Shown piece after piece: positions 1 to 64,000 of a stretch of DNA of 64,000 nucleotides (its first letter is position 1; every line of letters starts with the position of its first letter). Below the pieces are notes generated by a model that saw only the letters and a list, made by a program, of their open reading frames with translations, made no database searches and was not told the DNA's origin. The DNA lies in contig NZ_WJXZ01000001.1 in the NCBI RefSeq assembly GCF_009668025.1, positions 935,004 through 999,003 of the forward strand, in the 5' to 3' direction. The position numbers were made by a program, and so were the translations under genes. Source of the stretch: Larkinella terrae (lineage in GTDB: Bacteria; Bacteroidota; Bacteroidia; Cytophagales; Spirosomataceae).

Positions 1-971
1 CGGTTTTCGATAAAACCCTGCAAAAACGCGATTTACCTTATAACCGGTACGAGTTTACGGGAAAACAGAACACCGTGATGGGTCTCCACGGCAATTATGT
101 CTGGCAAAATGTCAATTTTTTCGGCGAAGCTGCGCGCTCGTCCAGTGGCGGAATCGGCGCCGTGGGCGGGGCCGTCGCCAGTTTGACCAAACGCCTGGAT
201 GCGGCTTTTCTGGGGCGGTATTACGCCCGGAATTTCCATAGTTTTTACGCCAACGCCTTCGGCGAAAATACGCGCAACAGCAACGAGCGGGGTATTTACA
301 CCGGTTTGCGCTACGTCATTTACCGCAAACTGACGCTGGGCACTTTCGTTGATTATTACCGGTTTCCATGGTGGAAATACCTGGTTGACAAACCGTCGCA
401 AGGTTACGATTACCTGCTGCAGGCGACTTATTCGCCCACCAAAAAATGGTCGGTTTACGGGATTTACCACGAAGAACACAAGGAGAAAAATCTGCCGACG
501 GCGCTCAGCAAAATCAAGGAAACCGTTAAAACCGTGCGGAAAAATTACGCGCTCAACGCCGAATACAATCCCTCGCGCGTGTGGTCGTTCCGGACCCGGA
601 TTCAGTGGGGCGGTTTTCGGTACACCGGTTTTTCATCCTCCAGGGGAGTAGCGATCGTGCAGGATGCTACGGCGGATTTCGGACGATTGTCTCTCAGCGG
701 ACGGCTGGCGTGGTTCAGCACCGCGGATTACGACAGCCGACAGTACGTCTACGAACGCGATGTGTTGTCGGCATTTTCGATTCCGGCCTACGCCAACAAG
801 GGCATCCGAAATTACCTGCTGATTCAGTATAACCTGAACAAGCATCTGGACGTCTGGCTGCGCTGGAGCCGCACCGATTTCCGAAAACAGGAAACCGTCG
901 GCTCCGATCTGGACGAAATTGCCAAACCGCACAAGAGCGAGGTGAAAGTGCAGGTGCGGTGGCGGTTTTGA
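1..971 (+). CDS. Outer-membrane beta-barrel protein, C-terminal part (helix-hairpin-helix family type), 5' truncated
   Basis: The reading frame is open from the first bases of the window (frame of base 3) to a TGA at 969-971, so the gene starts upstream. The visible part, about 320 residues, is made of alternating short aromatic-rich strands (many Tyr, Phe and Trp), with repeated phrases such as YGIYHEEHKEK and a terminal VQVRWRF. A terminal Phe after an amphipathic strand is the usual signature of a Bacteroidota outer-membrane barrel. The pattern resembles the C-terminal barrel of long helix-hairpin-helix proteins in this phylum, whose DNA-binding-like N-terminus would lie outside the window; that family assignment is from memory and less sure than the barrel call. 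Nothing else in the window is obviously linked to it. Confidence 0.6.
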   Translation, partial: VFDKTLQKRDLPYNRYEFTGKQNTVMGLHGNYVWQNVNFFGEAARSSSGGIGAVGGAVASLTKRLDAAFLGRYYARNFHSFYANAFGENTRNSNERGIYTGLRYVIYRKLTLGTFVDYYRFPWWKYLVDKPSQGYDYLLQATYSPTKKWSVYGIYHEEHKEKNLPTALSKIKETVKTVRKNYALNAEYNPSRVWSFRTRIQWGGFRYTGFSSSRGVAIVQDATADFGRLSLSGRLAWFSTADYDSRQYVYERDVLSAFSIPAYANKGIRNYLLIQYNLNKHLDVWLRWSRTDFRKQETVGSDLDEIAKPHKSEVKVQVRWRF

Positions 972-1053
972 CTTTTATTATCCTCTAGACGCCGGTGATT
1001 TGGCGGGGAAATCTATCCATTTAATCGATTGAAGAAGATAAGCGGAATTGTTG

Positions 1054-1078
1054 ATTACTGCTTTTTGAAAGCAGTAAT
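1054..1078. repeat. Perfect 11-bp hairpin after the barrel gene
   Basis: Arms 1054-1064 and 1068-1078 are perfect complements around a 3-nt loop. It lies about 85 bases after the upstream stop codon. There is no clean T-run behind it, so it is only a possible terminator. The rest of the 972-1260 gap is AT-rich and shows no gene. Confidence 0.45.
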
Positions 1079-1260
1079 TATATCGATAAATTTCTGTTTC
1101 GTTTCTAAATTGTTCACAGAAGTCCCGTTTTCCATTTACCTAAAATGGGTTGTCCTGGCGATTCAACAAGATTAAGTAAGTAATTGCAAAAGGTAGTTCT
1201 ATTATAAGAAAAACAGAATCATATATTTACATAACTTTCCCCTTTCAAGCAGATACTAAA

Positions 1261-1869
1261 ATGAGACATAGTATATTTCTGCTTATGTTGCTGATTGCTG
1301 GCTGTCATCGAACGATTGAGCCAGTGGAGCCAGTGCCGCCGATTGGTACCGCTTATCTACGGGTGGAATATGAGGGTAAGAAGTCAACCTATGTTGAAGG
1401 TAAAAATGGCATAATTTTGTCAAGCAGTTTCGGTAGTTTTATTAACAACTCCAATATGGTAGGCATGGGAGGAGGGATCAAAGATTCGATTAATAATATT
1501 GACTGGACAATTCTCTTTTATTTTAAAGCTGCTGACTATCAGAAGAACACAGGGAATTTTACAAAACTCTTCGATAGTGGAGATTATAATTACTTGCTGT
1601 TAGACAAAGATTATAATCCGATTGGGGAGAAAGGCGTCGTCATTTCAACATCATCACCATTGGATACTAGTACGACCTATCGAAAAGCCAATACTACCCT
1701 TCTTCAAAAAGATGATAGACCTAGACTTTTAGAAGTGAAAAAGGCGTACTTCTATAATTTGACCTATGATCGATTCATTTGGGTTGAAGGGAAATTTGAA
1801 AGCTGGATGAGTGATAACAAGAAAATAAAGGGAGAGTTTCGAATCAAAGTTCAACACGATTTACAGTAA
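1261..1869 (+). CDS. Orphan secreted lipoprotein, AT-rich
   Basis: 202-residue protein with a short hydrophobic signal peptide ending in a lipobox (LIAGC, Cys at about residue 15), followed by a Pro/Glu-rich linker, so a lipid-anchored periplasmic or surface protein is predicted. The body has no motif I recognise; it is rich in Asn, Lys, Tyr and Ser and looks like a small beta-rich domain. Base composition is clearly more AT-rich than every neighbouring gene, and codon choice shifts accordingly (many AAT, AAA and ATT codons). This suggests recent acquisition. No partner gene is adjacent: the next gene downstream is convergent. Function unknown. Confidence 0.7.
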   Translation: MRHSIFLLMLLIAGCHRTIEPVEPVPPIGTAYLRVEYEGKKSTYVEGKNGIILSSSFGSFINNSNMVGMGGGIKDSINNIDWTILFYFKAADYQKNTGNFTKLFDSGDYNYLLLDKDYNPIGEKGVVISTSSPLDTSTTYRKANTTLLQKDDRPRLLEVKKAYFYNLTYDRFIWVEGKFESWMSDNKKIKGEFRIKVQHDLQ

Positions 1870-1919
1870 GCCTTATCAGGCACACTCCTGATTGACACAA
1901 ACTTACCAAACACTCGGTT

Positions 1920-2058
1920 TTACTCTTCCTTCGCCCGAACAGCTGCTTGTTCCATATGGACGGTTTTGTTACTCACCGCCGAATCCTTGAAGAAACCGAA
2001 GTTTCTGTGCCTTGGGCAATCTGATTGATCACACTGTCGGGCAGGTTGTACTCGTTTT
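1920..2058 (-). pseudogene. Remnant of a second DUF4249 gene (C-terminal ~45 codons, frameshifted)
   Basis: Read on the minus strand from 2058 to the TAA at 1922-1920, this stretch matches the last ~45 codons of the intact DUF4249 gene at 3044-3964. Conserved pieces are NLPDSVINQIAQG versus NVPTNVVNRNANG, then FGFFKDSAVSNKTVHMEQ versus VGFFGVSAASSKTVKVEQ, then the endings AVRAKEE and NIRAKED. The two halves are in different frames, and a single missing base near 2003-2007 explains the shift. There is no start codon or upstream body; the remnant abuts the uvsE stop codon. It is therefore a decayed paralogue end, left by duplication and deletion or by insertion of uvsE. Confidence 0.75.
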
Positions 2059-2996
2059 CAATCCGCTTGCTGCTTCATCAGCTTTTGAACGGCGGGCGGC
2101 AGGTCCAGATCTTCACCCCGCAGCCGCATGACCGCGAGCTCTTTCATTTTCGATTCGAAGACAATATCCACTTCCTTCCCGTAGGTGTTGACGGACGAGT
2201 AGAGCCAGTCGGCATGCGCTTCCCGGCGGGCGCGGGGATCTTCCCAATGCTGGCGCGAATCCGAATAGTGAAAAACCGGTCGGACATCCCAGGTGCCGTA
2301 AGCGGTCAGAAACGCTTCTTCTTCGGTCTGATAACCGGGATTCAGTGAATGGTGGAAATAATCGAAAACAATCGGGATGCCAACGGCTTCGTAAACCGTC
2401 AGCAGGTCAGTCACGGTATACAGACTGGGCCGATCGTCATTTTCCACCGTCAGGCGGGCGCGCAGGTTGGCGGATAGCAGGCTGAAATTGCGCGCAAACC
2501 GCGCCAGCGTGGCGGTTTTATCGCCGTAAGTCCCGCCCACGTGAATGTTGATCTTGTTCCAGTGCGAAGGAGTAAGCCCCATCAGGTCAAACAATTCCGA
2601 CTGGTATTCCAGATCCTTCAGGGTGTTGGTCAGCACGTTACCCTGGCCAGCCAATTGATTGAATGGTCCCGGATGCGTGGTCAGGCGAATGGGCCGACGG
2701 CCAATTTCTTCCAGCGTAGCCCGGATTTCGGCGAAGTCCGGCAGCTCGGCGATGCGGTATTCCGACGCCCACGGAAACAAATCCGACGAAATGCGGAACA
2801 GCTTGAAACCGTGCGCGATATTCCAATCAACGATCACCAATAAATCCTGCACGTTTTTCAGCGCCAGTTCGGAAGCGTAACCCAGGCCTTTTTCGGCAAA
2901 GGTTTTTTTGATCATCCCCCGGTTCGTGGTGACCTTGCTGGCCTGAAGGCTCAGATTAATACAGGCATAGCCCATGTTGACTGGTGTTGGCGTCAT
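2058..2996 (-). CDS. uvsE: UV damage endonuclease UvsE (UVDE family)
   Basis: 312 residues, the usual size of bacterial UVDE enzymes. These TIM-barrel nucleases nick DNA immediately 5' of cyclobutane dimers, 6-4 photoproducts and some abasic sites and start a repair route independent of UvrABC. Recognisable family features are the N-terminal GYACINLSLQ, the FRISSDLFPW segment, THPGPFNQL, the metal-site segments VENDDR and FDYFHH, and HYSDSR followed by an HADW motif. The start at 2996 gives MTPTPVNMGYACIN; the internal Met eight codons in is an alternative and closer to most homologues. It lies 47 bases behind the DUF4249 gene on the same strand, but no functional link is evident. Directly after its stop is a DUF4249 remnant, so the gene may have arrived as an insertion. 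Confidence 0.93.
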   Translation of the reverse strand: MTPTPVNMGYACINLSLQASKVTTNRGMIKKTFAEKGLGYASELALKNVQDLLVIVDWNIAHGFKLFRISSDLFPWASEYRIAELPDFAEIRATLEEIGRRPIRLTTHPGPFNQLAGQGNVLTNTLKDLEYQSELFDLMGLTPSHWNKINIHVGGTYGDKTATLARFARNFSLLSANLRARLTVENDDRPSLYTVTDLLTVYEAVGIPIVFDYFHHSLNPGYQTEEEAFLTAYGTWDVRPVFHYSDSRQHWEDPRARREAHADWLYSSVNTYGKEVDIVFESKMKELAVMRLRGEDLDLPPAVQKLMKQQAD

Positions 2997-3018
2997 ATTG
3001 CCTTAACCACAAACCGGT

Positions 3019-3044
3019 GCCTGCGGTTTTGGAAAACCGCAGGC
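3019..3044 (-). terminator. Hairpin at the end of the DUF4249 gene
   Basis: Perfect 12-bp arms, 3019-3030 and 3033-3044, with a 2-nt spacer, touching the stop codon of the DUF4249 gene. No strong T-run follows in the minus direction, so it may act as a 3' stabilising stem or a weak terminator before uvsE. Confidence 0.4.
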
Positions 3045-3964
3045 TAATCCTCCTTCGCCCGAATATTGGCCTGTTCCACTTTAACGGTTTTGCTGCTTGC
3101 TGCCGAAACCCCGAAGAAACCGACGGCTTTCGGGCCATTGGCGTTCCGGTTGACCACGTTGGTCGGCACGTTGGCGGGCGGAGACGCAAACAAACCGCCG
3201 TTGTTGATCTGGGTGCTCAGTTGCAGGAAGAAATAGAACGCATCCGGCGTGATGGAAAATACTTCCACCTTGACCGAATCATTCATATTATACAAACTGT
3301 CGGGGTTGATCGATGTCCGGATGGGCCGAATGAACAGCAGGCCGTCGGTATTGGCCGAACCGTTGAACGAACCGTCGTAGGAAACGACGATGTTTTGCGT
3401 GCCATCGAGCCGTTTGCCGTTCTGGTATGACCGAATCCAGTAATAATCCGTCCGATTCGGGAGGTCAGTGGCGTAAAATTCAGCCCGAAAACCCGTCCGC
3501 TCCCCAAAGGGATTGGGTTTGCCTTCCCGGAAAACCAGCGAGTCGATGGCCGGAACCGGATTCATCTGGGAAATTGAAATGTATTCCTGCCCTTCGTAGC
3601 GGATGCCCAGCAAATACTTCTTCCCAATTTTCGCGAATACTTCGCCCGGTTTCGGCGTCCAGACGTAATTACCGTTGTTTTTCAGGTCAATAAATTCGTG
3701 AATCACACTGTCTTCGTCGGCCACAATCACCGTGGCACCCAGGGCCGGTGGCGGTTGAGACGCGTCGAAGTAACCGGTGGTTTTCGTCAGTTTGATGGTT
3801 TGAGGGCCGGGTTGATCGGTGATCCAGCCATCGACGGCGAGTTGCGTCGGACCGGTTTGCAGATCGATGTCGATTGGATCTTCGCAGGACGTCAGGCCCA
3901 GCACGAGCAGTCCCAGCAGGATGAGGTGAATGACCGAAAAACCGAATATATGGTTGTTTTTCAT
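3044..3964 (-). CDS. DUF4249 family lipoprotein
   Basis: 306 residues with an N-terminal membrane stretch and lipobox LTSC (Cys at about residue 27), followed by EDPIDIDL, typical of the DUF4249 family found beside TonB-dependent receptors in Bacteroidota. Strand-rich phrases such as LAVDGWITDQPGPQTIKLTKT agree with a beta-sandwich or Ig-like N-terminal part. By analogy with SusD-like partners it is probably exposed at the cell surface and works with the adjacent receptor, but no substrate is known for the family. The gene starts 5 bases after the receptor's stop codon on the same strand, so the two are co-transcribed. A broken copy of its 3' end lies about 1 kb downstream at 1920-2058. Confidence 0.85.
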   Translation of the reverse strand: MKNNHIFGFSVIHLILLGLLVLGLTSCEDPIDIDLQTGPTQLAVDGWITDQPGPQTIKLTKTTGYFDASQPPPALGATVIVADEDSVIHEFIDLKNNGNYVWTPKPGEVFAKIGKKYLLGIRYEGQEYISISQMNPVPAIDSLVFREGKPNPFGERTGFRAEFYATDLPNRTDYYWIRSYQNGKRLDGTQNIVVSYDGSFNGSANTDGLLFIRPIRTSINPDSLYNMNDSVKVEVFSITPDAFYFFLQLSTQINNGGLFASPPANVPTNVVNRNANGPKAVGFFGVSAASSKTVKVEQANIRAKED

Positions 3965-3969
3965 GGCTT

Positions 3970-6426
3970 TTAGAATTTGAAATTGTACGTCGCTGAAGGG
4001 ATCAGGGTCGCGAAAACCGAATACCGGATGGCTTCGGCCACCGGAATCTGAACCTGCTCGCCGTTCATCGTCACCGTCCGTTTGTCTTCGGCCTGCCGGA
4101 AAAAAACCGAGAACGGATTTTTGCGGCCGTACGTGTTATATACCGAGAAAACCCAGTTACTTTCCCACTTCTGCGTCGGTTTTTTCTTGCGGTTTTGCAA
4201 GGTTGCCGCCAGGTCCAGGCGGTGATACGGCGGAATCCGGTAGTTGTTGCGGGAATTTTCGGCGTTGTGCGGCACCAGAAAACCCTGGAAAATATACCCG
4301 TTGGTCGGGAACGTGCCGGGCGTACCGGTCGCAAACGCAAAGGTGGCCGAGAAACTCCAGCGCTTGTTCAGGTCGTACAGCGCCACGGCATTCACGGTAT
4401 GCCGTTTGTCGAAACGCGTTGGGAACCAGCGGTTGTTGTTGATGCCGTCCACAAACCGCTCGGTTTTCGCCAGCGTGTAACTCACCCAGCCCGTCAGATC
4501 GCCCTTGTTCTTTTTCACGAAAAACTCGGCTCCATAAGCACGTCCTTTGCCGTTCAGCAGGTCGCCCTCGAGGTATTTATTGAGCAGTAAATCCGCGCCG
4601 TCGATGTAATCGATCTGGTTTTGCAGCCATTTGTAATAGAGTTCAACCGACACTTCGTATTCCGTACCGGTTTTGCCCAGATTCCGGAAATACCCCCCGG
4701 CAACCTGGTCGGCCACCTGCGGTTTGATGTTGTTGGTCGATGGCGTCCAGACGTCCAGTGGGGTTGACGCCGTGGTGTTCGAAACGAGGTGAATGTACTG
4801 CGCCAGCCGGTTGTAGCTCACTTTCAACGAACTAACGTCATTCAGCTCATACTTGGCCGAAAACCGGGGTTCCCAGTTGCCGTACGTTTTAATGGGTTCA
4901 CCACGGTCGTATTCCGTAGTTAAAACCGGAAACCGGCGCTGACCGGCCGGAACGCCGGTCTGAAATTCGTACGCTTCGCCGGGGCCGATGTAGTTGTAGA
5001 GCGAATATCGCAGGCCGTACTGCAGCTGCAGTTTTTTGGAAACCAGTTGCTCGTTGCCGACGTAGAGCGCACTTTCCAGCGCGTATTTGTTTTCCAGGCC
5101 AAACGTCCGCACCTCACCCCCGCTGGCCGCGTTGGCAACTCCCGGCTGAAAATCGTAAACGATGGCCTGACCGCCGAACGTCAGCGTGTTGTTTTTCAGG
5201 AACAGCGTAAAATCCGGTTTGAGGCTGTAATTGACGATGCCCGATTTCCAGTTGAAAAAATCTTTGGGGTTTTTACGCTTTAAGTCGCTGTCCAACAGGT
5301 AGTCGTAATTGCTGTAGAAAGCCGTGGTGTTCAGAAACAGCTTGTCGCTGAAGACGTGATTCCAGCGCAAACTGGTGGTGGTGTTTCCCCAGTTGAACCC
5401 GAAATCGGCACCGAACACGTCGCGGCCGAGGTAGCCTGAGGCATAAATGGTGTTTTTGGCGTTGATGCGGTAATTGGCTTTGGCCGTCAGGTCGTAGAAG
5501 TAAAACCGGGAGCCTTTCAGGTCGCCGGACAGAAACGGTTTGGCCAGCACGTCGGCATACGACCGGCGACCGGCGATAATAAACGATCCCCGTGCCTCAC
5601 CTTCCTTGTTTTTGAAAAGCGGCTGTTCAACGGTTAACCGACTGAAAATCAGGCCAATTCCGCCCGAAACTGTGGTTTTCTTGGAATTCCCTTCCTTCAT
5701 CCGAACGTCGAGAATGGACGAAATCCGCCCGCCGTACAGCGCCGGAATCCCGCCCTTCACCAGCTTCACGTCTTTCACCGCGTCGGGATTGAAAACCGAG
5801 AAAAAACCGAACAGGTGGGAGGAGTTGTAAACCGGTGCTTCGTCGAGCAACACCAGATTCTGATCGACGTTGCCGCCCCGCACGTTGAAACCCGTTGCGC
5901 CCTCACCCACCGTCGAAACACCCGGCAGGAGTTGAATGCTCCGGATGACGTCGACCTCGCCCAGCAGCGCCGGAATCTTCTGGATCGTTTTCATTTCGAC
6001 CCGGTTCACGCTCATTTCGATGTTTTTCACATTGTCGTCTTCGCGCTTGGTCGAAACCGTAACTTCCTGCAGGTCACGACCTTCCTCCTTTAATTCAATA
6101 TCCAGCCGCACATTCTGGCCGCTGAGGTCAACGGTGCGGGTTTGTTTGGTAAAACCGACGTAGGTATAAACCAGGTTGTAGGTGCCCGCTGGCAGGGTCA
6201 GCGAATAATACCCGTACGAGTTGGTAGTAATGCCCGATCCGGTTTCTTTCACGAACACCGAAACGCCGATCAATCCTTCGCCGTTGGCGGCATCCTTAAT
6301 GTAACCGCTCACCGTTGCCTGGGCACTCGCCCGTCGGCTGGCCGATACCGGATCGGGTGTGGTCTGCGCCTGACTGACAGCAGTTGCCAGAAGCATCAGA
6401 AAAAAAGCTTGTAAGATCTGTTTCAT
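3970..6426 (-). CDS. TonB-dependent receptor with carboxypeptidase-like N-domain (DUF4249 partner)
   Basis: 818 residues from the chosen Met at 6426, which gives a clean signal peptide (MKQILQAFFLMLLATAVSQA); a longer frame to 6555 would put an unlikely leader in front. The order is signal peptide, carboxypeptidase-regulatory-like beta-sandwich (about 35-115, GYIKDAANGEGLIGVSV), plug domain with FNVRGGNVDQNLVLLDEAP at about 180-200, then a 22-strand-type barrel ending in YNFKF. The receptor imports an unknown ligand through the outer membrane using TonB energy. It heads a two-gene operon with the DUF4249 lipoprotein. Unlike the three SusC proteins in the window it is shorter and is paired with DUF4249 instead of SusD. 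Confidence 0.9.
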   Translation of the reverse strand: MKQILQAFFLMLLATAVSQAQTTPDPVSASRRASAQATVSGYIKDAANGEGLIGVSVFVKETGSGITTNSYGYYSLTLPAGTYNLVYTYVGFTKQTRTVDLSGQNVRLDIELKEEGRDLQEVTVSTKREDDNVKNIEMSVNRVEMKTIQKIPALLGEVDVIRSIQLLPGVSTVGEGATGFNVRGGNVDQNLVLLDEAPVYNSSHLFGFFSVFNPDAVKDVKLVKGGIPALYGGRISSILDVRMKEGNSKKTTVSGGIGLIFSRLTVEQPLFKNKEGEARGSFIIAGRRSYADVLAKPFLSGDLKGSRFYFYDLTAKANYRINAKNTIYASGYLGRDVFGADFGFNWGNTTTSLRWNHVFSDKLFLNTTAFYSNYDYLLDSDLKRKNPKDFFNWKSGIVNYSLKPDFTLFLKNNTLTFGGQAIVYDFQPGVANAASGGEVRTFGLENKYALESALYVGNEQLVSKKLQLQYGLRYSLYNYIGPGEAYEFQTGVPAGQRRFPVLTTEYDRGEPIKTYGNWEPRFSAKYELNDVSSLKVSYNRLAQYIHLVSNTTASTPLDVWTPSTNNIKPQVADQVAGGYFRNLGKTGTEYEVSVELYYKWLQNQIDYIDGADLLLNKYLEGDLLNGKGRAYGAEFFVKKNKGDLTGWVSYTLAKTERFVDGINNNRWFPTRFDKRHTVNAVALYDLNKRWSFSATFAFATGTPGTFPTNGYIFQGFLVPHNAENSRNNYRIPPYHRLDLAATLQNRKKKPTQKWESNWVFSVYNTYGRKNPFSVFFRQAEDKRTVTMNGEQVQIPVAEAIRYSVFATLIPSATYNFKF

Positions 6427-6627
6427 AGATTGGTTGTATGACTGGGGAATCAGGGATGGTCTTGGGATTTGCTGAATGACATCAAAGGTCGGCTTTCCCC
6501 TCATTCGGTAGGACAAAAAAATGATGAACCGCCAAAATTCGACTCCGAAAGGCACGAGCTGTTGGATAAATTCGGCGATAAGCCCATTACGGCCTTCACT
6601 TTTCTAAATCCTTTCAACAGTTGTGCC

Positions 6628-6635
6628 CAAATGTA
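6628..6635 (-). promoter_or_regulatory. Candidate -7 element (TACATTTG) for the TonB receptor operon
   Basis: On the minus strand 6635-6628 reads TACATTTG, an exact fit to the Bacteroidota -7 consensus TAnnTTTG. No well-placed TTG -33 element was seen. If used, it leaves a 5' leader of roughly 190 bases before the start at 6426. Confidence 0.35.
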
Positions 6636-6677
6636 GTTAGATACCTACAACCTGTATTCTCACCAATCCGAAACATC

Positions 6678-7790
6678 ATGACTGAATTGAAAGAACTTGG
6701 CTTAGGCATCATTGGTTTCGGCGGTTTTGGCCTTTTTGCCGCCCAGCATTTCCTCCAGACTCCCCACGTCAGACTCATTGGCATTGCCGGTTCCCAGCGC
6801 GACGAAGCCCAGAAGGCCGCAAACCGCTTCGGGGCAACGAATTTCAGTACCATCGACGAGTTGCTCGCTCAGCCGGACCTCGACGTTGTGTACATCGCCA
6901 CTCCGCCTTTTCTGCACTACGAACAGTCGATGCAGGCTCTACGCGCCGGAAAACATGTGATTTGTGAAAAACCGCTGGCGACAAATGCCGAACAGGGCCG
7001 CGAAATGGTGGCGTTTGCCGAAAGCAAGGGTTTGCTCATGGTCACCAACCTGATGCAACGCTACAACCCGATGTTCGAACGCATTAAGACGTTGATTGAC
7101 AAGAAAATACTCGGTGAATTTCTCCACGGTTATTTCGAAAACTATGCGGGCGACGAAGGCCTTTCGCCCCAGCACTGGTTCTGGAACCGGAGCCTGAGTG
7201 GCGGTATTTTTATCGAACACGGCGTTCATTTTTTCGATCTGTTTACGGGCTGGCTTGGCGAAGGTAAGGTGGAAGCCGCGCAGGCTTGCCTTCGCGACGG
7301 AACCGAACTTGAAGATCAGGTTCAGGCGACGGTTCGCTACGGCAACCGGCTCGTGAATTTTTACCACGGTTTTACGCAGGTGGGCCGGATGGATCGGCAG
7401 GAAATGCGGCTTTTGTTCGAACGGGGTGATGTTACCCTGCACGAATGGGTGCCGACGCGGGCGGTGATCCGCGGGCTGGTTGACGAAGCCGGGACGCGGG
7501 CGCTGATGGATCTGTTTCCGGGATCGATTCTGGATATTACGGGCAATTACGGCGGCAAGGACCGGGCCGTTCGCGGACGCAACAAGGAGTTTGAAGCCGC
7601 CCAGCAGGTGCAGATCAGCTACGGATTCGATCACAATAAAATGCACCTCTACGGCGAACTGCTCCGGCTCATGTTCCGCGACCAGACGTCCGCCATCTAC
7701 TACCCGGAAACGCACCGGAAAATTACGGAACAGAACGGGTTGGTTTCGCTGCTGACGGCGGTAGAAGCGGATCAGCTGGCGCACCGGTGA
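6678..7790 (+). CDS. Gfo/Idh/MocA family NAD(P)-dependent oxidoreductase
   Basis: 370 residues from ATG at 6678; an upstream in-frame Met at 6621 would only add an unconserved leader. The N-terminal Rossmann fold shows LGIIGFGGFG (about residues 8-17), and the family signature CEKPLATN lies at about residue 95-105. The alpha/beta C-terminal domain follows, with NRSLSGGIFIEHGVHFFD carrying a probable active-site His. Such enzymes reduce or oxidise sugar, inositol or related carbonyls with NAD(P); this member's substrate cannot be read from the sequence. It is divergent from the TonB receptor operon and may be a single transcription unit or lead into the following SnoaL gene 120 bases on. Confidence 0.85.
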   Translation: MTELKELGLGIIGFGGFGLFAAQHFLQTPHVRLIGIAGSQRDEAQKAANRFGATNFSTIDELLAQPDLDVVYIATPPFLHYEQSMQALRAGKHVICEKPLATNAEQGREMVAFAESKGLLMVTNLMQRYNPMFERIKTLIDKKILGEFLHGYFENYAGDEGLSPQHWFWNRSLSGGIFIEHGVHFFDLFTGWLGEGKVEAAQACLRDGTELEDQVQATVRYGNRLVNFYHGFTQVGRMDRQEMRLLFERGDVTLHEWVPTRAVIRGLVDEAGTRALMDLFPGSILDITGNYGGKDRAVRGRNKEFEAAQQVQISYGFDHNKMHLYGELLRLMFRDQTSAIYYPETHRKITEQNGLVSLLTAVEADQLAHR

Positions 7791-7910
7791 AATCGCTCAA
7801 AGGCGGTTTTCCTACCATTCAGGCGGTTTTCGCTTCCATTGCCGGTTTTCTTTTTGAGCGGGATCAAGCCCCCCTTTAATTTCGGGCATACTTTCAATCA
7901 TCGCTCAGGC

Positions 7911-8339
7911 ATGGAAATGACCGCAACAACCACTGAAAATGAACAGCTTATCCGGGATTACATCCATCACGTGATCAACAACAAGCAATTGCACCGGCTC
8001 GGGGAGTTTTACACCGACGATTGCAAAATTCGCACCACCACGGGACGGCAGGCGCACGGACTGCGTGAATACACCCTCGCTTTACAGCAGGTTTTTACGG
8101 TTTTCCCGGATCTTTACGTAACCGTTAATGAAGTTGTAGTATCCGGCGATAATGCCTCGTTCCGGATCACGGCGCAGGGCACCCAGCACAGCGAATACGA
8201 GTCGATTCAGCCTTCGCAACCCGCCCGGCCGTTCTGTTTCGAAGAAGCCTTTTTTGTACGTTTCAAAGACGAAAAAATCACAACTGTCTGGATTCTGATG
8301 GATACGCACACGCTGTTACAGCAACTCCGAACAAGCTGA
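7911..8339 (+). CDS. SnoaL-like (NTF2 fold) polyketide-cyclase family protein
   Basis: 142 residues from ATG at 7911, preceded by a TAATTTCG box at 7877-7884 that resembles a Bacteroidota -7 element; an upstream in-frame start at 7839 would pass through this box. The sequence has the NTF2-fold pattern: an N-terminal helix (NEQLIRDYIHHVIN), a central strand pair around LREYTLALQQVFTVFPDLYVTV, and a terminal strand (KITTVWILMD). SnoaL-like proteins range from cyclases and isomerases to non-catalytic ligand binders, so no reaction can be assigned. The protein lacks a signal peptide and is probably cytoplasmic. A two-domain relative is encoded at 11459-12196. Confidence 0.75.
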   Translation: MEMTATTTENEQLIRDYIHHVINNKQLHRLGEFYTDDCKIRTTTGRQAHGLREYTLALQQVFTVFPDLYVTVNEVVVSGDNASFRITAQGTQHSEYESIQPSQPARPFCFEEAFFVRFKDEKITTVWILMDTHTLLQQLRTS

Positions 8340-8347
8340 TTTCTTAC

Positions 8348-8422
8348 TGATAAATGTAGAATGATGAATGTAAAAGGACTGGATTAGAAACACATTTTAC
8401 ATTCATCATTCTACATTTATCA
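8348..8422. repeat. Perfect 28-bp inverted repeat
   Basis: Arms 8348-8375 and 8395-8422 are exact reverse complements around a 19-nt spacer, followed on the plus strand by a T-rich run. It starts 9 bases after the SnoaL stop codon and could act as a terminator. The arms are built from repeated GAATGATGAATG-like units, suggesting expansion of short repeats. Confidence 0.8.
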
Positions 8423-8472
8423 TTCTTTTTTAGAGGCTATCTCAATTTTATAATTTCTCCCGTATTAAACTT

Positions 8473-8536
8473 GCCCCCAACCCCCTAAAAAGGGCTTTGT
8501 TACACCAATTAAAGCCCCCTTTAGGGGATTGGGGGC
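8473..8536. repeat. G/C-cluster palindromic repeat, copy 1
   Basis: A 64-bp element beginning GCCCCCAACCCCCT and ending with its complement AGGGGATTGGGGGC, with an inner AGGGCTTT/AAAGCCCC pair. A second copy of the same design lies at 49260-49324, so this is a dispersed intergenic repeat, not a gene-specific terminator. Confidence 0.8.
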
Positions 8537-8862
8537 GATCTGAGAACAGTTGTAATTTCATTTTTAGAAAGTTTCGTCCTCTTTACATTCTATTTCTGCC
8601 AGATGACCACCGTTGTCTGGCTTTTTTATGTTCCCGTTATCGGGTCAATTCGGCATAAACTGGCCGAATTCTTCCCATTTTTCAATCCGGTTCAGGCCAG
8701 GCGGTTTGTCCGGTTTCTTCAAGTAAGATTTCATTAATTTATCCTGTGACCAACGCGCGACTCATCCCGTATTAAAACTTTATGTACCTTACAACTCCCT
8801 AATTACGAGAGTACTACTAACCTGTTATGACGCTTTCATTCGAACACTAACCTTTTAAAGAC

Positions 8863-9972
8863 ATGAAAAAAATGTATTTCCTGCTGGCGATCGGTTTTGC
8901 CGGAATCGTTTTGCTGGCCACCACCACGCGGACGAAAAAACCGTACGGTTTGACGGTTGGAACGCCCGAAATCAAGTCGATTAATGCGCTGACGTTCAGC
9001 CCGAACGGGATTCTGTTCGTGGGCGACGCCAAAAGCGGCTCCATTTTTGCCATCGATACCAAAGATGCTGAGGTGACCGGCCAGGCCGCTCCGGTTGAAA
9101 TCAAGAACGTCGATCAGAAGATTGCCGCCCTGCTGGGGACCGAAGTGCAAAACATTACCATTCAGGACATTGCCGTCAATCCTGTTTCCAAAAAAACCTA
9201 CATCGCCGTTCAGCACAGCGACGGCACCCCGGTTTTGCTACGGGTGGAAGGTGATAAAATCATGCCGGTTTCGACTAAAAACGTCGAATTTTCGAGCCTT
9301 GCACTAAACAATCTGCCGTCGGCCGACGCCAAAGACCGCCGGGGCGAATCGATCCGCGTGTCGGCCATTTCCGACATGGGATTTGCCGATGGAAGAGTGC
9401 TCGTCAGCGGCTTATCGGGGCAGGAATTCAACTCGACGTTCCGCAGCATTCCGTTTCCGTTTACCGACAAGCAGGATCAGGCATCGCTTGAAATCTACCA
9501 CGCGGCCCACGGAAAATACGAAACCCTGTCGCCCATCAAAACCTTTACGACGGCCGAAATCAAAGGCAAAAAATACCTGGTAGCCAGCTATACCTGCACC
9601 CCGCTCGTGCTGTTTCCGATGGACGAACTGAAAGCCGGAAACCACGTAAAAGGCCGGACAGTGGCCGAAATGGGCAGCGGAAATTCCCCGCTCGACATCG
9701 TTACGATGAAAAAAGGCGACGATTCATTTCTGGTGATGGCCAATTCCAGCCGACCGGTTTTCAAAGTGAAATACAAAAACATTGAAGTTTATCAGGGCGC
9801 GCTGACCACGCCGGTGGAAGAAAGTTTTGCCACGGCGGGCGTTCAGTTCGTCTCGCTGCCGGTGACCAACGTCATTCAGCTCGACAAACTCGACGACACC
9901 CGAATGGTGATGCTGCAACGCCGGTCGAACGGGAATCTTGACCTCTGGACTTCCAGTGACCGGTATTTGTAA
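8863..9972 (+). CDS. Secreted beta-propeller-like protein of unknown function
   Basis: 369 residues. The N-terminus has two basic residues and a hydrophobic stretch (KKMYFLLAIGFAGIVLLA), so a signal peptide or anchor is likely. The body contains blade-like phrases: NALTFSPNGILFVGDAKSGSIFAID, QDIAVNPVSKKTYIAV, ISDMGFADGRVLVSGL and NSPLDIVTMKKGDDSFLVMAN. They look like successive NHL or YVTN-type propeller blades. No catalytic signature is visible. Propellers of this kind usually bind ligands or proteins in the periplasm. The next gene starts 34 bases downstream on the same strand and also encodes a secreted protein, so the pair is likely an operon. I do not recognise a named family. Confidence 0.65.
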   Translation: MKKMYFLLAIGFAGIVLLATTTRTKKPYGLTVGTPEIKSINALTFSPNGILFVGDAKSGSIFAIDTKDAEVTGQAAPVEIKNVDQKIAALLGTEVQNITIQDIAVNPVSKKTYIAVQHSDGTPVLLRVEGDKIMPVSTKNVEFSSLALNNLPSADAKDRRGESIRVSAISDMGFADGRVLVSGLSGQEFNSTFRSIPFPFTDKQDQASLEIYHAAHGKYETLSPIKTFTTAEIKGKKYLVASYTCTPLVLFPMDELKAGNHVKGRTVAEMGSGNSPLDIVTMKKGDDSFLVMANSSRPVFKVKYKNIEVYQGALTTPVEESFATAGVQFVSLPVTNVIQLDKLDDTRMVMLQRRSNGNLDLWTSSDRYL

Positions 9973-10006
9973 GAATTTTCAACGAATCGGGATCAGGCTG
10001 TGCGCG

Positions 10007-11101
10007 ATGCAGAGCCTGATCTTTTTTGTGTTTGCCGGTTTTTTCGCCTGTCGGCAGTCGACCGAAACCACCGGAGTCTCCATTCACTGGCGCGACCAGC
10101 GCGCGACGGGCATTTCCATTCCCCAAAACCGGATCGCTTCTTTTTCGCCCGATTCCATAAGCCAGCTACTGACGGTTCGGCTGGCCAAAACCGGTGCGCA
10201 ACCCGCCATTCTGGGCGAGTACCAGTTGGCGGACAACGCCATTATTTTTGAACCGCTGATTCCGTTTACGCGCGGGTTGCGTTACGAAGTCTGGCTCCGA
10301 AACCAACGGCTCGACGGTTTTGAGATTCCGCTGGCCGACCCGAAAGACGCGCCCGAACTGCTCGCCGTTTACCCATCGCCGGATTCGTTGCCCGATAATT
10401 TACTGAAAATCTACCTGCGGTTTTCGCGGCCCATGCGCGAAGGACAATCGCAGAAATACGTGGCTTTGCTGAAAAACCGCACCGACACGGTTCCCGGCGT
10501 TTTCCTCGATCTCCAGCCCGAACTCTGGAACCCCGACCGCACGATGCTGACGCTCTGGCTCGACCCGGGCCGCATCAAACGCGATCTGCAACCCAACAAA
10601 CGGCTCGGCGTACCTCTGCAAAAGTCCGTTCATTATCAGCTTGTTGTATCAAACAGCTGGCCCGATCAGCAGGGCACGAAACTGACGAAAGCATTTACGA
10701 AATCGTTCGTTACCATTCCGCGCGACAGCCTGTCGCCGGACCCCAGCCGCTGGCAGATCACACCGCCTGCTGCGGACGGAAATCAGCCGGTGGACATCGC
10801 GTTTGGCGAACCGCTCGACTACAGTTTACTGACGGAAACCCTGCACATTATTGGCGAAGATGGCAAATCGCTTCCCGGCGAGTGGCGCATCGGTGATGAA
10901 GAAAAAACCGCCCATTTCAAACCGGCGCAGAACTGGAAACCGGGGCGCTACACCCTGCGGATTGAAGCCCGGCTGGAAGACCTCGCCGGAAACAACCTCA
11001 ACCGCCCCTTTGACCGGGACCTGACGCAAAAAACCGTCCCCGTCACGTCGGCAAGCTTTTTTGAGCGTTCGTTTCGCATCGATCAGCCCTCCCGGCAGTA
11101 A
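10007..11101 (+). CDS. Secreted lipoprotein-like protein with Ig-like (Big_5 type) domains
   Basis: 364 residues from ATG at 10007; the longer frame from 9938 overlaps the previous gene and lacks a signal sequence at its start. The chosen start gives MQSLIFFVFAGFFAC, a short signal with a Cys in lipobox position, though the residues before Cys are not ideal. The remainder is strand-rich with two segments like bacterial Ig-like domain 5: LLKIYLRFSRPMREG and PVDIAFGEPLDYSLLTETLHI, each describing a positive, sandwich-like module, and a closing YTLRIEARLEDLAGNNL, a typical Big_5 ending. It is probably the partner of the propeller-like protein encoded 34 bases upstream. Function unknown. Confidence 0.65.
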   Translation: MQSLIFFVFAGFFACRQSTETTGVSIHWRDQRATGISIPQNRIASFSPDSISQLLTVRLAKTGAQPAILGEYQLADNAIIFEPLIPFTRGLRYEVWLRNQRLDGFEIPLADPKDAPELLAVYPSPDSLPDNLLKIYLRFSRPMREGQSQKYVALLKNRTDTVPGVFLDLQPELWNPDRTMLTLWLDPGRIKRDLQPNKRLGVPLQKSVHYQLVVSNSWPDQQGTKLTKAFTKSFVTIPRDSLSPDPSRWQITPPAADGNQPVDIAFGEPLDYSLLTETLHIIGEDGKSLPGEWRIGDEEKTAHFKPAQNWKPGRYTLRIEARLEDLAGNNLNRPFDRDLTQKTVPVTSASFFERSFRIDQPSRQ

Positions 11102-11148
11102 GATTTGATAAGTCCTGAAGACATAAACCGCTTCTTCGCATTACCCGG

Positions 11149-11179
11149 TTGGAATCGATCGAATTAGCGTTTACCTTTG
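11149..11179 (+). promoter_or_regulatory. Bacteroidota-type promoter upstream of the two-domain SnoaL gene
   Basis: TTG at 11149-11151 and TACCTTTG at 11172-11179 are separated by 20 bases, matching the -33 TTG and -7 TAnnTTTG pattern of Bacteroidota primary promoters. Transcription would begin near 11186, leaving a leader of about 270 bases before the start at 11459. Confidence 0.55.
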
Positions 11180-11185
11180 CCGCAC

Positions 11186-11458
11186 TGTTACTTAGAATCA
11201 TCACATACTGCCCATCCATCACGAAAGCTCTTACGGCAAACCGGTAAGACGTTTTTTCGTGCGCGACAGTCTGCCATCCGGCACGCGTATTTCGCAACTC
11301 TTATTTCTAAAACCGATCAACCCAAGTCCGAAGGACTTGACTAAGGCTAACCGCGTACGCAGTGCGCGGAAAACCGGCTCAGGTTTCCGACAAGATAACC
11401 CTGACGGACTTGCGTGATCGACAACGTTCGTTTTCACGTTTTTCAATTGACAGGAATC
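11186..11458 (+). other. Long untranslated leader or unidentified small RNA
   Basis: About 270 bases between the promoter and the next start codon contain no plausible coding frame on either strand. Short palindromes are present, including AAGTCCGAAGGACTT near 11320. I do not recognise a riboswitch or known RNA family, so it may be a plain leader, a regulatory leader or a small RNA. Confidence 0.3.
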
Positions 11459-12196
11459 ATGCAAAATATTGAATTCAATAAATCCATCATTCGTGATTTT
11501 TACCGGCGCACCGTCGCCAACGGTGACCTCGACTTCGCCGAACAGATCATTGCCAACGATTACATTCAGCACAGCCCACGGGTAAAACCGGGGAAAGCGG
11601 GGTTACTCGAAGCCCTGGCGGCCATGAAACAACTGCCCAAACCGGCCTCGACGACCAAACCGTTCATGCGGCTCATTGCGGAAAACGATTGGGTAGTGAC
11701 CAATCTGAGTTTCGAAATGGGCGGCCAGCCGATGGCGGTGATTGATCTGTTCCGGTTGCGAAATGGGCAGGTGGTCGAGCATTGGGACGCCATGCAGAAA
11801 CAGCCCGAAACGACGCTGAACGGCCATCCGATGCTGGGGGGAGTCGTAGAAATCGAGGATGTCCCTGCAACGGAAGCGAATAAAAAAACCGTTGCCGAGT
11901 TTTACGAACGGGTTTTGGTAAATCGAAAAGTCGGGTTGCTAAGCGATTATGTGGCGTCGGACCTCATCCAGCACGTTCCGGAAATCGCCAACGGAGCGGA
12001 CGGTTTGCGACAGTATTGGCAACAGAAAGGCGACGGTTTTGTCGTTCAGAATGTGCTCCGAATCATCGGTGAAGGCAATTTTGTCGTTGTTCAGGCCGAC
12101 GGGCAGCTCGATCAAAAACCGGTTACGTTTTACGACGTATTTCGACTGAGCCAGGGAAAAATTGTTGAACAGTGGGGCGTTAAACAAAATTATTGA
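11459..12196 (+). CDS. Two-domain SnoaL-like (NTF2 fold) protein
   Basis: 245 residues from ATG at 11459. It is a tandem duplication: residues about 1-115 and 125-245 each carry the same pattern, a helix ending in a phrase like RDFYRRTVANGDLDFAEQIIANDYIQHSP or AEFYERVLVNRKVGLLSDYVASDLIQHVPEI, then a beta-sheet closing with DLFRLRNGQVVEHWDAMQ or DVFRLSQGKIVEQWGVKQ. This is the SnoaL/NTF2 type often annotated as predicted SnoaL-like aldol-condensation enzyme. His residues in the IQHSP and IQHVP motifs may line the ligand pocket. No signal peptide is present. It is probably a cytoplasmic isomerase, cyclase or binding protein; substrate unknown. Confidence 0.8.
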   Translation: MQNIEFNKSIIRDFYRRTVANGDLDFAEQIIANDYIQHSPRVKPGKAGLLEALAAMKQLPKPASTTKPFMRLIAENDWVVTNLSFEMGGQPMAVIDLFRLRNGQVVEHWDAMQKQPETTLNGHPMLGGVVEIEDVPATEANKKTVAEFYERVLVNRKVGLLSDYVASDLIQHVPEIANGADGLRQYWQQKGDGFVVQNVLRIIGEGNFVVVQADGQLDQKPVTFYDVFRLSQGKIVEQWGVKQNY

Positions 12197-12197
12197 T

Positions 12198-12344
12198 AGC
12201 CCACGGTTTTAACTGTGGGGCCATCAACGTAACCCTTGGTTGTTTTTAACCGTTTTAACGGTTTCGGTTGATCACCAAAACCGTTAAAACGGTTGTATAA
12301 TTTCGCGAAAATGTTTCGTAATCCCACGGTTAAAACCATGGGCT
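12198..12344. repeat. Nested REP-like palindromic element
   Basis: Outer arms 12198-12219 and 12323-12344 (22 bp, two mismatches) enclose inner arms 12248-12264 and 12278-12294 (17 bp, perfect). The element fills the gap between two convergent genes. The structure resembles REP-type elements mobilised by single-strand transposases, or a bidirectional terminator, but no transposase is in the window. Confidence 0.7.
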
Positions 12345-12363
12345 GATTTTGACTTCTGTATTC

Positions 12364-14618
<2,255 letters not shown>

Positions 14619-14622
<4 letters not shown>

Positions 14623-14822
14623 ACCGGTTCGGCTTTGTAACCGGCTTCCCGGAGGGCTTCCTGGACCTGCTCGACCGAAGCGCCTTCAACGGTCAGCAGC
14701 TTGTCGGGCGTCAGCGTATCGACCTGCCAGTTGGCTTCCCCAACGGCTTTGTTCAAATAAGGCGTAACGGTGGCAACGCAATTGGCGCACTTGATATTGG
14801 TTTTGAAAGTGGTCTTTTCCAT
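14619..14822 (-). CDS. Small HMA-domain copper chaperone, CopZ-like
   Basis: 67 residues from Met at 14822, chosen because it gives a compact HMA domain; an open frame extends further upstream without a sensible start. The Cu-binding motif is KCANC (Cys at 12 and 15), and the rest fits the beta-alpha-beta ferredoxin-like fold ([19 protein letters not shown] at the end). Such proteins bind one Cu(I) and deliver it to CopA. The stop codon overlaps the copA start (ATGA at 14622-14619), so the two form an operon transcribed leftwards. The domain starts with [10 protein letters not shown] rather than the usual Met-x-Cys pattern, and is a little divergent from classical CopZ. Confidence 0.85.
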
Positions 14823-15070
14823 GAGTTTATTGCTGTGATTTGACACGGCAAATATCACAGATAGAACAGGATTCGCCGTTACAGAATTCCGGTTGGCTGG
14901 TATAGAATTATGCGCGAAAGGGGTTCCGGCAAAGGCGTTTGACATAAAAAACCGGTTTTGCAACAAATAGACACATCGTTGACACGGTGGGAATAACGCC
15001 AAAACACGCGCTGCGCTATTTTTATACGGTATTGCAAGCGTGATTTTTTATTGAATTTACCAGACAAAAA

Positions 15071-15166
15071 ATGGCGAATAAACGCGTAAAACACTGGACC
15101 ATTCTGGGAGCCACCTACGCCCTCATGACGGGCATATTGGTCTACCTGCTGTATCTGCTGCTGTGA
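15071..15166 (+). CDS. Very small single-pass membrane protein (31 residues)
   Basis: ATG at 15071 to TGA at 15164-15166 encodes 31 residues: a basic N-terminus (ANKRVKHW) followed by one hydrophobic helix (about residues 11-31) ending in YLLYLLL. The charge pattern puts the N-terminus in the cytoplasm. It stands between the divergent copper operon and the convergent end of the two-component regulator gene, 10 bases from the latter's stop. The topology is sensible and the frame is free-standing, but with so short a sequence chance cannot be excluded. No family is recognised. Confidence 0.45.
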   Translation: MANKRVKHWTILGATYALMTGILVYLLYLLL

Positions 15167-15176
15167 AGAAACCGGG

Positions 15177-18100
15177 CTAATTCAATTTATTGTTCAGTAT
15201 ATCGTTCAAATAATCCGAAGGTGATTTGCCAAACTGTTTCTTGAACGACTTGCTGAACGAGGAAGAGCTTTTGAATCCGACTTCGTACGCAATTTCGGAC
15301 ACGTTCAATTTGCGGCCCAGCAGCAGCTCCATCGAATGTTTCAGCCGAATGTAACAGATAATTTCCACCGGCGTCTGGCCCGTAATCGCCTTGAGCCGCC
15401 GGAAAAGGTTGCTGCGGCTCATTCCGACCTGCGTCCCCAGTTCTTCCACGCTGAATTCTTCGTTACTCATGTTCTGCCGGATGCAGTCGATCACTTTTTG
15501 AAGAAACACGTCGTCGAGCGGATTGTGACTCAGATCGTCAGGCATCAAAATCGCGTTTGAACGCAATTTTTCCAGCAATTTCCGCTGTTTTTCGATCAGC
15601 TTTTCGACCCGGATCCGGAGGTAATCCGGCCGGAAGGGCTTGGGTACGTAATCGTCAGCGCCCCACTCGATGCCCCTGATCGCATCCTCCACCGTCGACC
15701 GGGCCGTCAGCAAAATCACCGGAATGTGCAGGGTCGATACCTGCCCCTTCACGATCCGGCACAGCTCAATGCCGTCCATCCCGGGCATCATCACGTCGCT
15801 GATGATCAGATCCGGTTCCCGTTTTCGGATAATGGCCAGCGCTTCCTCCCCATTTTCCGCCTTAAGCGTCTGGTAATCATCCCTGAAAAGCAGGTCCAGA
15901 AACTCGAGCACCTCGTAATTATCGTCCACCAGCAGCAGCGTCGGCCTGTCGTTTTCGTCCTCATCCAGCATCTTGTTCATCAGCGGAACTGTCACCAGGA
16001 GATCGCTCTTTTTCGGTGCTTCGGTAACAAACTGGCTTTCACCGCCCGACTGATTTACCGGTTTTTCTGCCCGTTGATCACCCTCCGTCAGCGGCAAATA
16101 AATTGTAAACGTGGTTGAAACATCCGGTTCGCTTTCGACGGTAATGGTTCCGTCGTGTAAATCCACGATGTTTTTTGACAGCGAAAGGCCCACGCCCGAG
16201 CCGGTTTTGGCGGGATCGGCCTGAAAAAACCGCTCAAAAATATGCTCGATTTCCCGCTGATTTATGCCCTTTCCGTTGTCGTTGATAACGATCCGTAACC
16301 AGCCATTATCCCCGTTTTTATTCGGGACAGTCCCGGTTAATTCAGAGACGGTGTCCATCACAACGCGAATGGTGCCGCCAACCGGCGTGAATTTGAACGC
16401 ATTGGAAAGCAGGTTATTCATTACCATTTCCATCTTGCCCGTATCGACGGCGACCGGATAGTTATCCGATTCCGTATGAACCTGAAAATCTATCTTTTTA
16501 TGGCCCGCCAGCCCGTTAAAATTGGCGGTTATTTCCTCGATAAATGGCACCGCATTGATATCCGCGAATGACAGTTTCAGTTTCCCCTGATCCAGTTTCT
16601 GGAAAGTCATCAATTCATCGACCAGCGAAAGCATTTTTTTGCAGTTTCGATAGACCAGTTGCAGCTTCTGTTTAACGGAAGACGACGTCTGGCCGGAGGT
16701 TAATAAATCTTCCACCGGCCCGACAATCAATGACAAAGGCGTTCGGAATTCGTGGGAAATATCGGTAAAGAACGACAGTTTCATTTTATTCAGATTCTCC
16801 AGTTGTTCGCGCTCCAGCTGATGAAAACGAAGTTTTTCTTTCTGCTTCGACTGAACAATGATGTAGCGGATAAAAAGAAACAGGAGCAGGTTAAAGAGGA
16901 GAACATAAGCCGTGATTGCCCACCAGGTTTTCCAGGGTGGCGGCAAAATGGTGACCTGAATACTACGCGGTTTCGCGTTCCAGTTTCCGAAACTGTTGGC
17001 GGCTTTTACCTTGAAAAGATACGTGCCGGGGTTCAGGTTGGTGTAAGTTGCCGAGCGGTTTGCGGCTCCGGTATACACCCAGTCCTGATCAAATCCCTCC
17101 ATTTTATACGCATAATGATTATTCTCCGGCCCGGAATAATGTAAACCGGCAAAACCAAACGTAAAGACATTGTTTTTGTAGCCCAACGTGATCGCATTCG
17201 TATTGGTAATCGACTGATTTAAAATCACATCACCATTGAATTCAGCGCTAATCGCAACGTCTTTATTGAATAATTTAAGGTCCGTTAATACAACATCCGG
17301 CGCATCCGTCCGATTCGAGATGGTTTTCGGATCAAACAGGATAAAACCGTCCGCAGCACCGAATAATAAATGATTATTGGGCAGTTTATGATAACAACTC
17401 GCGCTGAAACTCAGGTTGGTTAAAAAATGCTGGAATTGTTCCTTCTGCGCATCAAACCGCAGAAGGCCCTTGATCGTACTGATCCACAAAAAACCGTCTT
17501 CGTCAACGATGATTCCATTGACACATTTGTCGGGCAGGCCGTCTTCTTCGAAATACGTTTTGGTTGAATGAATCAGTTCTCCACCCTGATTTTGTTGTAA
17601 CGCTATTTTATGCAAACCCGATTCCGATCCGACCCAAATCGTGTTTTCAGGATACTCGGTAATGGACAGAATCGTATTTCCAATTAGCTTTGTTTTCTGT
17701 CCGGTAAGACTTGAAATTAAACCGGTTTTAGGGTCCAGATAATGAAGGCCGTTATCATCAAAACCGATCCACAAAAGACCCCGGCTGTCTTCGTACAGCG
17801 AGCGAATGAACTTCGACGGAATACTTCCCGGTTTGCCATCCGGCAGATACCGAACGACCGAACCGTCCGGCTGGCATTTGAACAAACCGCCATTGGTGCC
17901 CATCCAGAGATTTGCCTGAGAGTCCTTGAGAAAGGCAAAAACCGCCAGTCCTTTCACGTCCTGAAGGATTTCGGCTTTGTCGGTCAGTTTGACGACCCCG
18001 CCCAGCGTCCCAATCCAGGTGAAACGACCGTCCACCAAAACCGAGCGATTGGCGTTCAGCAGCGAATGTTCCGGCTGAAATTTGAAGCTCTTCGAACTAT

Positions 18101-19322
18101 TTGTATTGACGTCGTACGCGTAAAATCCCGACTTGGCCGTTCCGAAATAAATCGAACTTCCGTCTTCCGTATAAATGCTCCGGATCTGATCCTGATCCTG
18201 GTAATTCGTAAAGGAAAAATAATGAAAGGGCAAGGTATTTAAATCCAGTTTATTCAGGCCCATTTCGGTACCGCACCACAAAACGTGGGTTTTATCCGCG
18301 AAAACTTTAAAAACCATATTTTCGCTTAAACTGTGACTATTGGTCGGATTATTTTTGTAGAATGTCAGTTTAGGAGACGCCGTATCAAACTCTTCTACTT
18401 TGGCTAATCCACGGGCGGTTGCCAGCCAGATCGTATGGGTAGAAGAACGACAAATGTCAAAGATCTGGGTATTTGACAAATCAATGGTTCGATTATTGAA
18501 AAGATTAACCGGTTCGAAGGTTCCCAAACGATTATCACCCGGTTTCCGGTGGTATTTCAGCAATCCATTGGCCGCCGTGGCAATGAACAAATCCTGATTA
18601 TGCTCCAATAAAGACCACAAACGCTCCCCATAAGCATTCGGTTTTAAATTCAGGAAATGGTAGTCGTATTGATCGTTCCTGGGATTATAACGAATGAGCC
18701 CTTCCGCAGCCGCAATCCAGATAAAACCATCCGCCGACTGAATAATTTTACTGATATTCGTATTAAAAGGCGCTTGTTGGTATGCTTTGAATTGCTGAGT
18801 AGCCGGATCGTAACTTGCCAAACCTTTTTTCGTTCCGATCCAGAGTTTACCGGTTTTGTCGAGCAATAGTGAGCGAACTTCCTGATACAAACCGGCATCT
18901 TTGTTGTTAATCAGCGCCGAAAAATGCGTGAATTTTTCCTGTCGGGTATCGAAATAATTCAGGCCCTCCAGCGTCCCGATCCAGAGGTTGTGCGAGCGAT
19001 CTTCGCAAATGGCATTGACCCAATTGCCGGAAATGCTATTCGCTTTTTTGGACTTGAAATACTTTTTAAACGTATATCCGTCGTACTTGCTCAGACCATT
19101 CATGGTGCCCACCCATAAAAAACCGTTACTGTCCTGAAAAACAGAACGAATCCGGTTATCTGGCAGGCCGTTTCGGTTGCTGGTAAATCGCTCGAACAGG
19201 ACATCCGGCCGAACGACGCGTTCCGGTTTAACGTCCAGACCCGGCCCTTCGGTGGCAGCGTATAACGGGCAGATAGCCAGCCCGAAAAATGCCAACAGAA
19301 TGATTGCTTTTAACCTTTTCAT
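15177..19322 (-). CDS. Hybrid two-component system regulator (periplasmic propeller sensor, kinase, receiver, AraC DNA-binding)
   Basis: 1381 residues. Order: signal peptide (1-22); two Reg_prop beta-propellers with repeated NGLPDN and EDSRGLLWIG-type phrases; a Y_Y_Y domain ending around 795 (NRSATYTNLNPGTYLFKVKA); a membrane helix at about 799-823; HisKA with DISHEFRTP (phospho-acceptor His near 857); HATPase (NLLSNAFKFTP, DNGKG, GSGVGLSLS); receiver starting at 1126 with Asp near 1176 (ISDVMMPGMDG) and KPF; and an AraC HTH from about 1276. Such proteins bind oligosaccharide breakdown products in the periplasm and switch on the adjacent polysaccharide locus. It is transcribed in the same direction as the upstream enzyme and susCD genes, 93 bases behind the 1336-residue enzyme gene, and is the best candidate regulator of that locus. 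Confidence 0.95.
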   Translation of the reverse strand: MKRLKAIILLAFFGLAICPLYAATEGPGLDVKPERVVRPDVLFERFTSNRNGLPDNRIRSVFQDSNGFLWVGTMNGLSKYDGYTFKKYFKSKKANSISGNWVNAICEDRSHNLWIGTLEGLNYFDTRQEKFTHFSALINNKDAGLYQEVRSLLLDKTGKLWIGTKKGLASYDPATQQFKAYQQAPFNTNISKIIQSADGFIWIAAAEGLIRYNPRNDQYDYHFLNLKPNAYGERLWSLLEHNQDLFIATAANGLLKYHRKPGDNRLGTFEPVNLFNNRTIDLSNTQIFDICRSSTHTIWLATARGLAKVEEFDTASPKLTFYKNNPTNSHSLSENMVFKVFADKTHVLWCGTEMGLNKLDLNTLPFHYFSFTNYQDQDQIRSIYTEDGSSIYFGTAKSGFYAYDVNTNSSKSFKFQPEHSLLNANRSVLVDGRFTWIGTLGGVVKLTDKAEILQDVKGLAVFAFLKDSQANLWMGTNGGLFKCQPDGSVVRYLPDGKPGSIPSKFIRSLYEDSRGLLWIGFDDNGLHYLDPKTGLISSLTGQKTKLIGNTILSITEYPENTIWVGSESGLHKIALQQNQGGELIHSTKTYFEEDGLPDKCVNGIIVDEDGFLWISTIKGLLRFDAQKEQFQHFLTNLSFSASCYHKLPNNHLLFGAADGFILFDPKTISNRTDAPDVVLTDLKLFNKDVAISAEFNGDVILNQSITNTNAITLGYKNNVFTFGFAGLHYSGPENNHYAYKMEGFDQDWVYTGAANRSATYTNLNPGTYLFKVKAANSFGNWNAKPRSIQVTILPPPWKTWWAITAYVLLFNLLLFLFIRYIIVQSKQKEKLRFHQLEREQLENLNKMKLSFFTDISHEFRTPLSLIVGPVEDLLTSGQTSSSVKQKLQLVYRNCKKMLSLVDELMTFQKLDQGKLKLSFADINAVPFIEEITANFNGLAGHKKIDFQVHTESDNYPVAVDTGKMEMVMNNLLSNAFKFTPVGGTIRVVMDTVSELTGTVPNKNGDNGWLRIVINDNGKGINQREIEHIFERFFQADPAKTGSGVGLSLSKNIVDLHDGTITVESEPDVSTTFTIYLPLTEGDQRAEKPVNQSGGESQFVTEAPKKSDLLVTVPLMNKMLDEDENDRPTLLLVDDNYEVLEFLDLLFRDDYQTLKAENGEEALAIIRKREPDLIISDVMMPGMDGIELCRIVKGQVSTLHIPVILLTARSTVEDAIRGIEWGADDYVPKPFRPDYLRIRVEKLIEKQRKLLEKLRSNAILMPDDLSHNPLDDVFLQKVIDCIRQNMSNEEFSVEELGTQVGMSRSNLFRRLKAITGQTPVEIICYIRLKHSMELLLGRKLNVSEIAYEVGFKSSSSFSKSFKKQFGKSPSDYLNDILNNKLN

Positions 19323-19415
19323 GAGCCCATTTCTTTTGAAACCAAAAGCACCGACTGAGGCAGATATAATAGTTTAGTCACCTATTTTCGCCAATTTACC
19401 GCGCTGAAGAAGGCC

Positions 19416-22400
19416 TTATTTCGGGTAATAAACAGCCTCGGAATCAGCCCGCTGCGTATTCGTTCGGCGGAACGGCTCGCCCGGTTTCGGATTCCAGTGC
19501 AGCCAGCTATCCGGGTTTGTGGTCAACGGGTCACTCAGCCGACTTTCACCATTTTTGTTGATGGCCGAAACCGCGTATTCATAAACCAGTTTCCCAGTCA
19601 GCGCCGGGTCGTGGAAGGTCGAGTTGGGTCCGGTGTAAACCACCTGAAATTTGCTCGTTCCGGCCAACCGCCGGTACAATTGGTAAGTCGTGCAGCCCAG
19701 CACTTGCCCCCAGTTCAAATTTCCGGTGGCTAAATCCGCTTTCAGGCCGTCGGGGAAATGCGGTTTTTGAGCAATGAAATAAACCGGATAGGCCGGTGAG
19801 GGCTCACTCTGGTGGTCGCGGTTCAGGGCGATAACGCGGACGTGGGCTTTGGCCAGCGTATCCGGTTTCAAAACCGTAAAAGCGGTTTTGGCGGTTTCGC
19901 CCAGCGTCTGCCAGGAATCGCCGTTGTCGCGGCTGATTTCGATGCGATAACCGGCTGCTCCGGCGGAAGGCGTAAAAAACACGGCTGTTTTTCCGTGGTC
20001 ATTTTCCGACGATTGAATGGCCGAACGCACCGGAACGGGCTGCCCCGCCGTCAGTTGCCAGCTGTGCTGCCCCGCCGGAAACGGAATCGAAAAACCGCCC
20101 GCTTTCCATTCCAGCGGCTGTTTTTTTCCGTCGATATACAGCGCAAGGCCCGGCGCAAGGTCACCGTTCCACTGCACCGAAACAGTGGCCGGACGCGGGC
20201 TGAAAAACGTTCCATCCACCCAACCCTTCGGTTTGACCGATGCGCTAAGGCCCGCATCCGTATCACTGACCGTAAGCGTCAAGGTGCCGTTGCCAATCCG
20301 CTGGCCGTGAAACAGCACCAGTTCCTGCCTCCCATCGGGCTGGACCCGAATGAAGCCCGCCGTTCCTGAAAACCGCCATTGATCTTCCTGAAAATCAACC
20401 GGATTGTCGTTTCTGAAAATATAATCCACCTGATTGGCGGGCGTTTTGACCCGGCATCCATAGGCCGTTGGTTCCAAGGCAAACCCTTTTTTGTGCGACA
20501 CAAAAACCGTAAAATCGCCCAGGCCGTCGAACCAGACGCCTTTCGACTCCGCGCCGGTAACCTGGGTTTTGTTTAATTTGTCCCGCCCGGTTCCGACTCG
20601 CACGATTTCCAGCGTCGGCAGGTCTTCGTCGGGGTGCGTGAACCACGAGAACCGCCCGCCGATGTTGTTGTTGTAAACGTCGTCGTAGGTGATAAAATAG
20701 TCTTTATCGACCAACATGATGCTCCGGCTCTGGTAGTCGGGCCAGGCATAACTGCTTTTTTCCGAGGACGTAATTTCCGTAAACTGGCCGATGCCGAGGT
20801 TGTAGAGCGGTCGGTGCAGCCCGTTCATGCCGATCGACTTGAAATGGCCGTCCTTGAAAACGCCGAAATTGGTCATCAAATCGGTGTCCTGCACCTTGCG
20901 GTCGCCAACATCCTCGCGGCCGTTGTGGCTGTACGATTTGCCCCCGGCGTAAAAATAAATACCGCCCGTGCCGCCCTGTGCCGGAACACCCCAGCGGTAA
21001 TTCGGCCCCTCGTCGATCTGGCTCAGGTGAACGGAAAGCTCCTCCGGCGTATCGACGCCCGCGCGCAGAATGGTCCCGTAACCAGTCAGCTTGATGCTTT
21101 TGAAATCCGGTTTTGTTCCCCGGTCATACCGTCCTTTTGGGTACATGACCTGCTGAAAAGCTTCGTGGCTGGCGTAAAACGCTTCCTGATCGTCGTCGGT
21201 CGGTTTGGCAACATACCGCAAATGCTCGGCCAAAAGCGGATCGTAATGGTTCAATAAATTCCCGAGCATCCAGAGCGAACTCGGCGCTTTCCGGCGGGCG
21301 GCATGGGCGCCCTGCGGAGGATGAATCCGGCGCGGCCCTTCCGGTTTGGTCACGATGCCCCAGAAGTGATAGTCCAGGCTACCGTTCGGATTACGGTAAA
21401 AATCCAGCGATTCGCCATTGTACGGAGCGGATAATGCGTTCAGAATCCAGTTGCCGATGGCGCTCACCTGCGGCCCCGCCAGACGGTTTTTGCCCGGCTG
21501 TGACTGGTTCAGCAAAAACGACGCCCGGATCGTGGACCGAAAAAAGCCCCAGACGTAGGTGCCCAGGTTTTCCGTCCAGCGACCGCCCTGCGCACCCCAG
21601 GTTTTCACCGTGGGGCGGGTGTGGTAATGCGTATTCAAATCCACGTACTTTTCGAACAGATCGGCCCAGTTGGCAGCCTCGGGGTGGTTCGGAAACTGGT
21701 AGGCCGTCATGGCCGGAATGCTTTTCACATCGGCCAGAAAGTTGGGATGCCCGCTGAGCATGTACCGCATCGGCATGTATTCCTCGTCGGCGGCCACGTA
21801 GGTATGAAACAGGAACATGGCCGTCACGCGGGCTTTCTCGTCCGGGTTCAGGGCGGGGTAAAACCGGTTCAGGGCGTCGATCCATTTCTCGAAAAACTGC
21901 CGGGCGGGCACCGGGCCGTAGCCGCTGTTCTGCCGGGTTCCGCTGAAAGGCAACTCCGAGACGTAATAATTGCCCAGGAAATCCCGAATAAAATCCGCCC
22001 TGGTGTTGAGTTTGCCTTCCTGGAACAAAACCGGGGCTGCGGGCAGCGAGTCCGGGTAGGTCAGCTGCCAGTTTTTGATTTTGTCGAGGTGAATCGTGCC
22101 GTAGCGGTTTTGCAGAAACGCGTTGTACGAAAGCTGCGAAATTTCGGCCTTGTAGGTAAAGCCGAACGGGTGTTGCTGAGGCTGATTTTTCGTTTCCAGC
22201 TCGTTCATGTACGCAATGTCCTGCTGATGCGGATAGCAACTCAAGGCAACCGACCGACTGCCTTCCGAAACCGGAAATTCCCAGGAAAGCAGCTTATTGC
22301 GGTAGAAAAACCGGATGTTCAGGATGCGGGATGAGTGCCAGATGCTGTAATCGCTGTCGTTCCAGCCGCTCAGATCGTTGGCAAAAACGCCGACCGACTG

Positions 22401-23426
22401 CCCGGTTTTTTCGTCCCAGAACAGCGTGGACGTTACGGTTCGTTCGGCCGGCCAGGGTTCAAACATCCCGATTTCGAACGGGATTTTTCCGACTTCGCCG
22501 TCGGGCATGATGCCGTGGTGGTAATTCAGTTTCGTCTGGTCGATGGTTTCCCAGTTGAATCGCCCAAAACCGGGGCTGGCACTGTAGGTTTGCTGCTGCG
22601 GGCTGGCTCCGGCCGTCGTGACGGTGCCGGGTCGGCCAAAGGGATGGTTCGGTGCCTGCCGATGCGTGGGCTGAAACTGGGTCCAGTCGAGCCGCCAGTG
22701 CACGTTGTCTTCCGGTTGGAGGCCGGTCATTTCTTCCCGGATTTCCAGAAAATCGTAGCCCTGAATGCATTTCACCGTTGCTTTGTACGAAGCCCCGCTA
22801 GCGAAGCGGTAAGTAATTCGGTACGTTACAAAAAGCGGCCCGGCCGACAGTTGTTCCGTTTCGATTTTCTGCACTTTTTTAGTTTTTGTTACGAGTTCCG
22901 ATTTTCCCATCGCCGATTTCCCCGCCTGAAAAAGCTGCATCACCGGCCCCGGAACCGGCCCGGAAGCGGGCAAGGAAGCCGGAATCCGAACGCTTAGTTT
23001 ATCCGTCCGAATCAGAATCGTTTCACCTTCTTTCGTTTCGCTCAGCGAAATTGCCGACGGCGTCGAATTTCCCGGCGTCAATACGAACGTTCGGGTTCCG
23101 CCGGATGGCAGGTCACTGAGCACACTGAGGGTGGTCAGCGTTTTTCCGTCCGGCGTTTTCCGAAAGTCCGAAAACTGGAAGGGTACGGTTTTTTCCGATT
23201 CTTTTTCGACCAGACTGAAGTCCTTCGCATCGACCGGCTGATCGAACTGAACCGGGTAATTCAGCAGCGTCCGGGGCCACCAGTAAAACGGATGCCGCAA
23301 CTGGTCTTTCAAGACAAAAACCGCCTGTCCGTTTTCAAAACGAACCGGCGGAGTGGTCGCCAAAGCGGCTGAGAACGGAATCAGAAGCAGACCGACCCAT
23401 AAGCGGCATTTTAACAGGTACTTCAC
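19416..23426 (-). CDS. Large secreted enzyme-like protein of the polysaccharide locus, unknown family, with C-terminal FN3 repeats
   Basis: 1336 residues with a signal peptide (cleavage near ALAT, residue ~24). The N-terminal third is strand-rich; the middle (about 550-850) is helix-rich and aromatic (NWADLFEKYVDLNTHYHTRP, WTENLGTYVWGFFRSTIRASF), like an alpha/alpha toroid; then a long beta-sandwich region with KSYSHNGREDVGDRKVQ and YFITYDDVYNNN, which recalls the C-terminal sheets of heparinase-type lyases. Two fibronectin III domains follow (FTPSAGAAGYRIEISRDNG and LNWGQVLGCTTYQLYRR). The layout suggests a polysaccharide lyase or hydrolase acting outside the cell, but I cannot place it in a CAZy family. 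It lies downstream of the susCD enzymes, 93 bases ahead of the regulator gene. Confidence 0.6.
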   Translation of the reverse strand: MKYLLKCRLWVGLLLIPFSAALATTPPVRFENGQAVFVLKDQLRHPFYWWPRTLLNYPVQFDQPVDAKDFSLVEKESEKTVPFQFSDFRKTPDGKTLTTLSVLSDLPSGGTRTFVLTPGNSTPSAISLSETKEGETILIRTDKLSVRIPASLPASGPVPGPVMQLFQAGKSAMGKSELVTKTKKVQKIETEQLSAGPLFVTYRITYRFASGASYKATVKCIQGYDFLEIREEMTGLQPEDNVHWRLDWTQFQPTHRQAPNHPFGRPGTVTTAGASPQQQTYSASPGFGRFNWETIDQTKLNYHHGIMPDGEVGKIPFEIGMFEPWPAERTVTSTLFWDEKTGQSVGVFANDLSGWNDSDYSIWHSSRILNIRFFYRNKLLSWEFPVSEGSRSVALSCYPHQQDIAYMNELETKNQPQQHPFGFTYKAEISQLSYNAFLQNRYGTIHLDKIKNWQLTYPDSLPAAPVLFQEGKLNTRADFIRDFLGNYYVSELPFSGTRQNSGYGPVPARQFFEKWIDALNRFYPALNPDEKARVTAMFLFHTYVAADEEYMPMRYMLSGHPNFLADVKSIPAMTAYQFPNHPEAANWADLFEKYVDLNTHYHTRPTVKTWGAQGGRWTENLGTYVWGFFRSTIRASFLLNQSQPGKNRLAGPQVSAIGNWILNALSAPYNGESLDFYRNPNGSLDYHFWGIVTKPEGPRRIHPPQGAHAARRKAPSSLWMLGNLLNHYDPLLAEHLRYVAKPTDDDQEAFYASHEAFQQVMYPKGRYDRGTKPDFKSIKLTGYGTILRAGVDTPEELSVHLSQIDEGPNYRWGVPAQGGTGGIYFYAGGKSYSHNGREDVGDRKVQDTDLMTNFGVFKDGHFKSIGMNGLHRPLYNLGIGQFTEITSSEKSSYAWPDYQSRSIMLVDKDYFITYDDVYNNNIGGRFSWFTHPDEDLPTLEIVRVGTGRDKLNKTQVTGAESKGVWFDGLGDFTVFVSHKKGFALEPTAYGCRVKTPANQVDYIFRNDNPVDFQEDQWRFSGTAGFIRVQPDGRQELVLFHGQRIGNGTLTLTVSDTDAGLSASVKPKGWVDGTFFSPRPATVSVQWNGDLAPGLALYIDGKKQPLEWKAGGFSIPFPAGQHSWQLTAGQPVPVRSAIQSSENDHGKTAVFFTPSAGAAGYRIEISRDNGDSWQTLGETAKTAFTVLKPDTLAKAHVRVIALNRDHQSEPSPAYPVYFIAQKPHFPDGLKADLATGNLNWGQVLGCTTYQLYRRLAGTSKFQVVYTGPNSTFHDPALTGKLVYEYAVSAINKNGESRLSDPLTTNPDSWLHWNPKPGEPFRRTNTQRADSEAVYYPK

Positions 23427-23767
23427 TTAAAAAAACAGGGTTTAGGAATAAAGGAAATTCATTCAGCTCAAATCATGTATTGCGGACCGTTTGAGAAAAG
23501 ATGAAAGAATAAATTAGTGATTTTTAACCAATTAGTCGTTTATCTTTTCTCTTTCATCTTGATATAATCTGATAGCTGATCATTCGGTTGATTAAGTGCC
23601 ACAGGTACGACATATTTGTAGTAACCCTGGCTACTTGAGGCCTATCGCGTGCCTTCAGGTACGCAATTGGCAGTGCCCGTTGCGTACCTGAAGGCACGCG
23701 TGATTTTATACTTACACTTTTCTACAAACATTTGACCGCTAAGCGGTCGATATTCTCTTCGCCCGGA
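23427..23767. other. 341-bp gap with two inverted repeats
   Basis: No gene seen. It contains an imperfect hairpin (23498-23513 with 23539-23560) and a perfect 21-bp hairpin (23646-23666 with 23680-23700, listed separately). It separates the SGNH gene from the 1336-residue enzyme gene, so the latter may have its own promoter here. Confidence 0.6.
23646..23700. repeat. Perfect 21-bp inverted repeat
   Basis: Arms 23646-23666 and 23680-23700 (CGCGTGCCTTCAGGTACGCAA-type) are exact complements around 13 bases. No T-run follows on either side, so it is more like a palindromic repeat element than a terminator. It sits between two leftward genes. Confidence 0.75.
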
Positions 23768-25042
23768 TTACTTCACCAGCTCTCCGACCAGCAACACCGA
23801 ATTGACAAACCAGCCAAAACCGGCGTAATCGTCCGGGTTGGTGATGGTAATATTCTTTTTCTTCATGATTTCGGCTTTGTCGAACGGTTTTCCGCTCACC
23901 CGAAACGTCGCTTCGTGTTCGCCCTCGGACAGGTCTTTCAGGAAAAATGTGTTCTTCCGGTAGTTGTTGCACCACTGATCGAACCGGTACACGTCAACGG
24001 GCGGTTTGCCATCTACGATCACTTCGACAATTCCGGTTTTGGGACCGATTACGTCGTAAACGCCGAACGTATTTCCTCTGAATTTCACCGTAAACGACGC
24101 ATCCGGCGGATTTGCCCCGGCCAGTTCGGGCATAAATTTGTCGAATTTCTGGCGCAACTCGTTCGTCGCGGGCAGAATCTCCCATGAACCACTCCGGCGT
24201 AGCTTCGACAACGGAATCAACTGGGCCGACTCCCAATTGTCCTTTTCCAGCGCCGGGGGCAGCGCGTGCGGTTTTTGCCCCACTTTGTCCTCCAGCTTTT
24301 TCATGAAATTGATGACCGAATGGGCGTAAATCGGATGCCCGGACAGCGGGAGCGGATGGGTTTTATCCTGCGTAAAAACTACCTTGCCGAGATGATCAAC
24401 CGGGTTACCGGTAAACACCAGTTTGCCCGCTTCCAGCAACCGGATCACTTCCACACCCAGGTGAAGCGACGGAATCCGGTAGTGGTCGGCCACCTGTTCC
24501 ATCGCCACCGCCGAGTGCTGGTACCGGCCTTTGCGCAGCGTTTCCACCACGTTTTCGGCAATGGTATACACGAAACAGATATCCGCCGACGGATATTTTT
24601 TCCAGGTTTTCCGGACAATTCCCTCGATGGTTTTTCGGATTTCTGCCTCCGTTCGCCCGTAATCGTTGACCGCAAATTCGACAAACACCAGATCGGGCTG
24701 GTGGCTCAGTACGTCCTGCTCCATTCGGAAAACGCCCAGGTCCGAACCGGTGCCGCCGATGGTCGCGTCGATTTGCCGGAACGGAGTCAGCGGATAATTG
24801 GCGCGAAACCAGTTGAAAGTCAGGTCCCGCCAGCCGTCTTTGGCTTCGGTGATGCTGCCGCCGATGTAGGCAATCCGCACGTCCTGCCCCGACTGGATTT
24901 TGCGGAAAAAGTTCGGCAAACCACCCCGCTCGTGGGATTCGACCAACGCGTTCGTGCCATTCCGGGTCGGATGACCGGAAACCGGCCCGGAATAGCACGA
25001 ACAAAGCCAGATGAGCAGGAAGAGAAATCGGTTGGCGGTCAT
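23768..25042 (-). CDS. Secreted SGNH/GDSL-type hydrolase
   Basis: 424 residues. The N-terminal signal sequence contains LCSC, which could serve as a lipobox. The SGNH blocks are visible: GGSIT (nucleophile Ser 63), GGTGSDLGV (oxyanion Gly, about 96-104), EFAVNDYG (Asn 126) and the DKTHP motif with Asp 226 and His 229. This is the catalytic pattern of carbohydrate esterases that remove acetyl or similar groups from polysaccharides. A second, strand-rich domain of about 150 residues (from ~270) may bind carbohydrate. It is the last gene of the apparent susC-susD-lyase-esterase operon (30-base spacing), in line with deacetylating the polymer before or while the lyases act. Confidence 0.85.
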   Translation of the reverse strand: MTANRFLFLLIWLCSCYSGPVSGHPTRNGTNALVESHERGGLPNFFRKIQSGQDVRIAYIGGSITEAKDGWRDLTFNWFRANYPLTPFRQIDATIGGTGSDLGVFRMEQDVLSHQPDLVFVEFAVNDYGRTEAEIRKTIEGIVRKTWKKYPSADICFVYTIAENVVETLRKGRYQHSAVAMEQVADHYRIPSLHLGVEVIRLLEAGKLVFTGNPVDHLGKVVFTQDKTHPLPLSGHPIYAHSVINFMKKLEDKVGQKPHALPPALEKDNWESAQLIPLSKLRRSGSWEILPATNELRQKFDKFMPELAGANPPDASFTVKFRGNTFGVYDVIGPKTGIVEVIVDGKPPVDVYRFDQWCNNYRKNTFFLKDLSEGEHEATFRVSGKPFDKAEIMKKKNITITNPDDYAGFGWFVNSVLLVGELVK

Positions 25043-25072
25043 GAAATTGCTACGGTTTTAGGGTCAGTACAC

Positions 25073-27028
25073 TTATTTGGCCGGGCGCGGGATGGTGCCT
25101 TGCGGATTCCTTTTCACCACGGGCAGGCTGGCGGTCCAGTCGACCTGAATCGTTGACGGTCCGGTTTGAATGGCCAGTAAACGGTTGTCCATCCGGATAA
25201 CCGGGCTTTCGATCATCGGCCACTGGTCCGCAGACTTTTCCGGTTTGCCATTGACCCAGATCAACGGCACTGAGCGGGCCAGTCCGTCGGCGTCCACCGG
25301 CAAACCCGGTTGGTATTGCATCCGAATTTTAGCGCCTTTTGAGTTCTGATAAGTGAGAACCATCGTGTTCCAGTCGACCGAAACCGGGTTGCGGGGCAAT
25401 TGGCTCACAAATTTTTGGAAACTACCGAAATCGGCTTCCGTTCCCACTTCAAAAATAAAACCGGTTTTTGGCCCTTCGCTTTTGACGACGTTGAATCCTT
25501 CCAGCCCCTTTTCGGTCAGGTTGGTGTGGAGAACGTACGGTTTCAGTGGTTTGATGCCGATGTACGTTTTCCCTTCCCGGAGGAAAAGCCAGCCGCCCGT
25601 TTCAACTTTTTCGTCGACGGATTTCGGATACCGCAACGCGCCCCAGTTCAGCAGGTTATTGGCGTGGCCGTCGCGCCAGGCCCATTTTTCCTTGCTGGGC
25701 TGGTTGGGCCAGGGGTCTTTCTGCGGAATGTCGAACAGCATGATTGCGGTATTCTGTTCCTGCGCGGTCTGCTGAAAAGGCGAAACCGTGCCTTTGTGCC
25801 AGGTGTCGGGCGTGCGGTCCGGGTGGTCGCCGTCGCTGTACCAGTACGGGTGGAAGCAATTCAGGTAATTGAACCGGTCGGTGCTGCTCCAGACGATGTT
25901 GAACCCGTTGGCATCGTGGTCGGCGTAATCGCCCCCCGGCACCCAACGGAAATTGCCGCTGCCAATCGCGTATTGCTGCGTCCGGTACCCATTCCGCAAC
26001 ATCATGTGCGGCCGGGCCCGCTCCCCGGCGTAGGGGCCAAAGGTCGAAGCCGATGATTTCAGCGCAAAAGGGGCGGTTTTTCCTTCCGCCAGCCCGAAAA
26101 AAACCGCATCCGGAATGACGTTGGAAAGCGCGGTGTAAATGGCGTAGCTGGTTTCCCAGTAATTCGTAAAATCCTGAATTTTAACGGATTCGGTGTTTGG
26201 CCCCCAGCCCCAGTACAGCCAGTTCTGGTAGAGCGTGCCGGTTACGTACGGGTCTTTGGGCTGGTAATCTTCCTGGGTATTCATCCGGCCATAAGGGGCC
26301 AGCGTGCGGCCTTCAAAATTATTCAGGGCCTGCAACGACCATTTGTAGAGCAGATACGCTTCGGCGATGGCTTTCATCTCCGGGTCCTGCGCAAACTCCT
26401 GCAAAATCGCCACCGGGAAATTCATCGTAATCTCGTAGGTCGTTGAGAGGTATTCCGTGTAGCCTTTGGCGTAGACGTTTTTAAAGGTTTTGCGCAGCCG
26501 CTCCTTCATCTCGGCCATCAGTTGGGCGCTGGTCATGCCGTTGGCCCACTTCGCGTCCGGAAAATACTGCCCGAACAGGTAGGCACTGGTCCACATCATG
26601 GTGGCGTGGTTTTCGGTACCGTGGCCCAGAAATCCTTCCCCGTCTTTTTTATCTTCTTTGGCCAGCCGTTCGGCATCTTTCTGAATTACCGCAACCTGTT
26701 CCGACGTAAAACAATGCCGAAACCGCCCCAGGGCCAGCGCAACGCCCGGAAAATCGAACATCGTTTGCTGCGGATGGTGCAGGATGTTGGTGATGTAGTT
26801 GATCGCGACGGTGTCTTTCGGGTTGTTCCAGAGCCGGGCGCAGGCTTTGGGCAGGTTGTGTTTGCCCCGCGTGCTGCTATCCGCCACCAGGCGGGCATCG
26901 TGCAGGCCTTTTAGCAGCCATTGCCGACGGTTTTCGAACGTAGATAGATCCTGCGCCGGGAGCATTCCCGAAACCAGTACACCAAAAACCGCTAAAAACC
27001 ACCCTGTTTTCGTCTGTTTACCTTTCAT
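25073..27028 (-). CDS. Secreted lyase-like enzyme (alpha/alpha toroid plus beta-sandwich) of the polysaccharide locus
   Basis: 651 residues with a signal peptide ending near PAQDL. The first half is helical, with TENHATMMWTSAYLFGQYFPD around residue 145-165 and YLSTTYEITMNFPVAILQ around 207-225; a paired Asn-His plus a later Tyr is the catalytic arrangement in several alpha/alpha-toroid polysaccharide lyases. The second half is strand-rich (QQYAIGSGNFRWVPGGDYADHD, MLFDIPQKDPWP, GWLFLREGKTYIGI), like a lyase beta-sandwich. A lyase cleaving uronic-acid-containing chains by beta-elimination is the best guess, though the exact CAZy family is not recognised. It starts 10 bases after the susD gene, so it is co-transcribed. 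Confidence 0.6.
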   Translation of the reverse strand: MKGKQTKTGWFLAVFGVLVSGMLPAQDLSTFENRRQWLLKGLHDARLVADSSTRGKHNLPKACARLWNNPKDTVAINYITNILHHPQQTMFDFPGVALALGRFRHCFTSEQVAVIQKDAERLAKEDKKDGEGFLGHGTENHATMMWTSAYLFGQYFPDAKWANGMTSAQLMAEMKERLRKTFKNVYAKGYTEYLSTTYEITMNFPVAILQEFAQDPEMKAIAEAYLLYKWSLQALNNFEGRTLAPYGRMNTQEDYQPKDPYVTGTLYQNWLYWGWGPNTESVKIQDFTNYWETSYAIYTALSNVIPDAVFFGLAEGKTAPFALKSSASTFGPYAGERARPHMMLRNGYRTQQYAIGSGNFRWVPGGDYADHDANGFNIVWSSTDRFNYLNCFHPYWYSDGDHPDRTPDTWHKGTVSPFQQTAQEQNTAIMLFDIPQKDPWPNQPSKEKWAWRDGHANNLLNWGALRYPKSVDEKVETGGWLFLREGKTYIGIKPLKPYVLHTNLTEKGLEGFNVVKSEGPKTGFIFEVGTEADFGSFQKFVSQLPRNPVSVDWNTMVLTYQNSKGAKIRMQYQPGLPVDADGLARSVPLIWVNGKPEKSADQWPMIESPVIRMDNRLLAIQTGPSTIQVDWTASLPVVKRNPQGTIPRPAK

Positions 27029-27038
27029 AGAAAACGGA

Positions 27039-28445
27039 TCAGTAGCCCGGATTTTGTTTCAACACACCCTGCATTTTGTCGATTTCCGTCTGCGGCAGCG
27101 GAAACAGCAGCCAGTTCTCGTTCGCGTTCAGGCCAATGGCTTTCAGGGCCTCAACGGCGGTGCCGGTCCGGACCAGATCGAACCAGCGGACGCATTCAAA
27201 CATCAGTTCACTGCGCCGTTCTTTCTGCATCGCCACCCGGAAACTGGCCAGATCCGGCACCTGAGCGGGCGTCAGGTCTTTCAAACCGGCCCGTTTCCGC
27301 ACCTGATTCAACAACGCGAGCGACTCGGTGTTTACTTTTCCGTCTACTTCCGACAACACTTCCGCATGTAGCAGCAGCACATCCGTGTACCGCTGGACAG
27401 GAAAATCCATGCCCGATTCGGTCGAAGCGCGGTCGTAACCGTAATCGAACTTGGTGTTGTTCAGTGCTTCAATCCTGGTTCCTTCCAGCGTGGTGAATTC
27501 CTTCGCGATGTTGAAATCCCGGCGGAGGTCGCCCGTTTCGTAGGATTCGTACACACCCTTTTCAAACACCGGATTGCCGCCGTAAGCCGGGTTAAACTGC
27601 CGCTGGTACTGCGTGCTTTCGCCAATCCCGCCGATTTTAAACTTCGCCCCCAGAATCACCTCCTTGCCGCGCTCGTTTTCCAGCGAAAAAATCTCCGCGT
27701 ACGTCGGCGCAAAGGCATACTGACCGCTTTTGATGACACTTTCCAGCAGCGGTTTGGCGTCGGCCCAGTGGTTTTCCTTCAGCGGAACACCGCTCATGGT
27801 GATGTAGGCCCGGGCCAGTTCCACTTCGGCGGCCTGTTTCGAAATCCGGCCGTTCTGAGCCGCTGTGAGGGTCGCGGGCAACGCTCCGATGGCCGCCGTC
27901 AGGTCCTTCGTAATCTGGCCGTACACCTCCTTGATCGGCGAACGTCCGATTAGCAGGGCCTCGCTGGTGGAAACTTCTTTCAGCACCAGCGGTACATCCC
28001 CGAAAATCCGGACGAGGGCGAAATACCCGTACGCCCGAAAAAACTGCGCTTCCCCTTTGATCCGGTTCCTGACGGCTTCATCCATCGAAACGGCGTCGAT
28101 GCGTTCCAGAATGAGGTTCGAATACGTAATCATCTGGTACATCGTGTTCCACATCGTGGAGGTCGTGTTCGACTGAAACGTGTTGTTACTGATCTCGGCG
28201 TACGAATACATGATGTGGGTGTAGGTGTCGGCCCGAAACTCGTTGTACTCGGTCCACATCGTCGAGTGAACGCCCTGAAAGACGTTGTAAACACCCACAA
28301 TCGCCGTCTCGAAATCCTTCTGGCTTTTGTAGAAGGAGTTGAGGTTAGCCGACGAAATCGGATTCAGGTCGATAAAGTCTTCTTTGCAGGCCGTCTGGCT
28401 CAAACTTAGCGCGGCCGCAACCAGTAAAATCGAATATTTTTTCAT
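27039..28445 (-). CDS. SusD/RagB family glycan-binding lipoprotein (pair 1)
   Basis: 468 residues from Met at 28445, chosen to put the signal peptide and lipobox (SQTACKEDFIDL) at the N-terminus; the longer frame to 28469 gives an unlikely leader. SusD features include the SANLNSFYKSQKDFETAIVGVYN segment (early helices), GEAQFFRAYGYFALVRIFGDVPLV, and the C-terminal ERRSELMFECVRWFDLVRTG with LLFPLPQTEIDKM. SusD proteins sit on the outer surface as lids over SusC receptors and bind oligosaccharides. The gene starts 20 bases after the susC stop, followed by the lyase-like gene after 10 bases. Confidence 0.92.
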   Translation of the reverse strand: MKKYSILLVAAALSLSQTACKEDFIDLNPISSANLNSFYKSQKDFETAIVGVYNVFQGVHSTMWTEYNEFRADTYTHIMYSYAEISNNTFQSNTTSTMWNTMYQMITYSNLILERIDAVSMDEAVRNRIKGEAQFFRAYGYFALVRIFGDVPLVLKEVSTSEALLIGRSPIKEVYGQITKDLTAAIGALPATLTAAQNGRISKQAAEVELARAYITMSGVPLKENHWADAKPLLESVIKSGQYAFAPTYAEIFSLENERGKEVILGAKFKIGGIGESTQYQRQFNPAYGGNPVFEKGVYESYETGDLRRDFNIAKEFTTLEGTRIEALNNTKFDYGYDRASTESGMDFPVQRYTDVLLLHAEVLSEVDGKVNTESLALLNQVRKRAGLKDLTPAQVPDLASFRVAMQKERRSELMFECVRWFDLVRTGTAVEALKAIGLNANENWLLFPLPQTEIDKMQGVLKQNPGY

Positions 28446-28465
28446 GATGCTGGACGGTTTAGGAA

Positions 28466-31400
28466 TCAAAACGTGACGTTCAAACCCAGAATGAAGGTGC
28501 GGGCGAGGGGGTAGGAGCCATAGTCGCCACCGGGCGCCAGCGGGTTACCGCTCCGGGTGTTGACTTCCGGATTGTAGCCCACATCGTATTTGTCGACGGT
28601 CAGCAGGTTTTCGCCGGTCGCATACAGCCGGATACGGCCCGCTTTGATTTTCCGGGATACGGTTTTGGGTACGTTGTAGCCCAGCGAAACGTTCTTAATC
28701 CGCCAGAAACCGCCATCGTACAAATGCCGTGTGGTGTATTGCGAACTGGCGCCTGTCACCAGTTCCGAGGCCGCCGGGGTGGTACCGTCGCCCGGTTTTT
28801 CCGGTGATTGCCAGCGGTTTACCCAGTTTTGGTAGTGATTTTTCTGGCTATCCGACGGCCCGTTGAATTCCCGCCCGATGTCGTTGAAAATCTTGTTGCC
28901 CCCCAGGCCGTAGATCAGCACGCTCAGATCAAACCCGGCGTAGGAAAACCGGTTGGTAATCCCGAAATAGTATTTGGGCTGATTCTGGCCCACAATTGTC
29001 CGGTCGTCGATGTTGATTTTGCCGTCGCCGTTCACGTCCTTAATCCGCACATCGCCGGGCTGCGAACCCGCCCAACTGGGGCTGGCGGCAATTTCTTCCT
29101 TCGTGTTCCAGATGCCTTCCTGCACCAGCATGTAATATGCGCCGATCGGCTGGCCGACCTGCGTGATGTTCACCTGCCCCCACCAGTCTCCGCCGATGAT
29201 TGGCGCGTTGCCCGGACCCAGTTGCAGTACCCGGTTTTTGTTGAACGACAGGTTCAGGTTGGTATTCCACTGAAATTTGCCGACGAGGTTTTTGGTGGCT
29301 ACCTCAAATTCCCAGCCCTTGTTTTCGACCCGGCCCAGGTTGCGCAACTCCGAACTAAAACCGGTAACGGTCGGCACCGGCACGTTCAGCAGCAGGTCTT
29401 TCGTCTGGTTGTTGTAATAATCGATGGACGCATAAATCCGGTTTTGCCACACGCCCACATCCAGCCCGATATCGGTGCTCGTGGTGGTTTCCCAACTCAG
29501 GTTGCGGTTCGAGATCGAGTTCGGGTACATGCCCACCGTCACGGCCTCGTCCGTTCCGAACAGATACGCCGACTGGCCCAGTAAACCGACCGCGCCGTAA
29601 TTGGGAATGTTGTTATTGCCGGTCGTTCCCCGGCTGGCCCGCAGCTTCAGATCGCTCAAAACCGGTACGGATTTCATAAAAGCCTCTTCCGAAATCCGCC
29701 AGCCGATGGAAGCCGCCGGAAACCAGCCCCATTTGTTGTCGGCTCCAAACCGCGAACTGCCGTCGCGCCGTAAACTCGCGCTGATCAGGTACTTGTTGTC
29801 GAAGGCGTAGTTGACCCGCCCCAGGTACGACAGCAACGACCATTCACTTTCGTTGGTGTTGCCCTGGGTGATTTTGCCAGCGGCATTGAGGGTCGGTACC
29901 AGGTCGTTGGCAAAGTTTTCCCCCCGCAGATAGCCCGACTGGTCGTTCTGCCGTTGCGACGTAAAACCGGCCAGCGCCGTGATGCTGTGCTTGGTGTTAA
30001 TGGTCGTCGCGTAATTCAGGATGTTCTCATTCAACCAGTTTAAGCTGACGGTATTCCAGCTTTCGCCGATCGGGGCGCGGGTGCGGGAGATGATCTGGTT
30101 CTCAAACCGGTCGCGCTTGGTGCTGATGTAGTTGGCGCCAAAACTCGTTTTGAAACTGAGCCCTTTCGCCAGTTTGACGGTTGCAAATACGTTGGCCAGC
30201 ATCTGGCCCCGGGTTTCTTTGTCGATCAGATTTTCGACGCGCGAAACGACGTTGGCTCCTCCATCCCAGGACACGGAATAATCCGTGTATTCCGGCGATT
30301 CGCCCCAGATACCGGTGCGGATTGGCAGGAACGGATTCGCGTACAGAATGGTGTGCAAAACGCCCCCTTTGCCTTCCGTATCGCGGTCGTTGCTGACGGA
30401 GTAAGAGGGCGTCAGGTTCAGGCCAACATTCAGATAGTCATTGACATCCACCGAGACATTCGTCCGGAAAGAATACCGGGTATAATCGGTATTTTTCACG
30501 ATCCCATCCTGCTTGAAATAATCGGCCGAAACGAGGTATTTCGCTTTCGCACTGCCGCCGGATGCCGTAATCTGGAAGTCCTGCATGGGGGCTGTGCGGT
30601 AGGGCCATTTCTGGTGATTGTAGTACGGCACGTTCGCCGGATTGGTTTTCCAGACCGGATCGTACTGGTAATTGCGGGGCCGGGTGGCCATCGGCGCGTT
30701 CGGATCACCGCCGGTTTTGACCCAGGCGCGGTCGCGGCCATCCACCAGCATCGACAGCCATTCCGTGGTGTTCATCATCGGAATCAGGCGCTCGACGTTC
30801 TGAATCCCGGCATAGGCTTTCACGTCCAGTTTCAGATCCCCGGCCTTGCCCTGTTTAGTCGTGATGATGACGACGCCGTTGGAGCCCCGCGACCCGTAAA
30901 TCGAAGCCGAAGCGGCATCTTTCAACACCTCAATGGATTCGATGTCGCTCAGGTTCATGTTCGCGAAAGTGGTCGCATCGATCGGAAAACCGTCTACGAC
31001 GTACAGCGGATTGGCCCCCGCCGAAATCGAGCCGATGCCCCGCACCTTAATTTCGGCGGCTTTGCCCGGCCGACCACTCGGCTGTTGCACCTGCACCCCG
31101 GCCAGTTGCCCCTGCAACGCCTGATCGACGCGCGCAACGGGCCGCACCTGCAAGTCTTCCCCACCCACTTTGGCAATGGCGCTGGTGACGTCGCTTTTGC
31201 GCTGCGTGCCGTAGCCCACCACCACCACTTCCTCCAATGATTTGGTATCGGTGAGCAGACTGACATTGATGGTGGATTTGCCGCCCACGGGCACTTCCTG
31301 ATTGATAAAGCCGATGTAGGAAAATACCAGCGTGCTGCCGGCACCGGGTACCGAAAGCACGTAATTGCCCTCGGCATCCGTCACGGTTCCATTGGTGGTT

Positions 31401-31594
31401 CCTTTGACGATGACCGTGACGCCGGGCAACGATTTGCCGTCGCTCTGGGAGGAAACCGTCCCTTTGACGGGATTGGTAACCTGCGCGTGAACGGATTGGA
31501 AAACCGCCAGAACGGTTGCGAAAAGGAGCATGATTCGACGGACACCGACCTGGTCGGTGAGCAGTCGATGAAGGTGGTACAGCGTTGTGTTCAT
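28466..31594 (-). CDS. SusC/RagA family TonB-linked outer-membrane receptor (pair 1)
   Basis: 1042 residues. Signal region, then a carboxypeptidase-like beta-sandwich (about 40-125: GTVSSQSDGKSLPGVTVIVKG, TDAEGNYVLSVP), TonB box EEVVVVGYGTQ near 124-134, plug with EIKVRGIGSISAGANPLYVVDGFP and EVLKDAASASIYGSRG, and a barrel closing in ARTFILGLNVTF. It imports oligosaccharides with SusD pair 1. A shared upstream block at 31634-31701 matches the one of the other susC gene; the two SusC proteins are also alike in their N-terminal third (for example IGFINQEVPVGGKS versus IGFVSREITIGGKT), so they are recent paralogues. Confidence 0.94.
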   Translation of the reverse strand: MNTTLYHLHRLLTDQVGVRRIMLLFATVLAVFQSVHAQVTNPVKGTVSSQSDGKSLPGVTVIVKGTTNGTVTDAEGNYVLSVPGAGSTLVFSYIGFINQEVPVGGKSTINVSLLTDTKSLEEVVVVGYGTQRKSDVTSAIAKVGGEDLQVRPVARVDQALQGQLAGVQVQQPSGRPGKAAEIKVRGIGSISAGANPLYVVDGFPIDATTFANMNLSDIESIEVLKDAASASIYGSRGSNGVVIITTKQGKAGDLKLDVKAYAGIQNVERLIPMMNTTEWLSMLVDGRDRAWVKTGGDPNAPMATRPRNYQYDPVWKTNPANVPYYNHQKWPYRTAPMQDFQITASGGSAKAKYLVSADYFKQDGIVKNTDYTRYSFRTNVSVDVNDYLNVGLNLTPSYSVSNDRDTEGKGGVLHTILYANPFLPIRTGIWGESPEYTDYSVSWDGGANVVSRVENLIDKETRGQMLANVFATVKLAKGLSFKTSFGANYISTKRDRFENQIISRTRAPIGESWNTVSLNWLNENILNYATTINTKHSITALAGFTSQRQNDQSGYLRGENFANDLVPTLNAAGKITQGNTNESEWSLLSYLGRVNYAFDNKYLISASLRRDGSSRFGADNKWGWFPAASIGWRISEEAFMKSVPVLSDLKLRASRGTTGNNNIPNYGAVGLLGQSAYLFGTDEAVTVGMYPNSISNRNLSWETTTSTDIGLDVGVWQNRIYASIDYYNNQTKDLLLNVPVPTVTGFSSELRNLGRVENKGWEFEVATKNLVGKFQWNTNLNLSFNKNRVLQLGPGNAPIIGGDWWGQVNITQVGQPIGAYYMLVQEGIWNTKEEIAASPSWAGSQPGDVRIKDVNGDGKINIDDRTIVGQNQPKYYFGITNRFSYAGFDLSVLIYGLGGNKIFNDIGREFNGPSDSQKNHYQNWVNRWQSPEKPGDGTTPAASELVTGASSQYTTRHLYDGGFWRIKNVSLGYNVPKTVSRKIKAGRIRLYATGENLLTVDKYDVGYNPEVNTRSGNPLAPGGDYGSYPLARTFILGLNVTF

Positions 31595-31633
31595 GGTCGG
31601 GAATCGGGTTCAGGAATAATTGGGAATGCTTTA

Positions 31634-31701
31634 CTCAAATATCACTCAACCGCGAAAAAATAGCAGTCAAGGTAGTCCCAAATGCATGTCCAAATGTTGC
31701 A
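31634..31701 (-). promoter_or_regulatory. Conserved upstream block of susC (copy A)
   Basis: This 68-bp stretch starts 40 bases ahead of the susC start at 31594 and aligns without gaps to 36728-36795 (58 of 68 bases equal). It contains a -7-like TATTTTTTCG (minus, 31662-31653), and repeats of the type GGAC or TGAC then ATTT spaced by 22 bases. It is probably the promoter plus operator of pair 1. Confidence 0.6.
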
Positions 31702-31814
31702 AGCCCCCAACGACCGTGAAATCGGGCGGATTTAGGCGGATCGGTCCGGGGAAGAATGCGCTCCTGCCCGTTCACCGGTGCAACCCGGAAGACCGGCTGG
31801 CAGGGATAAAAATG

Positions 31815-31841
31815 AGGGGCTTCAGGAAATCTGAAGCCCCT
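31815..31841 (-). terminator. Terminator after the second susD gene
   Basis: 11-bp perfect stem (31815-31825 with 31831-31841) with a 5-base loop, followed on the minus strand by CATTTTTAT. It follows the susD stop at 31852 and separates the two susCD transcription units. Confidence 0.65.
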
Positions 31842-31851
31842 GCCGTTCAGG

Positions 31852-33480
31852 CTATTTATAGTTCGGGTTTAGGTTTGCTTCTTCCGCCGGAATGCGCCAT
31901 TTCCAGTTGGTGTAGGGAGCGTCCATTGCAGAAATCGTCGTGCGATCGGCGGCTGGAATCGGCATCCGGGTACTCATCATAAAGTCGAGCGTCCAGCCTT
32001 CGCCCGACATTTCGCGCAGGTACTCCGCCAGAATTGCGTCGTGATTCACGTTTGCGGTTGTGTAGCGGTTCAGGCCGGTCGGATTCGCCCGGTTCCAGAC
32101 TTTGTTGAGGTCAGCAACCGCTCCGGCAGAATCCCCGGCTTTCCAGCGGAGCCAGGCCCGGCTCAGGTACAAATCCGCCAGCCGAATGGTCGGAAATTTC
32201 GTATACCGACCGTCGCCCGGTCCACCCCGGAAATACTTGTCGACGTAAATCTGCGGTTTGTTGACGGCCGCGTGGGCGCTCAGCGTCTCGTACAGCAACG
32301 GGTCGCCCGTCGGGTTGTAGGCCAGCAGCGGGTAGTAGAGTTGCTGAAACCGCAAATCGCTTTTGGCCGCGTCGGTTACCGTGTAATCGCCCCGTGTCGC
32401 GTCCTTCATCCAACCCATTTTGTCCAGCGCCCAGTAACTCATCGTGAACTGGTTCCAACTGCTTTTGACCATATCTTTGCCGCGTCCACCGTTGTCGGCA
32501 TCCCGGAAGTTGAGCGAAATGATCATGCCGTAATACATGTAATTGGACGCGCCCCCGATGGCCGGATCGCCCGTGTTGTGTTCCCAGACCGCTTCTTTCG
32601 GTATGGTTTTGACCACGTTTTTATTGAACGCTTCCAGCGGAGCTTCGAGCGCAAAGCGGTTTTCTTTTTCGGCGGCATCGAGCACAATGGTCAGTTCCTG
32701 CTGGGCTTTCGTGTAATCACCTTTCAGGAATAGAACCTTTCCCAGCAAAGCTGCCGCCGTGTACTGGGTCGCCCGGCCCACTTCGTAAGTCGGCAGCATG
32801 GTCGCGGAATTGAACGCTTTCGGCAGTTTGGCTTTAGCGGTTTCCAGATCGAAAATGATCAGGTTGTAGATTTCTTCGGTCGAACCCAGTTTTTCGGCAA
32901 AAACCGCTTCTTTCGAGGTCGGAACCGTCGTTTTGAACGGAATGTACGCGCCCGAGTTGTTTCCGCCCGGGTTGTAGGGTGGCGCAAATATTTTGATCAG
33001 ATTCCAGTAGGCATACGCCCGCAGGAAGTAATATTCGCCGAGCTGCCGGACGTAATTGTCCTTGTAATCGGTGCCGTCCGTCTTCAGCGTGAACGGATTG
33101 CCAGCCTTTTCCCTGTCCAGTTCAATCGCCATGTTGCAGAGCGTAATGGCCTGATAAGCAAACTTCCATAGCTCGTTGTTGTGGCTGACATTCTGGTCGA
33201 ACTGCCAGAAATACATTTCGTTCCAGGCCACACTGGTGGAAGTCTGGGGCAAGAGCTGGGCCGCGCCCGAGCTGGCAAAATCGCGCATCTGGTTCACGCC
33301 CTGAAAACCGTTGCTGTAGGTGAGCGCAAAATACGCCGACGACAAGCCCTGGTCGAAGGTCGTGGTGTTGACCCACTGCGTTTCCTGCGGGCGTTTCAGT
33401 TCGAAAAACTCATCCTGCTTGCAGGCGTGGGAACTGACAAGGAGAATCGCTGCAAAAATATAAACGAGTGATTTTTTCAT
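31852..33480 (-). CDS. SusD/RagB family glycan-binding lipoprotein (pair 2)
   Basis: 542 residues from Met at 33480; the frame open to 33492 adds only four residues and overlaps the susC stop. Lipobox SSHACKQDEF. SusD features: GLSSAYFALTYSNGFQGVNQM early, YVRQLGEYYFLRAYAYWNLIKIFAPPY in the middle (the TPR-like helices), and a C-terminal LYLSRAWLRWKAGD and LREMSGEGWTLDFMMSTRMPIP, the receptor-contacting end. Works with the adjacent SusC. It is followed by a strong terminator at 31815-31841, so this pair forms its own transcript, without enzyme genes of its own. Confidence 0.92.
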   Translation of the reverse strand: MKKSLVYIFAAILLVSSHACKQDEFFELKRPQETQWVNTTTFDQGLSSAYFALTYSNGFQGVNQMRDFASSGAAQLLPQTSTSVAWNEMYFWQFDQNVSHNNELWKFAYQAITLCNMAIELDREKAGNPFTLKTDGTDYKDNYVRQLGEYYFLRAYAYWNLIKIFAPPYNPGGNNSGAYIPFKTTVPTSKEAVFAEKLGSTEEIYNLIIFDLETAKAKLPKAFNSATMLPTYEVGRATQYTAAALLGKVLFLKGDYTKAQQELTIVLDAAEKENRFALEAPLEAFNKNVVKTIPKEAVWEHNTGDPAIGGASNYMYYGMIISLNFRDADNGGRGKDMVKSSWNQFTMSYWALDKMGWMKDATRGDYTVTDAAKSDLRFQQLYYPLLAYNPTGDPLLYETLSAHAAVNKPQIYVDKYFRGGPGDGRYTKFPTIRLADLYLSRAWLRWKAGDSAGAVADLNKVWNRANPTGLNRYTTANVNHDAILAEYLREMSGEGWTLDFMMSTRMPIPAADRTTISAMDAPYTNWKWRIPAEEANLNPNYK

Positions 33481-33491
33481 GACCGGTGACA

Positions 33492-36400
33492 TTAAAAGTT
33501 GGTGGACAATCCGAAGTTCAGGGAGCGCGGAATCGGCAGATCGTCGTTACTCTCGGGATCCAATCCCCGGAATTTAGTGAACGTCAGCAGGTTGGTGCCA
33601 CCAATGTAAAACCGGGTGCTCTGCAAACCCGCCTTTTTCGCCAGGGTGTTGGGCAGCGTATAGCCCAACTGCACGTTCCGCAGTTTGACGTAACTGGCTT
33701 TTTCCAGAAAGAAGGTCGTGAAATCGGTGTTAAAGTTGGAGCCCGCGCTCGACGGCTCGCCGTTGTTGTCGTACGGATACCGGCTGCCCCAGCGCAACTG
33801 CGGGAACTGGGCCACGTCACCCGGTTTTTCCCAGCTTTTGCCGACCACAGCTTTCGCAATCTGGCCCGTTCCTTCCTGGTCTTTCGTGCTGCGGCTATAG
33901 AGCCAGTTCATCAGGTAATGGCCACCGGCAAAGGCAAACAACACGTTCAGGTCGAAATTCCGGTAGCTGACGCGGTTGGTCATCCCGCCAAAAAACCGGG
34001 GCAGCGCCGATTTGCCGTGCTGCACCATCTTGTTGGCATTCACGTTGGCCTGGTTCATCGGAATCAGCTTGCCGGTCGCTTCCGTCACGAATGCCGTATT
34101 CCACTGGTCCTTGTTCAGTTCTTCGATCATCGCAATGCCCTTCGCCGGGTCGATCTGCACGAAATTGGCGAGGTACCAGGTGTCCAGCCGTTCGCCTTCT
34201 TTCCGGATGGTGCTGGTTCCTTTGCCGCTGTTGGTCGCGACGGTTTCGGCACCTTTGCCTTTTTCGAACTCGTTCAGGCGGATGATTTTGTTGTCGTTGT
34301 AGCTGATGTTGAAATCCGTGCTCCAGCGAAAACCGCCTTTGTTCACGTTCACCGTCGAGACGTTAAACTCCCAGCCCCAGTTTTTCAGATCGCCGACGTT
34401 TTCCCAGATCTGGTTGTTGGCAAAACCGACCGAAACCGGCACGTTGCCCCGCAGAATCAGGTCCGAAACGCTTTTGGAGTAATACGCCACCGAGCCCGAA
34501 ATCCGGTCACCGAGGAACCCGAAGTCCAGCCCGACGTCCAGACCGGTGGTGGTTTCCCACTTCAGGGCGGTGCTGCCGATGGGTCCCAGCGTGGTGCCGC
34601 CGGGCAAATAACCGCCCCCGTAGCGGTTGCTGGACAAGCCCCAGGTGAGTTGGGTCATTTCGTTGCTCAGGGAGGTGTTGCCGGTCTGGCCGTAGCTGCC
34701 CCGCAGTTTGAGCAGGCTCACGCCCGGAATCTTCGCAAACTTTTCGTCGCTGATGATCCAGCCCGCGCCAATGGCCTTGAAAGTCGCCCAGCGGTTGTCT
34801 TTGCTCAGCGCCGAGTGGCCGTCGCGCCGGATGCTGGTGTTCAGGATGTACCGTTCGTTGAACTTGTAGTTCACCCGACCGAACATCCCCATCAGATACT
34901 GTTCACCGCTCATAAAACCATCGGCGTCCGTGATTTGCAGTGGATTGCGCAGCTCGGGGTAATTGCTGTAAATCTGCGTTCCCGACGCCTGGCGGGTGTA
35001 GGAAGAGGTTCGGGTGGCTTCGGCCCCCGCCGTGACGCCGAAGGTGTGTTTGTTGAACGTGCGGTCGTAATTCAGGTAGGTGTTGTAGTTGAAAACCTGC
35101 TGCGTAATCGAGCGCTCCGTGGCCTGATTCTGGAAGGGCGCGTCGGCATCCAGAAAAATCGACCGCCAGTTGCTGCTGTTGTTGATCAATAAATCGACGC
35201 CCGCTTCGCTGCGCAGACTCAGTCCCGAAACCGGCAGGTTCCAGCGCAAATAGGCATTGGTGATGGTGCGGTATTGGTCGGCGCTGTTGCGAATCAGGTT
35301 CCGATCGACCGACGCCAGCCCATTGTAGCCGGAACTCGGCACCCAATAACCGGTTTGCGAATTCGGATCGTAGAGTTTATACCAGGGCAGCATCGCCGGG
35401 AGGTTGCCCCAGCCCGCACCGCCTTTCCCTTCGCTGGCCGGAATCCCCAGGTTCTTGACGTACAGGAAGTTGGAGTTGATACCGACTTCCACCGATTTGA
35501 CGGGCGAAAACGTGAAGTTAAACCGGGTCGTCAGGCGTTTGAAATCGTTGTTGCGCAACAAGCCTTTCTCGTCGCGGTAATTGAGCGAAAACATGATACC
35601 GCCGGTCTGGAAGCCCTTCCGGGCCGTAAAACCGGCCTGATGAAACCGGGATTGCTGGGTCATGGCCGCCAGGTGGTCGGTGTTGGTCGCCAGTGCTTCG
35701 TCGCGGCTGATGGTCGGTTTTTCGTCCAGAAACACCACATCGGTGATCGATTTGGGTTGCAGCGTCGTGGTGTTGCCCGCGTTGGCCCAGGCTTTGTCGA
35801 TGAGCTGCCACCAGGTTTTCGAATCGACGTAAATATCGCTTTGCCTGAACGGCAGCTGCGAAACACCCCCGTCGTAATTGACGCTAATGCCGGTCTGGTT
35901 GCCTTTGTTGGACTTGGTCGTCACGATAACAACGCCATTCGAGCCCCGGTTTCCGTAAATCGCCGTGGCCGACGCATCTTTCAGCACTTCAATGGATTCA
36001 ATATCGTTGGGATTCAACATCGCCAGGGGCGACACCGGTTTTACCCCGCCGACGGTCAAATCCAGCGAACCGGTCTGAATCGGAACACCGTCGACAATCC
36101 ACAACGGGCTGGTATTCAGGTTGATCGAGTTTTTACCACGGATTTTAATTTCCGGGCTGCTGCCGGGGTGACCGCTGGTGTTGCTGATGTACAAACCGCT
36201 CGCCATGCCCTGCATGGCTTCGGCTACGGAGGTCGTCGGCACTTTCGTCAGGTCGGCGCTGGAGATTTTGGCGATGGAACCGACGATATCCGCGCGCTTC
36301 TGCGTCCCGTAACCAACCACCACCACTTCGTCCAGCGATTTGGTGTCCGCAGCCAGGGTCACATCGATGGCGGTTTTTCCACCGATCGTGATTTCGCGGG

Positions 36401-36686
36401 AAACAAAACCGATATAGGAAAACACCAGCGTGCTGCTGCGATCCGCGACGGAGAGGGTGTATTTCCCGTTGGCATCCGAAACCGTCCCGTTGGTTGTGCC
36501 TTTGACCACCACCGTGACGCCGGGTAGCGCATTGCCGTCACTTTGGGAGGTCACCACGCCGGTTATGACCAAACCGGGGCCTTGTGCCCGCGCAGCCGGA
36601 GCGGCAAATACTGCCCAAATCAGGGCATATAAAAAGAGGACGCACAGGTAACCTGCCTGGCGTGAGGAGTAGACATTTTTTCGCAT
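33492..36686 (-). CDS. SusC/RagA family TonB-linked outer-membrane receptor (pair 2)
   Basis: 1064 residues. Signal peptide ends near ARAQG; the carboxypeptidase-like domain (VVTSQSDGNALPGVTVVVKG), TonB box DEVVVVGYGTQ near 130-140, plug (EIKIRGKNSINLNTSPLWIVDGVP and EVLKDASATAIYGNRG), and barrel ending RSLNFGLSTNF. Its susD partner starts 12 bases downstream. The first 200 residues closely resemble the SusC of pair 1, and the upstream 68-bp block is shared, so the pairs probably arose by duplication and are switched on together. Paired transporters in one locus often handle different chain lengths or side-chain variants; that is inference here. Confidence 0.94.
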   Translation of the reverse strand: MRKNVYSSRQAGYLCVLFLYALIWAVFAAPAARAQGPGLVITGVVTSQSDGNALPGVTVVVKGTTNGTVSDANGKYTLSVADRSSTLVFSYIGFVSREITIGGKTAIDVTLAADTKSLDEVVVVGYGTQKRADIVGSIAKISSADLTKVPTTSVAEAMQGMASGLYISNTSGHPGSSPEIKIRGKNSINLNTSPLWIVDGVPIQTGSLDLTVGGVKPVSPLAMLNPNDIESIEVLKDASATAIYGNRGSNGVVIVTTKSNKGNQTGISVNYDGGVSQLPFRQSDIYVDSKTWWQLIDKAWANAGNTTTLQPKSITDVVFLDEKPTISRDEALATNTDHLAAMTQQSRFHQAGFTARKGFQTGGIMFSLNYRDEKGLLRNNDFKRLTTRFNFTFSPVKSVEVGINSNFLYVKNLGIPASEGKGGAGWGNLPAMLPWYKLYDPNSQTGYWVPSSGYNGLASVDRNLIRNSADQYRTITNAYLRWNLPVSGLSLRSEAGVDLLINNSSNWRSIFLDADAPFQNQATERSITQQVFNYNTYLNYDRTFNKHTFGVTAGAEATRTSSYTRQASGTQIYSNYPELRNPLQITDADGFMSGEQYLMGMFGRVNYKFNERYILNTSIRRDGHSALSKDNRWATFKAIGAGWIISDEKFAKIPGVSLLKLRGSYGQTGNTSLSNEMTQLTWGLSSNRYGGGYLPGGTTLGPIGSTALKWETTTGLDVGLDFGFLGDRISGSVAYYSKSVSDLILRGNVPVSVGFANNQIWENVGDLKNWGWEFNVSTVNVNKGGFRWSTDFNISYNDNKIIRLNEFEKGKGAETVATNSGKGTSTIRKEGERLDTWYLANFVQIDPAKGIAMIEELNKDQWNTAFVTEATGKLIPMNQANVNANKMVQHGKSALPRFFGGMTNRVSYRNFDLNVLFAFAGGHYLMNWLYSRSTKDQEGTGQIAKAVVGKSWEKPGDVAQFPQLRWGSRYPYDNNGEPSSAGSNFNTDFTTFFLEKASYVKLRNVQLGYTLPNTLAKKAGLQSTRFYIGGTNLLTFTKFRGLDPESNDDLPIPRSLNFGLSTNF

Positions 36687-36727
36687 TCAGGTAAAGATTG
36701 GAATGGGTTGGCCGAATTTTTTCGTGG

Positions 36728-36795
36728 CTCAAATATCACTGAGCCACGAAAAAATAGTAGTCCAGAACGTTCCAAATGCATGTCCTAATGTTGCA
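36728..36795 (-). promoter_or_regulatory. Conserved upstream block of susC (copy B)
   Basis: The sister of 31634-31701, located 42 bases ahead of the start at 36686. It includes a perfect 11-bp palindrome pair (TTCGTGGCTCA with its complement, 36721-36731 and 36740-36750) overlapping its downstream edge. TATTTTTTCG is conserved at the same place as in copy A. Conservation at equal distance supports a common regulator. Confidence 0.6.
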
Positions 36796-36959
36796 CGCTT
36801 CGGTAAATGGTAAAATCGGGAAGTTTTTTTGGCTTATTTCGATTGAAAAATGGCGTTGCTACCGGAAAAGACCGGATAATTGGCGGTCAGTTGAAATTGA
36901 AAAGGGTTTCGTTTTTTGAAGAAGGTATCCGAAAATGTTCCGAGACAAGGCAATAAAAA

Positions 36960-36988
36960 ACCGGTAGCAGCATTGCGCCACTACCGGT
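36960..36988 (-). terminator. Rho-independent terminator of the signalling gene cluster
   Basis: 8-bp perfect stem (36960-36967 with 36981-36988, ACCGGTAG type) with a 13-base loop, followed by a T-run on the minus strand. It lies about 55 bases after the last gene of the leftward signalling operon. Confidence 0.65.
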
Positions 36989-37041
36989 CAAAGTTTCTTG
37001 AAGGAAGGTTGATCTGTTTGTAATTCTTAATAAAGTATCGT

Positions 37042-37473
37042 TCAATATTCCGCCAGGTGGGGCAGTTCTACGGTTCTGAGCCAGTAGCGAAGCGTCGTTT
37101 GCAACTGTTCCTGCCAGTCTTCAAACAAAACCGGTTTGGTATGGAAAGCCCGCGCACCCAGCCAATAGGCCTGACTGATGTCTTCGGGTCGCGACGAACC
37201 GGACCACATCACGACCGGAATCTGCTGGAAATTTTCGTTGGCTTTCAATCGTCCGAGGGTTTTCAGGCCATCCAGGACCGGCATAAAAAAGTCAAGCATA
37301 ATCAGCGAAGGGTATTCTTCCGGGAGAATGGTTTGCAGATGAGCCAGCAAAGCCGCTCCGTGCAAAAACCGGCGGATTTTCAGTGTTGGCTGGATTTCAT
37401 GAATCGCCCGATCAATGTGAGCAAAATCTTCCTGATCGTCTTCCACAACGTAAAATGTAATGTTATTTTCCAT
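37042..37473 (-). CDS. Single-domain response regulator receiver protein
   Basis: 143 residues from Met at 37473 (a start at 37500 would overlap the kinase gene by 13 bases). The receiver fold is complete: VVEDDQED at the acidic pocket, LIMLDFFMPVLDG with the phospho-acceptor Asp near 62, MWSGSS with the conserved Ser, and TKPVLF with the conserved Lys. It has no output domain, so it acts by protein contact, as stand-alone receivers in phosphorelays do. It starts 15 bases after the receiver-kinase gene's stop; the pair is likely co-transcribed, and this kinase is the obvious donor. Confidence 0.88.
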   Translation of the reverse strand: MENNITFYVVEDDQEDFAHIDRAIHEIQPTLKIRRFLHGAALLAHLQTILPEEYPSLIMLDFFMPVLDGLKTLGRLKANENFQQIPVVMWSGSSRPEDISQAYWLGARAFHTKPVLFEDWQEQLQTTLRYWLRTVELPHLAEY

Positions 37474-37487
37474 GGCCGTGCGGTTGC

Positions 37488-38600
37488 TTATTTCATCCAC
37501 TCGAAATAGAACGTACTTCCTTTTCCGACTTCCGATTCGACCCAGACTTTGCCTCCCTGTTCTTCGACCAGCATTTTCAGGATAAACAGGCCAACACCGG
37601 TGCTGCTTTCGGCCTGGGCCACGTTCGAGGTGGTCCGAAACAGCCGGAATATTTCGGCCTGGTCGTCTTCCATAATCCCCGGCCCGTTGTCTTTCACGTA
37701 AAATTCGACCATCTGGCCCGTGTCCCGGCAGCCGATTTCAATGAGGCCGTTGGCTTTATCGCTGTATTTGACCGCGTTGCTGATCAGGTTCTGAAAGATC
37801 TGATGAAGTTTGATTTTCTTGGTTTTCAGGATGGGCAACACCCCATTAATCTCAATCGAAATGTGTTTAGGCGGAAAAATCAACATCGCAATCTGCTCAA
37901 CCAGTTCCTGAACATCGACCTCTTCAACGGTTTGCTGCGACACGTTTTTCCGCGAATATTCCAGCAGCGAGTTGATCATGTCGGATAAGTGAAAGGCGGC
38001 CGTTTTCGAATGGCCCACGTACTCCTGAATCTCTTCGCGCGGCACGACATCGTCCTCGTTTTTCATTTCGAGCAACGAAAGCGCGGCAATCATCCCCACC
38101 AACGGCGACTTCAGGTCGTGGGCCACGATGTAAACAAACTTCTCCAATTGTTTATTGATCTTCTCCAATTGAAGGGCGGTTTGCTTCAGTTCCTGCTGAT
38201 AATGATACAGTTGCTCAAATACGTTTACCTTGGCTTTGGTCACATTGACATCGAGCGGTTTTTGCAGGTAATCGACCGCTCCTTCGCCAAAGCCCCGCAT
38301 GATGTACTGCTCTTCCTTGCTGATGGCCGTCACAAAGATGATCGAGATATCCTTGGTTTTGGGGTTTGACTTGAGCAGCCGGGCCACCTCAAAACCGTCC
38401 ATTTCGGGCATCTGCACGTCGAGCATGATCAGGCCAATCCGGTCGTTTTTCAGGGCATACCGCAACGCTTCATTACCGGAAGTGGCCTTGATGAAAGTTC
38501 GCTGGTCGTTGGCCAGCATTTCCTCTAGCACAAGCAAGTTCTCCTCTCGGTCGTCGACCAGCATGATCGTCATATCGGGGGAGTTGTTCGTTGCTACCAT
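37488..38600 (-). CDS. Receiver-histidine kinase hybrid
   Basis: 370 residues. An N-terminal receiver (MLVDDREEN, LIMLDVQMPEMDG, KPLD at about 117) precedes a linker coiled coil (QLEKINKQLEK), a HisKA segment with the phospho-acceptor His in YIVAHDLKSP near residue 160, and an HATPase domain (NLISNAVKYS, DNGPGIM, TGVGLFILK). The kinase therefore has its receiver in front, with no input domain, so it is driven by a partner, most likely the large hybrid kinase encoded at 40143-43619 through a phosphorelay. It starts 11 bases after the cheB gene's stop, in the same operon. Confidence 0.88.
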   Translation of the reverse strand: MVATNNSPDMTIMLVDDREENLLVLEEMLANDQRTFIKATSGNEALRYALKNDRIGLIMLDVQMPEMDGFEVARLLKSNPKTKDISIIFVTAISKEEQYIMRGFGEGAVDYLQKPLDVNVTKAKVNVFEQLYHYQQELKQTALQLEKINKQLEKFVYIVAHDLKSPLVGMIAALSLLEMKNEDDVVPREEIQEYVGHSKTAAFHLSDMINSLLEYSRKNVSQQTVEEVDVQELVEQIAMLIFPPKHISIEINGVLPILKTKKIKLHQIFQNLISNAVKYSDKANGLIEIGCRDTGQMVEFYVKDNGPGIMEDDQAEIFRLFRTTSNVAQAESSTGVGLFILKMLVEEQGGKVWVESEVGKGSTFYFEWMK

Positions 38601-38611
38601 TTTGTAAAAAG

Positions 38612-39181
38612 TTAATCGTTGAGAGTTTGTAGAAAGGATGCTATTTTTTCAGGTGTCATTGCAACTGCACTTTTATTTCGATTCAGAGCGGCCTGCGGCA
38701 TGGCCGGATACTCGGCGGTGGCCGGGTCCTGCACAATGGCCGTTCCGCCCTGATCAATAACCGACCGCAGGCCGTCGGCCCCGTCCTGGTTCGCCCCGCT
38801 CAGTAAAACCGCCACAACCCCGGCGGCATACACCTGCGCAACGCTTTCAAAGGTCACATCGATCGATGGACGACTGTAATGAACCGGTTCGGAATAATCC
38901 AGGCTGATCGTATGGTCGGCCTCGATCAGCAGGTGGTAATTCTGCGGAGCCAGGTAAACCCGGTGTCCCTGAATCACTTCCTTGTCGTCCGGTTCTTTAA
39001 TATAAATTCCCTTGCCTTTGCCCGCCAGAATCACGTCCATGCTGCTCGGTACATTTTTCAGCCGGTGTAAAACGATGAAAACGCTGAATTTGAAATTCAA
39101 TGGCAAGGCCCGCAACAGTTCCGTTACGACCGGTATACTCCCCGCCGAACCACCAATTACTACCGCCTTGTATCCTGCCAT
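38612..39181 (-). CDS. Stand-alone CheB-type methylesterase
   Basis: 189 residues, only the CheB catalytic domain; the receiver domain that usually precedes it is absent. The catalytic Ser lies in GGSAGS (residue ~12), the His in VLHR (~39) and the Asp in GANQDGADG (~131-139). CheB removes methyl groups, or deamidates Gln, on chemoreceptors, but no chemoreceptor gene is present here. In such non-flagellar clusters CheB and CheR may modify a hybrid kinase or another partner; that is inference. A degenerate repeat fills 39182-39318, between this gene and cheR. Confidence 0.9.
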   Translation of the reverse strand: MAGYKAVVIGGSAGSIPVVTELLRALPLNFKFSVFIVLHRLKNVPSSMDVILAGKGKGIYIKEPDDKEVIQGHRVYLAPQNYHLLIEADHTISLDYSEPVHYSRPSIDVTFESVAQVYAAGVVAVLLSGANQDGADGLRSVIDQGGTAIVQDPATAEYPAMPQAALNRNKSAVAMTPEKIASFLQTLND

Positions 39182-39189
39182 CGTTTCCT

Positions 39190-39305
39190 GGTTTACAGTT
39201 TACGGCTTACAGTTTATGGTTTTGGGATTACGGTTGGCTGACGCCTGATTATCCTGATAGCGTCAGCCAGCTGTAAACCAGAAACTACAAACCGTACACC
39301 AAAAA
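39190..39305. repeat. Repeat-rich intergenic stretch between cheB and cheR
   Basis: Short degenerate GTTTAC and GTAAAC units run along 39187-39230 and in the opposite sense along 39270-39305. A perfect 9-bp stem (GGCTGACGC with GCGTCAGCC) lies in the middle around 39235-39266. This looks like a hairpin or expansion of a short repeat. No gene seen. Confidence 0.5.
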
Positions 39306-39318
39306 CCAACCCACTATT

Positions 39319-40146
39319 TTATATTTTACTCCGGTAAATCCGGACAGCCGGATTGATGGTTTCGAACTGATGCCGGGCTTCCGAAAACATCAGCGATTCC
39401 TTCATACCGAGTGCCAGGTATCCCAGCGGGGCCAGGCTGTCGCTGAACAACGTCATGGCCCGGTTTTGCAAATTCCGGTTAAAATAGATCAGCACGTTCC
39501 GGCAGCAGATCAGCTGAAATTCATTGAAAACCTGATCGGTTGCCAGATTATGCATCGCAAATACCACATTTTTCCGGTATTCCTTGTGAATGATCGCGTT
39601 CTCGTACCGGGCCGTGTAATACGACGAAAAATCACTGGTTCCGCCCGACTGAATGTAGTTGGACGTATATTCTTTCATGTTTTGCAAAGGTACAATGCCC
39701 TGCCGCGCGCGTTCCAGATTGGCGGGGTTCAGGTCGGTTGCATACAGACGCGTCCGGTTGAGCAAACCCGCTTCGTGCAACAGAATCGCCATCGAAAACA
39801 CCTCTTCGCCGGTTGAACAGCCCGCGTGCCAGATTTTGATGGTCGGATACGAAGCCAGCTTCGGCAACACACTATTTCTCAGTTCCTTGTAAAAAGCCGG
39901 ATCGCGAAACATTTCCGTAACGTTCACGGTCAGCGACTCGATAAACCAGGTAAAAAACCGGTTGTCGTTGGTCAGCTGGTACTTCAATTCATAGGCCGTC
40001 AGACAGTTCGCTTTCTGCATACACCGAACCACCCGACGCTGAAGCGAGGCCCGGGCATAATCACTGAAATCGTACCCATACTGCCGCCGAACCAGATGGA
40101 TGATATCCTCCAGTTCCTCCATCGTAATCAGACTGTGCGCCGTCAT
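39319..40146 (-). CDS. CheR-type methyltransferase
   Basis: 275 residues from Met at 40146. This start makes an ATGA overlap with the stop of the upstream kinase gene; the longer frame is less likely. Family features: the N-terminal helical domain with FTWFIESLTVNVTEMFRDP, the SAM-binding WHAGCSTGEEVFSMAI and ATDLNPANLE, and CRNVLIYFNRNLQ. CheR methylates Glu residues of receptors with S-adenosylmethionine. Coupled with CheB and a large hybrid kinase, but with no CheA, CheW or receptor gene in the window, it belongs to a non-classical sensory cluster. Confidence 0.92.
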   Translation of the reverse strand: MTAHSLITMEELEDIIHLVRRQYGYDFSDYARASLQRRVVRCMQKANCLTAYELKYQLTNDNRFFTWFIESLTVNVTEMFRDPAFYKELRNSVLPKLASYPTIKIWHAGCSTGEEVFSMAILLHEAGLLNRTRLYATDLNPANLERARQGIVPLQNMKEYTSNYIQSGGTSDFSSYYTARYENAIIHKEYRKNVVFAMHNLATDQVFNEFQLICCRNVLIYFNRNLQNRAMTLFSDSLAPLGYLALGMKESLMFSEARHQFETINPAVRIYRSKI

Positions 40147-43100
40147 ACTTTTACCGATAGCCATACCCGCATCAATGAAAATAGACGACTACTATCGACC
40201 GGCTTCGTAATGTAATCCGACGCCCCGGCTTCGATGGTTTTTTCGCGGTCGCCGGGCATGGCCTTGGCGGTCAGCGCAATGATCGGCAGATGGATCATCT
40301 TCAGATCCGTACGAATCCGCCGGGTGGCTTCGTAGCCATCCATTTCGGGCATCATAATGTCCATCAGCACAATGTCGGTATCCGGATTTTGCTGCAACAG
40401 CTCCAGCGCTTCCCGCCCGTCGACCGCCGTCACCACGTTCATCTGCTGATCTTCCAGTAAGGTGGTCAATGCAAACACGTTACGCATGTCGTCATCCACC
40501 AGCAGCACTTTTTTACCCTGCAAACTCTGATCGTTGATCACGGTCAGCGGTTTGGGCAGATCCTTCGTTTCTACTTCCTGTACTTTATACAAAAATAATT
40601 CCAGTTCATCCATCAGCCGGTCAATGGCCTGCGACGATTCCCGAATCACGACGTCGGACAGTTTTTTCAGCCGCCATTCATCGGCCGGCTCCAGGTCCTT
40701 GTCCATGTAAATAATGACCGGCAGCGATTCCGACGGCATATTTTCCCGTAGTTCCTTCAATTGCAGCAGCCCTTTTTCCAGATCGCCCCCCATGTCAACA
40801 ATCAGGCAGTCGTACGCGTGTTGCCGGAGTTTTTCCAGCGCCTGTTCGTTGGTCGAAACGTACTCACATTCCAGACCGGAATGCCGCTGACCAATCACCT
40901 GCCGCAACACATCGTCGTTGAGGTAATCGCCCGACACCACCAGTATTTTCTTGATCTGGGACTTCAAATGATCGCTGATCCGGCTGAAGGCCTGTTCCAG
41001 ATCACTTTTTTCGACGGGTTTACGCAGGTACGCCAGCGCACTCCCCACACCCAGTTTCGGCTCGTCGGCCGCCGACATCACGTGGACCGGAATCGACTTT
41101 AAACTGTCATCATTTTTCAGCCAGTTGATCACGCTCCAGCCATCGACAACCGGCAGCTGCATATCCAGAATAATGGCCGACGGTTTATACTTGCGGGCGT
41201 AATAAATGCCCTCGTCGCCCTGCAAAGCCACGATGGTCTTGTAATTTTTACTGCGGGCAAAATCCTGAACGACTCCGGCAAAAATAGGATCATCTTCCAC
41301 AATCAACATCACTTTGTCGCCTTTCTGGAGCGTTGCCCGATCGTCTTTCAGCTTGTTCTGCTCCACAATACTGGCCTGCAAAGTCGGCAATGTACCGTTT
41401 ACAGGTGCCGTTTCTTTCTTCGGAGCGGTTTCGGTTGTGCTGACTTTCTGGACGGCGGCCTCCCGGGGTTCGGTTAGCGGCAGGTAAACCGTAAAGGTAC
41501 TTCCTTCCCCCTCGGCGCTCTGCAGCCGCATTTCGCCCCCGAGTCGTTTCACCAGTTCCTTGCTGATCGAAAGCCCCAGGCCCGTGCCGCCGTATTTCCG
41601 GCTGGTCGAGCCGTCGGCCTGTTGGAAGGCTTCGAAAATCACCTGCTGTTTTTCGGGCGGTATGCCAATACCGGTGTCGGTAACGGAAATCACCAGCAGT
41701 TGACTGGCTTTCTGCAGCGGTTCGTTGGAAAAACCGTTCGTATGTCCCTGCGTATTGAACGCCAGCGTAACCGTTCCGCCCTGTGGTGTGAACTTGAACG
41801 CGTTGGACAGCAGGTTTTTGATGACCTGCTCAATGCGCTGTTTGGCAATGAACAACATTTTCGGGACCGATTCGTCCACGACCGTGACCAGTTTAACGCC
41901 TTTCTGATCGGCCACCACGCTGAAGAGTTGTTCCTGATCGTGGACAATACCACTGACCGACGCGTTTTCCGCCACCATGTCGATCTTCCCGGCTTCAATT
42001 TTCGACAGATCCAGAATATCGTTGATCAGATTGAGCAGATCCGAACCCGATTTGTGAATGACATTGGCGTATTCGACCTGCTTGCCGGTCAGGTTGTTGG
42101 TTTTATTCTCCGCCAGCATTTTGGCCAGAATCAGCACGCTGTTGAGCGGAGTCCGTAACTCGTGGGACATGTTGGCCAGAAACTCCGACTTGTACTGCCC
42201 GGTTGCTTCCAGCTCACGGGCTTTCAGCGCGAGCGATTGCCGACCCACCTCCACGGCTTCGTTTTTCTCTTCCAGTTCGGCGTTGATCTGCCGCAGTTCT
42301 TCTTCCTGCACCTTCAGTTCTTCTTCCGATGCCTGCAAAATTTCGGCCTGCCGCGTCAGTTCTTCGTTCGACTGCCGGAGTTCTTCCTGCTGATTTTCGA
42401 GAGTTTCTTTCTGCTCCTGCACCTGTTCCAGCAATCGATTCACCCGTTTGCGGGCATCGGCGGCATTGAGGGCAATCGCGATGTTGTTATCGACGGATTT
42501 CAAAAGTCCGATTTGCGCCGGAGTCAACGGCTGGAAAGTCGCCAGTTCAATGACTCCTTTCAGCTCTTTTTTGTACCAGAGCGGTACGCAGATCACCTGC
42601 CCCGGAACGGCATTTCCGCTCCCCGACTGAATGGCCCAGAAACCCGCCGGAACATGGTCCGTGATCACTAGTTCCGCCCCGGTGGCGGCCTGCCCAACCA
42701 ATCCTTCATCAAGGACGTACGCCCGTGGGGCCGTTGCCGGAAAAGCAACCGACGCATTCAGTTCCAGCAGCTGTTTTTCTTCGTCATAGCAATAAAAACC
42801 GCCCGCCTGAACGCCCAGATACCGAATAAGGCTCCGCAAAACGGCCTGCGCCAGCGATTCCGATTCGCCGACGCCCTGAACCGCATCGTTCACCTCCGTC
42901 ATTCCGGTCAGCATCCAGTTTTTCTCGACATTTACCTGGTTGAGCTGTTCCAGTTCTTCCAGATTCTGGTGCAGTTCTCCCTCGGCTTTTAGCCGTTTCT
43001 TCGTCTCAATGAAAAACAGATACGAAATGACAACGCCCAGGAGCAGCAGAAAACCGGCTCCGCTGCTGAACACGTAAATGGCAGAGCTGACGGCGCGGTC

Positions 43101-43619
43101 GCTTTCCTTTTCCCGGTTGACCAGCAGCGACTCCTCAGCCCGGATCATATTGGTCAGGTTCTGCCGGATTTGATCCATCCGGAGCTTTTCTCCGTCGGTA
43201 ATCCGAATGATGTCTTCCCGGGTGTATGTACTGGCATCCACACCCAGTCCGCGCCAGTATTCCAGCAAGGCTTTAACGGAATTTTCGATTTCCACGGCGC
43301 GCGCGCTTTGTTCGGGATTGTCGGCAACCAGTTGCTGGATGTTTCGGACCGCTGGCTCCACTTTTCCGATGGCGTCATCGTACGGCTTCAAAAACCGCTT
43401 TTCATTCGTGGCCCGAAATCCGCGCCGGCCCGTTTCCATATCGATCAGATACTGCTCGGTAATGGCAATGCTTTTCAGCACTTTATAGCTGTGCCTGACC
43501 CACAGCGCTTCATCAAACTGATTTTCGATCGTACGAAAAGCAATGACACCCAGTCCGACCAGGAGAATAAGCGCAAGGCCAATACCAACAGACAATCGAT
43601 TGGTAGACGATAATTTCAT
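40143..43619 (-). CDS. Large hybrid histidine kinase with three receiver-like domains
   Basis: 1158 residues. Two membrane helices (about 10-28 and 180-204) flank a CHASE3-like sensor with METGRRGFRAT (61-71). A GAF-like domain (about 245-390) follows, then a coiled coil (400-470), HisKA with MSHELRTP (phospho-acceptor His 486), HATPase (NLLSNAFKFTP, DTGIGIP, GTGLGLSIS), receiver 1 (Asp 819), receiver-like domain 2 around 890-1010, and receiver 3 (Asp 1087, TKPVD). Domain 2 keeps a central Asp (942) but lacks the usual acidic pair at its start (LVVSGDYLND) and the conserved Lys-Pro, so it is probably a pseudo-receiver. It heads the operon and overlaps cheR by ATGA. Confidence 0.95.
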   Translation of the reverse strand: MKLSSTNRLSVGIGLALILLVGLGVIAFRTIENQFDEALWVRHSYKVLKSIAITEQYLIDMETGRRGFRATNEKRFLKPYDDAIGKVEPAVRNIQQLVADNPEQSARAVEIENSVKALLEYWRGLGVDASTYTREDIIRITDGEKLRMDQIRQNLTNMIRAEESLLVNREKESDRAVSSAIYVFSSGAGFLLLLGVVISYLFFIETKKRLKAEGELHQNLEELEQLNQVNVEKNWMLTGMTEVNDAVQGVGESESLAQAVLRSLIRYLGVQAGGFYCYDEEKQLLELNASVAFPATAPRAYVLDEGLVGQAATGAELVITDHVPAGFWAIQSGSGNAVPGQVICVPLWYKKELKGVIELATFQPLTPAQIGLLKSVDNNIAIALNAADARKRVNRLLEQVQEQKETLENQQEELRQSNEELTRQAEILQASEEELKVQEEELRQINAELEEKNEAVEVGRQSLALKARELEATGQYKSEFLANMSHELRTPLNSVLILAKMLAENKTNNLTGKQVEYANVIHKSGSDLLNLINDILDLSKIEAGKIDMVAENASVSGIVHDQEQLFSVVADQKGVKLVTVVDESVPKMLFIAKQRIEQVIKNLLSNAFKFTPQGGTVTLAFNTQGHTNGFSNEPLQKASQLLVISVTDTGIGIPPEKQQVIFEAFQQADGSTSRKYGGTGLGLSISKELVKRLGGEMRLQSAEGEGSTFTVYLPLTEPREAAVQKVSTTETAPKKETAPVNGTLPTLQASIVEQNKLKDDRATLQKGDKVMLIVEDDPIFAGVVQDFARSKNYKTIVALQGDEGIYYARKYKPSAIILDMQLPVVDGWSVINWLKNDDSLKSIPVHVMSAADEPKLGVGSALAYLRKPVEKSDLEQAFSRISDHLKSQIKKILVVSGDYLNDDVLRQVIGQRHSGLECEYVSTNEQALEKLRQHAYDCLIVDMGGDLEKGLLQLKELRENMPSESLPVIIYMDKDLEPADEWRLKKLSDVVIRESSQAIDRLMDELELFLYKVQEVETKDLPKPLTVINDQSLQGKKVLLVDDDMRNVFALTTLLEDQQMNVVTAVDGREALELLQQNPDTDIVLMDIMMPEMDGYEATRRIRTDLKMIHLPIIALTAKAMPGDREKTIEAGASDYITKPVDSSRLFSLMRVWLSVKV

Positions 43620-43952
43620 ACGTTATGATCTTAAATATTGGCGGGCGACAAATGTAGGACTTCCCAAAGGTGCGTCACGAATTAAACAGCAAAAAATCAG
43701 TGCAAACACCGACCTGATGATTAACTAACGGGATTAATACAAGGTTAAATCGGGGCATCACGACCATTAAATTATAGCGGTGGCAAAAATCATACCGCTA
43801 TTGTTACTAGATTTACAAAATCATGCATTTAATAACATCTTCCAAAACTAGCGAGGAAATCCATTTGTCAGACTAAAATTCACCAAAAAAATTTGTACTG
43901 TTGTCCGTTGAAATAAGTTGTTAGCCTTTGCCGAGCGCCCGATTATTTAGAC
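43620..43952. other. 333-bp divergent intergenic region
   Basis: AT-rich region between the divergent hybrid kinase and receiver-HPt genes. No gene seen. It holds the candidate promoter at 43649-43656, and near 43931-43940 a loose TAGCCTTTG resembles a -7 element for the rightward gene. Confidence 0.5.
43649..43656 (-). promoter_or_regulatory. Candidate -7 element for the signalling operon
   Basis: TACATTTG on the minus strand at 43656-43649 exactly fits TAnnTTTG and lies 30 bases ahead of the kinase start at 43619. No TTG at the usual -33 spacing was found. Confidence 0.4.
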
Positions 43953-44702
43953 ATGAATCCCCCATTTTCACCACAAAACGGAAAAACTGATTTGACTGTC
44001 CGGGTTCTTATTGTTGAAGATAATCTTATTAATCAGACATTTCTATCGACGCTGCTTCGCAAATACGGCGTTCCCAGCATTGTCGTTAACAATGGTCTGG
44101 AAGCGGTCAATTTTCTGAAAACCCAGTCCGTCGATCTGATTTTGATGGACATTCAGATGCCGGTGATGGACGGGCTGACGGCCACCAGGCAAATTCGCAC
44201 GCAATTGGGATTAACCGTGCCGGTGGTAGCGGTTACATCCAATCCGGAATACGAAGCCCGCCCCCGCTGCCGCGAAGCCGGAATGGATGATTTTCTGTCC
44301 AAACCGATTCAAAAAAAGCAGTTGGAAGCGATCCTGGAGCGGTTTTTACCCCCGAAAGAAGAAAAACCGCCCGTCATCGATCAGGCTTATTTACTGGAAA
44401 TTACCGGTGGCGACAACGATTTATTAACTGATCTGCTCAGCTTTTTCAAAAGCGAGCTTCCGGCAAACCGGCAGGCGCTGTTCGATGCCGTTGAGCAGGG
44501 AAACCGCGTGGAGTTCGATCACCACGCGCACCGTTTTCGCTCCTCGCTGAACTCCCTGGCGATGGTGAATCTGGCCGCCGATCTGAAGAAAATGGAGAAA
44601 AACCCCACCCTGACGGACGCTGAAATCGGCGAACAATTAAAGGCGCTATTCCACGAAATTTCGGCAGGTTTAAAGATGCTGGACGGCCTTATTAAAGATT
44701 AA
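43953..44702 (+). CDS. Receiver-HPt phosphotransfer protein
   Basis: 249 residues. The receiver domain has VEDNLINQ, LILMDIQMPVMDG (phospho-acceptor Asp 66) and the conserved Lys 117 (SKPIQ). The C-terminal HPt domain has HRFRSSLNSL with the phospho-accepting His 193; it matches the HxxKGSS pattern with Arg in place of Lys. This pairing is a phosphorelay intermediate: Asp of the receiver to His of HPt or the reverse. Because the large hybrid kinase next door ends with a receiver, the HPt may draw phosphate from it. Encoded divergently from the kinase operon, 333 bases away; convergent with the LacI-type gene. Confidence 0.88.
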   Translation: MNPPFSPQNGKTDLTVRVLIVEDNLINQTFLSTLLRKYGVPSIVVNNGLEAVNFLKTQSVDLILMDIQMPVMDGLTATRQIRTQLGLTVPVVAVTSNPEYEARPRCREAGMDDFLSKPIQKKQLEAILERFLPPKEEKPPVIDQAYLLEITGGDNDLLTDLLSFFKSELPANRQALFDAVEQGNRVEFDHHAHRFRSSLNSLAMVNLAADLKKMEKNPTLTDAEIGEQLKALFHEISAGLKMLDGLIKD

Positions 44703-44718
44703 GAGCCTGCCTGGGTTC

Positions 44719-45720
44719 TCAAATCGACCCCCGAACGATGAGCTTACTCTCCAGAACCACCCGTTCAAACGCAGCACGGGAATTAGTTAATTCACTGAAA
44801 ATCAATTCAACCGCCCGCACACCCATTTCAAACGCCGGTTGCGAAACCGAGCTGAGGGGCGGATCAAGCAGCTCATTGGTAGGTTCGTTGTAAAAACCGA
44901 TAATCGCCAGTTCTTCCGGAATCCGGATTCCCTTCCGTTTCGCCATCACCAGCGCCCATTGGGCAATCTGATCACTGTACGCCAGAATGGCATCCGGTTT
45001 TTCCGGTGAATCGAGCACCGCATTGAGCGTCGCCAGCATCGCTTCCTTTTCCAGACTCACCATGTTGATCAATGCATCGTCGGGCGAAAAACCGCCTTCC
45101 TTCAGCGCCTGCTGATACCCTTCGAGCCGTTTCTGGCTGATTTGCAAATCGGTAGGTCCGCCAAGATACGCAATCCGTTTCCGCCCCTGCCGAATCAAAA
45201 CCGTAACGGCTTCGAAAGCGGCTTTGTGGTTGTCGATGGTCACCTTCGAGCAGTTAATTTCCTCACAATCGCGGTTGAACAGCACCAGCGGCACATTTTT
45301 GCTCTGGATTTTCCGCAAATGGTCAAACTGCGTGGTGCTGGCCGAAACCGACAGAATGATGCCCGATACCCGCGAACTCAGCAAACTCTGCACCTGCCGA
45401 ACTTCCTTTTCGTAACTGTCGTCCGTCTGGCAGATCAGCAACTGGTAACCGTACCGCTCCGACACATCCACCATGCCCGGAATAGCCTGAGCATAAAGCG
45501 AATAGGTAATTTTAGGTACCACGACACCGATGGTATTGCTCCGGCGGTTGAGCAGTTGAAACGCCAGTTGGTTGGGTTCGTACTCGAGTTGTTCGGCCAG
45601 TTCAAAAACCGCCTGCTTGGTGCTGTCTTTAATGTCCGGATGGTTGCGGAGCGCCCGCGAAACCGTCGAAATTGAAATGCCGAGCTGGGTGGCAATGGTC
45701 TTGAGGGTGATCTCTTCCAT
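44719..45720 (-). CDS. LacI-family transcription regulator of the second polysaccharide locus
   Basis: 333 residues. A LacI-type helix-turn-helix occupies residues about 3-25 (LKTIATQLGISISTVSRALRN), followed by the hinge (QLEYEPNQLAF) and a periplasmic-binding-protein-like effector domain (IGVVVPKITYSLYAQAIPG, ILSVSASTTQ, VTIDNHKAAFEAV, AIIGFYNEPTNELLDPPLSSV). Such regulators repress or activate sugar genes and respond to a sugar or sugar phosphate. It is divergent from the susC gene starting at 45965, and an operator-like palindrome lies between them, so it most likely controls that locus and itself. It differs from the hybrid two-component regulator that serves the first locus. Confidence 0.92.
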   Translation of the reverse strand: MEEITLKTIATQLGISISTVSRALRNHPDIKDSTKQAVFELAEQLEYEPNQLAFQLLNRRSNTIGVVVPKITYSLYAQAIPGMVDVSERYGYQLLICQTDDSYEKEVRQVQSLLSSRVSGIILSVSASTTQFDHLRKIQSKNVPLVLFNRDCEEINCSKVTIDNHKAAFEAVTVLIRQGRKRIAYLGGPTDLQISQKRLEGYQQALKEGGFSPDDALINMVSLEKEAMLATLNAVLDSPEKPDAILAYSDQIAQWALVMAKRKGIRIPEELAIIGFYNEPTNELLDPPLSSVSQPAFEMGVRAVELIFSELTNSRAAFERVVLESKLIVRGSI

Positions 45721-45824
45721 GATGTGTTTCTCTGAATAATCTAATCACCGAACGGTGGCCCGGAACGGCAAATTAGGCCGGCAACTTCAACTAAATTTCA
45801 GGAATTCCCAAATCTAAAAAATAT

Positions 45825-45836
45825 GCAAAGGTTTGC
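45825..45836. promoter_or_regulatory. LacI-type operator candidate
   Basis: GCAAAGGTTTGC forms 5-bp inverted arms (GCAAA and TTTGC) around GG. It differs from the classical LacI-family operator core GCAAACGTTTGC only at the central C. It lies in the 244-base gap between the divergent regulator and susC genes, 129 bases ahead of the susC start. Confidence 0.5.
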
Positions 45837-45964
45837 GGCAAGGATTGCAGAAATATTTCGGCTGTTTTTCTTGAAAAGACAGAATATTCACTAATCATTT
45901 GATCGAAAGTACGAATAAGATGAAAACCCATTCTTTTCTTTAATCTCGATAAAATACAATAAAT

Positions 45965-48900
45965 ATGAAGAACAATCACTACTCTCTGAGCAAACTCACG
46001 CTCTGCATTCTCCTGGCGACGATCATTAGTCGCGAAGGTTATTCCCGGATTCCGGCGTCGGTGGCCGAAACCGGTGCTTCCGGCCGACTGGTGTCAAAAA
46101 CCGCCATCGGTGTAAAAGGCCGGGTCACTTCCGAAAAAGGCGAAGCACTGGTGGGCGTGAATGTCATTCTGAAAGGCACTTCGACCGGGATGACGACCGA
46201 TGCCAACGGCGATTACACCATTAACGTTCCGGACGGTTCTTCGGTACTGGTTTTTAGTTTCATCGGCTACAAAAAACAGGAAATTCTGGTCGGCAACCAG
46301 AGCATTCTGAACGTGACGATGGCCCCCGACGACCAGACGCTGAACGAGGTGGTGGTGACGGCCTACAGCTCCCAGCGGAAAAAAGACATTACCGGGGCGG
46401 TTTCGGTTGTCAACGTGAGCGAGATCACCAAACAGCCGACCGGTTTCATAACCAACCAGTTACAGGGGCAGGCGGCTGGCGTCACGGTCATTTCGTCGGG
46501 GCAGCCGGGTAGTGATCCGCAAATCCGGATTCGCGGCATCAACACCTTCGGAAATAATACCCCGCTCTACATCGTCGATGGTGTGCCGACGCAGAACATC
46601 ACCAACCTGAATCCCAACGACGTGGGCTCGATTCAGGTGCTGAAAGACGCCGGAGCGGCCTCCATTTACGGGTCGAGGGCGTCGAACGGGGTGATTATCA
46701 TTACGACCAAAAGAGGACACGGGAAAATTAATGTCCAGTATGATGGCTATTACGGCACGCAAACGCCCCGGAAAGGCAACGTCTGGGACCTGCTGAGCCC
46801 GCAGGAGGAGGCCAATTTGCGGTGGGTGGCCAACAAAAACTCGGGCATTCCAATCAACGATCCGATGTACGGCAAGGGTGCGACACCGATTTTGCCGGAC
46901 TACATCCTGCCGCTCGGGAAAATGGAAGGCGATCCGACGGTCGATCCGGCCAAATATTACGTCAACCCGAATTACACCAGCGCCGACGATTACAACACGT
47001 TTTACCGCATCATCAAAGCCAACAAAACCGGTACGGACTGGTTTCACGAAGTCTTCAAACCGGCCACCAACACCAGCCACAACATCACGGTAAACGGCGG
47101 CACCGAACGCGGAAGCTACTTATTTTCATTGAATTACCTTCATCAGCAGGGAACGCTCCTGAGCACGTATCTCAAACGGTATTCGCTGCGGTCCAACTCC
47201 CAGTTCAACGTTTCCGACCATGTCCGCATCGGTGAAAACCTCACGTACACCATCAGCCAGAACCCCAAAATTGACGAACAGGCCGCCAACAACGTCATTA
47301 CGGTCACATACGCGATGGCTCCGATTCTGCCGGTTTACGACATTATGGGCAATTACGCCGGTGCGTTCAACACGGGTTACAACGGCAACAATCCTGTCGC
47401 CAATCTGCAGCGCCAGGCCCGCAGCAACCGCGACATGGGCCACCGGTTATTCGGTAATATGTACGCCGAGGTCGATTTCCTGAAAAATTTCACGCTCCGC
47501 ACCAATTTCGGGGGCGAAACCTACTTCAATTCAGCGCGCTCGTTCTGGTATCCGATGTACGAAAATCCGGAAAACTCGAACACCAATTCCTATTCCCAAA
47601 GCTCGAACAACGGTTACACCTGGACCTGGACCAACACGCTGACGTACCAGCAACAGTTCGGCACCGACCACGACCTGAAAGCCGTGGTCGGCACGGAAGC
47701 GTATCAGAACATTTTTGAGAATCTCGGCGGAACCACCCTGAGCTACTTCACCTTCGACCCGAATTACACGACGCTTTCGACCGGTTCGGGCATTCAAACC
47801 AACTACAGCGGCCGCAGCCAGGAAACGCTGCGCTCCGAATTCGGGCGGGTCGATTACAGTTTCCGGGATAAATACCTGCTGAGCGGCACCATCCGGCACG
47901 ACGGTTCGTCCAAATTCGTGCAGTACCAGTACGGCTGGTTTCCGGCGGTCAGCGCGGGCTGGCGGGTTTCGAAAGAAAGCTTTATGACGGGCGTCAAATG
48001 GCTTTCCGACCTCAAACTGCGCGGAAGCTGGGGCGTGATGGGGAATCAGTTGAACGTCAACGCCAACAACGGTTATTACACCTTCGTGATGGACAAAAGT
48101 GCCTCGTATTACGATCTGGGCCGCACGAACAATTCCAACATGGCCGGTTTTCAGGTGGGGCAAATCGGGAATCCGAACGCCAAATGGGAGAAAAACATCA
48201 ACGCCAACATCGGAATTGACGCGACGCTGCTGAACGGCGCGATCGACATTACGGCGGATTTTTTCCGGAAAGACATCAAGGATCTGCTCTACAATCCGGC
48301 GATTCCGGGCACGCAGGGTGTCGGTACGGTACCGTTCGTCAACATTGCGGGCGTTAAAAATACCGGTCTGGATCTGTCCGTCAACGGCCATAAAACGTTC
48401 GGCAACGACCTGAAACTGAACGTCGGCCTGACCTTCACGACCTACAAGAACGAAGTAACGCGCGTCACCGACAACACCAATTTCTTCTATTCGACGGGCC
48501 GTCAGCACAACGGCGTTGACTTTGTCCGCAACGAAGTCGGCCATCCGATCGGTTCGTTTTACGGCTACCAGATTGAGGGGTTCTGGAACTCGACGGAGGA
48601 ACTCAATCAGGCCAACGCGAAGGCACAGCAGGCCACTGGCAGCCCAACTGCCGTGTACCAAACCGATCAGGCGCTGGGCCGTTTCCGGTATTCGGATACC
48701 AACGGCGACGGCCGGATTACGCCCGAAGACCGGATTTTTCTGGGCAACCCCAACCCGGATTTCAACTACGGGATCAACATCGGCCTGAATTACAGGCAGT
48801 TCGATCTGAGCGCGTTCTTCTACGGCGTTCAGGGCAACGACCTCTGGAATTACAACCGCTACTACACCGATTTCTTCGCGTCGTTTTTACAGGCCAAAAG

Positions 48901-49255
48901 CAAAACCGCCTATTACGACGCCTGGACGCCCGAAAACCACAACGCGAAAGTGGCGATTCAGGAAACCAAGATGACCTTCAGCACGAACGGCGCGCCCAAC
49001 TCGTACTACGTCGAGAACGGTTCGTACCTGAAACTCAAGAATGTCCAGATCGGGTACAATTTACCGACGGCGCTGGCGAAAAAAGTGGGCGTCGCCAACC
49101 TGCGGGTGTATGTGCAGGCGGCCAACCTCTTTACGCTGACCAAATACACGGGTCTGGACCCGGAAATCAGCGGTTCGGCGGTCAGTTTTGGCGTCGATCG
49201 GGGCGTTTACCCCAACGATCGCCAGTATTTAGCCGGACTTCGGTTTAGTTTCTAA
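45965..49255 (+). CDS. SusC/RagA family TonB-linked receptor (second locus)
   Basis: 1096 residues with an N-terminal signal peptide, a carboxypeptidase-like domain (GRVTSEKGEALVGVNVILKG, TDANGDYTINVPDG), TonB box NEVVVTAYSSQ near 125-135, plug (QIRIRGINTFGNNTPLYIVDGVP, QVLKDAGAASIYGSR), and a barrel ending in LAGLRFSF. The N-terminal third is clearly different from the two SusC paralogues of the first locus and lacks their shared upstream block, so this receptor has separate origin or control. It is followed by susD after 96 bases, by a heparinase II/III-like enzyme and by an esterase. Confidence 0.94.
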   Translation: MKNNHYSLSKLTLCILLATIISREGYSRIPASVAETGASGRLVSKTAIGVKGRVTSEKGEALVGVNVILKGTSTGMTTDANGDYTINVPDGSSVLVFSFIGYKKQEILVGNQSILNVTMAPDDQTLNEVVVTAYSSQRKKDITGAVSVVNVSEITKQPTGFITNQLQGQAAGVTVISSGQPGSDPQIRIRGINTFGNNTPLYIVDGVPTQNITNLNPNDVGSIQVLKDAGAASIYGSRASNGVIIITTKRGHGKINVQYDGYYGTQTPRKGNVWDLLSPQEEANLRWVANKNSGIPINDPMYGKGATPILPDYILPLGKMEGDPTVDPAKYYVNPNYTSADDYNTFYRIIKANKTGTDWFHEVFKPATNTSHNITVNGGTERGSYLFSLNYLHQQGTLLSTYLKRYSLRSNSQFNVSDHVRIGENLTYTISQNPKIDEQAANNVITVTYAMAPILPVYDIMGNYAGAFNTGYNGNNPVANLQRQARSNRDMGHRLFGNMYAEVDFLKNFTLRTNFGGETYFNSARSFWYPMYENPENSNTNSYSQSSNNGYTWTWTNTLTYQQQFGTDHDLKAVVGTEAYQNIFENLGGTTLSYFTFDPNYTTLSTGSGIQTNYSGRSQETLRSEFGRVDYSFRDKYLLSGTIRHDGSSKFVQYQYGWFPAVSAGWRVSKESFMTGVKWLSDLKLRGSWGVMGNQLNVNANNGYYTFVMDKSASYYDLGRTNNSNMAGFQVGQIGNPNAKWEKNINANIGIDATLLNGAIDITADFFRKDIKDLLYNPAIPGTQGVGTVPFVNIAGVKNTGLDLSVNGHKTFGNDLKLNVGLTFTTYKNEVTRVTDNTNFFYSTGRQHNGVDFVRNEVGHPIGSFYGYQIEGFWNSTEELNQANAKAQQATGSPTAVYQTDQALGRFRYSDTNGDGRITPEDRIFLGNPNPDFNYGINIGLNYRQFDLSAFFYGVQGNDLWNYNRYYTDFFASFLQAKSKTAYYDAWTPENHNAKVAIQETKMTFSTNGAPNSYYVENGSYLKLKNVQIGYNLPTALAKKVGVANLRVYVQAANLFTLTKYTGLDPEISGSAVSFGVDRGVYPNDRQYLAGLRFSF

Positions 49256-49259
49256 CATA

Positions 49260-49324
49260 CCCCCAACCCCCTGAAGGGGGCTTAACTCATCCGGTTTTTT
49301 AGCCCCCTTTAGGGGGTTGGGGGC
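49260..49324. repeat. G/C-cluster palindromic repeat, copy 2
   Basis: A 65-bp element of the same design as the repeat at 8473-8536: CCCCCAACCCCCTGAAGGGGG near one end and its complement AGGGGGTTGGGGGC at the other. It fills the gap between the susC stop and the susD start, where it may stabilise or attenuate the transcript and adjust the SusC:SusD ratio. Confidence 0.8.
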
Positions 49325-49351
49325 AAATTTCTAACGCTAAAAATCATTCTC

Positions 49352-51106
49352 ATGAAACCCATACGACTCATTCTGTTACTGCTCACGGCCGTCGGTTTTT
49401 CTGCGCAGTCGTGCAAAGAAAACTTTCTGGATTACACCCCGCAGGGTGCGCTGAGTGAAGACGTTCTGGCCACCAAAGCCGGGGTAACGTCTTTATTGAT
49501 CGGGGCTTATGCCGCTTTGGACGGGCAGGGTGCCTACGGCGGCAACATCAGCGGTGGAACGGCCTGGGCCACGCCCCCCGACAACTGGATTTACGGCAGC
49601 GAATACGGCGGGGAAGCCCACGCCAACGCCCTGTCAACCAGTATTGAAGCCACCAACGCGTTCTTCAACGAAAAATGGAAGGCCGATTACGCCGGTGTCA
49701 GCCGCTGCAATGCCGTGTTGCGGGTGGTTAACAAAGCCAGTGACATGTCCACGGCCGAAAAAAACAACGTTATCGGACAAGCCCGGTTTCTGCGGGGGTA
49801 TTTCTATTTCGATCTGAAGAAAATGTTCAATAAGGTGCCGTGGATCGACGAAACAACGACGGATTTCAAGCAACCGAACGACAAGGATATCTGGCCAAAA
49901 CTCATCGACGATTTCAAGTTCGGGATGGACAACATGCCTGAAATCCAGAAGGATGCCGCCAGTGCGAACAAATGGGCGGCAGCGGCTTTTCTGGCGAAAT
50001 CGTATCTGTATCAGCACAAATACGCCGAAGCGAAAACACTGTTCGACCAGGTGATTACCAGTGGAAAAACCGCTAAAGGGCTGGCCTTCGATTTGAATCC
50101 CGAATTTGAAGACAACCAGCGCCCCGAAAAAGAATTGACCAGTCCCGAAGCACTTTTCTCGGTGGAAATGTCGGCCAACGTCGGCAACGGAACCATCGCA
50201 ACGGCCAATCAGGGCAGCATGCTCAACTTCCCGATCAACAGCCCGTTCCGGTGCTGCGGCAATTTCACACCTTCCATGGATCTGGTCAATTCGTTCCGTA
50301 CCAATCCCGAAACCGGTCTGCCGTATCTCGACGATTACAACGCGAACGGGGTCAAATCGGACATGGGAGTACTTGCCAATCAACCGTTTACGCCCGATGC
50401 GGGCACCATCGATCCGCGTCTCGACTGGACGGCCGGTCGGCGGGGCATTCCGTTTAAAGACTGGGGCTTGATGCCGGGGCAAGCCTGGATTCGGACGCAG
50501 TCGGCAACGGGGCCGTACGTCAACCTGAAAAATATTTACTGGAAAGCCACCAGCGATAAATATTACGACGGAATTGCCTGGGCACCAGGCTCGGCCATCA
50601 ATTACATCGTGATCGGTTTTTCCGACGTATTGCTGATGGCGGCCGAAACCGAAGCGCAACTCGGCAATCTCGACAAGGCGCAGACGTACGTCAACCGGGT
50701 CCGAAACCGGGCGGCCAATCCGGCGGGATTTGTCTACAAATACAACGACGACGCCAAGCCGGAAGCCGGTTTTTCGAAGATTCCGGCGGCCAATTACAAA
50801 ATTGCTGCGTATCCGGCCGGAGCCTTTGCGGCCGGGGGAAAGGACTTTGCGCTCAAGGCCGTTTACTTCGAACGAAAACTGGAACTGGCGATGCAGGGCC
50901 ACCGGTTTTTCGACCTGGTTCGCTGGGGCATTGCGGATAAAACACTGAACACCTACTACGCGTTTGAGTCCAAACTGGTTTCGGAAGCGATCGGGATGAG
51001 TTTCATTCCGAATAAAAACGAATATTACCCGATTCCGCAGGCCCAGATCGACATCAGCACGATCAACGGCAAGCCCACCTTGATTCAGAATCCGGGCTAT
51101 AAATAA
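49352..51106 (+). CDS. SusD/RagB family glycan-binding lipoprotein (second locus)
   Basis: 584 residues. Signal peptide and lipobox SAQSCKENFLDY, then LATKAGVTSLLIGAYAALDG, the TPR-like GQARFLRGYFYFDLKKMFNKVPWI, and a C-terminal AVYFERKLELAMQGHRFFDLVRWG with NEYYPIPQAQIDIS. A repeat element lies between it and susC. As with other SusD proteins, it binds the oligosaccharide and forms the lid on the SusC barrel at the cell surface. The lyase gene follows after 66 bases. Confidence 0.93.
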   Translation: MKPIRLILLLLTAVGFSAQSCKENFLDYTPQGALSEDVLATKAGVTSLLIGAYAALDGQGAYGGNISGGTAWATPPDNWIYGSEYGGEAHANALSTSIEATNAFFNEKWKADYAGVSRCNAVLRVVNKASDMSTAEKNNVIGQARFLRGYFYFDLKKMFNKVPWIDETTTDFKQPNDKDIWPKLIDDFKFGMDNMPEIQKDAASANKWAAAAFLAKSYLYQHKYAEAKTLFDQVITSGKTAKGLAFDLNPEFEDNQRPEKELTSPEALFSVEMSANVGNGTIATANQGSMLNFPINSPFRCCGNFTPSMDLVNSFRTNPETGLPYLDDYNANGVKSDMGVLANQPFTPDAGTIDPRLDWTAGRRGIPFKDWGLMPGQAWIRTQSATGPYVNLKNIYWKATSDKYYDGIAWAPGSAINYIVIGFSDVLLMAAETEAQLGNLDKAQTYVNRVRNRAANPAGFVYKYNDDAKPEAGFSKIPAANYKIAAYPAGAFAAGGKDFALKAVYFERKLELAMQGHRFFDLVRWGIADKTLNTYYAFESKLVSEAIGMSFIPNKNEYYPIPQAQIDISTINGKPTLIQNPGYK

Positions 51107-51172
51107 TGGACGCTTCAGTGAGTATGTAAAGATGGATTTCGGCTACTCACGGTAGAACAAAGGACTGATTTC

Positions 51173-53128
51173 ATGAAGCCACTGCGCCGGTATTTGACAC
51201 TCTTATTAGGATTTTGGATGATGTACCCAATGACGCTCTCCGCGCAGCAAACCCGCAACCTCTTAAGCCGGTTTTCAGCCGACGAGGTTGCGCGCTCGCT
51301 GCTGCCCCGGGCGGACTGGAAACCGTTTCCGAAAACCGCCGAGGAATGGCGCAGCCTGTTACCGGATTCGGCGCGAAATGCCATCGTTCAGAATGCCGAA
51401 AAATACCGGCAGACTCCGTTTGAAGCCATTCCGGCGTCGCTGATGCTGGAATACCAGCGGACGGGAATCCGGATCAATTACGAAAACGTTTCGCTCCAAA
51501 AACGAACGCAGTTATTCGCCCTGATTCTGGGTGAAGTGATGGAAAATAAAGGCCGGTTTATGGACGCCATAACGGACGGAATCTGGTCGATTTGCGAGGA
51601 AAGTTTCTGGGGCGTTCCGGCGCATTTATACCAGCAGAAGGCCGGTTTGGGGCTGGTCGATACCGAAGATCCGTCCGTTGATTTATTCGTCAGTGATACC
51701 GGCACCTTACTGGCGCTGGCGGATTACTTTTTAGGTGCCAAATTGGATGCGGTTTCGCCCCTGCTGCGGAAACGGATTTACAACGAGGTCAACACCCGGA
51801 TGTTCACGCCTTTCGAAAAAGACAGCGGGCGGTATTGGTACCTGAAAAAAGGAACGAAAGAAACGCCGGTCAACAACTGGAATCCGTGGGTGATCAGCAA
51901 CTGGATGGCGAGTTTACTGCTGCTGGAAAAGGATGACGCGCGCCGGGCCAGCGAGATTCGGCACGCGATGACGTTGCTGGATCACTACCTGAACTGGCTC
52001 GGCGACGACGGCGCCATCGACGAAGGACCCAGCTACTGGAACGGTGCCATCGGGCGGCTCTTCGATGCGCTGGTGGTGCTGGAAAGTGCCTCCGCGGGCC
52101 GCCTGACCATTTACCGGGAACCGCTCATTCAGAACACGGGTGCCTACCTGTACAAAATGCACATCGCCGGAAACTATTTCATCAACGTCGCCGACGCATC
52201 GCCGGTTGTGAATGCCGACGGTCTGCAATTGTACCGGATTGGAAAAACCGTGCACAACACGACGATGCGCCATTTTGGTGCCTGGCTATTTCACCGGAGC
52301 GCGGGCCAGCGGGCGCTTTCCAACGGCTCGACCCGCCTGTCGGTGCTCCTGAATCTGCTGGCTTTTCAGGAATGCGTGGCTCAGAAAGGCCGTCCGCCGA
52401 TGCTGCCCGATGTCTGGTTATCCAGCATTCAGCAGATGGCGGGCCGGACGACAGGCGGTTTATTTGTGGCTTCCCACGGCGGTCACAATGCCGAAAGTCA
52501 CAACCACAACGACGTCGGCGATTTCATCGTTTATGCCGACGGGCAACCGGTTATCATCGATGTCGGCTTCGGGACCTACACCGCCAAAACGTTTTCCAAA
52601 GACCGGTATTCACTCTGGTACAACAGTTCGGCCTACCATAACCTCCCGGTAATCAACGGTTTTCAGCAGGCAGCGGGCGGCCAATTCGAAGCCCGGAATG
52701 TACATTACAACAAAACCACAGGCCGCTCTGCTTTACAAATGGACATTGCGGCTGCGTACCCGGCCGAAGCGGGCGTGCAGCAATGGCAGCGAACCGTGGC
52801 GCTGGAGAAAACGGCCAATACCGTGTCCATTACTGACACTTACGTTCTGAAAAAACCTGTCCGGGAATTAACCCAAACGTTCATGACGGTTTGCCCGGTC
52901 GATCTGAGTCAGGCCGGGCAAATCCGGTTTGACCTGCCGGGTTCCAGACCGGTTTCGCTGGCGTACGATGCCTCGGCCTGGTCAGTCAGAAAAGAGCAGA
53001 TGCCGGGCGATGCGCCGGACGAAAAACGGCTGGTCGAAAACTGGGGCCACCGCCCCATCTGGCGCCTGTTGCTGGTCAGCAAAACCAACAAAAAAGCGGG
53101 CACATTCAAGTATACAATCAAGCAATAA
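51173..53128 (+). CDS. Heparinase II/III-like polysaccharide lyase
   Basis: 651 residues with a signal peptide (cleavage near LSAQQ). The N-terminal half is an alpha/alpha toroid (WVISNWMASLLLLEKDD, DGAIDEGPSYWNGAIGRLFDAL), and the C-terminal half is the heparinase II/III beta-sandwich with SHNHNDVGDFIVYADGQP followed by IIDVGFGTYT and SAYHNLPVINGFQQ. The HNHND segment and the Tyr in the first half are the usual metal and catalytic positions of this family, including PL12, PL15, PL17 and PL21 members. The enzyme cleaves uronic-acid-containing glycans by beta-elimination in the periplasm or at the surface. Substrate could be alginate, heparin-like or another uronate; not decidable here. Confidence 0.9.
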   Translation: MKPLRRYLTLLLGFWMMYPMTLSAQQTRNLLSRFSADEVARSLLPRADWKPFPKTAEEWRSLLPDSARNAIVQNAEKYRQTPFEAIPASLMLEYQRTGIRINYENVSLQKRTQLFALILGEVMENKGRFMDAITDGIWSICEESFWGVPAHLYQQKAGLGLVDTEDPSVDLFVSDTGTLLALADYFLGAKLDAVSPLLRKRIYNEVNTRMFTPFEKDSGRYWYLKKGTKETPVNNWNPWVISNWMASLLLLEKDDARRASEIRHAMTLLDHYLNWLGDDGAIDEGPSYWNGAIGRLFDALVVLESASAGRLTIYREPLIQNTGAYLYKMHIAGNYFINVADASPVVNADGLQLYRIGKTVHNTTMRHFGAWLFHRSAGQRALSNGSTRLSVLLNLLAFQECVAQKGRPPMLPDVWLSSIQQMAGRTTGGLFVASHGGHNAESHNHNDVGDFIVYADGQPVIIDVGFGTYTAKTFSKDRYSLWYNSSAYHNLPVINGFQQAAGGQFEARNVHYNKTTGRSALQMDIAAAYPAEAGVQQWQRTVALEKTANTVSITDTYVLKKPVRELTQTFMTVCPVDLSQAGQIRFDLPGSRPVSLAYDASAWSVRKEQMPGDAPDEKRLVENWGHRPIWRLLLVSKTNKKAGTFKYTIKQ

Positions 53129-53132
53129 ACCA

Positions 53133-53223
53133 CCCTGTCAGCGGCTGAAAGCCCTGACAGCGGTGGAAATTTTCGACTTAAATCAACCACCACCGCTGTC
53201 AGGGCTTTCAGCCGCTGACAGGG
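53133..53223. repeat. Perfect 34-bp inverted repeat
   Basis: Arms 53133-53166 and 53190-53223 are exact complements with a 23-base loop. Each arm contains a smaller palindrome (CTGTCAG with CTGACAG), so a cruciform or branched hairpin can form. It begins 5 bases after the lyase stop and ends 20 bases before the esterase start. The perfect match points to recent mobility or strong selection. Confidence 0.85.
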
Positions 53224-53242
53224 TTTGGCTATTCCTAAACCC

Positions 53243-55132
53243 ATGATGAACTACCGCATTCTGATCCAACTTCTAATCGTCTGGCTGTTACCTCTTTTAG
53301 CCTTTCCGCAGGACGATCTTTCCCAAAAACCGTACCGCGACCTGACGCACGAAAGCCGGGTTTTCGGTCATCCGAAATCGTACCGGCTGTACCTTCCGCA
53401 GGGGTATGAAAACTCGGCGAAACGTTACCCGGTCGTGTATTTTTTTCACGGTTGGGGCGGTCGGCATTCCATGGATGACAACGCCAAACTCGAGTATGCA
53501 ATGCTGAAACGACTGGTGGATAAATACGACCTGATTATGGTCATGTGGGACGGTAACATCGACGGAAAAGAACCACGTCCCTACAATGTTGGCAATCACG
53601 AAGACGTCAAGTTTTCGGTCCAGATGAAGGATTATTTTCCGGAACTGGTGTCCTACATCGACCAGACCTACCGAACGTTAACCGACCGCAATCACCGGGG
53701 TATCATTGGCTTTAGCATGGGCGGTTTTATGTCTTTGTTTTTGTCTGGTAAATACCCCGATCAGGTGTGTGCGGGTGTCAGTATCATGGGCAGTCCGGAG
53801 TTTTTTGTGGGGTCGCCGGAAAACCATACGCTGTACCCGGTTCGCTACACGTTTAAAAATTTACAGGACGTGGATTTCCGCATTCATACCAGCGACACCG
53901 ACATTCTGTACAACCTGAACGAAGAAGTGAAATACGGAGCGGCCTGGGAGGGCAAACCGGTTGAATCCGAGACTTTTCCCGGCGGGCACCGGGTCGATAA
54001 CGCGGGCGAAACCATCATTTTCGAAAAGGCGTTGAAATTCGTGGCCGACTCGTTTAAAAAAGTCCATCAGGCACCCGAACGCTGGTCGCATTACGATCTC
54101 TACCCAAGCTTTCGTTTGTGGGGTTATTCGGTCGAAAGCAACAAACAGCAACCCGGTTTTATCTTTCTTAAAAATGTGGACAAAACCGGGTTTGGCGGTT
54201 ATACGCGTCAATGGCTCCCCGACGGACCACCGCTCGCCATCGCCCCCCTGAAAGTGACAACAGCCCCGATTTATGCTCCCAACAAAACCTACCAGGTTGT
54301 TACGTATTCGGCCACGACCGGCAAAATCGTTTTTAGTGAAAAAACGAGCAATTCGACGGGGCAGGTAGCGGTTGAACTGGACGCGAAGGGGAGCGAGGTC
54401 GGGATTTTCAATAAAACCGATGCGCCCAACTGGGTGTGTCTGGATTATAAAATCAACGGAAAAAGCCGCTTTCTGACGGCCGGATCGACGAATAAGCTGG
54501 CGCTTCGGCTATTTAATCGGGGCGGTGAAAAAATGGGGGCACAGCCGGTTCGGGTCGTTATTCGCTCGGCGGATGGAGCGGTTGTTTTGCAGGATTCGGT
54601 GGTTCAGGCAAAGCCCGTCGCCAGCGAACACATTTTGTCGTTATCACCCTTTTTGATTGCCTGTTCTAAAAAACCGCCCCTGCACTCCGAACCCTCCTCC
54701 ATCAAATTGAAGGTAGCGATATACACAGGCAATCAGGTATTTACGGACGAAATCAGCGTTCCCGTTCGCTACGATGTACCGGTTTTTAGTGAGCTCAAAG
54801 TCGATGATGGGCTGGTGATCCGGGACAAATCCAAAGGGACCGGCAACGCCAACGGCGTCGTAAATCCCGGCGAAAAGATCATGCTGTATGCAGGCAAAAA
54901 CCGGCTCCGGCTGTATCCTGAAGATCCGTGGGTGCGGGAAGAATGGGCCGACGAAATGATTCCGGCGCGCTGGCCGGACGGTTTTACGCAGCAATCCGTG
55001 ATTCAGATTTCCCCCGATTGCCCGGACGGCCACGAGATCGAATGTCTGGCAAGTTACGAAACCAAGACGTTCAACCCCATCGAGCGCAAAGTAACCTGGG
55101 GAAAAGTCAAATTCACGGTTCGGCGAAAGTGA
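53243..55132 (+). CDS. Secreted esterase D-type alpha/beta hydrolase
   Basis: 629 residues from ATG at 53243 (another ATG follows directly at 53246). Signal peptide of about 22 residues (LLIVWLLPLLAFPQ). The alpha/beta hydrolase part matches the esterase D family: YFFHGWGGRHS, the nucleophile elbow GFSMGG with Ser 158, probable acid Asp near 220, and His 249 (GGHR). Family members are feruloyl or acetyl esterases and S-formylglutathione hydrolases; in this gene neighbourhood removal of ester groups from the locus glycan is likely. After residue ~290 follows an unusual C-terminal module of about 340 residues, strand-rich, perhaps carbohydrate-binding. The upstream hairpin at 53133-53223 separates it from the lyase gene. 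Confidence 0.85.
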   Translation: MMNYRILIQLLIVWLLPLLAFPQDDLSQKPYRDLTHESRVFGHPKSYRLYLPQGYENSAKRYPVVYFFHGWGGRHSMDDNAKLEYAMLKRLVDKYDLIMVMWDGNIDGKEPRPYNVGNHEDVKFSVQMKDYFPELVSYIDQTYRTLTDRNHRGIIGFSMGGFMSLFLSGKYPDQVCAGVSIMGSPEFFVGSPENHTLYPVRYTFKNLQDVDFRIHTSDTDILYNLNEEVKYGAAWEGKPVESETFPGGHRVDNAGETIIFEKALKFVADSFKKVHQAPERWSHYDLYPSFRLWGYSVESNKQQPGFIFLKNVDKTGFGGYTRQWLPDGPPLAIAPLKVTTAPIYAPNKTYQVVTYSATTGKIVFSEKTSNSTGQVAVELDAKGSEVGIFNKTDAPNWVCLDYKINGKSRFLTAGSTNKLALRLFNRGGEKMGAQPVRVVIRSADGAVVLQDSVVQAKPVASEHILSLSPFLIACSKKPPLHSEPSSIKLKVAIYTGNQVFTDEISVPVRYDVPVFSELKVDDGLVIRDKSKGTGNANGVVNPGEKIMLYAGKNRLRLYPEDPWVREEWADEMIPARWPDGFTQQSVIQISPDCPDGHEIECLASYETKTFNPIERKVTWGKVKFTVRRK

Positions 55133-55135
55133 ACG

Positions 55136-55206
55136 TTAGACAAAGGAGGATAGACAATCGACTAAAAGTCAATAAAATACTCTCCCCTCTCCTATCTCTT
55201 GTCTAA
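55136..55206. repeat. Imperfect hairpin after the esterase gene
   Basis: Left arm TTAGACAAAGGAGGATAG (55136-55153) faces CTATCTCTTGTCTAA (55192-55206) with small mismatches. It is close behind the esterase stop and may serve as a 3' stem. Confidence 0.45.
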
Positions 55207-55241
55207 TGGTCTGGTATAGCAATAGAAGATGGTGAAAAAGT

Positions 55242-55275
55242 AAAAACCGGGCGAGGTTTCCTCCGCCCGGTTTTT
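55242..55275. terminator. Bidirectional terminator between esterase and pseudouridine synthase genes
   Basis: AAAAACCGGGCG (55242-55253) and its complement (55264-55275) form a 12-bp stem with A- and T-runs at both ends, so it can terminate in both directions. The flanking genes are convergent. Confidence 0.8.
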
Positions 55276-55288
55276 TGTATACAATTGA

Positions 55289-57256
55289 TTACAGCAAAAA
55301 CTTCAGCCGGATTACTTCTTTTTCGTTCAGATACCGCCACGATCCGCGCGGCAATTCTTTCTTCGTTAAACCGGCATAAACCGTCCGGTCCAGCTTCGTC
55401 ACTTCGTACCCGAAATGCTCAAAAATCCGGCGGACAATGCGGTTGCGGCCGCTGTGAATTTCGATGCCAACCACCTGCGCATCCGGCGTTACAATGCCCA
55501 GATCGTCGGGTTTGATGTAGCCGTCTTCCAGTTCAAAACCATCCCGAATCGCTTCGAAATGCTCGTTGGTCAACGGTTTATCGAGTTCGGCCTGGTATAC
55601 TTTCCGGATTTCATTCGACGGATGCGTCAGTTTTTCCACCAGTTCGCCGTCGTTCGTCAGCAGCAGCAAACCGGTCGTATTGCGGTCTAACCGGCCCACC
55701 GGATAAATGCGGTATGGCGTTGCCCCGGCCACCAGTTCCATGACGGTATGGCGATCTTCCGGATCTTCGGTCGTCGTGATGTAATCTTTTGGCTTGTTCA
55801 GTAACACGTACGTCATCTTCTCTGGATTCAGAACCCGGCTGCCGTATTTGATCACGTCGGTAGGCTGCACTTTGTAACCCATTTCGGTCACGACCTTGCC
55901 ATTGACACTGACATCTCCCCGGGCAATCAGTTCGTCGGCGTCCCGGCGCGAGCAAATGCCCGAATTGGCAATGTAGCGGTTCAGCCGAATCAGTCCCGAA
56001 TCCGGATCACGCGGCTTTTTATCGTTGCTGCGCTCACCATTTTTAACCTTTTCGTGACCGATTCGCTTCTGTTTTTTATCACGCGGATCACGGCCTCCGA
56101 AGGCCTTTTCCTTCATTTTGTCCAGATCATATTCCGGTGCCCGCGAGCTGCCCACCTGGCGGCTCCGGCTATCTTCAATCTGGCGTTGTTTTTCTTCCTC
56201 GTTTTCGTCGCGACGTGGCCGGTCAAAACGCGGTTCACGCTCATTTCGCCGGGGCCGATCCGACGGGAACCGGTCTGCATCCCGGCGCGGGCTACTGCCC
56301 TCAAATCGGCCGCTGTCCCGCTGACCTCCCCGGTTTTCATCCCGATTAAAACGCGGACGATCATTCCGGTCCGCATCCCGCCGGTCGGGGCGGTCGCCAT
56401 AGCTGCGTTCGTTGCCAAACCGGTTTTCCCGGCGCTCGGGCTGGTCCGAATTGGACCCCGATTCGCGATTACGGGACCGGTCGCCGTAGGAACGCTCTCC
56501 ACCAAAACGGTCGTTCCGCGATTCCGACTGGCCGGAACGACCAAACCGGGGCCGTTCTTCGCGCGATTCCGGGTTACCAAACCGGCCTTCCCGGTTTTCG
56601 TTCCGATCCGAGCGGTCGTTGTCCCGGCGGAAGCCCCGGTTTTCATCCGGATTAAAACGCGGGCGCTCGTCCCGGTCGCGGTTGAAGTCCCGGCGCGGGC
56701 CACCACCTTCGAACCGACCGCTGCGGTTTTCATTGCGATCCGGCCGGTCATCATTCCGGTCGAAACGCGGGCGATCCGAACGATCGTTGTCATTCCGGCG
56801 GAAACCCCGGTTTTCGTCCCGATTGAAACGTGGACGCTCTTCCCGATTGCGGTCAAAATCACGGCGTTCACCGTAACCGCGTTCATTGCCGGACGGGTTG
56901 TCCCGGCGCGGTCCGCCTTCGAACCGGCCCCCGCGCGGATTTTCGTTGCGGAACGAATCGTTGCGTTGCCGATCCGACCGATCAAAGGAACGACGGTCGT
57001 CATTCCGTTCAAAACGCGGGCGATCGCCGGAAAACCGGTTGGAGCGGTTGTCGTCCGACCGCCGACCACCGTCGTCCGGGCGGTTTCCGCGCGGTTTATC
57101 GTAGCTCCGTTCCCGGCGTTCGAAGTCCGTATTGCCGTCTTTCCGATCGGCATCTTTGTTGAATTTGCTGTAAAATTGCGGGTTTGATTCCGGCCTTCCT
57201 GACCCCTCTTTCCTGTCGCCCCGGCGGCCTTCTGATTCGTCTCTTTTCTTGCTCAT
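55289..57256 (-). CDS. RsuA/RluB-type rRNA pseudouridine synthase with long Arg/Asp/Asn-rich N-terminal tail
   Basis: 655 residues from Met at 57256; a start at 57295 would add 13 residues of little relation. The last ~235 residues form the conserved enzyme: an S4 RNA-binding domain (LNRYIANSGICSRRDADELI) and the pseudouridine synthase core with the catalytic Asp in GRLDRNTTG (about residue 524) and KVYQAEL. The enzyme converts one uridine of 23S or 16S rRNA to pseudouridine. The first ~420 residues are low complexity, dominated by Arg, Asp, Asn and Gly with repeats of RPRFxR, DRNE and RRDFDR type; this tail is much longer than the enzyme itself and probably contacts RNA or promotes condensation. 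Confidence 0.92.
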   Translation of the reverse strand: MSKKRDESEGRRGDRKEGSGRPESNPQFYSKFNKDADRKDGNTDFERRERSYDKPRGNRPDDGGRRSDDNRSNRFSGDRPRFERNDDRRSFDRSDRQRNDSFRNENPRGGRFEGGPRRDNPSGNERGYGERRDFDRNREERPRFNRDENRGFRRNDNDRSDRPRFDRNDDRPDRNENRSGRFEGGGPRRDFNRDRDERPRFNPDENRGFRRDNDRSDRNENREGRFGNPESREERPRFGRSGQSESRNDRFGGERSYGDRSRNRESGSNSDQPERRENRFGNERSYGDRPDRRDADRNDRPRFNRDENRGGQRDSGRFEGSSPRRDADRFPSDRPRRNEREPRFDRPRRDENEEEKQRQIEDSRSRQVGSSRAPEYDLDKMKEKAFGGRDPRDKKQKRIGHEKVKNGERSNDKKPRDPDSGLIRLNRYIANSGICSRRDADELIARGDVSVNGKVVTEMGYKVQPTDVIKYGSRVLNPEKMTYVLLNKPKDYITTTEDPEDRHTVMELVAGATPYRIYPVGRLDRNTTGLLLLTNDGELVEKLTHPSNEIRKVYQAELDKPLTNEHFEAIRDGFELEDGYIKPDDLGIVTPDAQVVGIEIHSGRNRIVRRIFEHFGYEVTKLDRTVYAGLTKKELPRGSWRYLNEKEVIRLKFLL

Positions 57257-57455
57257 AGAAGTTGCAGTATCACTACTGTAATTATAGTTAACCAAATTGA
57301 TTTTCAGCCAGTTTCAAAACGGATTCTGAAATGGGATGCAAAGTTAGCGTATTTTAACGTAACTTCTGGCTTTGTTCTGAAACGGAACATTTTTTAGTCC
57401 GAAAAGGATTTCGGAAATTACCGAAATTACGATTCTGCCCCTATTCCCCTACGAG

Positions 57456-59513
57456 ATGGCTGCTGCAAAAACGCCGAAACAACCTGAAACCAAAAAACCG
57501 CTCTGGAAACCGGACCGGCGACTCATCGACCAATCCCAGCTAAAGCGGTACCTGGACTGGCTTTTCGTCAAGAAAGGACTCTATTTCCGCGATTATCACG
57601 ATTTGTGGGACTGGTCGGTCACGGATCTGGAAGATTTCTGGCAAAGTATCTGGCAGTTTTTCAACGTACAAAGCCACCGCGATTACCAGGAAGTGATCGA
57701 AAAACCGGCTTCGGGTATGATCGGAACGCGCTGGTTTGTGGGCGCCACGCTGAACTACGCCGAGCACGTTTTCCGCAACAAAACCAGCGAACGTCCGGCC
57801 CTTCTTTTTCAGTCGGAACAGCACCCGCTGACTTCCGTCAGTTGGTCGGAGCTGGAACAAAAGGTAGCCGCCATCGCCCAGTTCCTGCGCGAAAACAACG
57901 TCAGGCCCGGCGACCGCGTGGTATCGGTGCTGCCCAATATTCCGGAAGCGGTCGTTGCCTTTCTGGCTACCACCAGCGTGGGAGCCATCTGGTCGAGTTG
58001 TTCGCCGGATTTTGGTACCCCCAGCATTGTCGACCGGTTTCGGCAAATCGAACCCAAAGTCTTGTTTGCCGTCGATGGCTATTCGTATAACGGAAAAAAA
58101 ATCGATAAAACCGACGCTCTGGAAGATTTGCAATTGGCTTTGCCCAGCCTGAAAAGGGTGGTTTGGGTGTCGAACCTCGACCCGCATTTTGAGCCAGCGC
58201 CGACGGGCCGCAGCAAGTCGATTTTGTGGAATACGGTTTTGCAAACCGATCCGGCGGTGCCGCTGACGTTCGAACCGGTGCCGTTCGACCACCCGATCTG
58301 GATTCTGTTTTCGTCAGGAACAACGGGCAAGCCGAAAGCCATTACCCACAGCGTCGGGGGCTGTTTGCTCGAACACCTGAAAGCGCTGGCGTTACATCAG
58401 GACGTTCAGCCCGGCGACCGGTATTTCTGGTATTCAACGACGGGCTGGATGATGTGGAATTATTCGGTGGCGTCGCTGCTGGTGGGCGCCACGCTGGTTA
58501 TTTACGACGGTTCGGCGGGTTATCCCACCATGGACGTGCTCTGGAACCTGGCCGACCGCGTCCGCATCAACCATTTCGGGGCGGGAGCGGCTTATTTGCT
58601 GGCGTGTATGCGCGCGGGCCTGTCCTATACCGACGGTTCGAAACTGGCTCATCTCAAAACCATCGGCTCCACGGGTTCGCCCCTGCCGCCCGAAGGGTTC
58701 CGTTGGGTGTACGAGTCGGTCAAGAAAGACGTCTGGCTAATTTCCATCAGTGGCGGCACGGACATTTGCAGCGCGTTTGTCGGCGGCTGTCCGCTCCTGC
58801 CGGTTTACGAAGGCGAAATTCAGTGCCGGTTGCTGGGCTGTAAACTGGAATCGTTCGACGAAAATGCCAAACCGGTTCGGGAGGAACTCGGCGAAATGGT
58901 CATTCTGGAACCCATGCCCTCAATGCCACTTTATTTCTGGAACGATAACAACGGCGAACCCAACGGAAATCAGAAATACCGGGCCAGTTACTTTGAACAA
59001 TACGACGGCATCTGGCGCCACGGCGACTGGATTAAAATTACCGACCGAAAAACCGTCATCATTTACGGCCGCTCCGACGCGACGCTCAACCGCGACGGCG
59101 TGCGAATCGGTACGAGCGAGGTTTACAGCGCCGTCGAGAGCATTCCCGAAGTGGCCGACAGCCTGGTGGTTTGCCTGGAACTGCCCGGCGGGCGGTATTT
59201 TATGCCGCTTTTTGTGGTCCTGAAAGGCCAAACCGACGGACCGGCGACCGAACTCAGGGAAGATGTGGCCCAGCAAATCCGGCTGGCACTCCGCTCGCAA
59301 TACAGCCCCCGACATGTGCCGGATGCGCTTTTTCAGGTGCCGGAAATCCCGTATACAATCAGTGGAAAAAAGGTGGAAACACCGATCAAAAAGATTCTGA
59401 TGGGCCTCTCTTCCGAGCGGGTTGCCAGCCGCGATACGCTCCGGAATCCGTCGGCCCTGGACGTCTTTATTCAGCTCGCCGACACCATGAAATCGGATTT
59501 GATGGTAAAATAG
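57456..59513 (+). CDS. Acetoacetate-CoA ligase
   Basis: 685 residues, the usual length. This ANL-superfamily enzyme activates acetoacetate with ATP and CoA to acetoacetyl-CoA, in ketone or short-chain acid use. Features: WSVTDLEDFWQSIWQFF N-terminal, the adenylate-forming loop LFSSGTTGKPKAITH (about residues 286-300), the HYSVASLLVGATL-type middle, YFWYSTTGWMMWNY, ISGGTDICSAFVGG, the hinge HGDWIKITDRK, and the C-terminal GKKVETPIKKIL with the catalytic Lys. The GGTDICSAF and TTGWMMWNY motifs point to acetoacetate-CoA ligase rather than acetyl-CoA synthetase. It is divergent from the pseudouridine synthase gene and seems a single-gene unit. Confidence 0.92.
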   Translation: MAAAKTPKQPETKKPLWKPDRRLIDQSQLKRYLDWLFVKKGLYFRDYHDLWDWSVTDLEDFWQSIWQFFNVQSHRDYQEVIEKPASGMIGTRWFVGATLNYAEHVFRNKTSERPALLFQSEQHPLTSVSWSELEQKVAAIAQFLRENNVRPGDRVVSVLPNIPEAVVAFLATTSVGAIWSSCSPDFGTPSIVDRFRQIEPKVLFAVDGYSYNGKKIDKTDALEDLQLALPSLKRVVWVSNLDPHFEPAPTGRSKSILWNTVLQTDPAVPLTFEPVPFDHPIWILFSSGTTGKPKAITHSVGGCLLEHLKALALHQDVQPGDRYFWYSTTGWMMWNYSVASLLVGATLVIYDGSAGYPTMDVLWNLADRVRINHFGAGAAYLLACMRAGLSYTDGSKLAHLKTIGSTGSPLPPEGFRWVYESVKKDVWLISISGGTDICSAFVGGCPLLPVYEGEIQCRLLGCKLESFDENAKPVREELGEMVILEPMPSMPLYFWNDNNGEPNGNQKYRASYFEQYDGIWRHGDWIKITDRKTVIIYGRSDATLNRDGVRIGTSEVYSAVESIPEVADSLVVCLELPGGRYFMPLFVVLKGQTDGPATELREDVAQQIRLALRSQYSPRHVPDALFQVPEIPYTISGKKVETPIKKILMGLSSERVASRDTLRNPSALDVFIQLADTMKSDLMVK

Positions 59514-59684
59514 GAGACTCGAAATAAATTCTATATCTTTCAATATAAATGGGCAAACATTTTGCCTGTATTTTAACGTTAAATACATACCCACGGAATG
59601 CTCCATTTAGTCCGTGGAATTCGTCACAACTAATACCAAGAACCTACAGAATGTTTCGCGGATGAATGTCCGTATTTACGACTT

Positions 59685-61367
59685 ATGAGAGAACCTGAAC
59701 GCGAAAAAATCCAGAACGACAGGGCGTCCGTCCGGCTGCCGATGTTACTGGGCATTACGCTGGCGGCCGGCATGTTGATCGGCGCAACGTTTTTTGGGGG
59801 CGGAAAAAGCATCAACAACATTGGACGAGGTTATTCCAAATTCAAGGAAGTTCTGCAACTGATTGAGAATAACTACGTTGACTCGGTCAATACGGATGAT
59901 CTGGTGGATTATTCCATCTCCAAAATGCTGGAAAAACTCGATCCGCACACGACGTATATGAACCCGACCGATGCCGTGGCGGCCCGCACGCAACTGGAAG
60001 GCGGTTTCGATGGCATTGGGGTTGAATTCAACATTTATAAAGACACGGTTTACGTCGTAACGCCAATGGCCGGGGGACCGTCGGAAACCGCCGGTATCCT
60101 GAGCGGTGATAAAATCATCAAGGTCGACGATACCGACATGACGGGCAGCAAGCTCGACAATGCCCTGGTTTTCAAAAAATTACGCGGCAAAAAAGGCTCG
60201 GAAGTCAAGCTATACGTGCTGCGGAAAGGCGAGAAAAAACCGCTGACGTTTACCATTCATCGCGACCGGATTCCGACCTACTCGGTCGATGCGGCTTACA
60301 TGGTCGATGACAAAACCGGTTACATCAAGGTAAACCGCTTCTCGGAAACAACCTACGATGAATTCAAGAAAGCGCTGGGAACGTTGAAACAGAAAGGCAT
60401 GACCCAGATGGTGCTCGACCTGCGCAACAACCCCGGCGGTTACATGGATCGGGCGACGAGCCTGGCCGACGAGTTCATTTCCGGCGACAAACTGCTGGTG
60501 TATACTGATGGCAAGGATGATCGCTACGACCGCCAGACTAAGGCCCGAATTGCCGGACAGTTTGAAGACGGCCCCGTGATTGTGCTGATGGACGAAGGCA
60601 GCGCGTCGGCGTCGGAGATTGTGGCGGGTGCGTTGCAGGATCAGGACCGGGCGCTGATTGTCGGACGGCGGTCGTTCGGAAAAGGGCTGGTGCAAATGCC
60701 GGTGATGCTGTCCGATGGCTCCGAACTCCGGCTGACGATTTCCCGGTATTACACGCCAAGCGGCCGGAGTATTCAAAAACCGTACGTCGCCGGTCACGGG
60801 GAGGATTACGAAAAAGACCTGGAAATGCGCTCGAAAAGCGGGGAATATTACATCGCCGACAGCATCAAGAACAACGAAAAATACAAGTTCAAAACGATGG
60901 GTGGCCGGACGGTTTTTGGTGCCGGTGGGATTACGCCCGACGTTTTCGTTCCCCGCGACACGCTTTTCATGACCAAGTACCTGATTCAGTTGTTTAACAA
61001 AAACATTGTGCGGGAAATGGCGATGGAATACGCCAACGATCACCGCAAACAACTGGAAAAAGACGGTTTCCCGGCTTACAAGAAGAACTTTGTCGTCAGC
61101 GAAACGATGTTGAAACGCCTGACAGACGACGCGTCGGCGCAGGGCATCAAGTTTAACGAAGCTGAATACAAGCGTTCGAAGAAATACATCCAGACACAGC
61201 TCAAGGCCTATATTGCCCAATATGCGTGGCGGCAAGGCCACCGCGACGGTCTGAATAACGAGTTCTTCGAAATGCTGTCGGAAGGCGACGAAACGTATAA
61301 AAAAGCCCTGACGCTCTTCGATCAGGCCCGGCTGCTGGAAAAAGGCGGTTATGCCTCCCACAAGTAA
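59685..61367 (+). CDS. C-terminal processing (S41) serine protease CtpA-like
   Basis: 560 residues. A single N-terminal helix (LPMLLGITLAAGMLIGATFF, about 18-37) anchors it in the inner membrane with the rest in the periplasm. A PDZ domain (about 105-190, DGIGVEFNIYKD to VKLYVL) recognises the protein C-terminus. The S41 core carries the catalytic Ser at 308 in GSASASEIVAG and the Lys at 333 in GRRSFGKG, 25 residues apart as in Prc. A helical C-terminal part follows. These enzymes trim or degrade envelope proteins. It ends 35 bases from the ffh stop, with a bidirectional terminator between the convergent genes. Confidence 0.93.
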   Translation: MREPEREKIQNDRASVRLPMLLGITLAAGMLIGATFFGGGKSINNIGRGYSKFKEVLQLIENNYVDSVNTDDLVDYSISKMLEKLDPHTTYMNPTDAVAARTQLEGGFDGIGVEFNIYKDTVYVVTPMAGGPSETAGILSGDKIIKVDDTDMTGSKLDNALVFKKLRGKKGSEVKLYVLRKGEKKPLTFTIHRDRIPTYSVDAAYMVDDKTGYIKVNRFSETTYDEFKKALGTLKQKGMTQMVLDLRNNPGGYMDRATSLADEFISGDKLLVYTDGKDDRYDRQTKARIAGQFEDGPVIVLMDEGSASASEIVAGALQDQDRALIVGRRSFGKGLVQMPVMLSDGSELRLTISRYYTPSGRSIQKPYVAGHGEDYEKDLEMRSKSGEYYIADSIKNNEKYKFKTMGGRTVFGAGGITPDVFVPRDTLFMTKYLIQLFNKNIVREMAMEYANDHRKQLEKDGFPAYKKNFVVSETMLKRLTDDASAQGIKFNEAEYKRSKKYIQTQLKAYIAQYAWRQGHRDGLNNEFFEMLSEGDETYKKALTLFDQARLLEKGGYASHK

Positions 61368-61371
61368 TCAA

Positions 61372-61403
61372 AAAAAAGGGCGGTTTTAAAACCGCCCTTT
61401 TTT
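61372..61403. terminator. Bidirectional terminator between the protease and ffh genes
   Basis: A perfect palindrome AAAAAAGGGCGGTTTT followed by its complement, with A- and T-runs at the outer ends, so it terminates both convergent genes. Its last T is also the first base of the ffh stop codon (complement). Confidence 0.85.
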
Positions 61404-62722
61404 CATTTCATCATCTTGCTCAGTTTACCAGATGCGTTCATCTGGTTCATTTTCTTCATCATTTTTCGCATCTCGTCGAACTGTTTCAGCAGGTTGTTCA
61501 CTTCCTGAATCGATGTTCCGCTGCCGTTGGCGATGCGTTTTTTGCGGTTTCCGTCAATAATATCGGGGCGTTCGCGTTCGATGGGCGTCATCGAGCCGAT
61601 GATGGCTTCGATGGGTTTGAACGAATCGTTGTCGATATCGACGCCCTTCATCATTTTGCCCATGCCGGGAATCATGCCGATGAGGTCTTTAATATTCCCC
61701 ATCTTCTTGATTTGCTGCAACTGGCCCCGGAAATCGTTGAAATCGAACTTGTTCTGCCGCATTTTGGAGCTGATGCGCTTGGCTTCGTCTTCGTCGAACG
61801 CCTGTTGCGCCCGCTCAACGAGCGAAATCACATCACCCATACCCAGAATCCGGCTCGCCATCCGATCAGGGTAGAAGATATCGAGGGCTTCCATCTTCTC
61901 GCCCGTACTGATAAACTTGATCGGTTTCTGCACCACGCCCCGAATCGAGAGCGCGGCCCCACCGCGGGCGTCACCGTCCAGCTTGGTCAGCACCACGCCA
62001 TCGAAATTCAGCCGGTCGTTGAAGGTTTTGGCCGTATTAACCGCATCCTGACCCGTCATCGAATCCACGACGAACAGCGTTTCGGTCGGGTTCAGCGATC
62101 TTTTGAGGTTTTCCACCTCTTTCATCATCACCTCATCGACGGCCAGACGACCGGCAGTATCGACGATGACAACTTTCTTACCGGTTTTGCGGGCGTGCGC
62201 CAGGGCGTTCTGCGCAATTTCGACGGCATTTTTGTTTTCCGGTTCGGCATAGACCTCCACGCCCACCTGCTCGCCCAGAACTTTCAACTGGTCGATAGCC
62301 GCCGGGCGGTAAATATCGCAGGCCGTCAGCAATACATTGCGGCCCTGTTTTTTGAGGTAAGCCGCCAGTTTCCCCGAGAAGGTCGTTTTACCCGAACCCT
62401 GCAAACCGGCAATCAGAATAATGGCCGGGTCGCCTTTGAGGTTGATGCTCTGCGCTTCACCGCCCATCAGGTCGGTCAGCTCTTCCTGAACGATCTTGAC
62501 GAACAGTTGGCCCGGTTCAACGGCGATGAGGACTTTGCGGTCGAGCGCCTTCTCCTTGACGCGGTCGGTCACCTCTTTGGCCACTTTGTAGTTAACGTCG
62601 GCATCGGTCAAAGCCCGACGTACTTCCTTAACAGTTGTGGCAACGTTAATCTCGGTAATCCGGCCCTGGCCTTTTAAGGTCTTGAAAGCCTGATTGAGTT
62701 TATCCTGAAGATTTTCAAACAT
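61403..62722 (-). CDS. ffh: Signal recognition particle protein Ffh
   Basis: 439 residues. Ffh binds 4.5S RNA and signal sequences of nascent membrane proteins and delivers ribosomes to FtsY. The N and G domains show the P-loop GLQGSGKTT (about 108-116), DTAGRL and TKLDGDARGG; the C-terminal M domain is Met-rich (MIPGMGKMMKG and MRKMMKKMNQM) with RSNxSGxS-like RNA contact around RIANGSGTSI. The start at 62722 gives MFENLQDKLNQAFKTLKGQG, a standard N-domain. Highly conserved; no anomalies. A 30-bp inverted repeat lies 30 bases upstream. Confidence 0.97.
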   Translation of the reverse strand: MFENLQDKLNQAFKTLKGQGRITEINVATTVKEVRRALTDADVNYKVAKEVTDRVKEKALDRKVLIAVEPGQLFVKIVQEELTDLMGGEAQSINLKGDPAIILIAGLQGSGKTTFSGKLAAYLKKQGRNVLLTACDIYRPAAIDQLKVLGEQVGVEVYAEPENKNAVEIAQNALAHARKTGKKVVIVDTAGRLAVDEVMMKEVENLKRSLNPTETLFVVDSMTGQDAVNTAKTFNDRLNFDGVVLTKLDGDARGGAALSIRGVVQKPIKFISTGEKMEALDIFYPDRMASRILGMGDVISLVERAQQAFDEDEAKRISSKMRQNKFDFNDFRGQLQQIKKMGNIKDLIGMIPGMGKMMKGVDIDNDSFKPIEAIIGSMTPIERERPDIIDGNRKKRIANGSGTSIQEVNNLLKQFDEMRKMMKKMNQMNASGKLSKMMK

Positions 62723-62751
62723 GATTCAATTTCTAATTTACCTCCGTTTAA

Positions 62752-62823
62752 CTCTGATTTTCTCCGCTCAACTCCGCGAAAGAGCTTAAAATTATTTCGC
62801 GGAGTTAAGCGGAGAAAACAGAG
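62752..62823. repeat. 30-bp near-perfect inverted repeat upstream of ffh
   Basis: Arms 62752-62781 and 62795-62823 match except for one extra base and one C/T change; the core TCTCCGC and TCCGCGAAA pieces match. It lies between ffh and the next leftward gene, so it is either the terminator of the kinase gene or a REP-like element. Confidence 0.7.
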
Positions 62824-62883
62824 CTAAGCTGAGAATTACAAAGTTAGTGAATTTAGGGGAGGTTGGAAATACCTGCCGGTAGT

Positions 62884-64000
62884 CTACCCGGCGATTTGCC
62901 GTTGCCGCCGGGTCGAAGCCTGCTGCAGCGAGGTTTTCAGGACATTCAGCAGGATAGGCTTGGAAATGTAATCATCCATTCCGGCTTCCATACATTCTTC
63001 CCGGTCTTCTTTCATGGCATTGGCGGTCATGGCAATGATAACGGGTTGCGGCCCCGGTTGCTGGCGAATGTACCGGGTTGCATCCAGCCCATTCATTTCC
63101 GGCATCTGCACATCCATCAGGACAACATCATAAAACTGCTCCCGCAACATGGAGACAACTTCCAGCCCGTTCTGGGCCAGTTTGGGCTGATAACCCAGCT
63201 TATGCAGAATGTTCAGAATCAGTTTCTGGTTAGCCAGGTAATCTTCGGCGATCAGAATACTGAGCGGATTTTCTTTCGCAAACTCGTTCGATAAAAGCTG
63301 CTGGGCCGGTCGGGCAGCCGCGATAAGGCTTTCGTCGGGTTGTTTGAGCTGTTTCTGAACCAGATCGAAAAGCTGCTGCTGCCGGATGGGCTTGGTCAGA
63401 ATCGCCGAAAAAAGATTGGGGTGCGATTTGCGGGTGTCTTCACCAATAGAACTCAACAGAATGATCGACAGCCGCGGGTGCAGTTCCTTGATGCGCAGCG
63501 CCAACTCGACCCCGTTCATTCCCGGCATTTGCATATCGGTGATAACCAGGTGAAAAGGCGGATTTTCAGCCAGCAACGTCAGCGCCTGCTGACCCGATAA
63601 AGCCGTCACCGGAACTAATTTCCACTGCTCAAACTGCGTTTTTAAAATGGTGAGATTCGTCTGGTTATCATCGACGATCAGCACCCGCTTTCCTTCATTT
63701 TCGCCGGTGTTGAACAACACATAATGCCGTTTGGCCTCCTGACTGACCTGGCAGCGCATCGTAAAGGTAAAGGTGGTTCCCCGACCTTCGTCACTTTCGA
63801 CCTCGATGGCACCGCCCATGAGCTTCACCAGCCGCTCGCTGATGGCCAGCCCTAAACCCGTCCCGCCGTACTTCCGGGTCATCGACGAATCGACCTGTGA
63901 GAACGCCTTGAAAAGCCGTGGAATTTTGTCTTCGGCAATACCGATCCCGGTATCCCGCACCTGAAAAACCAGTTCCAGCTCCTGGTCACTGATGCGCTCT
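62884..64000 (-). CDS. Hybrid histidine kinase, C-terminal part (HATPase, two receivers), cut by window end
   Basis: The frame is open to the end of the window without a stop, so the gene starts beyond 64000; a GTG at 63960 is not the true start. Visible part: the end of an HATPase domain ([22 protein letters not shown]), receiver 1 (LIVDDNQTN; Asp in [18 protein letters not shown]), a linker, and receiver 2 ([10 protein letters not shown]; Asp in [18 protein letters not shown]). The receiver tandem at the end of a kinase is typical of large hybrid sensors. Its input domains are outside the window. Stop codon TAG at 62886-62884. Confidence 0.9.

Follow-up and report, generated by a model that had tools for sequence, protein, structure and literature searches.

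The 1336-residue protein encoded by a Larkinella terrae gene within a 64,000-nucleotide stretch of genomic DNA (the window) is probably a secreted polysaccharide lyase of the toroid/antiparallel-sheet superfamily (heparinase II/III, PL39, PL40 and kin), in which it would fall into a separate clade. That it is a lyase is a fairly likely reading, based on the fold, conservation and gene neighbourhood, from which we infer the reaction, the roles of individual residues and the class of substrate. A reading made from the sequence alone had suggested a new polysaccharide lyase or hydrolase family. This is supported, newness being judged against Pfam, NCBIfam and the PDB, and the lyase side is favoured because of the fold, the retained Asn, Glu and Tyr, and the GH88-type neighbours. 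A more tentative proposal is that the His-Asp-(His-metal) base kept in a sister group of the clade was swapped as a unit for Tyr810 with Ala707-His708 and Arg811, in an undescribed lyase family that would probably cut an as yet unrecognised acetylated, uronate-containing glycan encountered by bacteria from several phyla. If true, a polysaccharide lyase family with no member characterised so far would be added, and the finding would point to an acidic polysaccharide, its breakdown still unmapped, on which Larkinella, Paenibacillus, Coprobacter and Verrucomicrobiota draw. The base change from His to Tyr would also become testable between two related clades because the homologous sister group keeps ancestral-looking residues.

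Organization and fold of the protein

The ORF, previously given without a strand, is real and lies on the minus strand. Four relatives within its own bacterial family can be aligned with it over the full length (36-88% identity), so it is not a chance frame. A candidate signal peptide was recognised by eye, with a hydrophobic N-terminus running to ...AALATTPP and then no lipobox Cys. The layout of the protein is as follows.

19416..23426, minus strand: main ORF, 1336 aa, GTG start, Larkinella terrae
Residues ~25-400: beta-sandwich (predicted model)
Residues ~434-761: alpha-toroid (predicted model)
Residues ~778-1126: antiparallel beta-sheets (predicted model)
Residues ~1130-1300: two FN3 domains (Pfam matches of relatives and match to a solved FN3 domain)
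After the FN3 domains: conserved C-terminal tail

The model of residues 25-1128 (pLDDT 89.7, pTM 0.90; low confidence at residues 812-816) comprises the beta-sandwich, the alpha-toroid and the antiparallel sheets. Fold comparison, an analysis proposed along with the sequence-only reading, gave a polysaccharide-lyase fold with a toroid followed by antiparallel sheets. The toroid-like middle noticed earlier corresponds to helices from ~434 to 761 (full-length numbering) of the model, and the heparinase-like beta-sheet region is borne out by the fold and, at the sequence level, via the sister group. As modelled, the main protein has the fold of the alpha-toroid/antiparallel-sheet polysaccharide lyase superfamily. 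Its top Foldseek match is PL39 Dp0100 (E 1.4e-13; Z 24.5 with 591 aligned residues at 3.9 A in the fold comparison), and each of the top 15 rows by Z (17.1-25.1) is titled as a polysaccharide lyase. Among the matches listed, the toroid and sheets are best matched by polysaccharide lyases, namely PL39 Dp0100 and PL12 heparinases.

Two other activities were weighed against these matches. The N-terminal sandwich resembles the beta domains of GH38 mannosidases and galactose mutarotase, which would fit a glycoside hydrolase or else a protein that reuses the fold for binding, its catalysis lost, as would the missing PL39-type His pair. We regard this as unlikely: the likeness to GH38 and mutarotase is restricted to the N-terminal part while the toroid and sheets match lyases, and the polar residues of the lyase site are invariant over four phyla, unlike those of a decayed site. 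A uronyl C5-epimerase could also be built on this fold, with an active site related to that of the lyases, and human dermatan sulfate epimerase (6hzn) is among the fold matches (Z 16.8, 495 aligned, 4.2 A). Lyases and dermatan sulfate epimerase have a common first chemical step, removal of the C5 proton. The fifteen rows ranked above 6hzn are nevertheless all lyases, and with the gene neighbourhoods described below the epimerase reading becomes very improbable.

No described Pfam or NCBIfam family covers the main protein, and neither the protein nor the clade profile matches a solved lyase by sequence. Searches of Pfam, NCBIfam and PADLOC assigned it to no family and returned only a sub-threshold fn3 (Pfam, E 0.036) and a weaker, chance-level GH85_C in the FN3 part; neither the Hepar_II_III region nor DUF4962 of Pfam was reported. 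Pfam fn3 matches were found in 17 of 37 relatives (best 1.5e-7) and residues 1220-1295 match a solved FN3 domain (E 0.016), supporting the two FN3 domains previously suspected. Hepar_II_III_C was found in one of the 37 relatives, a sister-group row (5.9e-4), and the other Pfam and NCBIfam matches, fn3 aside, are weak and scattered. Against PDB sequences the clade's own profile has no match at E up to 10, including PL12 HepC/BT4657 and PL26, and the main protein alone does not match Dp0100 at E up to 10. PL26 likewise gave no Pfam match of any kind for the main protein and the 37 relatives. PL40 Uly1040 was matched by neither the clade, the sister nor the joint profile in a PDB sequence set possibly lacking 9vtk. 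A profile including the sister group does match Dp0100, and the sister group by sequence matches Dp0100 (PL39, 3.1e-8), Atu3025 (7.6e-8) and BT4657 heparinase III (4.5e-7), spanning PL39, PL15 and PL12 enzymes. The sequence link of the clade to known lyases thus runs only via the sister group, as its own profile matches no PDB protein.

Families without a structure escape PDB sequence searches, and the main protein could instead be a member of an existing CAZy lyase family or unclassified set with no Pfam, NCBIfam or PDB entry (e.g., PL37, PL38). This is the less probable option, at perhaps one chance in four: no such protein is described in the literature searched, which cannot show absence, and an enzyme that we take to be PL37 is described as a toroid then a beta-sandwich, without the N-terminal sandwich present here.

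Relatives and putative active site

Close relatives are found in Bacteroidota, Verrucomicrobiota, Acidobacteriota and Bacillota. The family is sparse, with matches in 6 of 222 genomes, one of these (G195) in the FN3 part only. A phylum search with the full-length profile hit 57 of 395 genomes; this was rejected as a measure of spread because all places listed, except the own genome, start at profile position 1108 or beyond, in the FN3 part. The same search without the FN3 part found one genome in 395, the own genome. No relatives were detected in viral contigs with six short peptide patterns, nor in plasmids. The distant sister group (L041-L053), mostly MAGs of Armatimonadota and Planctomycetota, is homologous to the clade over 973 columns that include the N-terminal sandwich (hhalign E 1.1e-75). 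From the 47 loci gathered, the 32-row clade set consists of the window and 31 loci, having dropped L014 (contig cut short), L021 (near-copy of L020) and L036 (fusion), while the 11-row sister set omits L046 and L052; alignment A5 omits five further near-duplicates (L024, L026, L028, L030, L040). Three segments of the gene carry the putative active site.

21738..21743, minus strand: Asn562-Phe563, counterpart of the PL39 Asn-His pair (carboxylate neutralisation)
21555..21572, minus strand: Glu619 to Tyr624 (ENLGTY), Tyr624 being the proposed catalytic acid (alignments)
20985..21002, minus strand: Asn809-Tyr810-Arg811-Trp812 and neighbours, Tyr810 being the proposed base at the place of PL39 His405 (alignments, one contrary)

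Asn562, Glu619, Tyr624, Arg700, His708, Asn809, Tyr810 and Arg811 are invariant across all 32 clade rows. The counterpart of Asn562 is Asn in 10 of 11 sister rows. Position 563, where PL39 has His187, is occupied in the clade by Phe (29 of 32 rows), Met (2) or Ile (1) and in the sister group by Met (9 of 11 rows). At the base position the sister group keeps a His, and Asp occupies position 707 in 6 of its 11 rows. Tyr810 of the clade lies opposite PL39 His405 in the HMMER alignment and opposite the sister-group His, for most sister rows, in the MAFFT alignment; in the subregion hhalign it is shifted and not opposite the His. Tyr810 appears to replace the sister-group base His, with some doubt owing to the alignments, and the chances that a Tyr serves as the catalytic base here are judged to be about even.

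On the pattern of PL39 and PL40, a uronate-containing chain would be bound in the toroid-sheet cleft, and Asn562 would neutralise the carboxylate of its +1 sugar. Tyr810, at the PL39 His405 place, would take the C5 proton and Tyr624 would protonate the leaving oxygen; His708, Arg700 and Arg811 are possible helpers that would replace the His-Asp-His-metal set. Cleavage would leave a 4,5-unsaturated uronate on the product, a group that the GH88-type enzymes encoded beside many relatives could remove. The same glycan would probably be deacetylated by the GDSL enzyme and its fragments taken up via SusCD.

Gene neighbourhoods

The polysaccharide-utilisation neighbours reported from the sequence were confirmed, with one exception, the protein at 25073-27028: the SusCD comprises two SusC and two SusD, the esterase is of the GDSL type, and the putative sugar-sensing regulator is a hybrid two-component protein.

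15177..19322, minus strand: hybrid two-component regulator (propeller sensor, kinase, receiver, AraC-type DNA-binding domain)
23768..25042, minus strand: GDSL/SGNH esterase, probable sugar deacetylase (Pfam)
25073..27028, minus strand: secreted 651-aa protein without family match
27039..28469, minus strand: SusD-like protein (Pfam)
28466..31594, minus strand: SusC-like TonB-dependent transporter (Pfam, NCBIfam)
31852..33492, minus strand: SusD-like protein (Pfam)
33492..36686, minus strand: SusC-like TonB-dependent transporter (NCBIfam)

The 651-aa protein had been called a lyase-like enzyme, which is unsupported: it has no Pfam, NCBIfam or PDB match and its model is poor (pLDDT 49). Its candidacy as a second lyase, from TENH and Tyr motifs seen by eye, was rejected, since it also lacks similarity to the main family. 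Its counterpart in Larkinella rosea is fused to a GDSL esterase. A Hepar_II_III_C protein of a second cluster (51173-53128) was likewise set aside, with no real similarity to the family (probability 0.5%).

Neighbours were counted at 33 loci (L007-L040 without L021), some on short contigs. GH88-type genes, whose products act on unsaturated uronates, occur near 14 of these clade loci (Pfam agreed in 4 of 4 checked), and relatives of the GDSL esterase adjoin the gene in 7. For the 21 loci with a genome GH88 count, 11 have a GH88-type gene nearby versus 0.86 expected at random (genome sizes rounded). Part of this excess is to be expected, since clusters of this kind contain many sugar enzymes and some of the loci are near-copies of one another. 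The window's own cluster has no GH88 gene; five are found elsewhere in the genome. This setting, clusters for transport and breakdown that also hold esterases and, at 14 of the 33 loci, GH88-type genes, argues against an epimerase and for the lyase reading.

Comparison with known lyases

The PL26 exo-rhamnogalacturonan lyase (5xqg, 5xqo, 5xqj, 5xq3) has a similar beta-sandwich followed by helices (Z 14.4-14.8, ~300 aligned). PL26 is the second-ranked Foldseek family (824-846 columns, low TM-score of 0.21-0.22), but in the fold comparison the alignments reach no further than model residue 425-524, and the match does not therefore involve the catalytic toroid-sheet pair. The PL12 enzymes heparinase III and HepC (5jmd, 5jmf, 4mmh, 4mmi, 4fnv) are alike in toroid and sheets (Z 23.2-25.1); they have a weak sequence match via the sister group only, and no N-terminal sandwich is reported in the aligned range.

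The PL39 alginate lyase Dp0100 (6jp4, 6jph, 6jpn) has the toroid and antiparallel sheets in common with the main protein, which carries an extra beta-sandwich of ~380 residues in front. Dp0100 is described as having a Hepar_II_III region and DUF4962 in Pfam (PMC10056287). The Asn, Glu and Tyr of its motifs PRPHNH and YREG have counterparts in the main protein. His187, in contrast, is replaced by Phe563, so that the PL39 Asn-His pair (PRPHNH) is absent from the clade, and the base His405 (motif ADNH, with Asp288 and metal-bound His407) faces Tyr810 in an alignment-dependent manner.

Polysaccharide lyases of this fold have their cleft where the toroid faces the sheets (PMC12915356). The PL40 ulvan lyase Uly1040 (9vtk) resembles the main protein in both parts (Z 18.7, 526 aligned, 4.2 A), and the roles described there for its Asn, Glu and Tyr are comparable to those proposed here. 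The same text gives Uly1040 an Asn-Trp pair and a His-Asp-His-Mn base (PMC12915356), whereas the main protein has Asn-Phe and, probably, Tyr at these places.

Gene cluster and neighbouring sequences

The secreted putative polysaccharide lyase of Larkinella terrae (hereafter the main protein) is encoded by the seventh of eight successive genes on the minus strand:

19416-23426, minus strand, ORF of the main protein (1336 aa)
Gene order on the minus strand: SusC, SusD, SusC, SusD, 651-aa protein, GDSL esterase, main protein, hybrid two-component regulator

The best solved relative of the GDSL esterase is 6hfz (E 7.5e-19), an acetyl-mannan esterase. In Larkinella rosea (6845-9958 of its locus L007) the GDSL esterase is joined to the 651-aa protein in a single ORF of 1037 aa, a fusion that links the two in function. 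GH88 genes are absent from this cluster, five being found elsewhere in the 7.85 Mb host genome.

The spacer that separates the main gene from the GDSL gene (23427-23767) has 341 bp versus 42 bp in L. rosea. It carries a palindrome (23646-23700; arms of 27 nt; DNA fold z-score −8.4) whose core occurs 23 times in the genome when up to two mismatches are allowed (control 1). The stretch bearing it has about 12 diverged genome copies of 160-170 bp each and is a small palindromic repeat element. The spacer segment 23493-23560 matches three other places in the genome (68 bp, 78-81% identity) and is apparently a different repeat. A second polysaccharide cluster (45965-55132) codes for SusC, SusD, a Hepar_II_III_C protein and an esterase, and is adjoined by a LacI-type regulator gene (44719-45720). 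The genes at 37488-43619 are a chemotaxis-like signalling group, made up of CheB, CheR and two kinases of hybrid or response-regulator type.

Fold and relatives

The AlphaFold2 model of residues 25-1128 (pLDDT 89.7, pTM 0.90) was placed by Foldseek closest to the PL39 enzyme Dp0100 (E 1.4e-13), followed by PL26 and then by PL12 enzymes. VIA-align gave Z scores of 25.1 with HepC (4mmi; 463 aligned, 5.1 Å), 24.5 with Dp0100 (6jpn; 591 aligned, 3.9 Å) and 18.7 with PL40 Uly1040 (9vtk; 526 aligned, 4.2 Å), the lower rows comprising more lyases and one epimerase (6hzn, Z 16.8). The N-terminal sandwich resembles PL26, GH38 and mutarotase domains (Z ~14).

The closest named relative, from L. rosea, is 87% identical. 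The gene is rare: it is found in 5 of 222 genomes of the host's bacterial family, its own included, after dropping one FN3-only match, and in 1 of 395 genomes across the phylum when the profile lacks the FN3 part. A scan of species genomes yielded 47 related loci. Thirty-four are close relatives (L007-L040) from Bacteroidota, Verrucomicrobiota, Acidobacteriota and Bacillota, and 13 are distant (L041-L053), including seven from Armatimonadota, three from Planctomycetota and one from Verrucomicrobiota. In the 43-row tree, which is midpoint-rooted and has several long sister branches, a single branch (100/100) parts the clade of the main protein (32 rows) from the sister group of distant loci (11 rows). 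Profile-profile comparison of the two joins 973 columns (E 1.1e-75), N-terminal sandwich included. Four of the sister-group genes (L042, L048, L050, L051) come from one Armatimonadota MAG, JAKPKV01, and an additional relative adjoins L041 and L042; the sister-group genes and this relative are an expanded family that no Pfam model covers.

The clade-only profile had no match among PDB sequences at E up to 10. The sister profile matched Dp0100 (3.1e-8), Atu3025 (7.6e-8), a PL15 enzyme, and BT4657 (4.5e-7). The tie to lyases is therefore direct for structure and transitive for sequence. The main protein probably represents a new family or a deep clade of toroid polysaccharide lyases, newness being judged outside CAZy; literature searches found no description of it, which does not disprove that one exists.

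Gene neighbourhood and probable substrate

GH88-type genes are present in 14 of 33 clade loci, some of them on short contigs (Pfam confirmation in 4/4 checked). Eleven of the 21 loci with genome counts have them versus 0.86 expected at random, and 8/17 versus 0.64 after removal of four near-copies, an excess that is overstated because sugar enzymes are common in clusters of this type in any case. In Pedobacter sp. MC2016-15 (L036, 7553-13567), a beta-helix domain of pectate-lyase/rhamnogalacturonase type is fused ahead of the main-protein relative. Proteins akin to this fusion partner are found in 12 loci (Pfam in 3/3 checked), and GDSL relatives in 7/33 clade loci besides the window. This neighbourhood and the esterase's best solved relative indicate that the substrate is probably an acetylated, uronate-containing polysaccharide.

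Putative active site compared with PL39 and PL40

The published description of PL40 Uly1040 (PMC12915356) assigns carboxylate neutralisation to Asn245 and Trp246, the acid to Tyr305 and the base to His485, tuned by Asp358, His487 and Mn; its counterpart set in Dp0100 is His405-Asp288-His407-Mn. The motifs PRPHNH, YREG, RYLLF and ADNH, listed for PL39 in PMC10056287, are matched in the main protein by the stretches GHPNF, RWTEN and GPNY. Asn562, Glu619, Tyr624, Arg700, His708, Asn809, Tyr810 and Arg811 are invariant in the 32 clade rows.

Two differences from PL39/PL40 were found. The first is the position of Tyr624, five residues past Glu619. Sister rows have Tyr at +4 from the Glu in 8/11 cases, the exceptions being Ser for Glu in L041 and L042 and the five-residue spacing in L049 (all by eye); hhalign sets Tyr624 opposite the sister-group Tyr.

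The second is a Tyr at the base position of the clade, within the motif NYR[WT]G (32/32); model residues 812-816, beside Tyr810, are of low confidence. The corresponding MAFFT column has 7 His, 3 Tyr and 1 Cys in the sister rows, and hhalign of the C-terminal part alone places a gap such that the clade Tyr and the sister His do not face each other. In a motif search, 9/11 sister rows had the His ahead of an acidic stretch rich in Gln/Gly, and the same motif is present by eye in the remaining two (L043, L045). Position 707 is Ala in all 32 clade rows versus 6 Asp, 3 Asn and 2 His in the 11 sister rows. The residues of clade and sister group at these two positions suggest that a putative Tyr base stands in place of a former His/Asp one.
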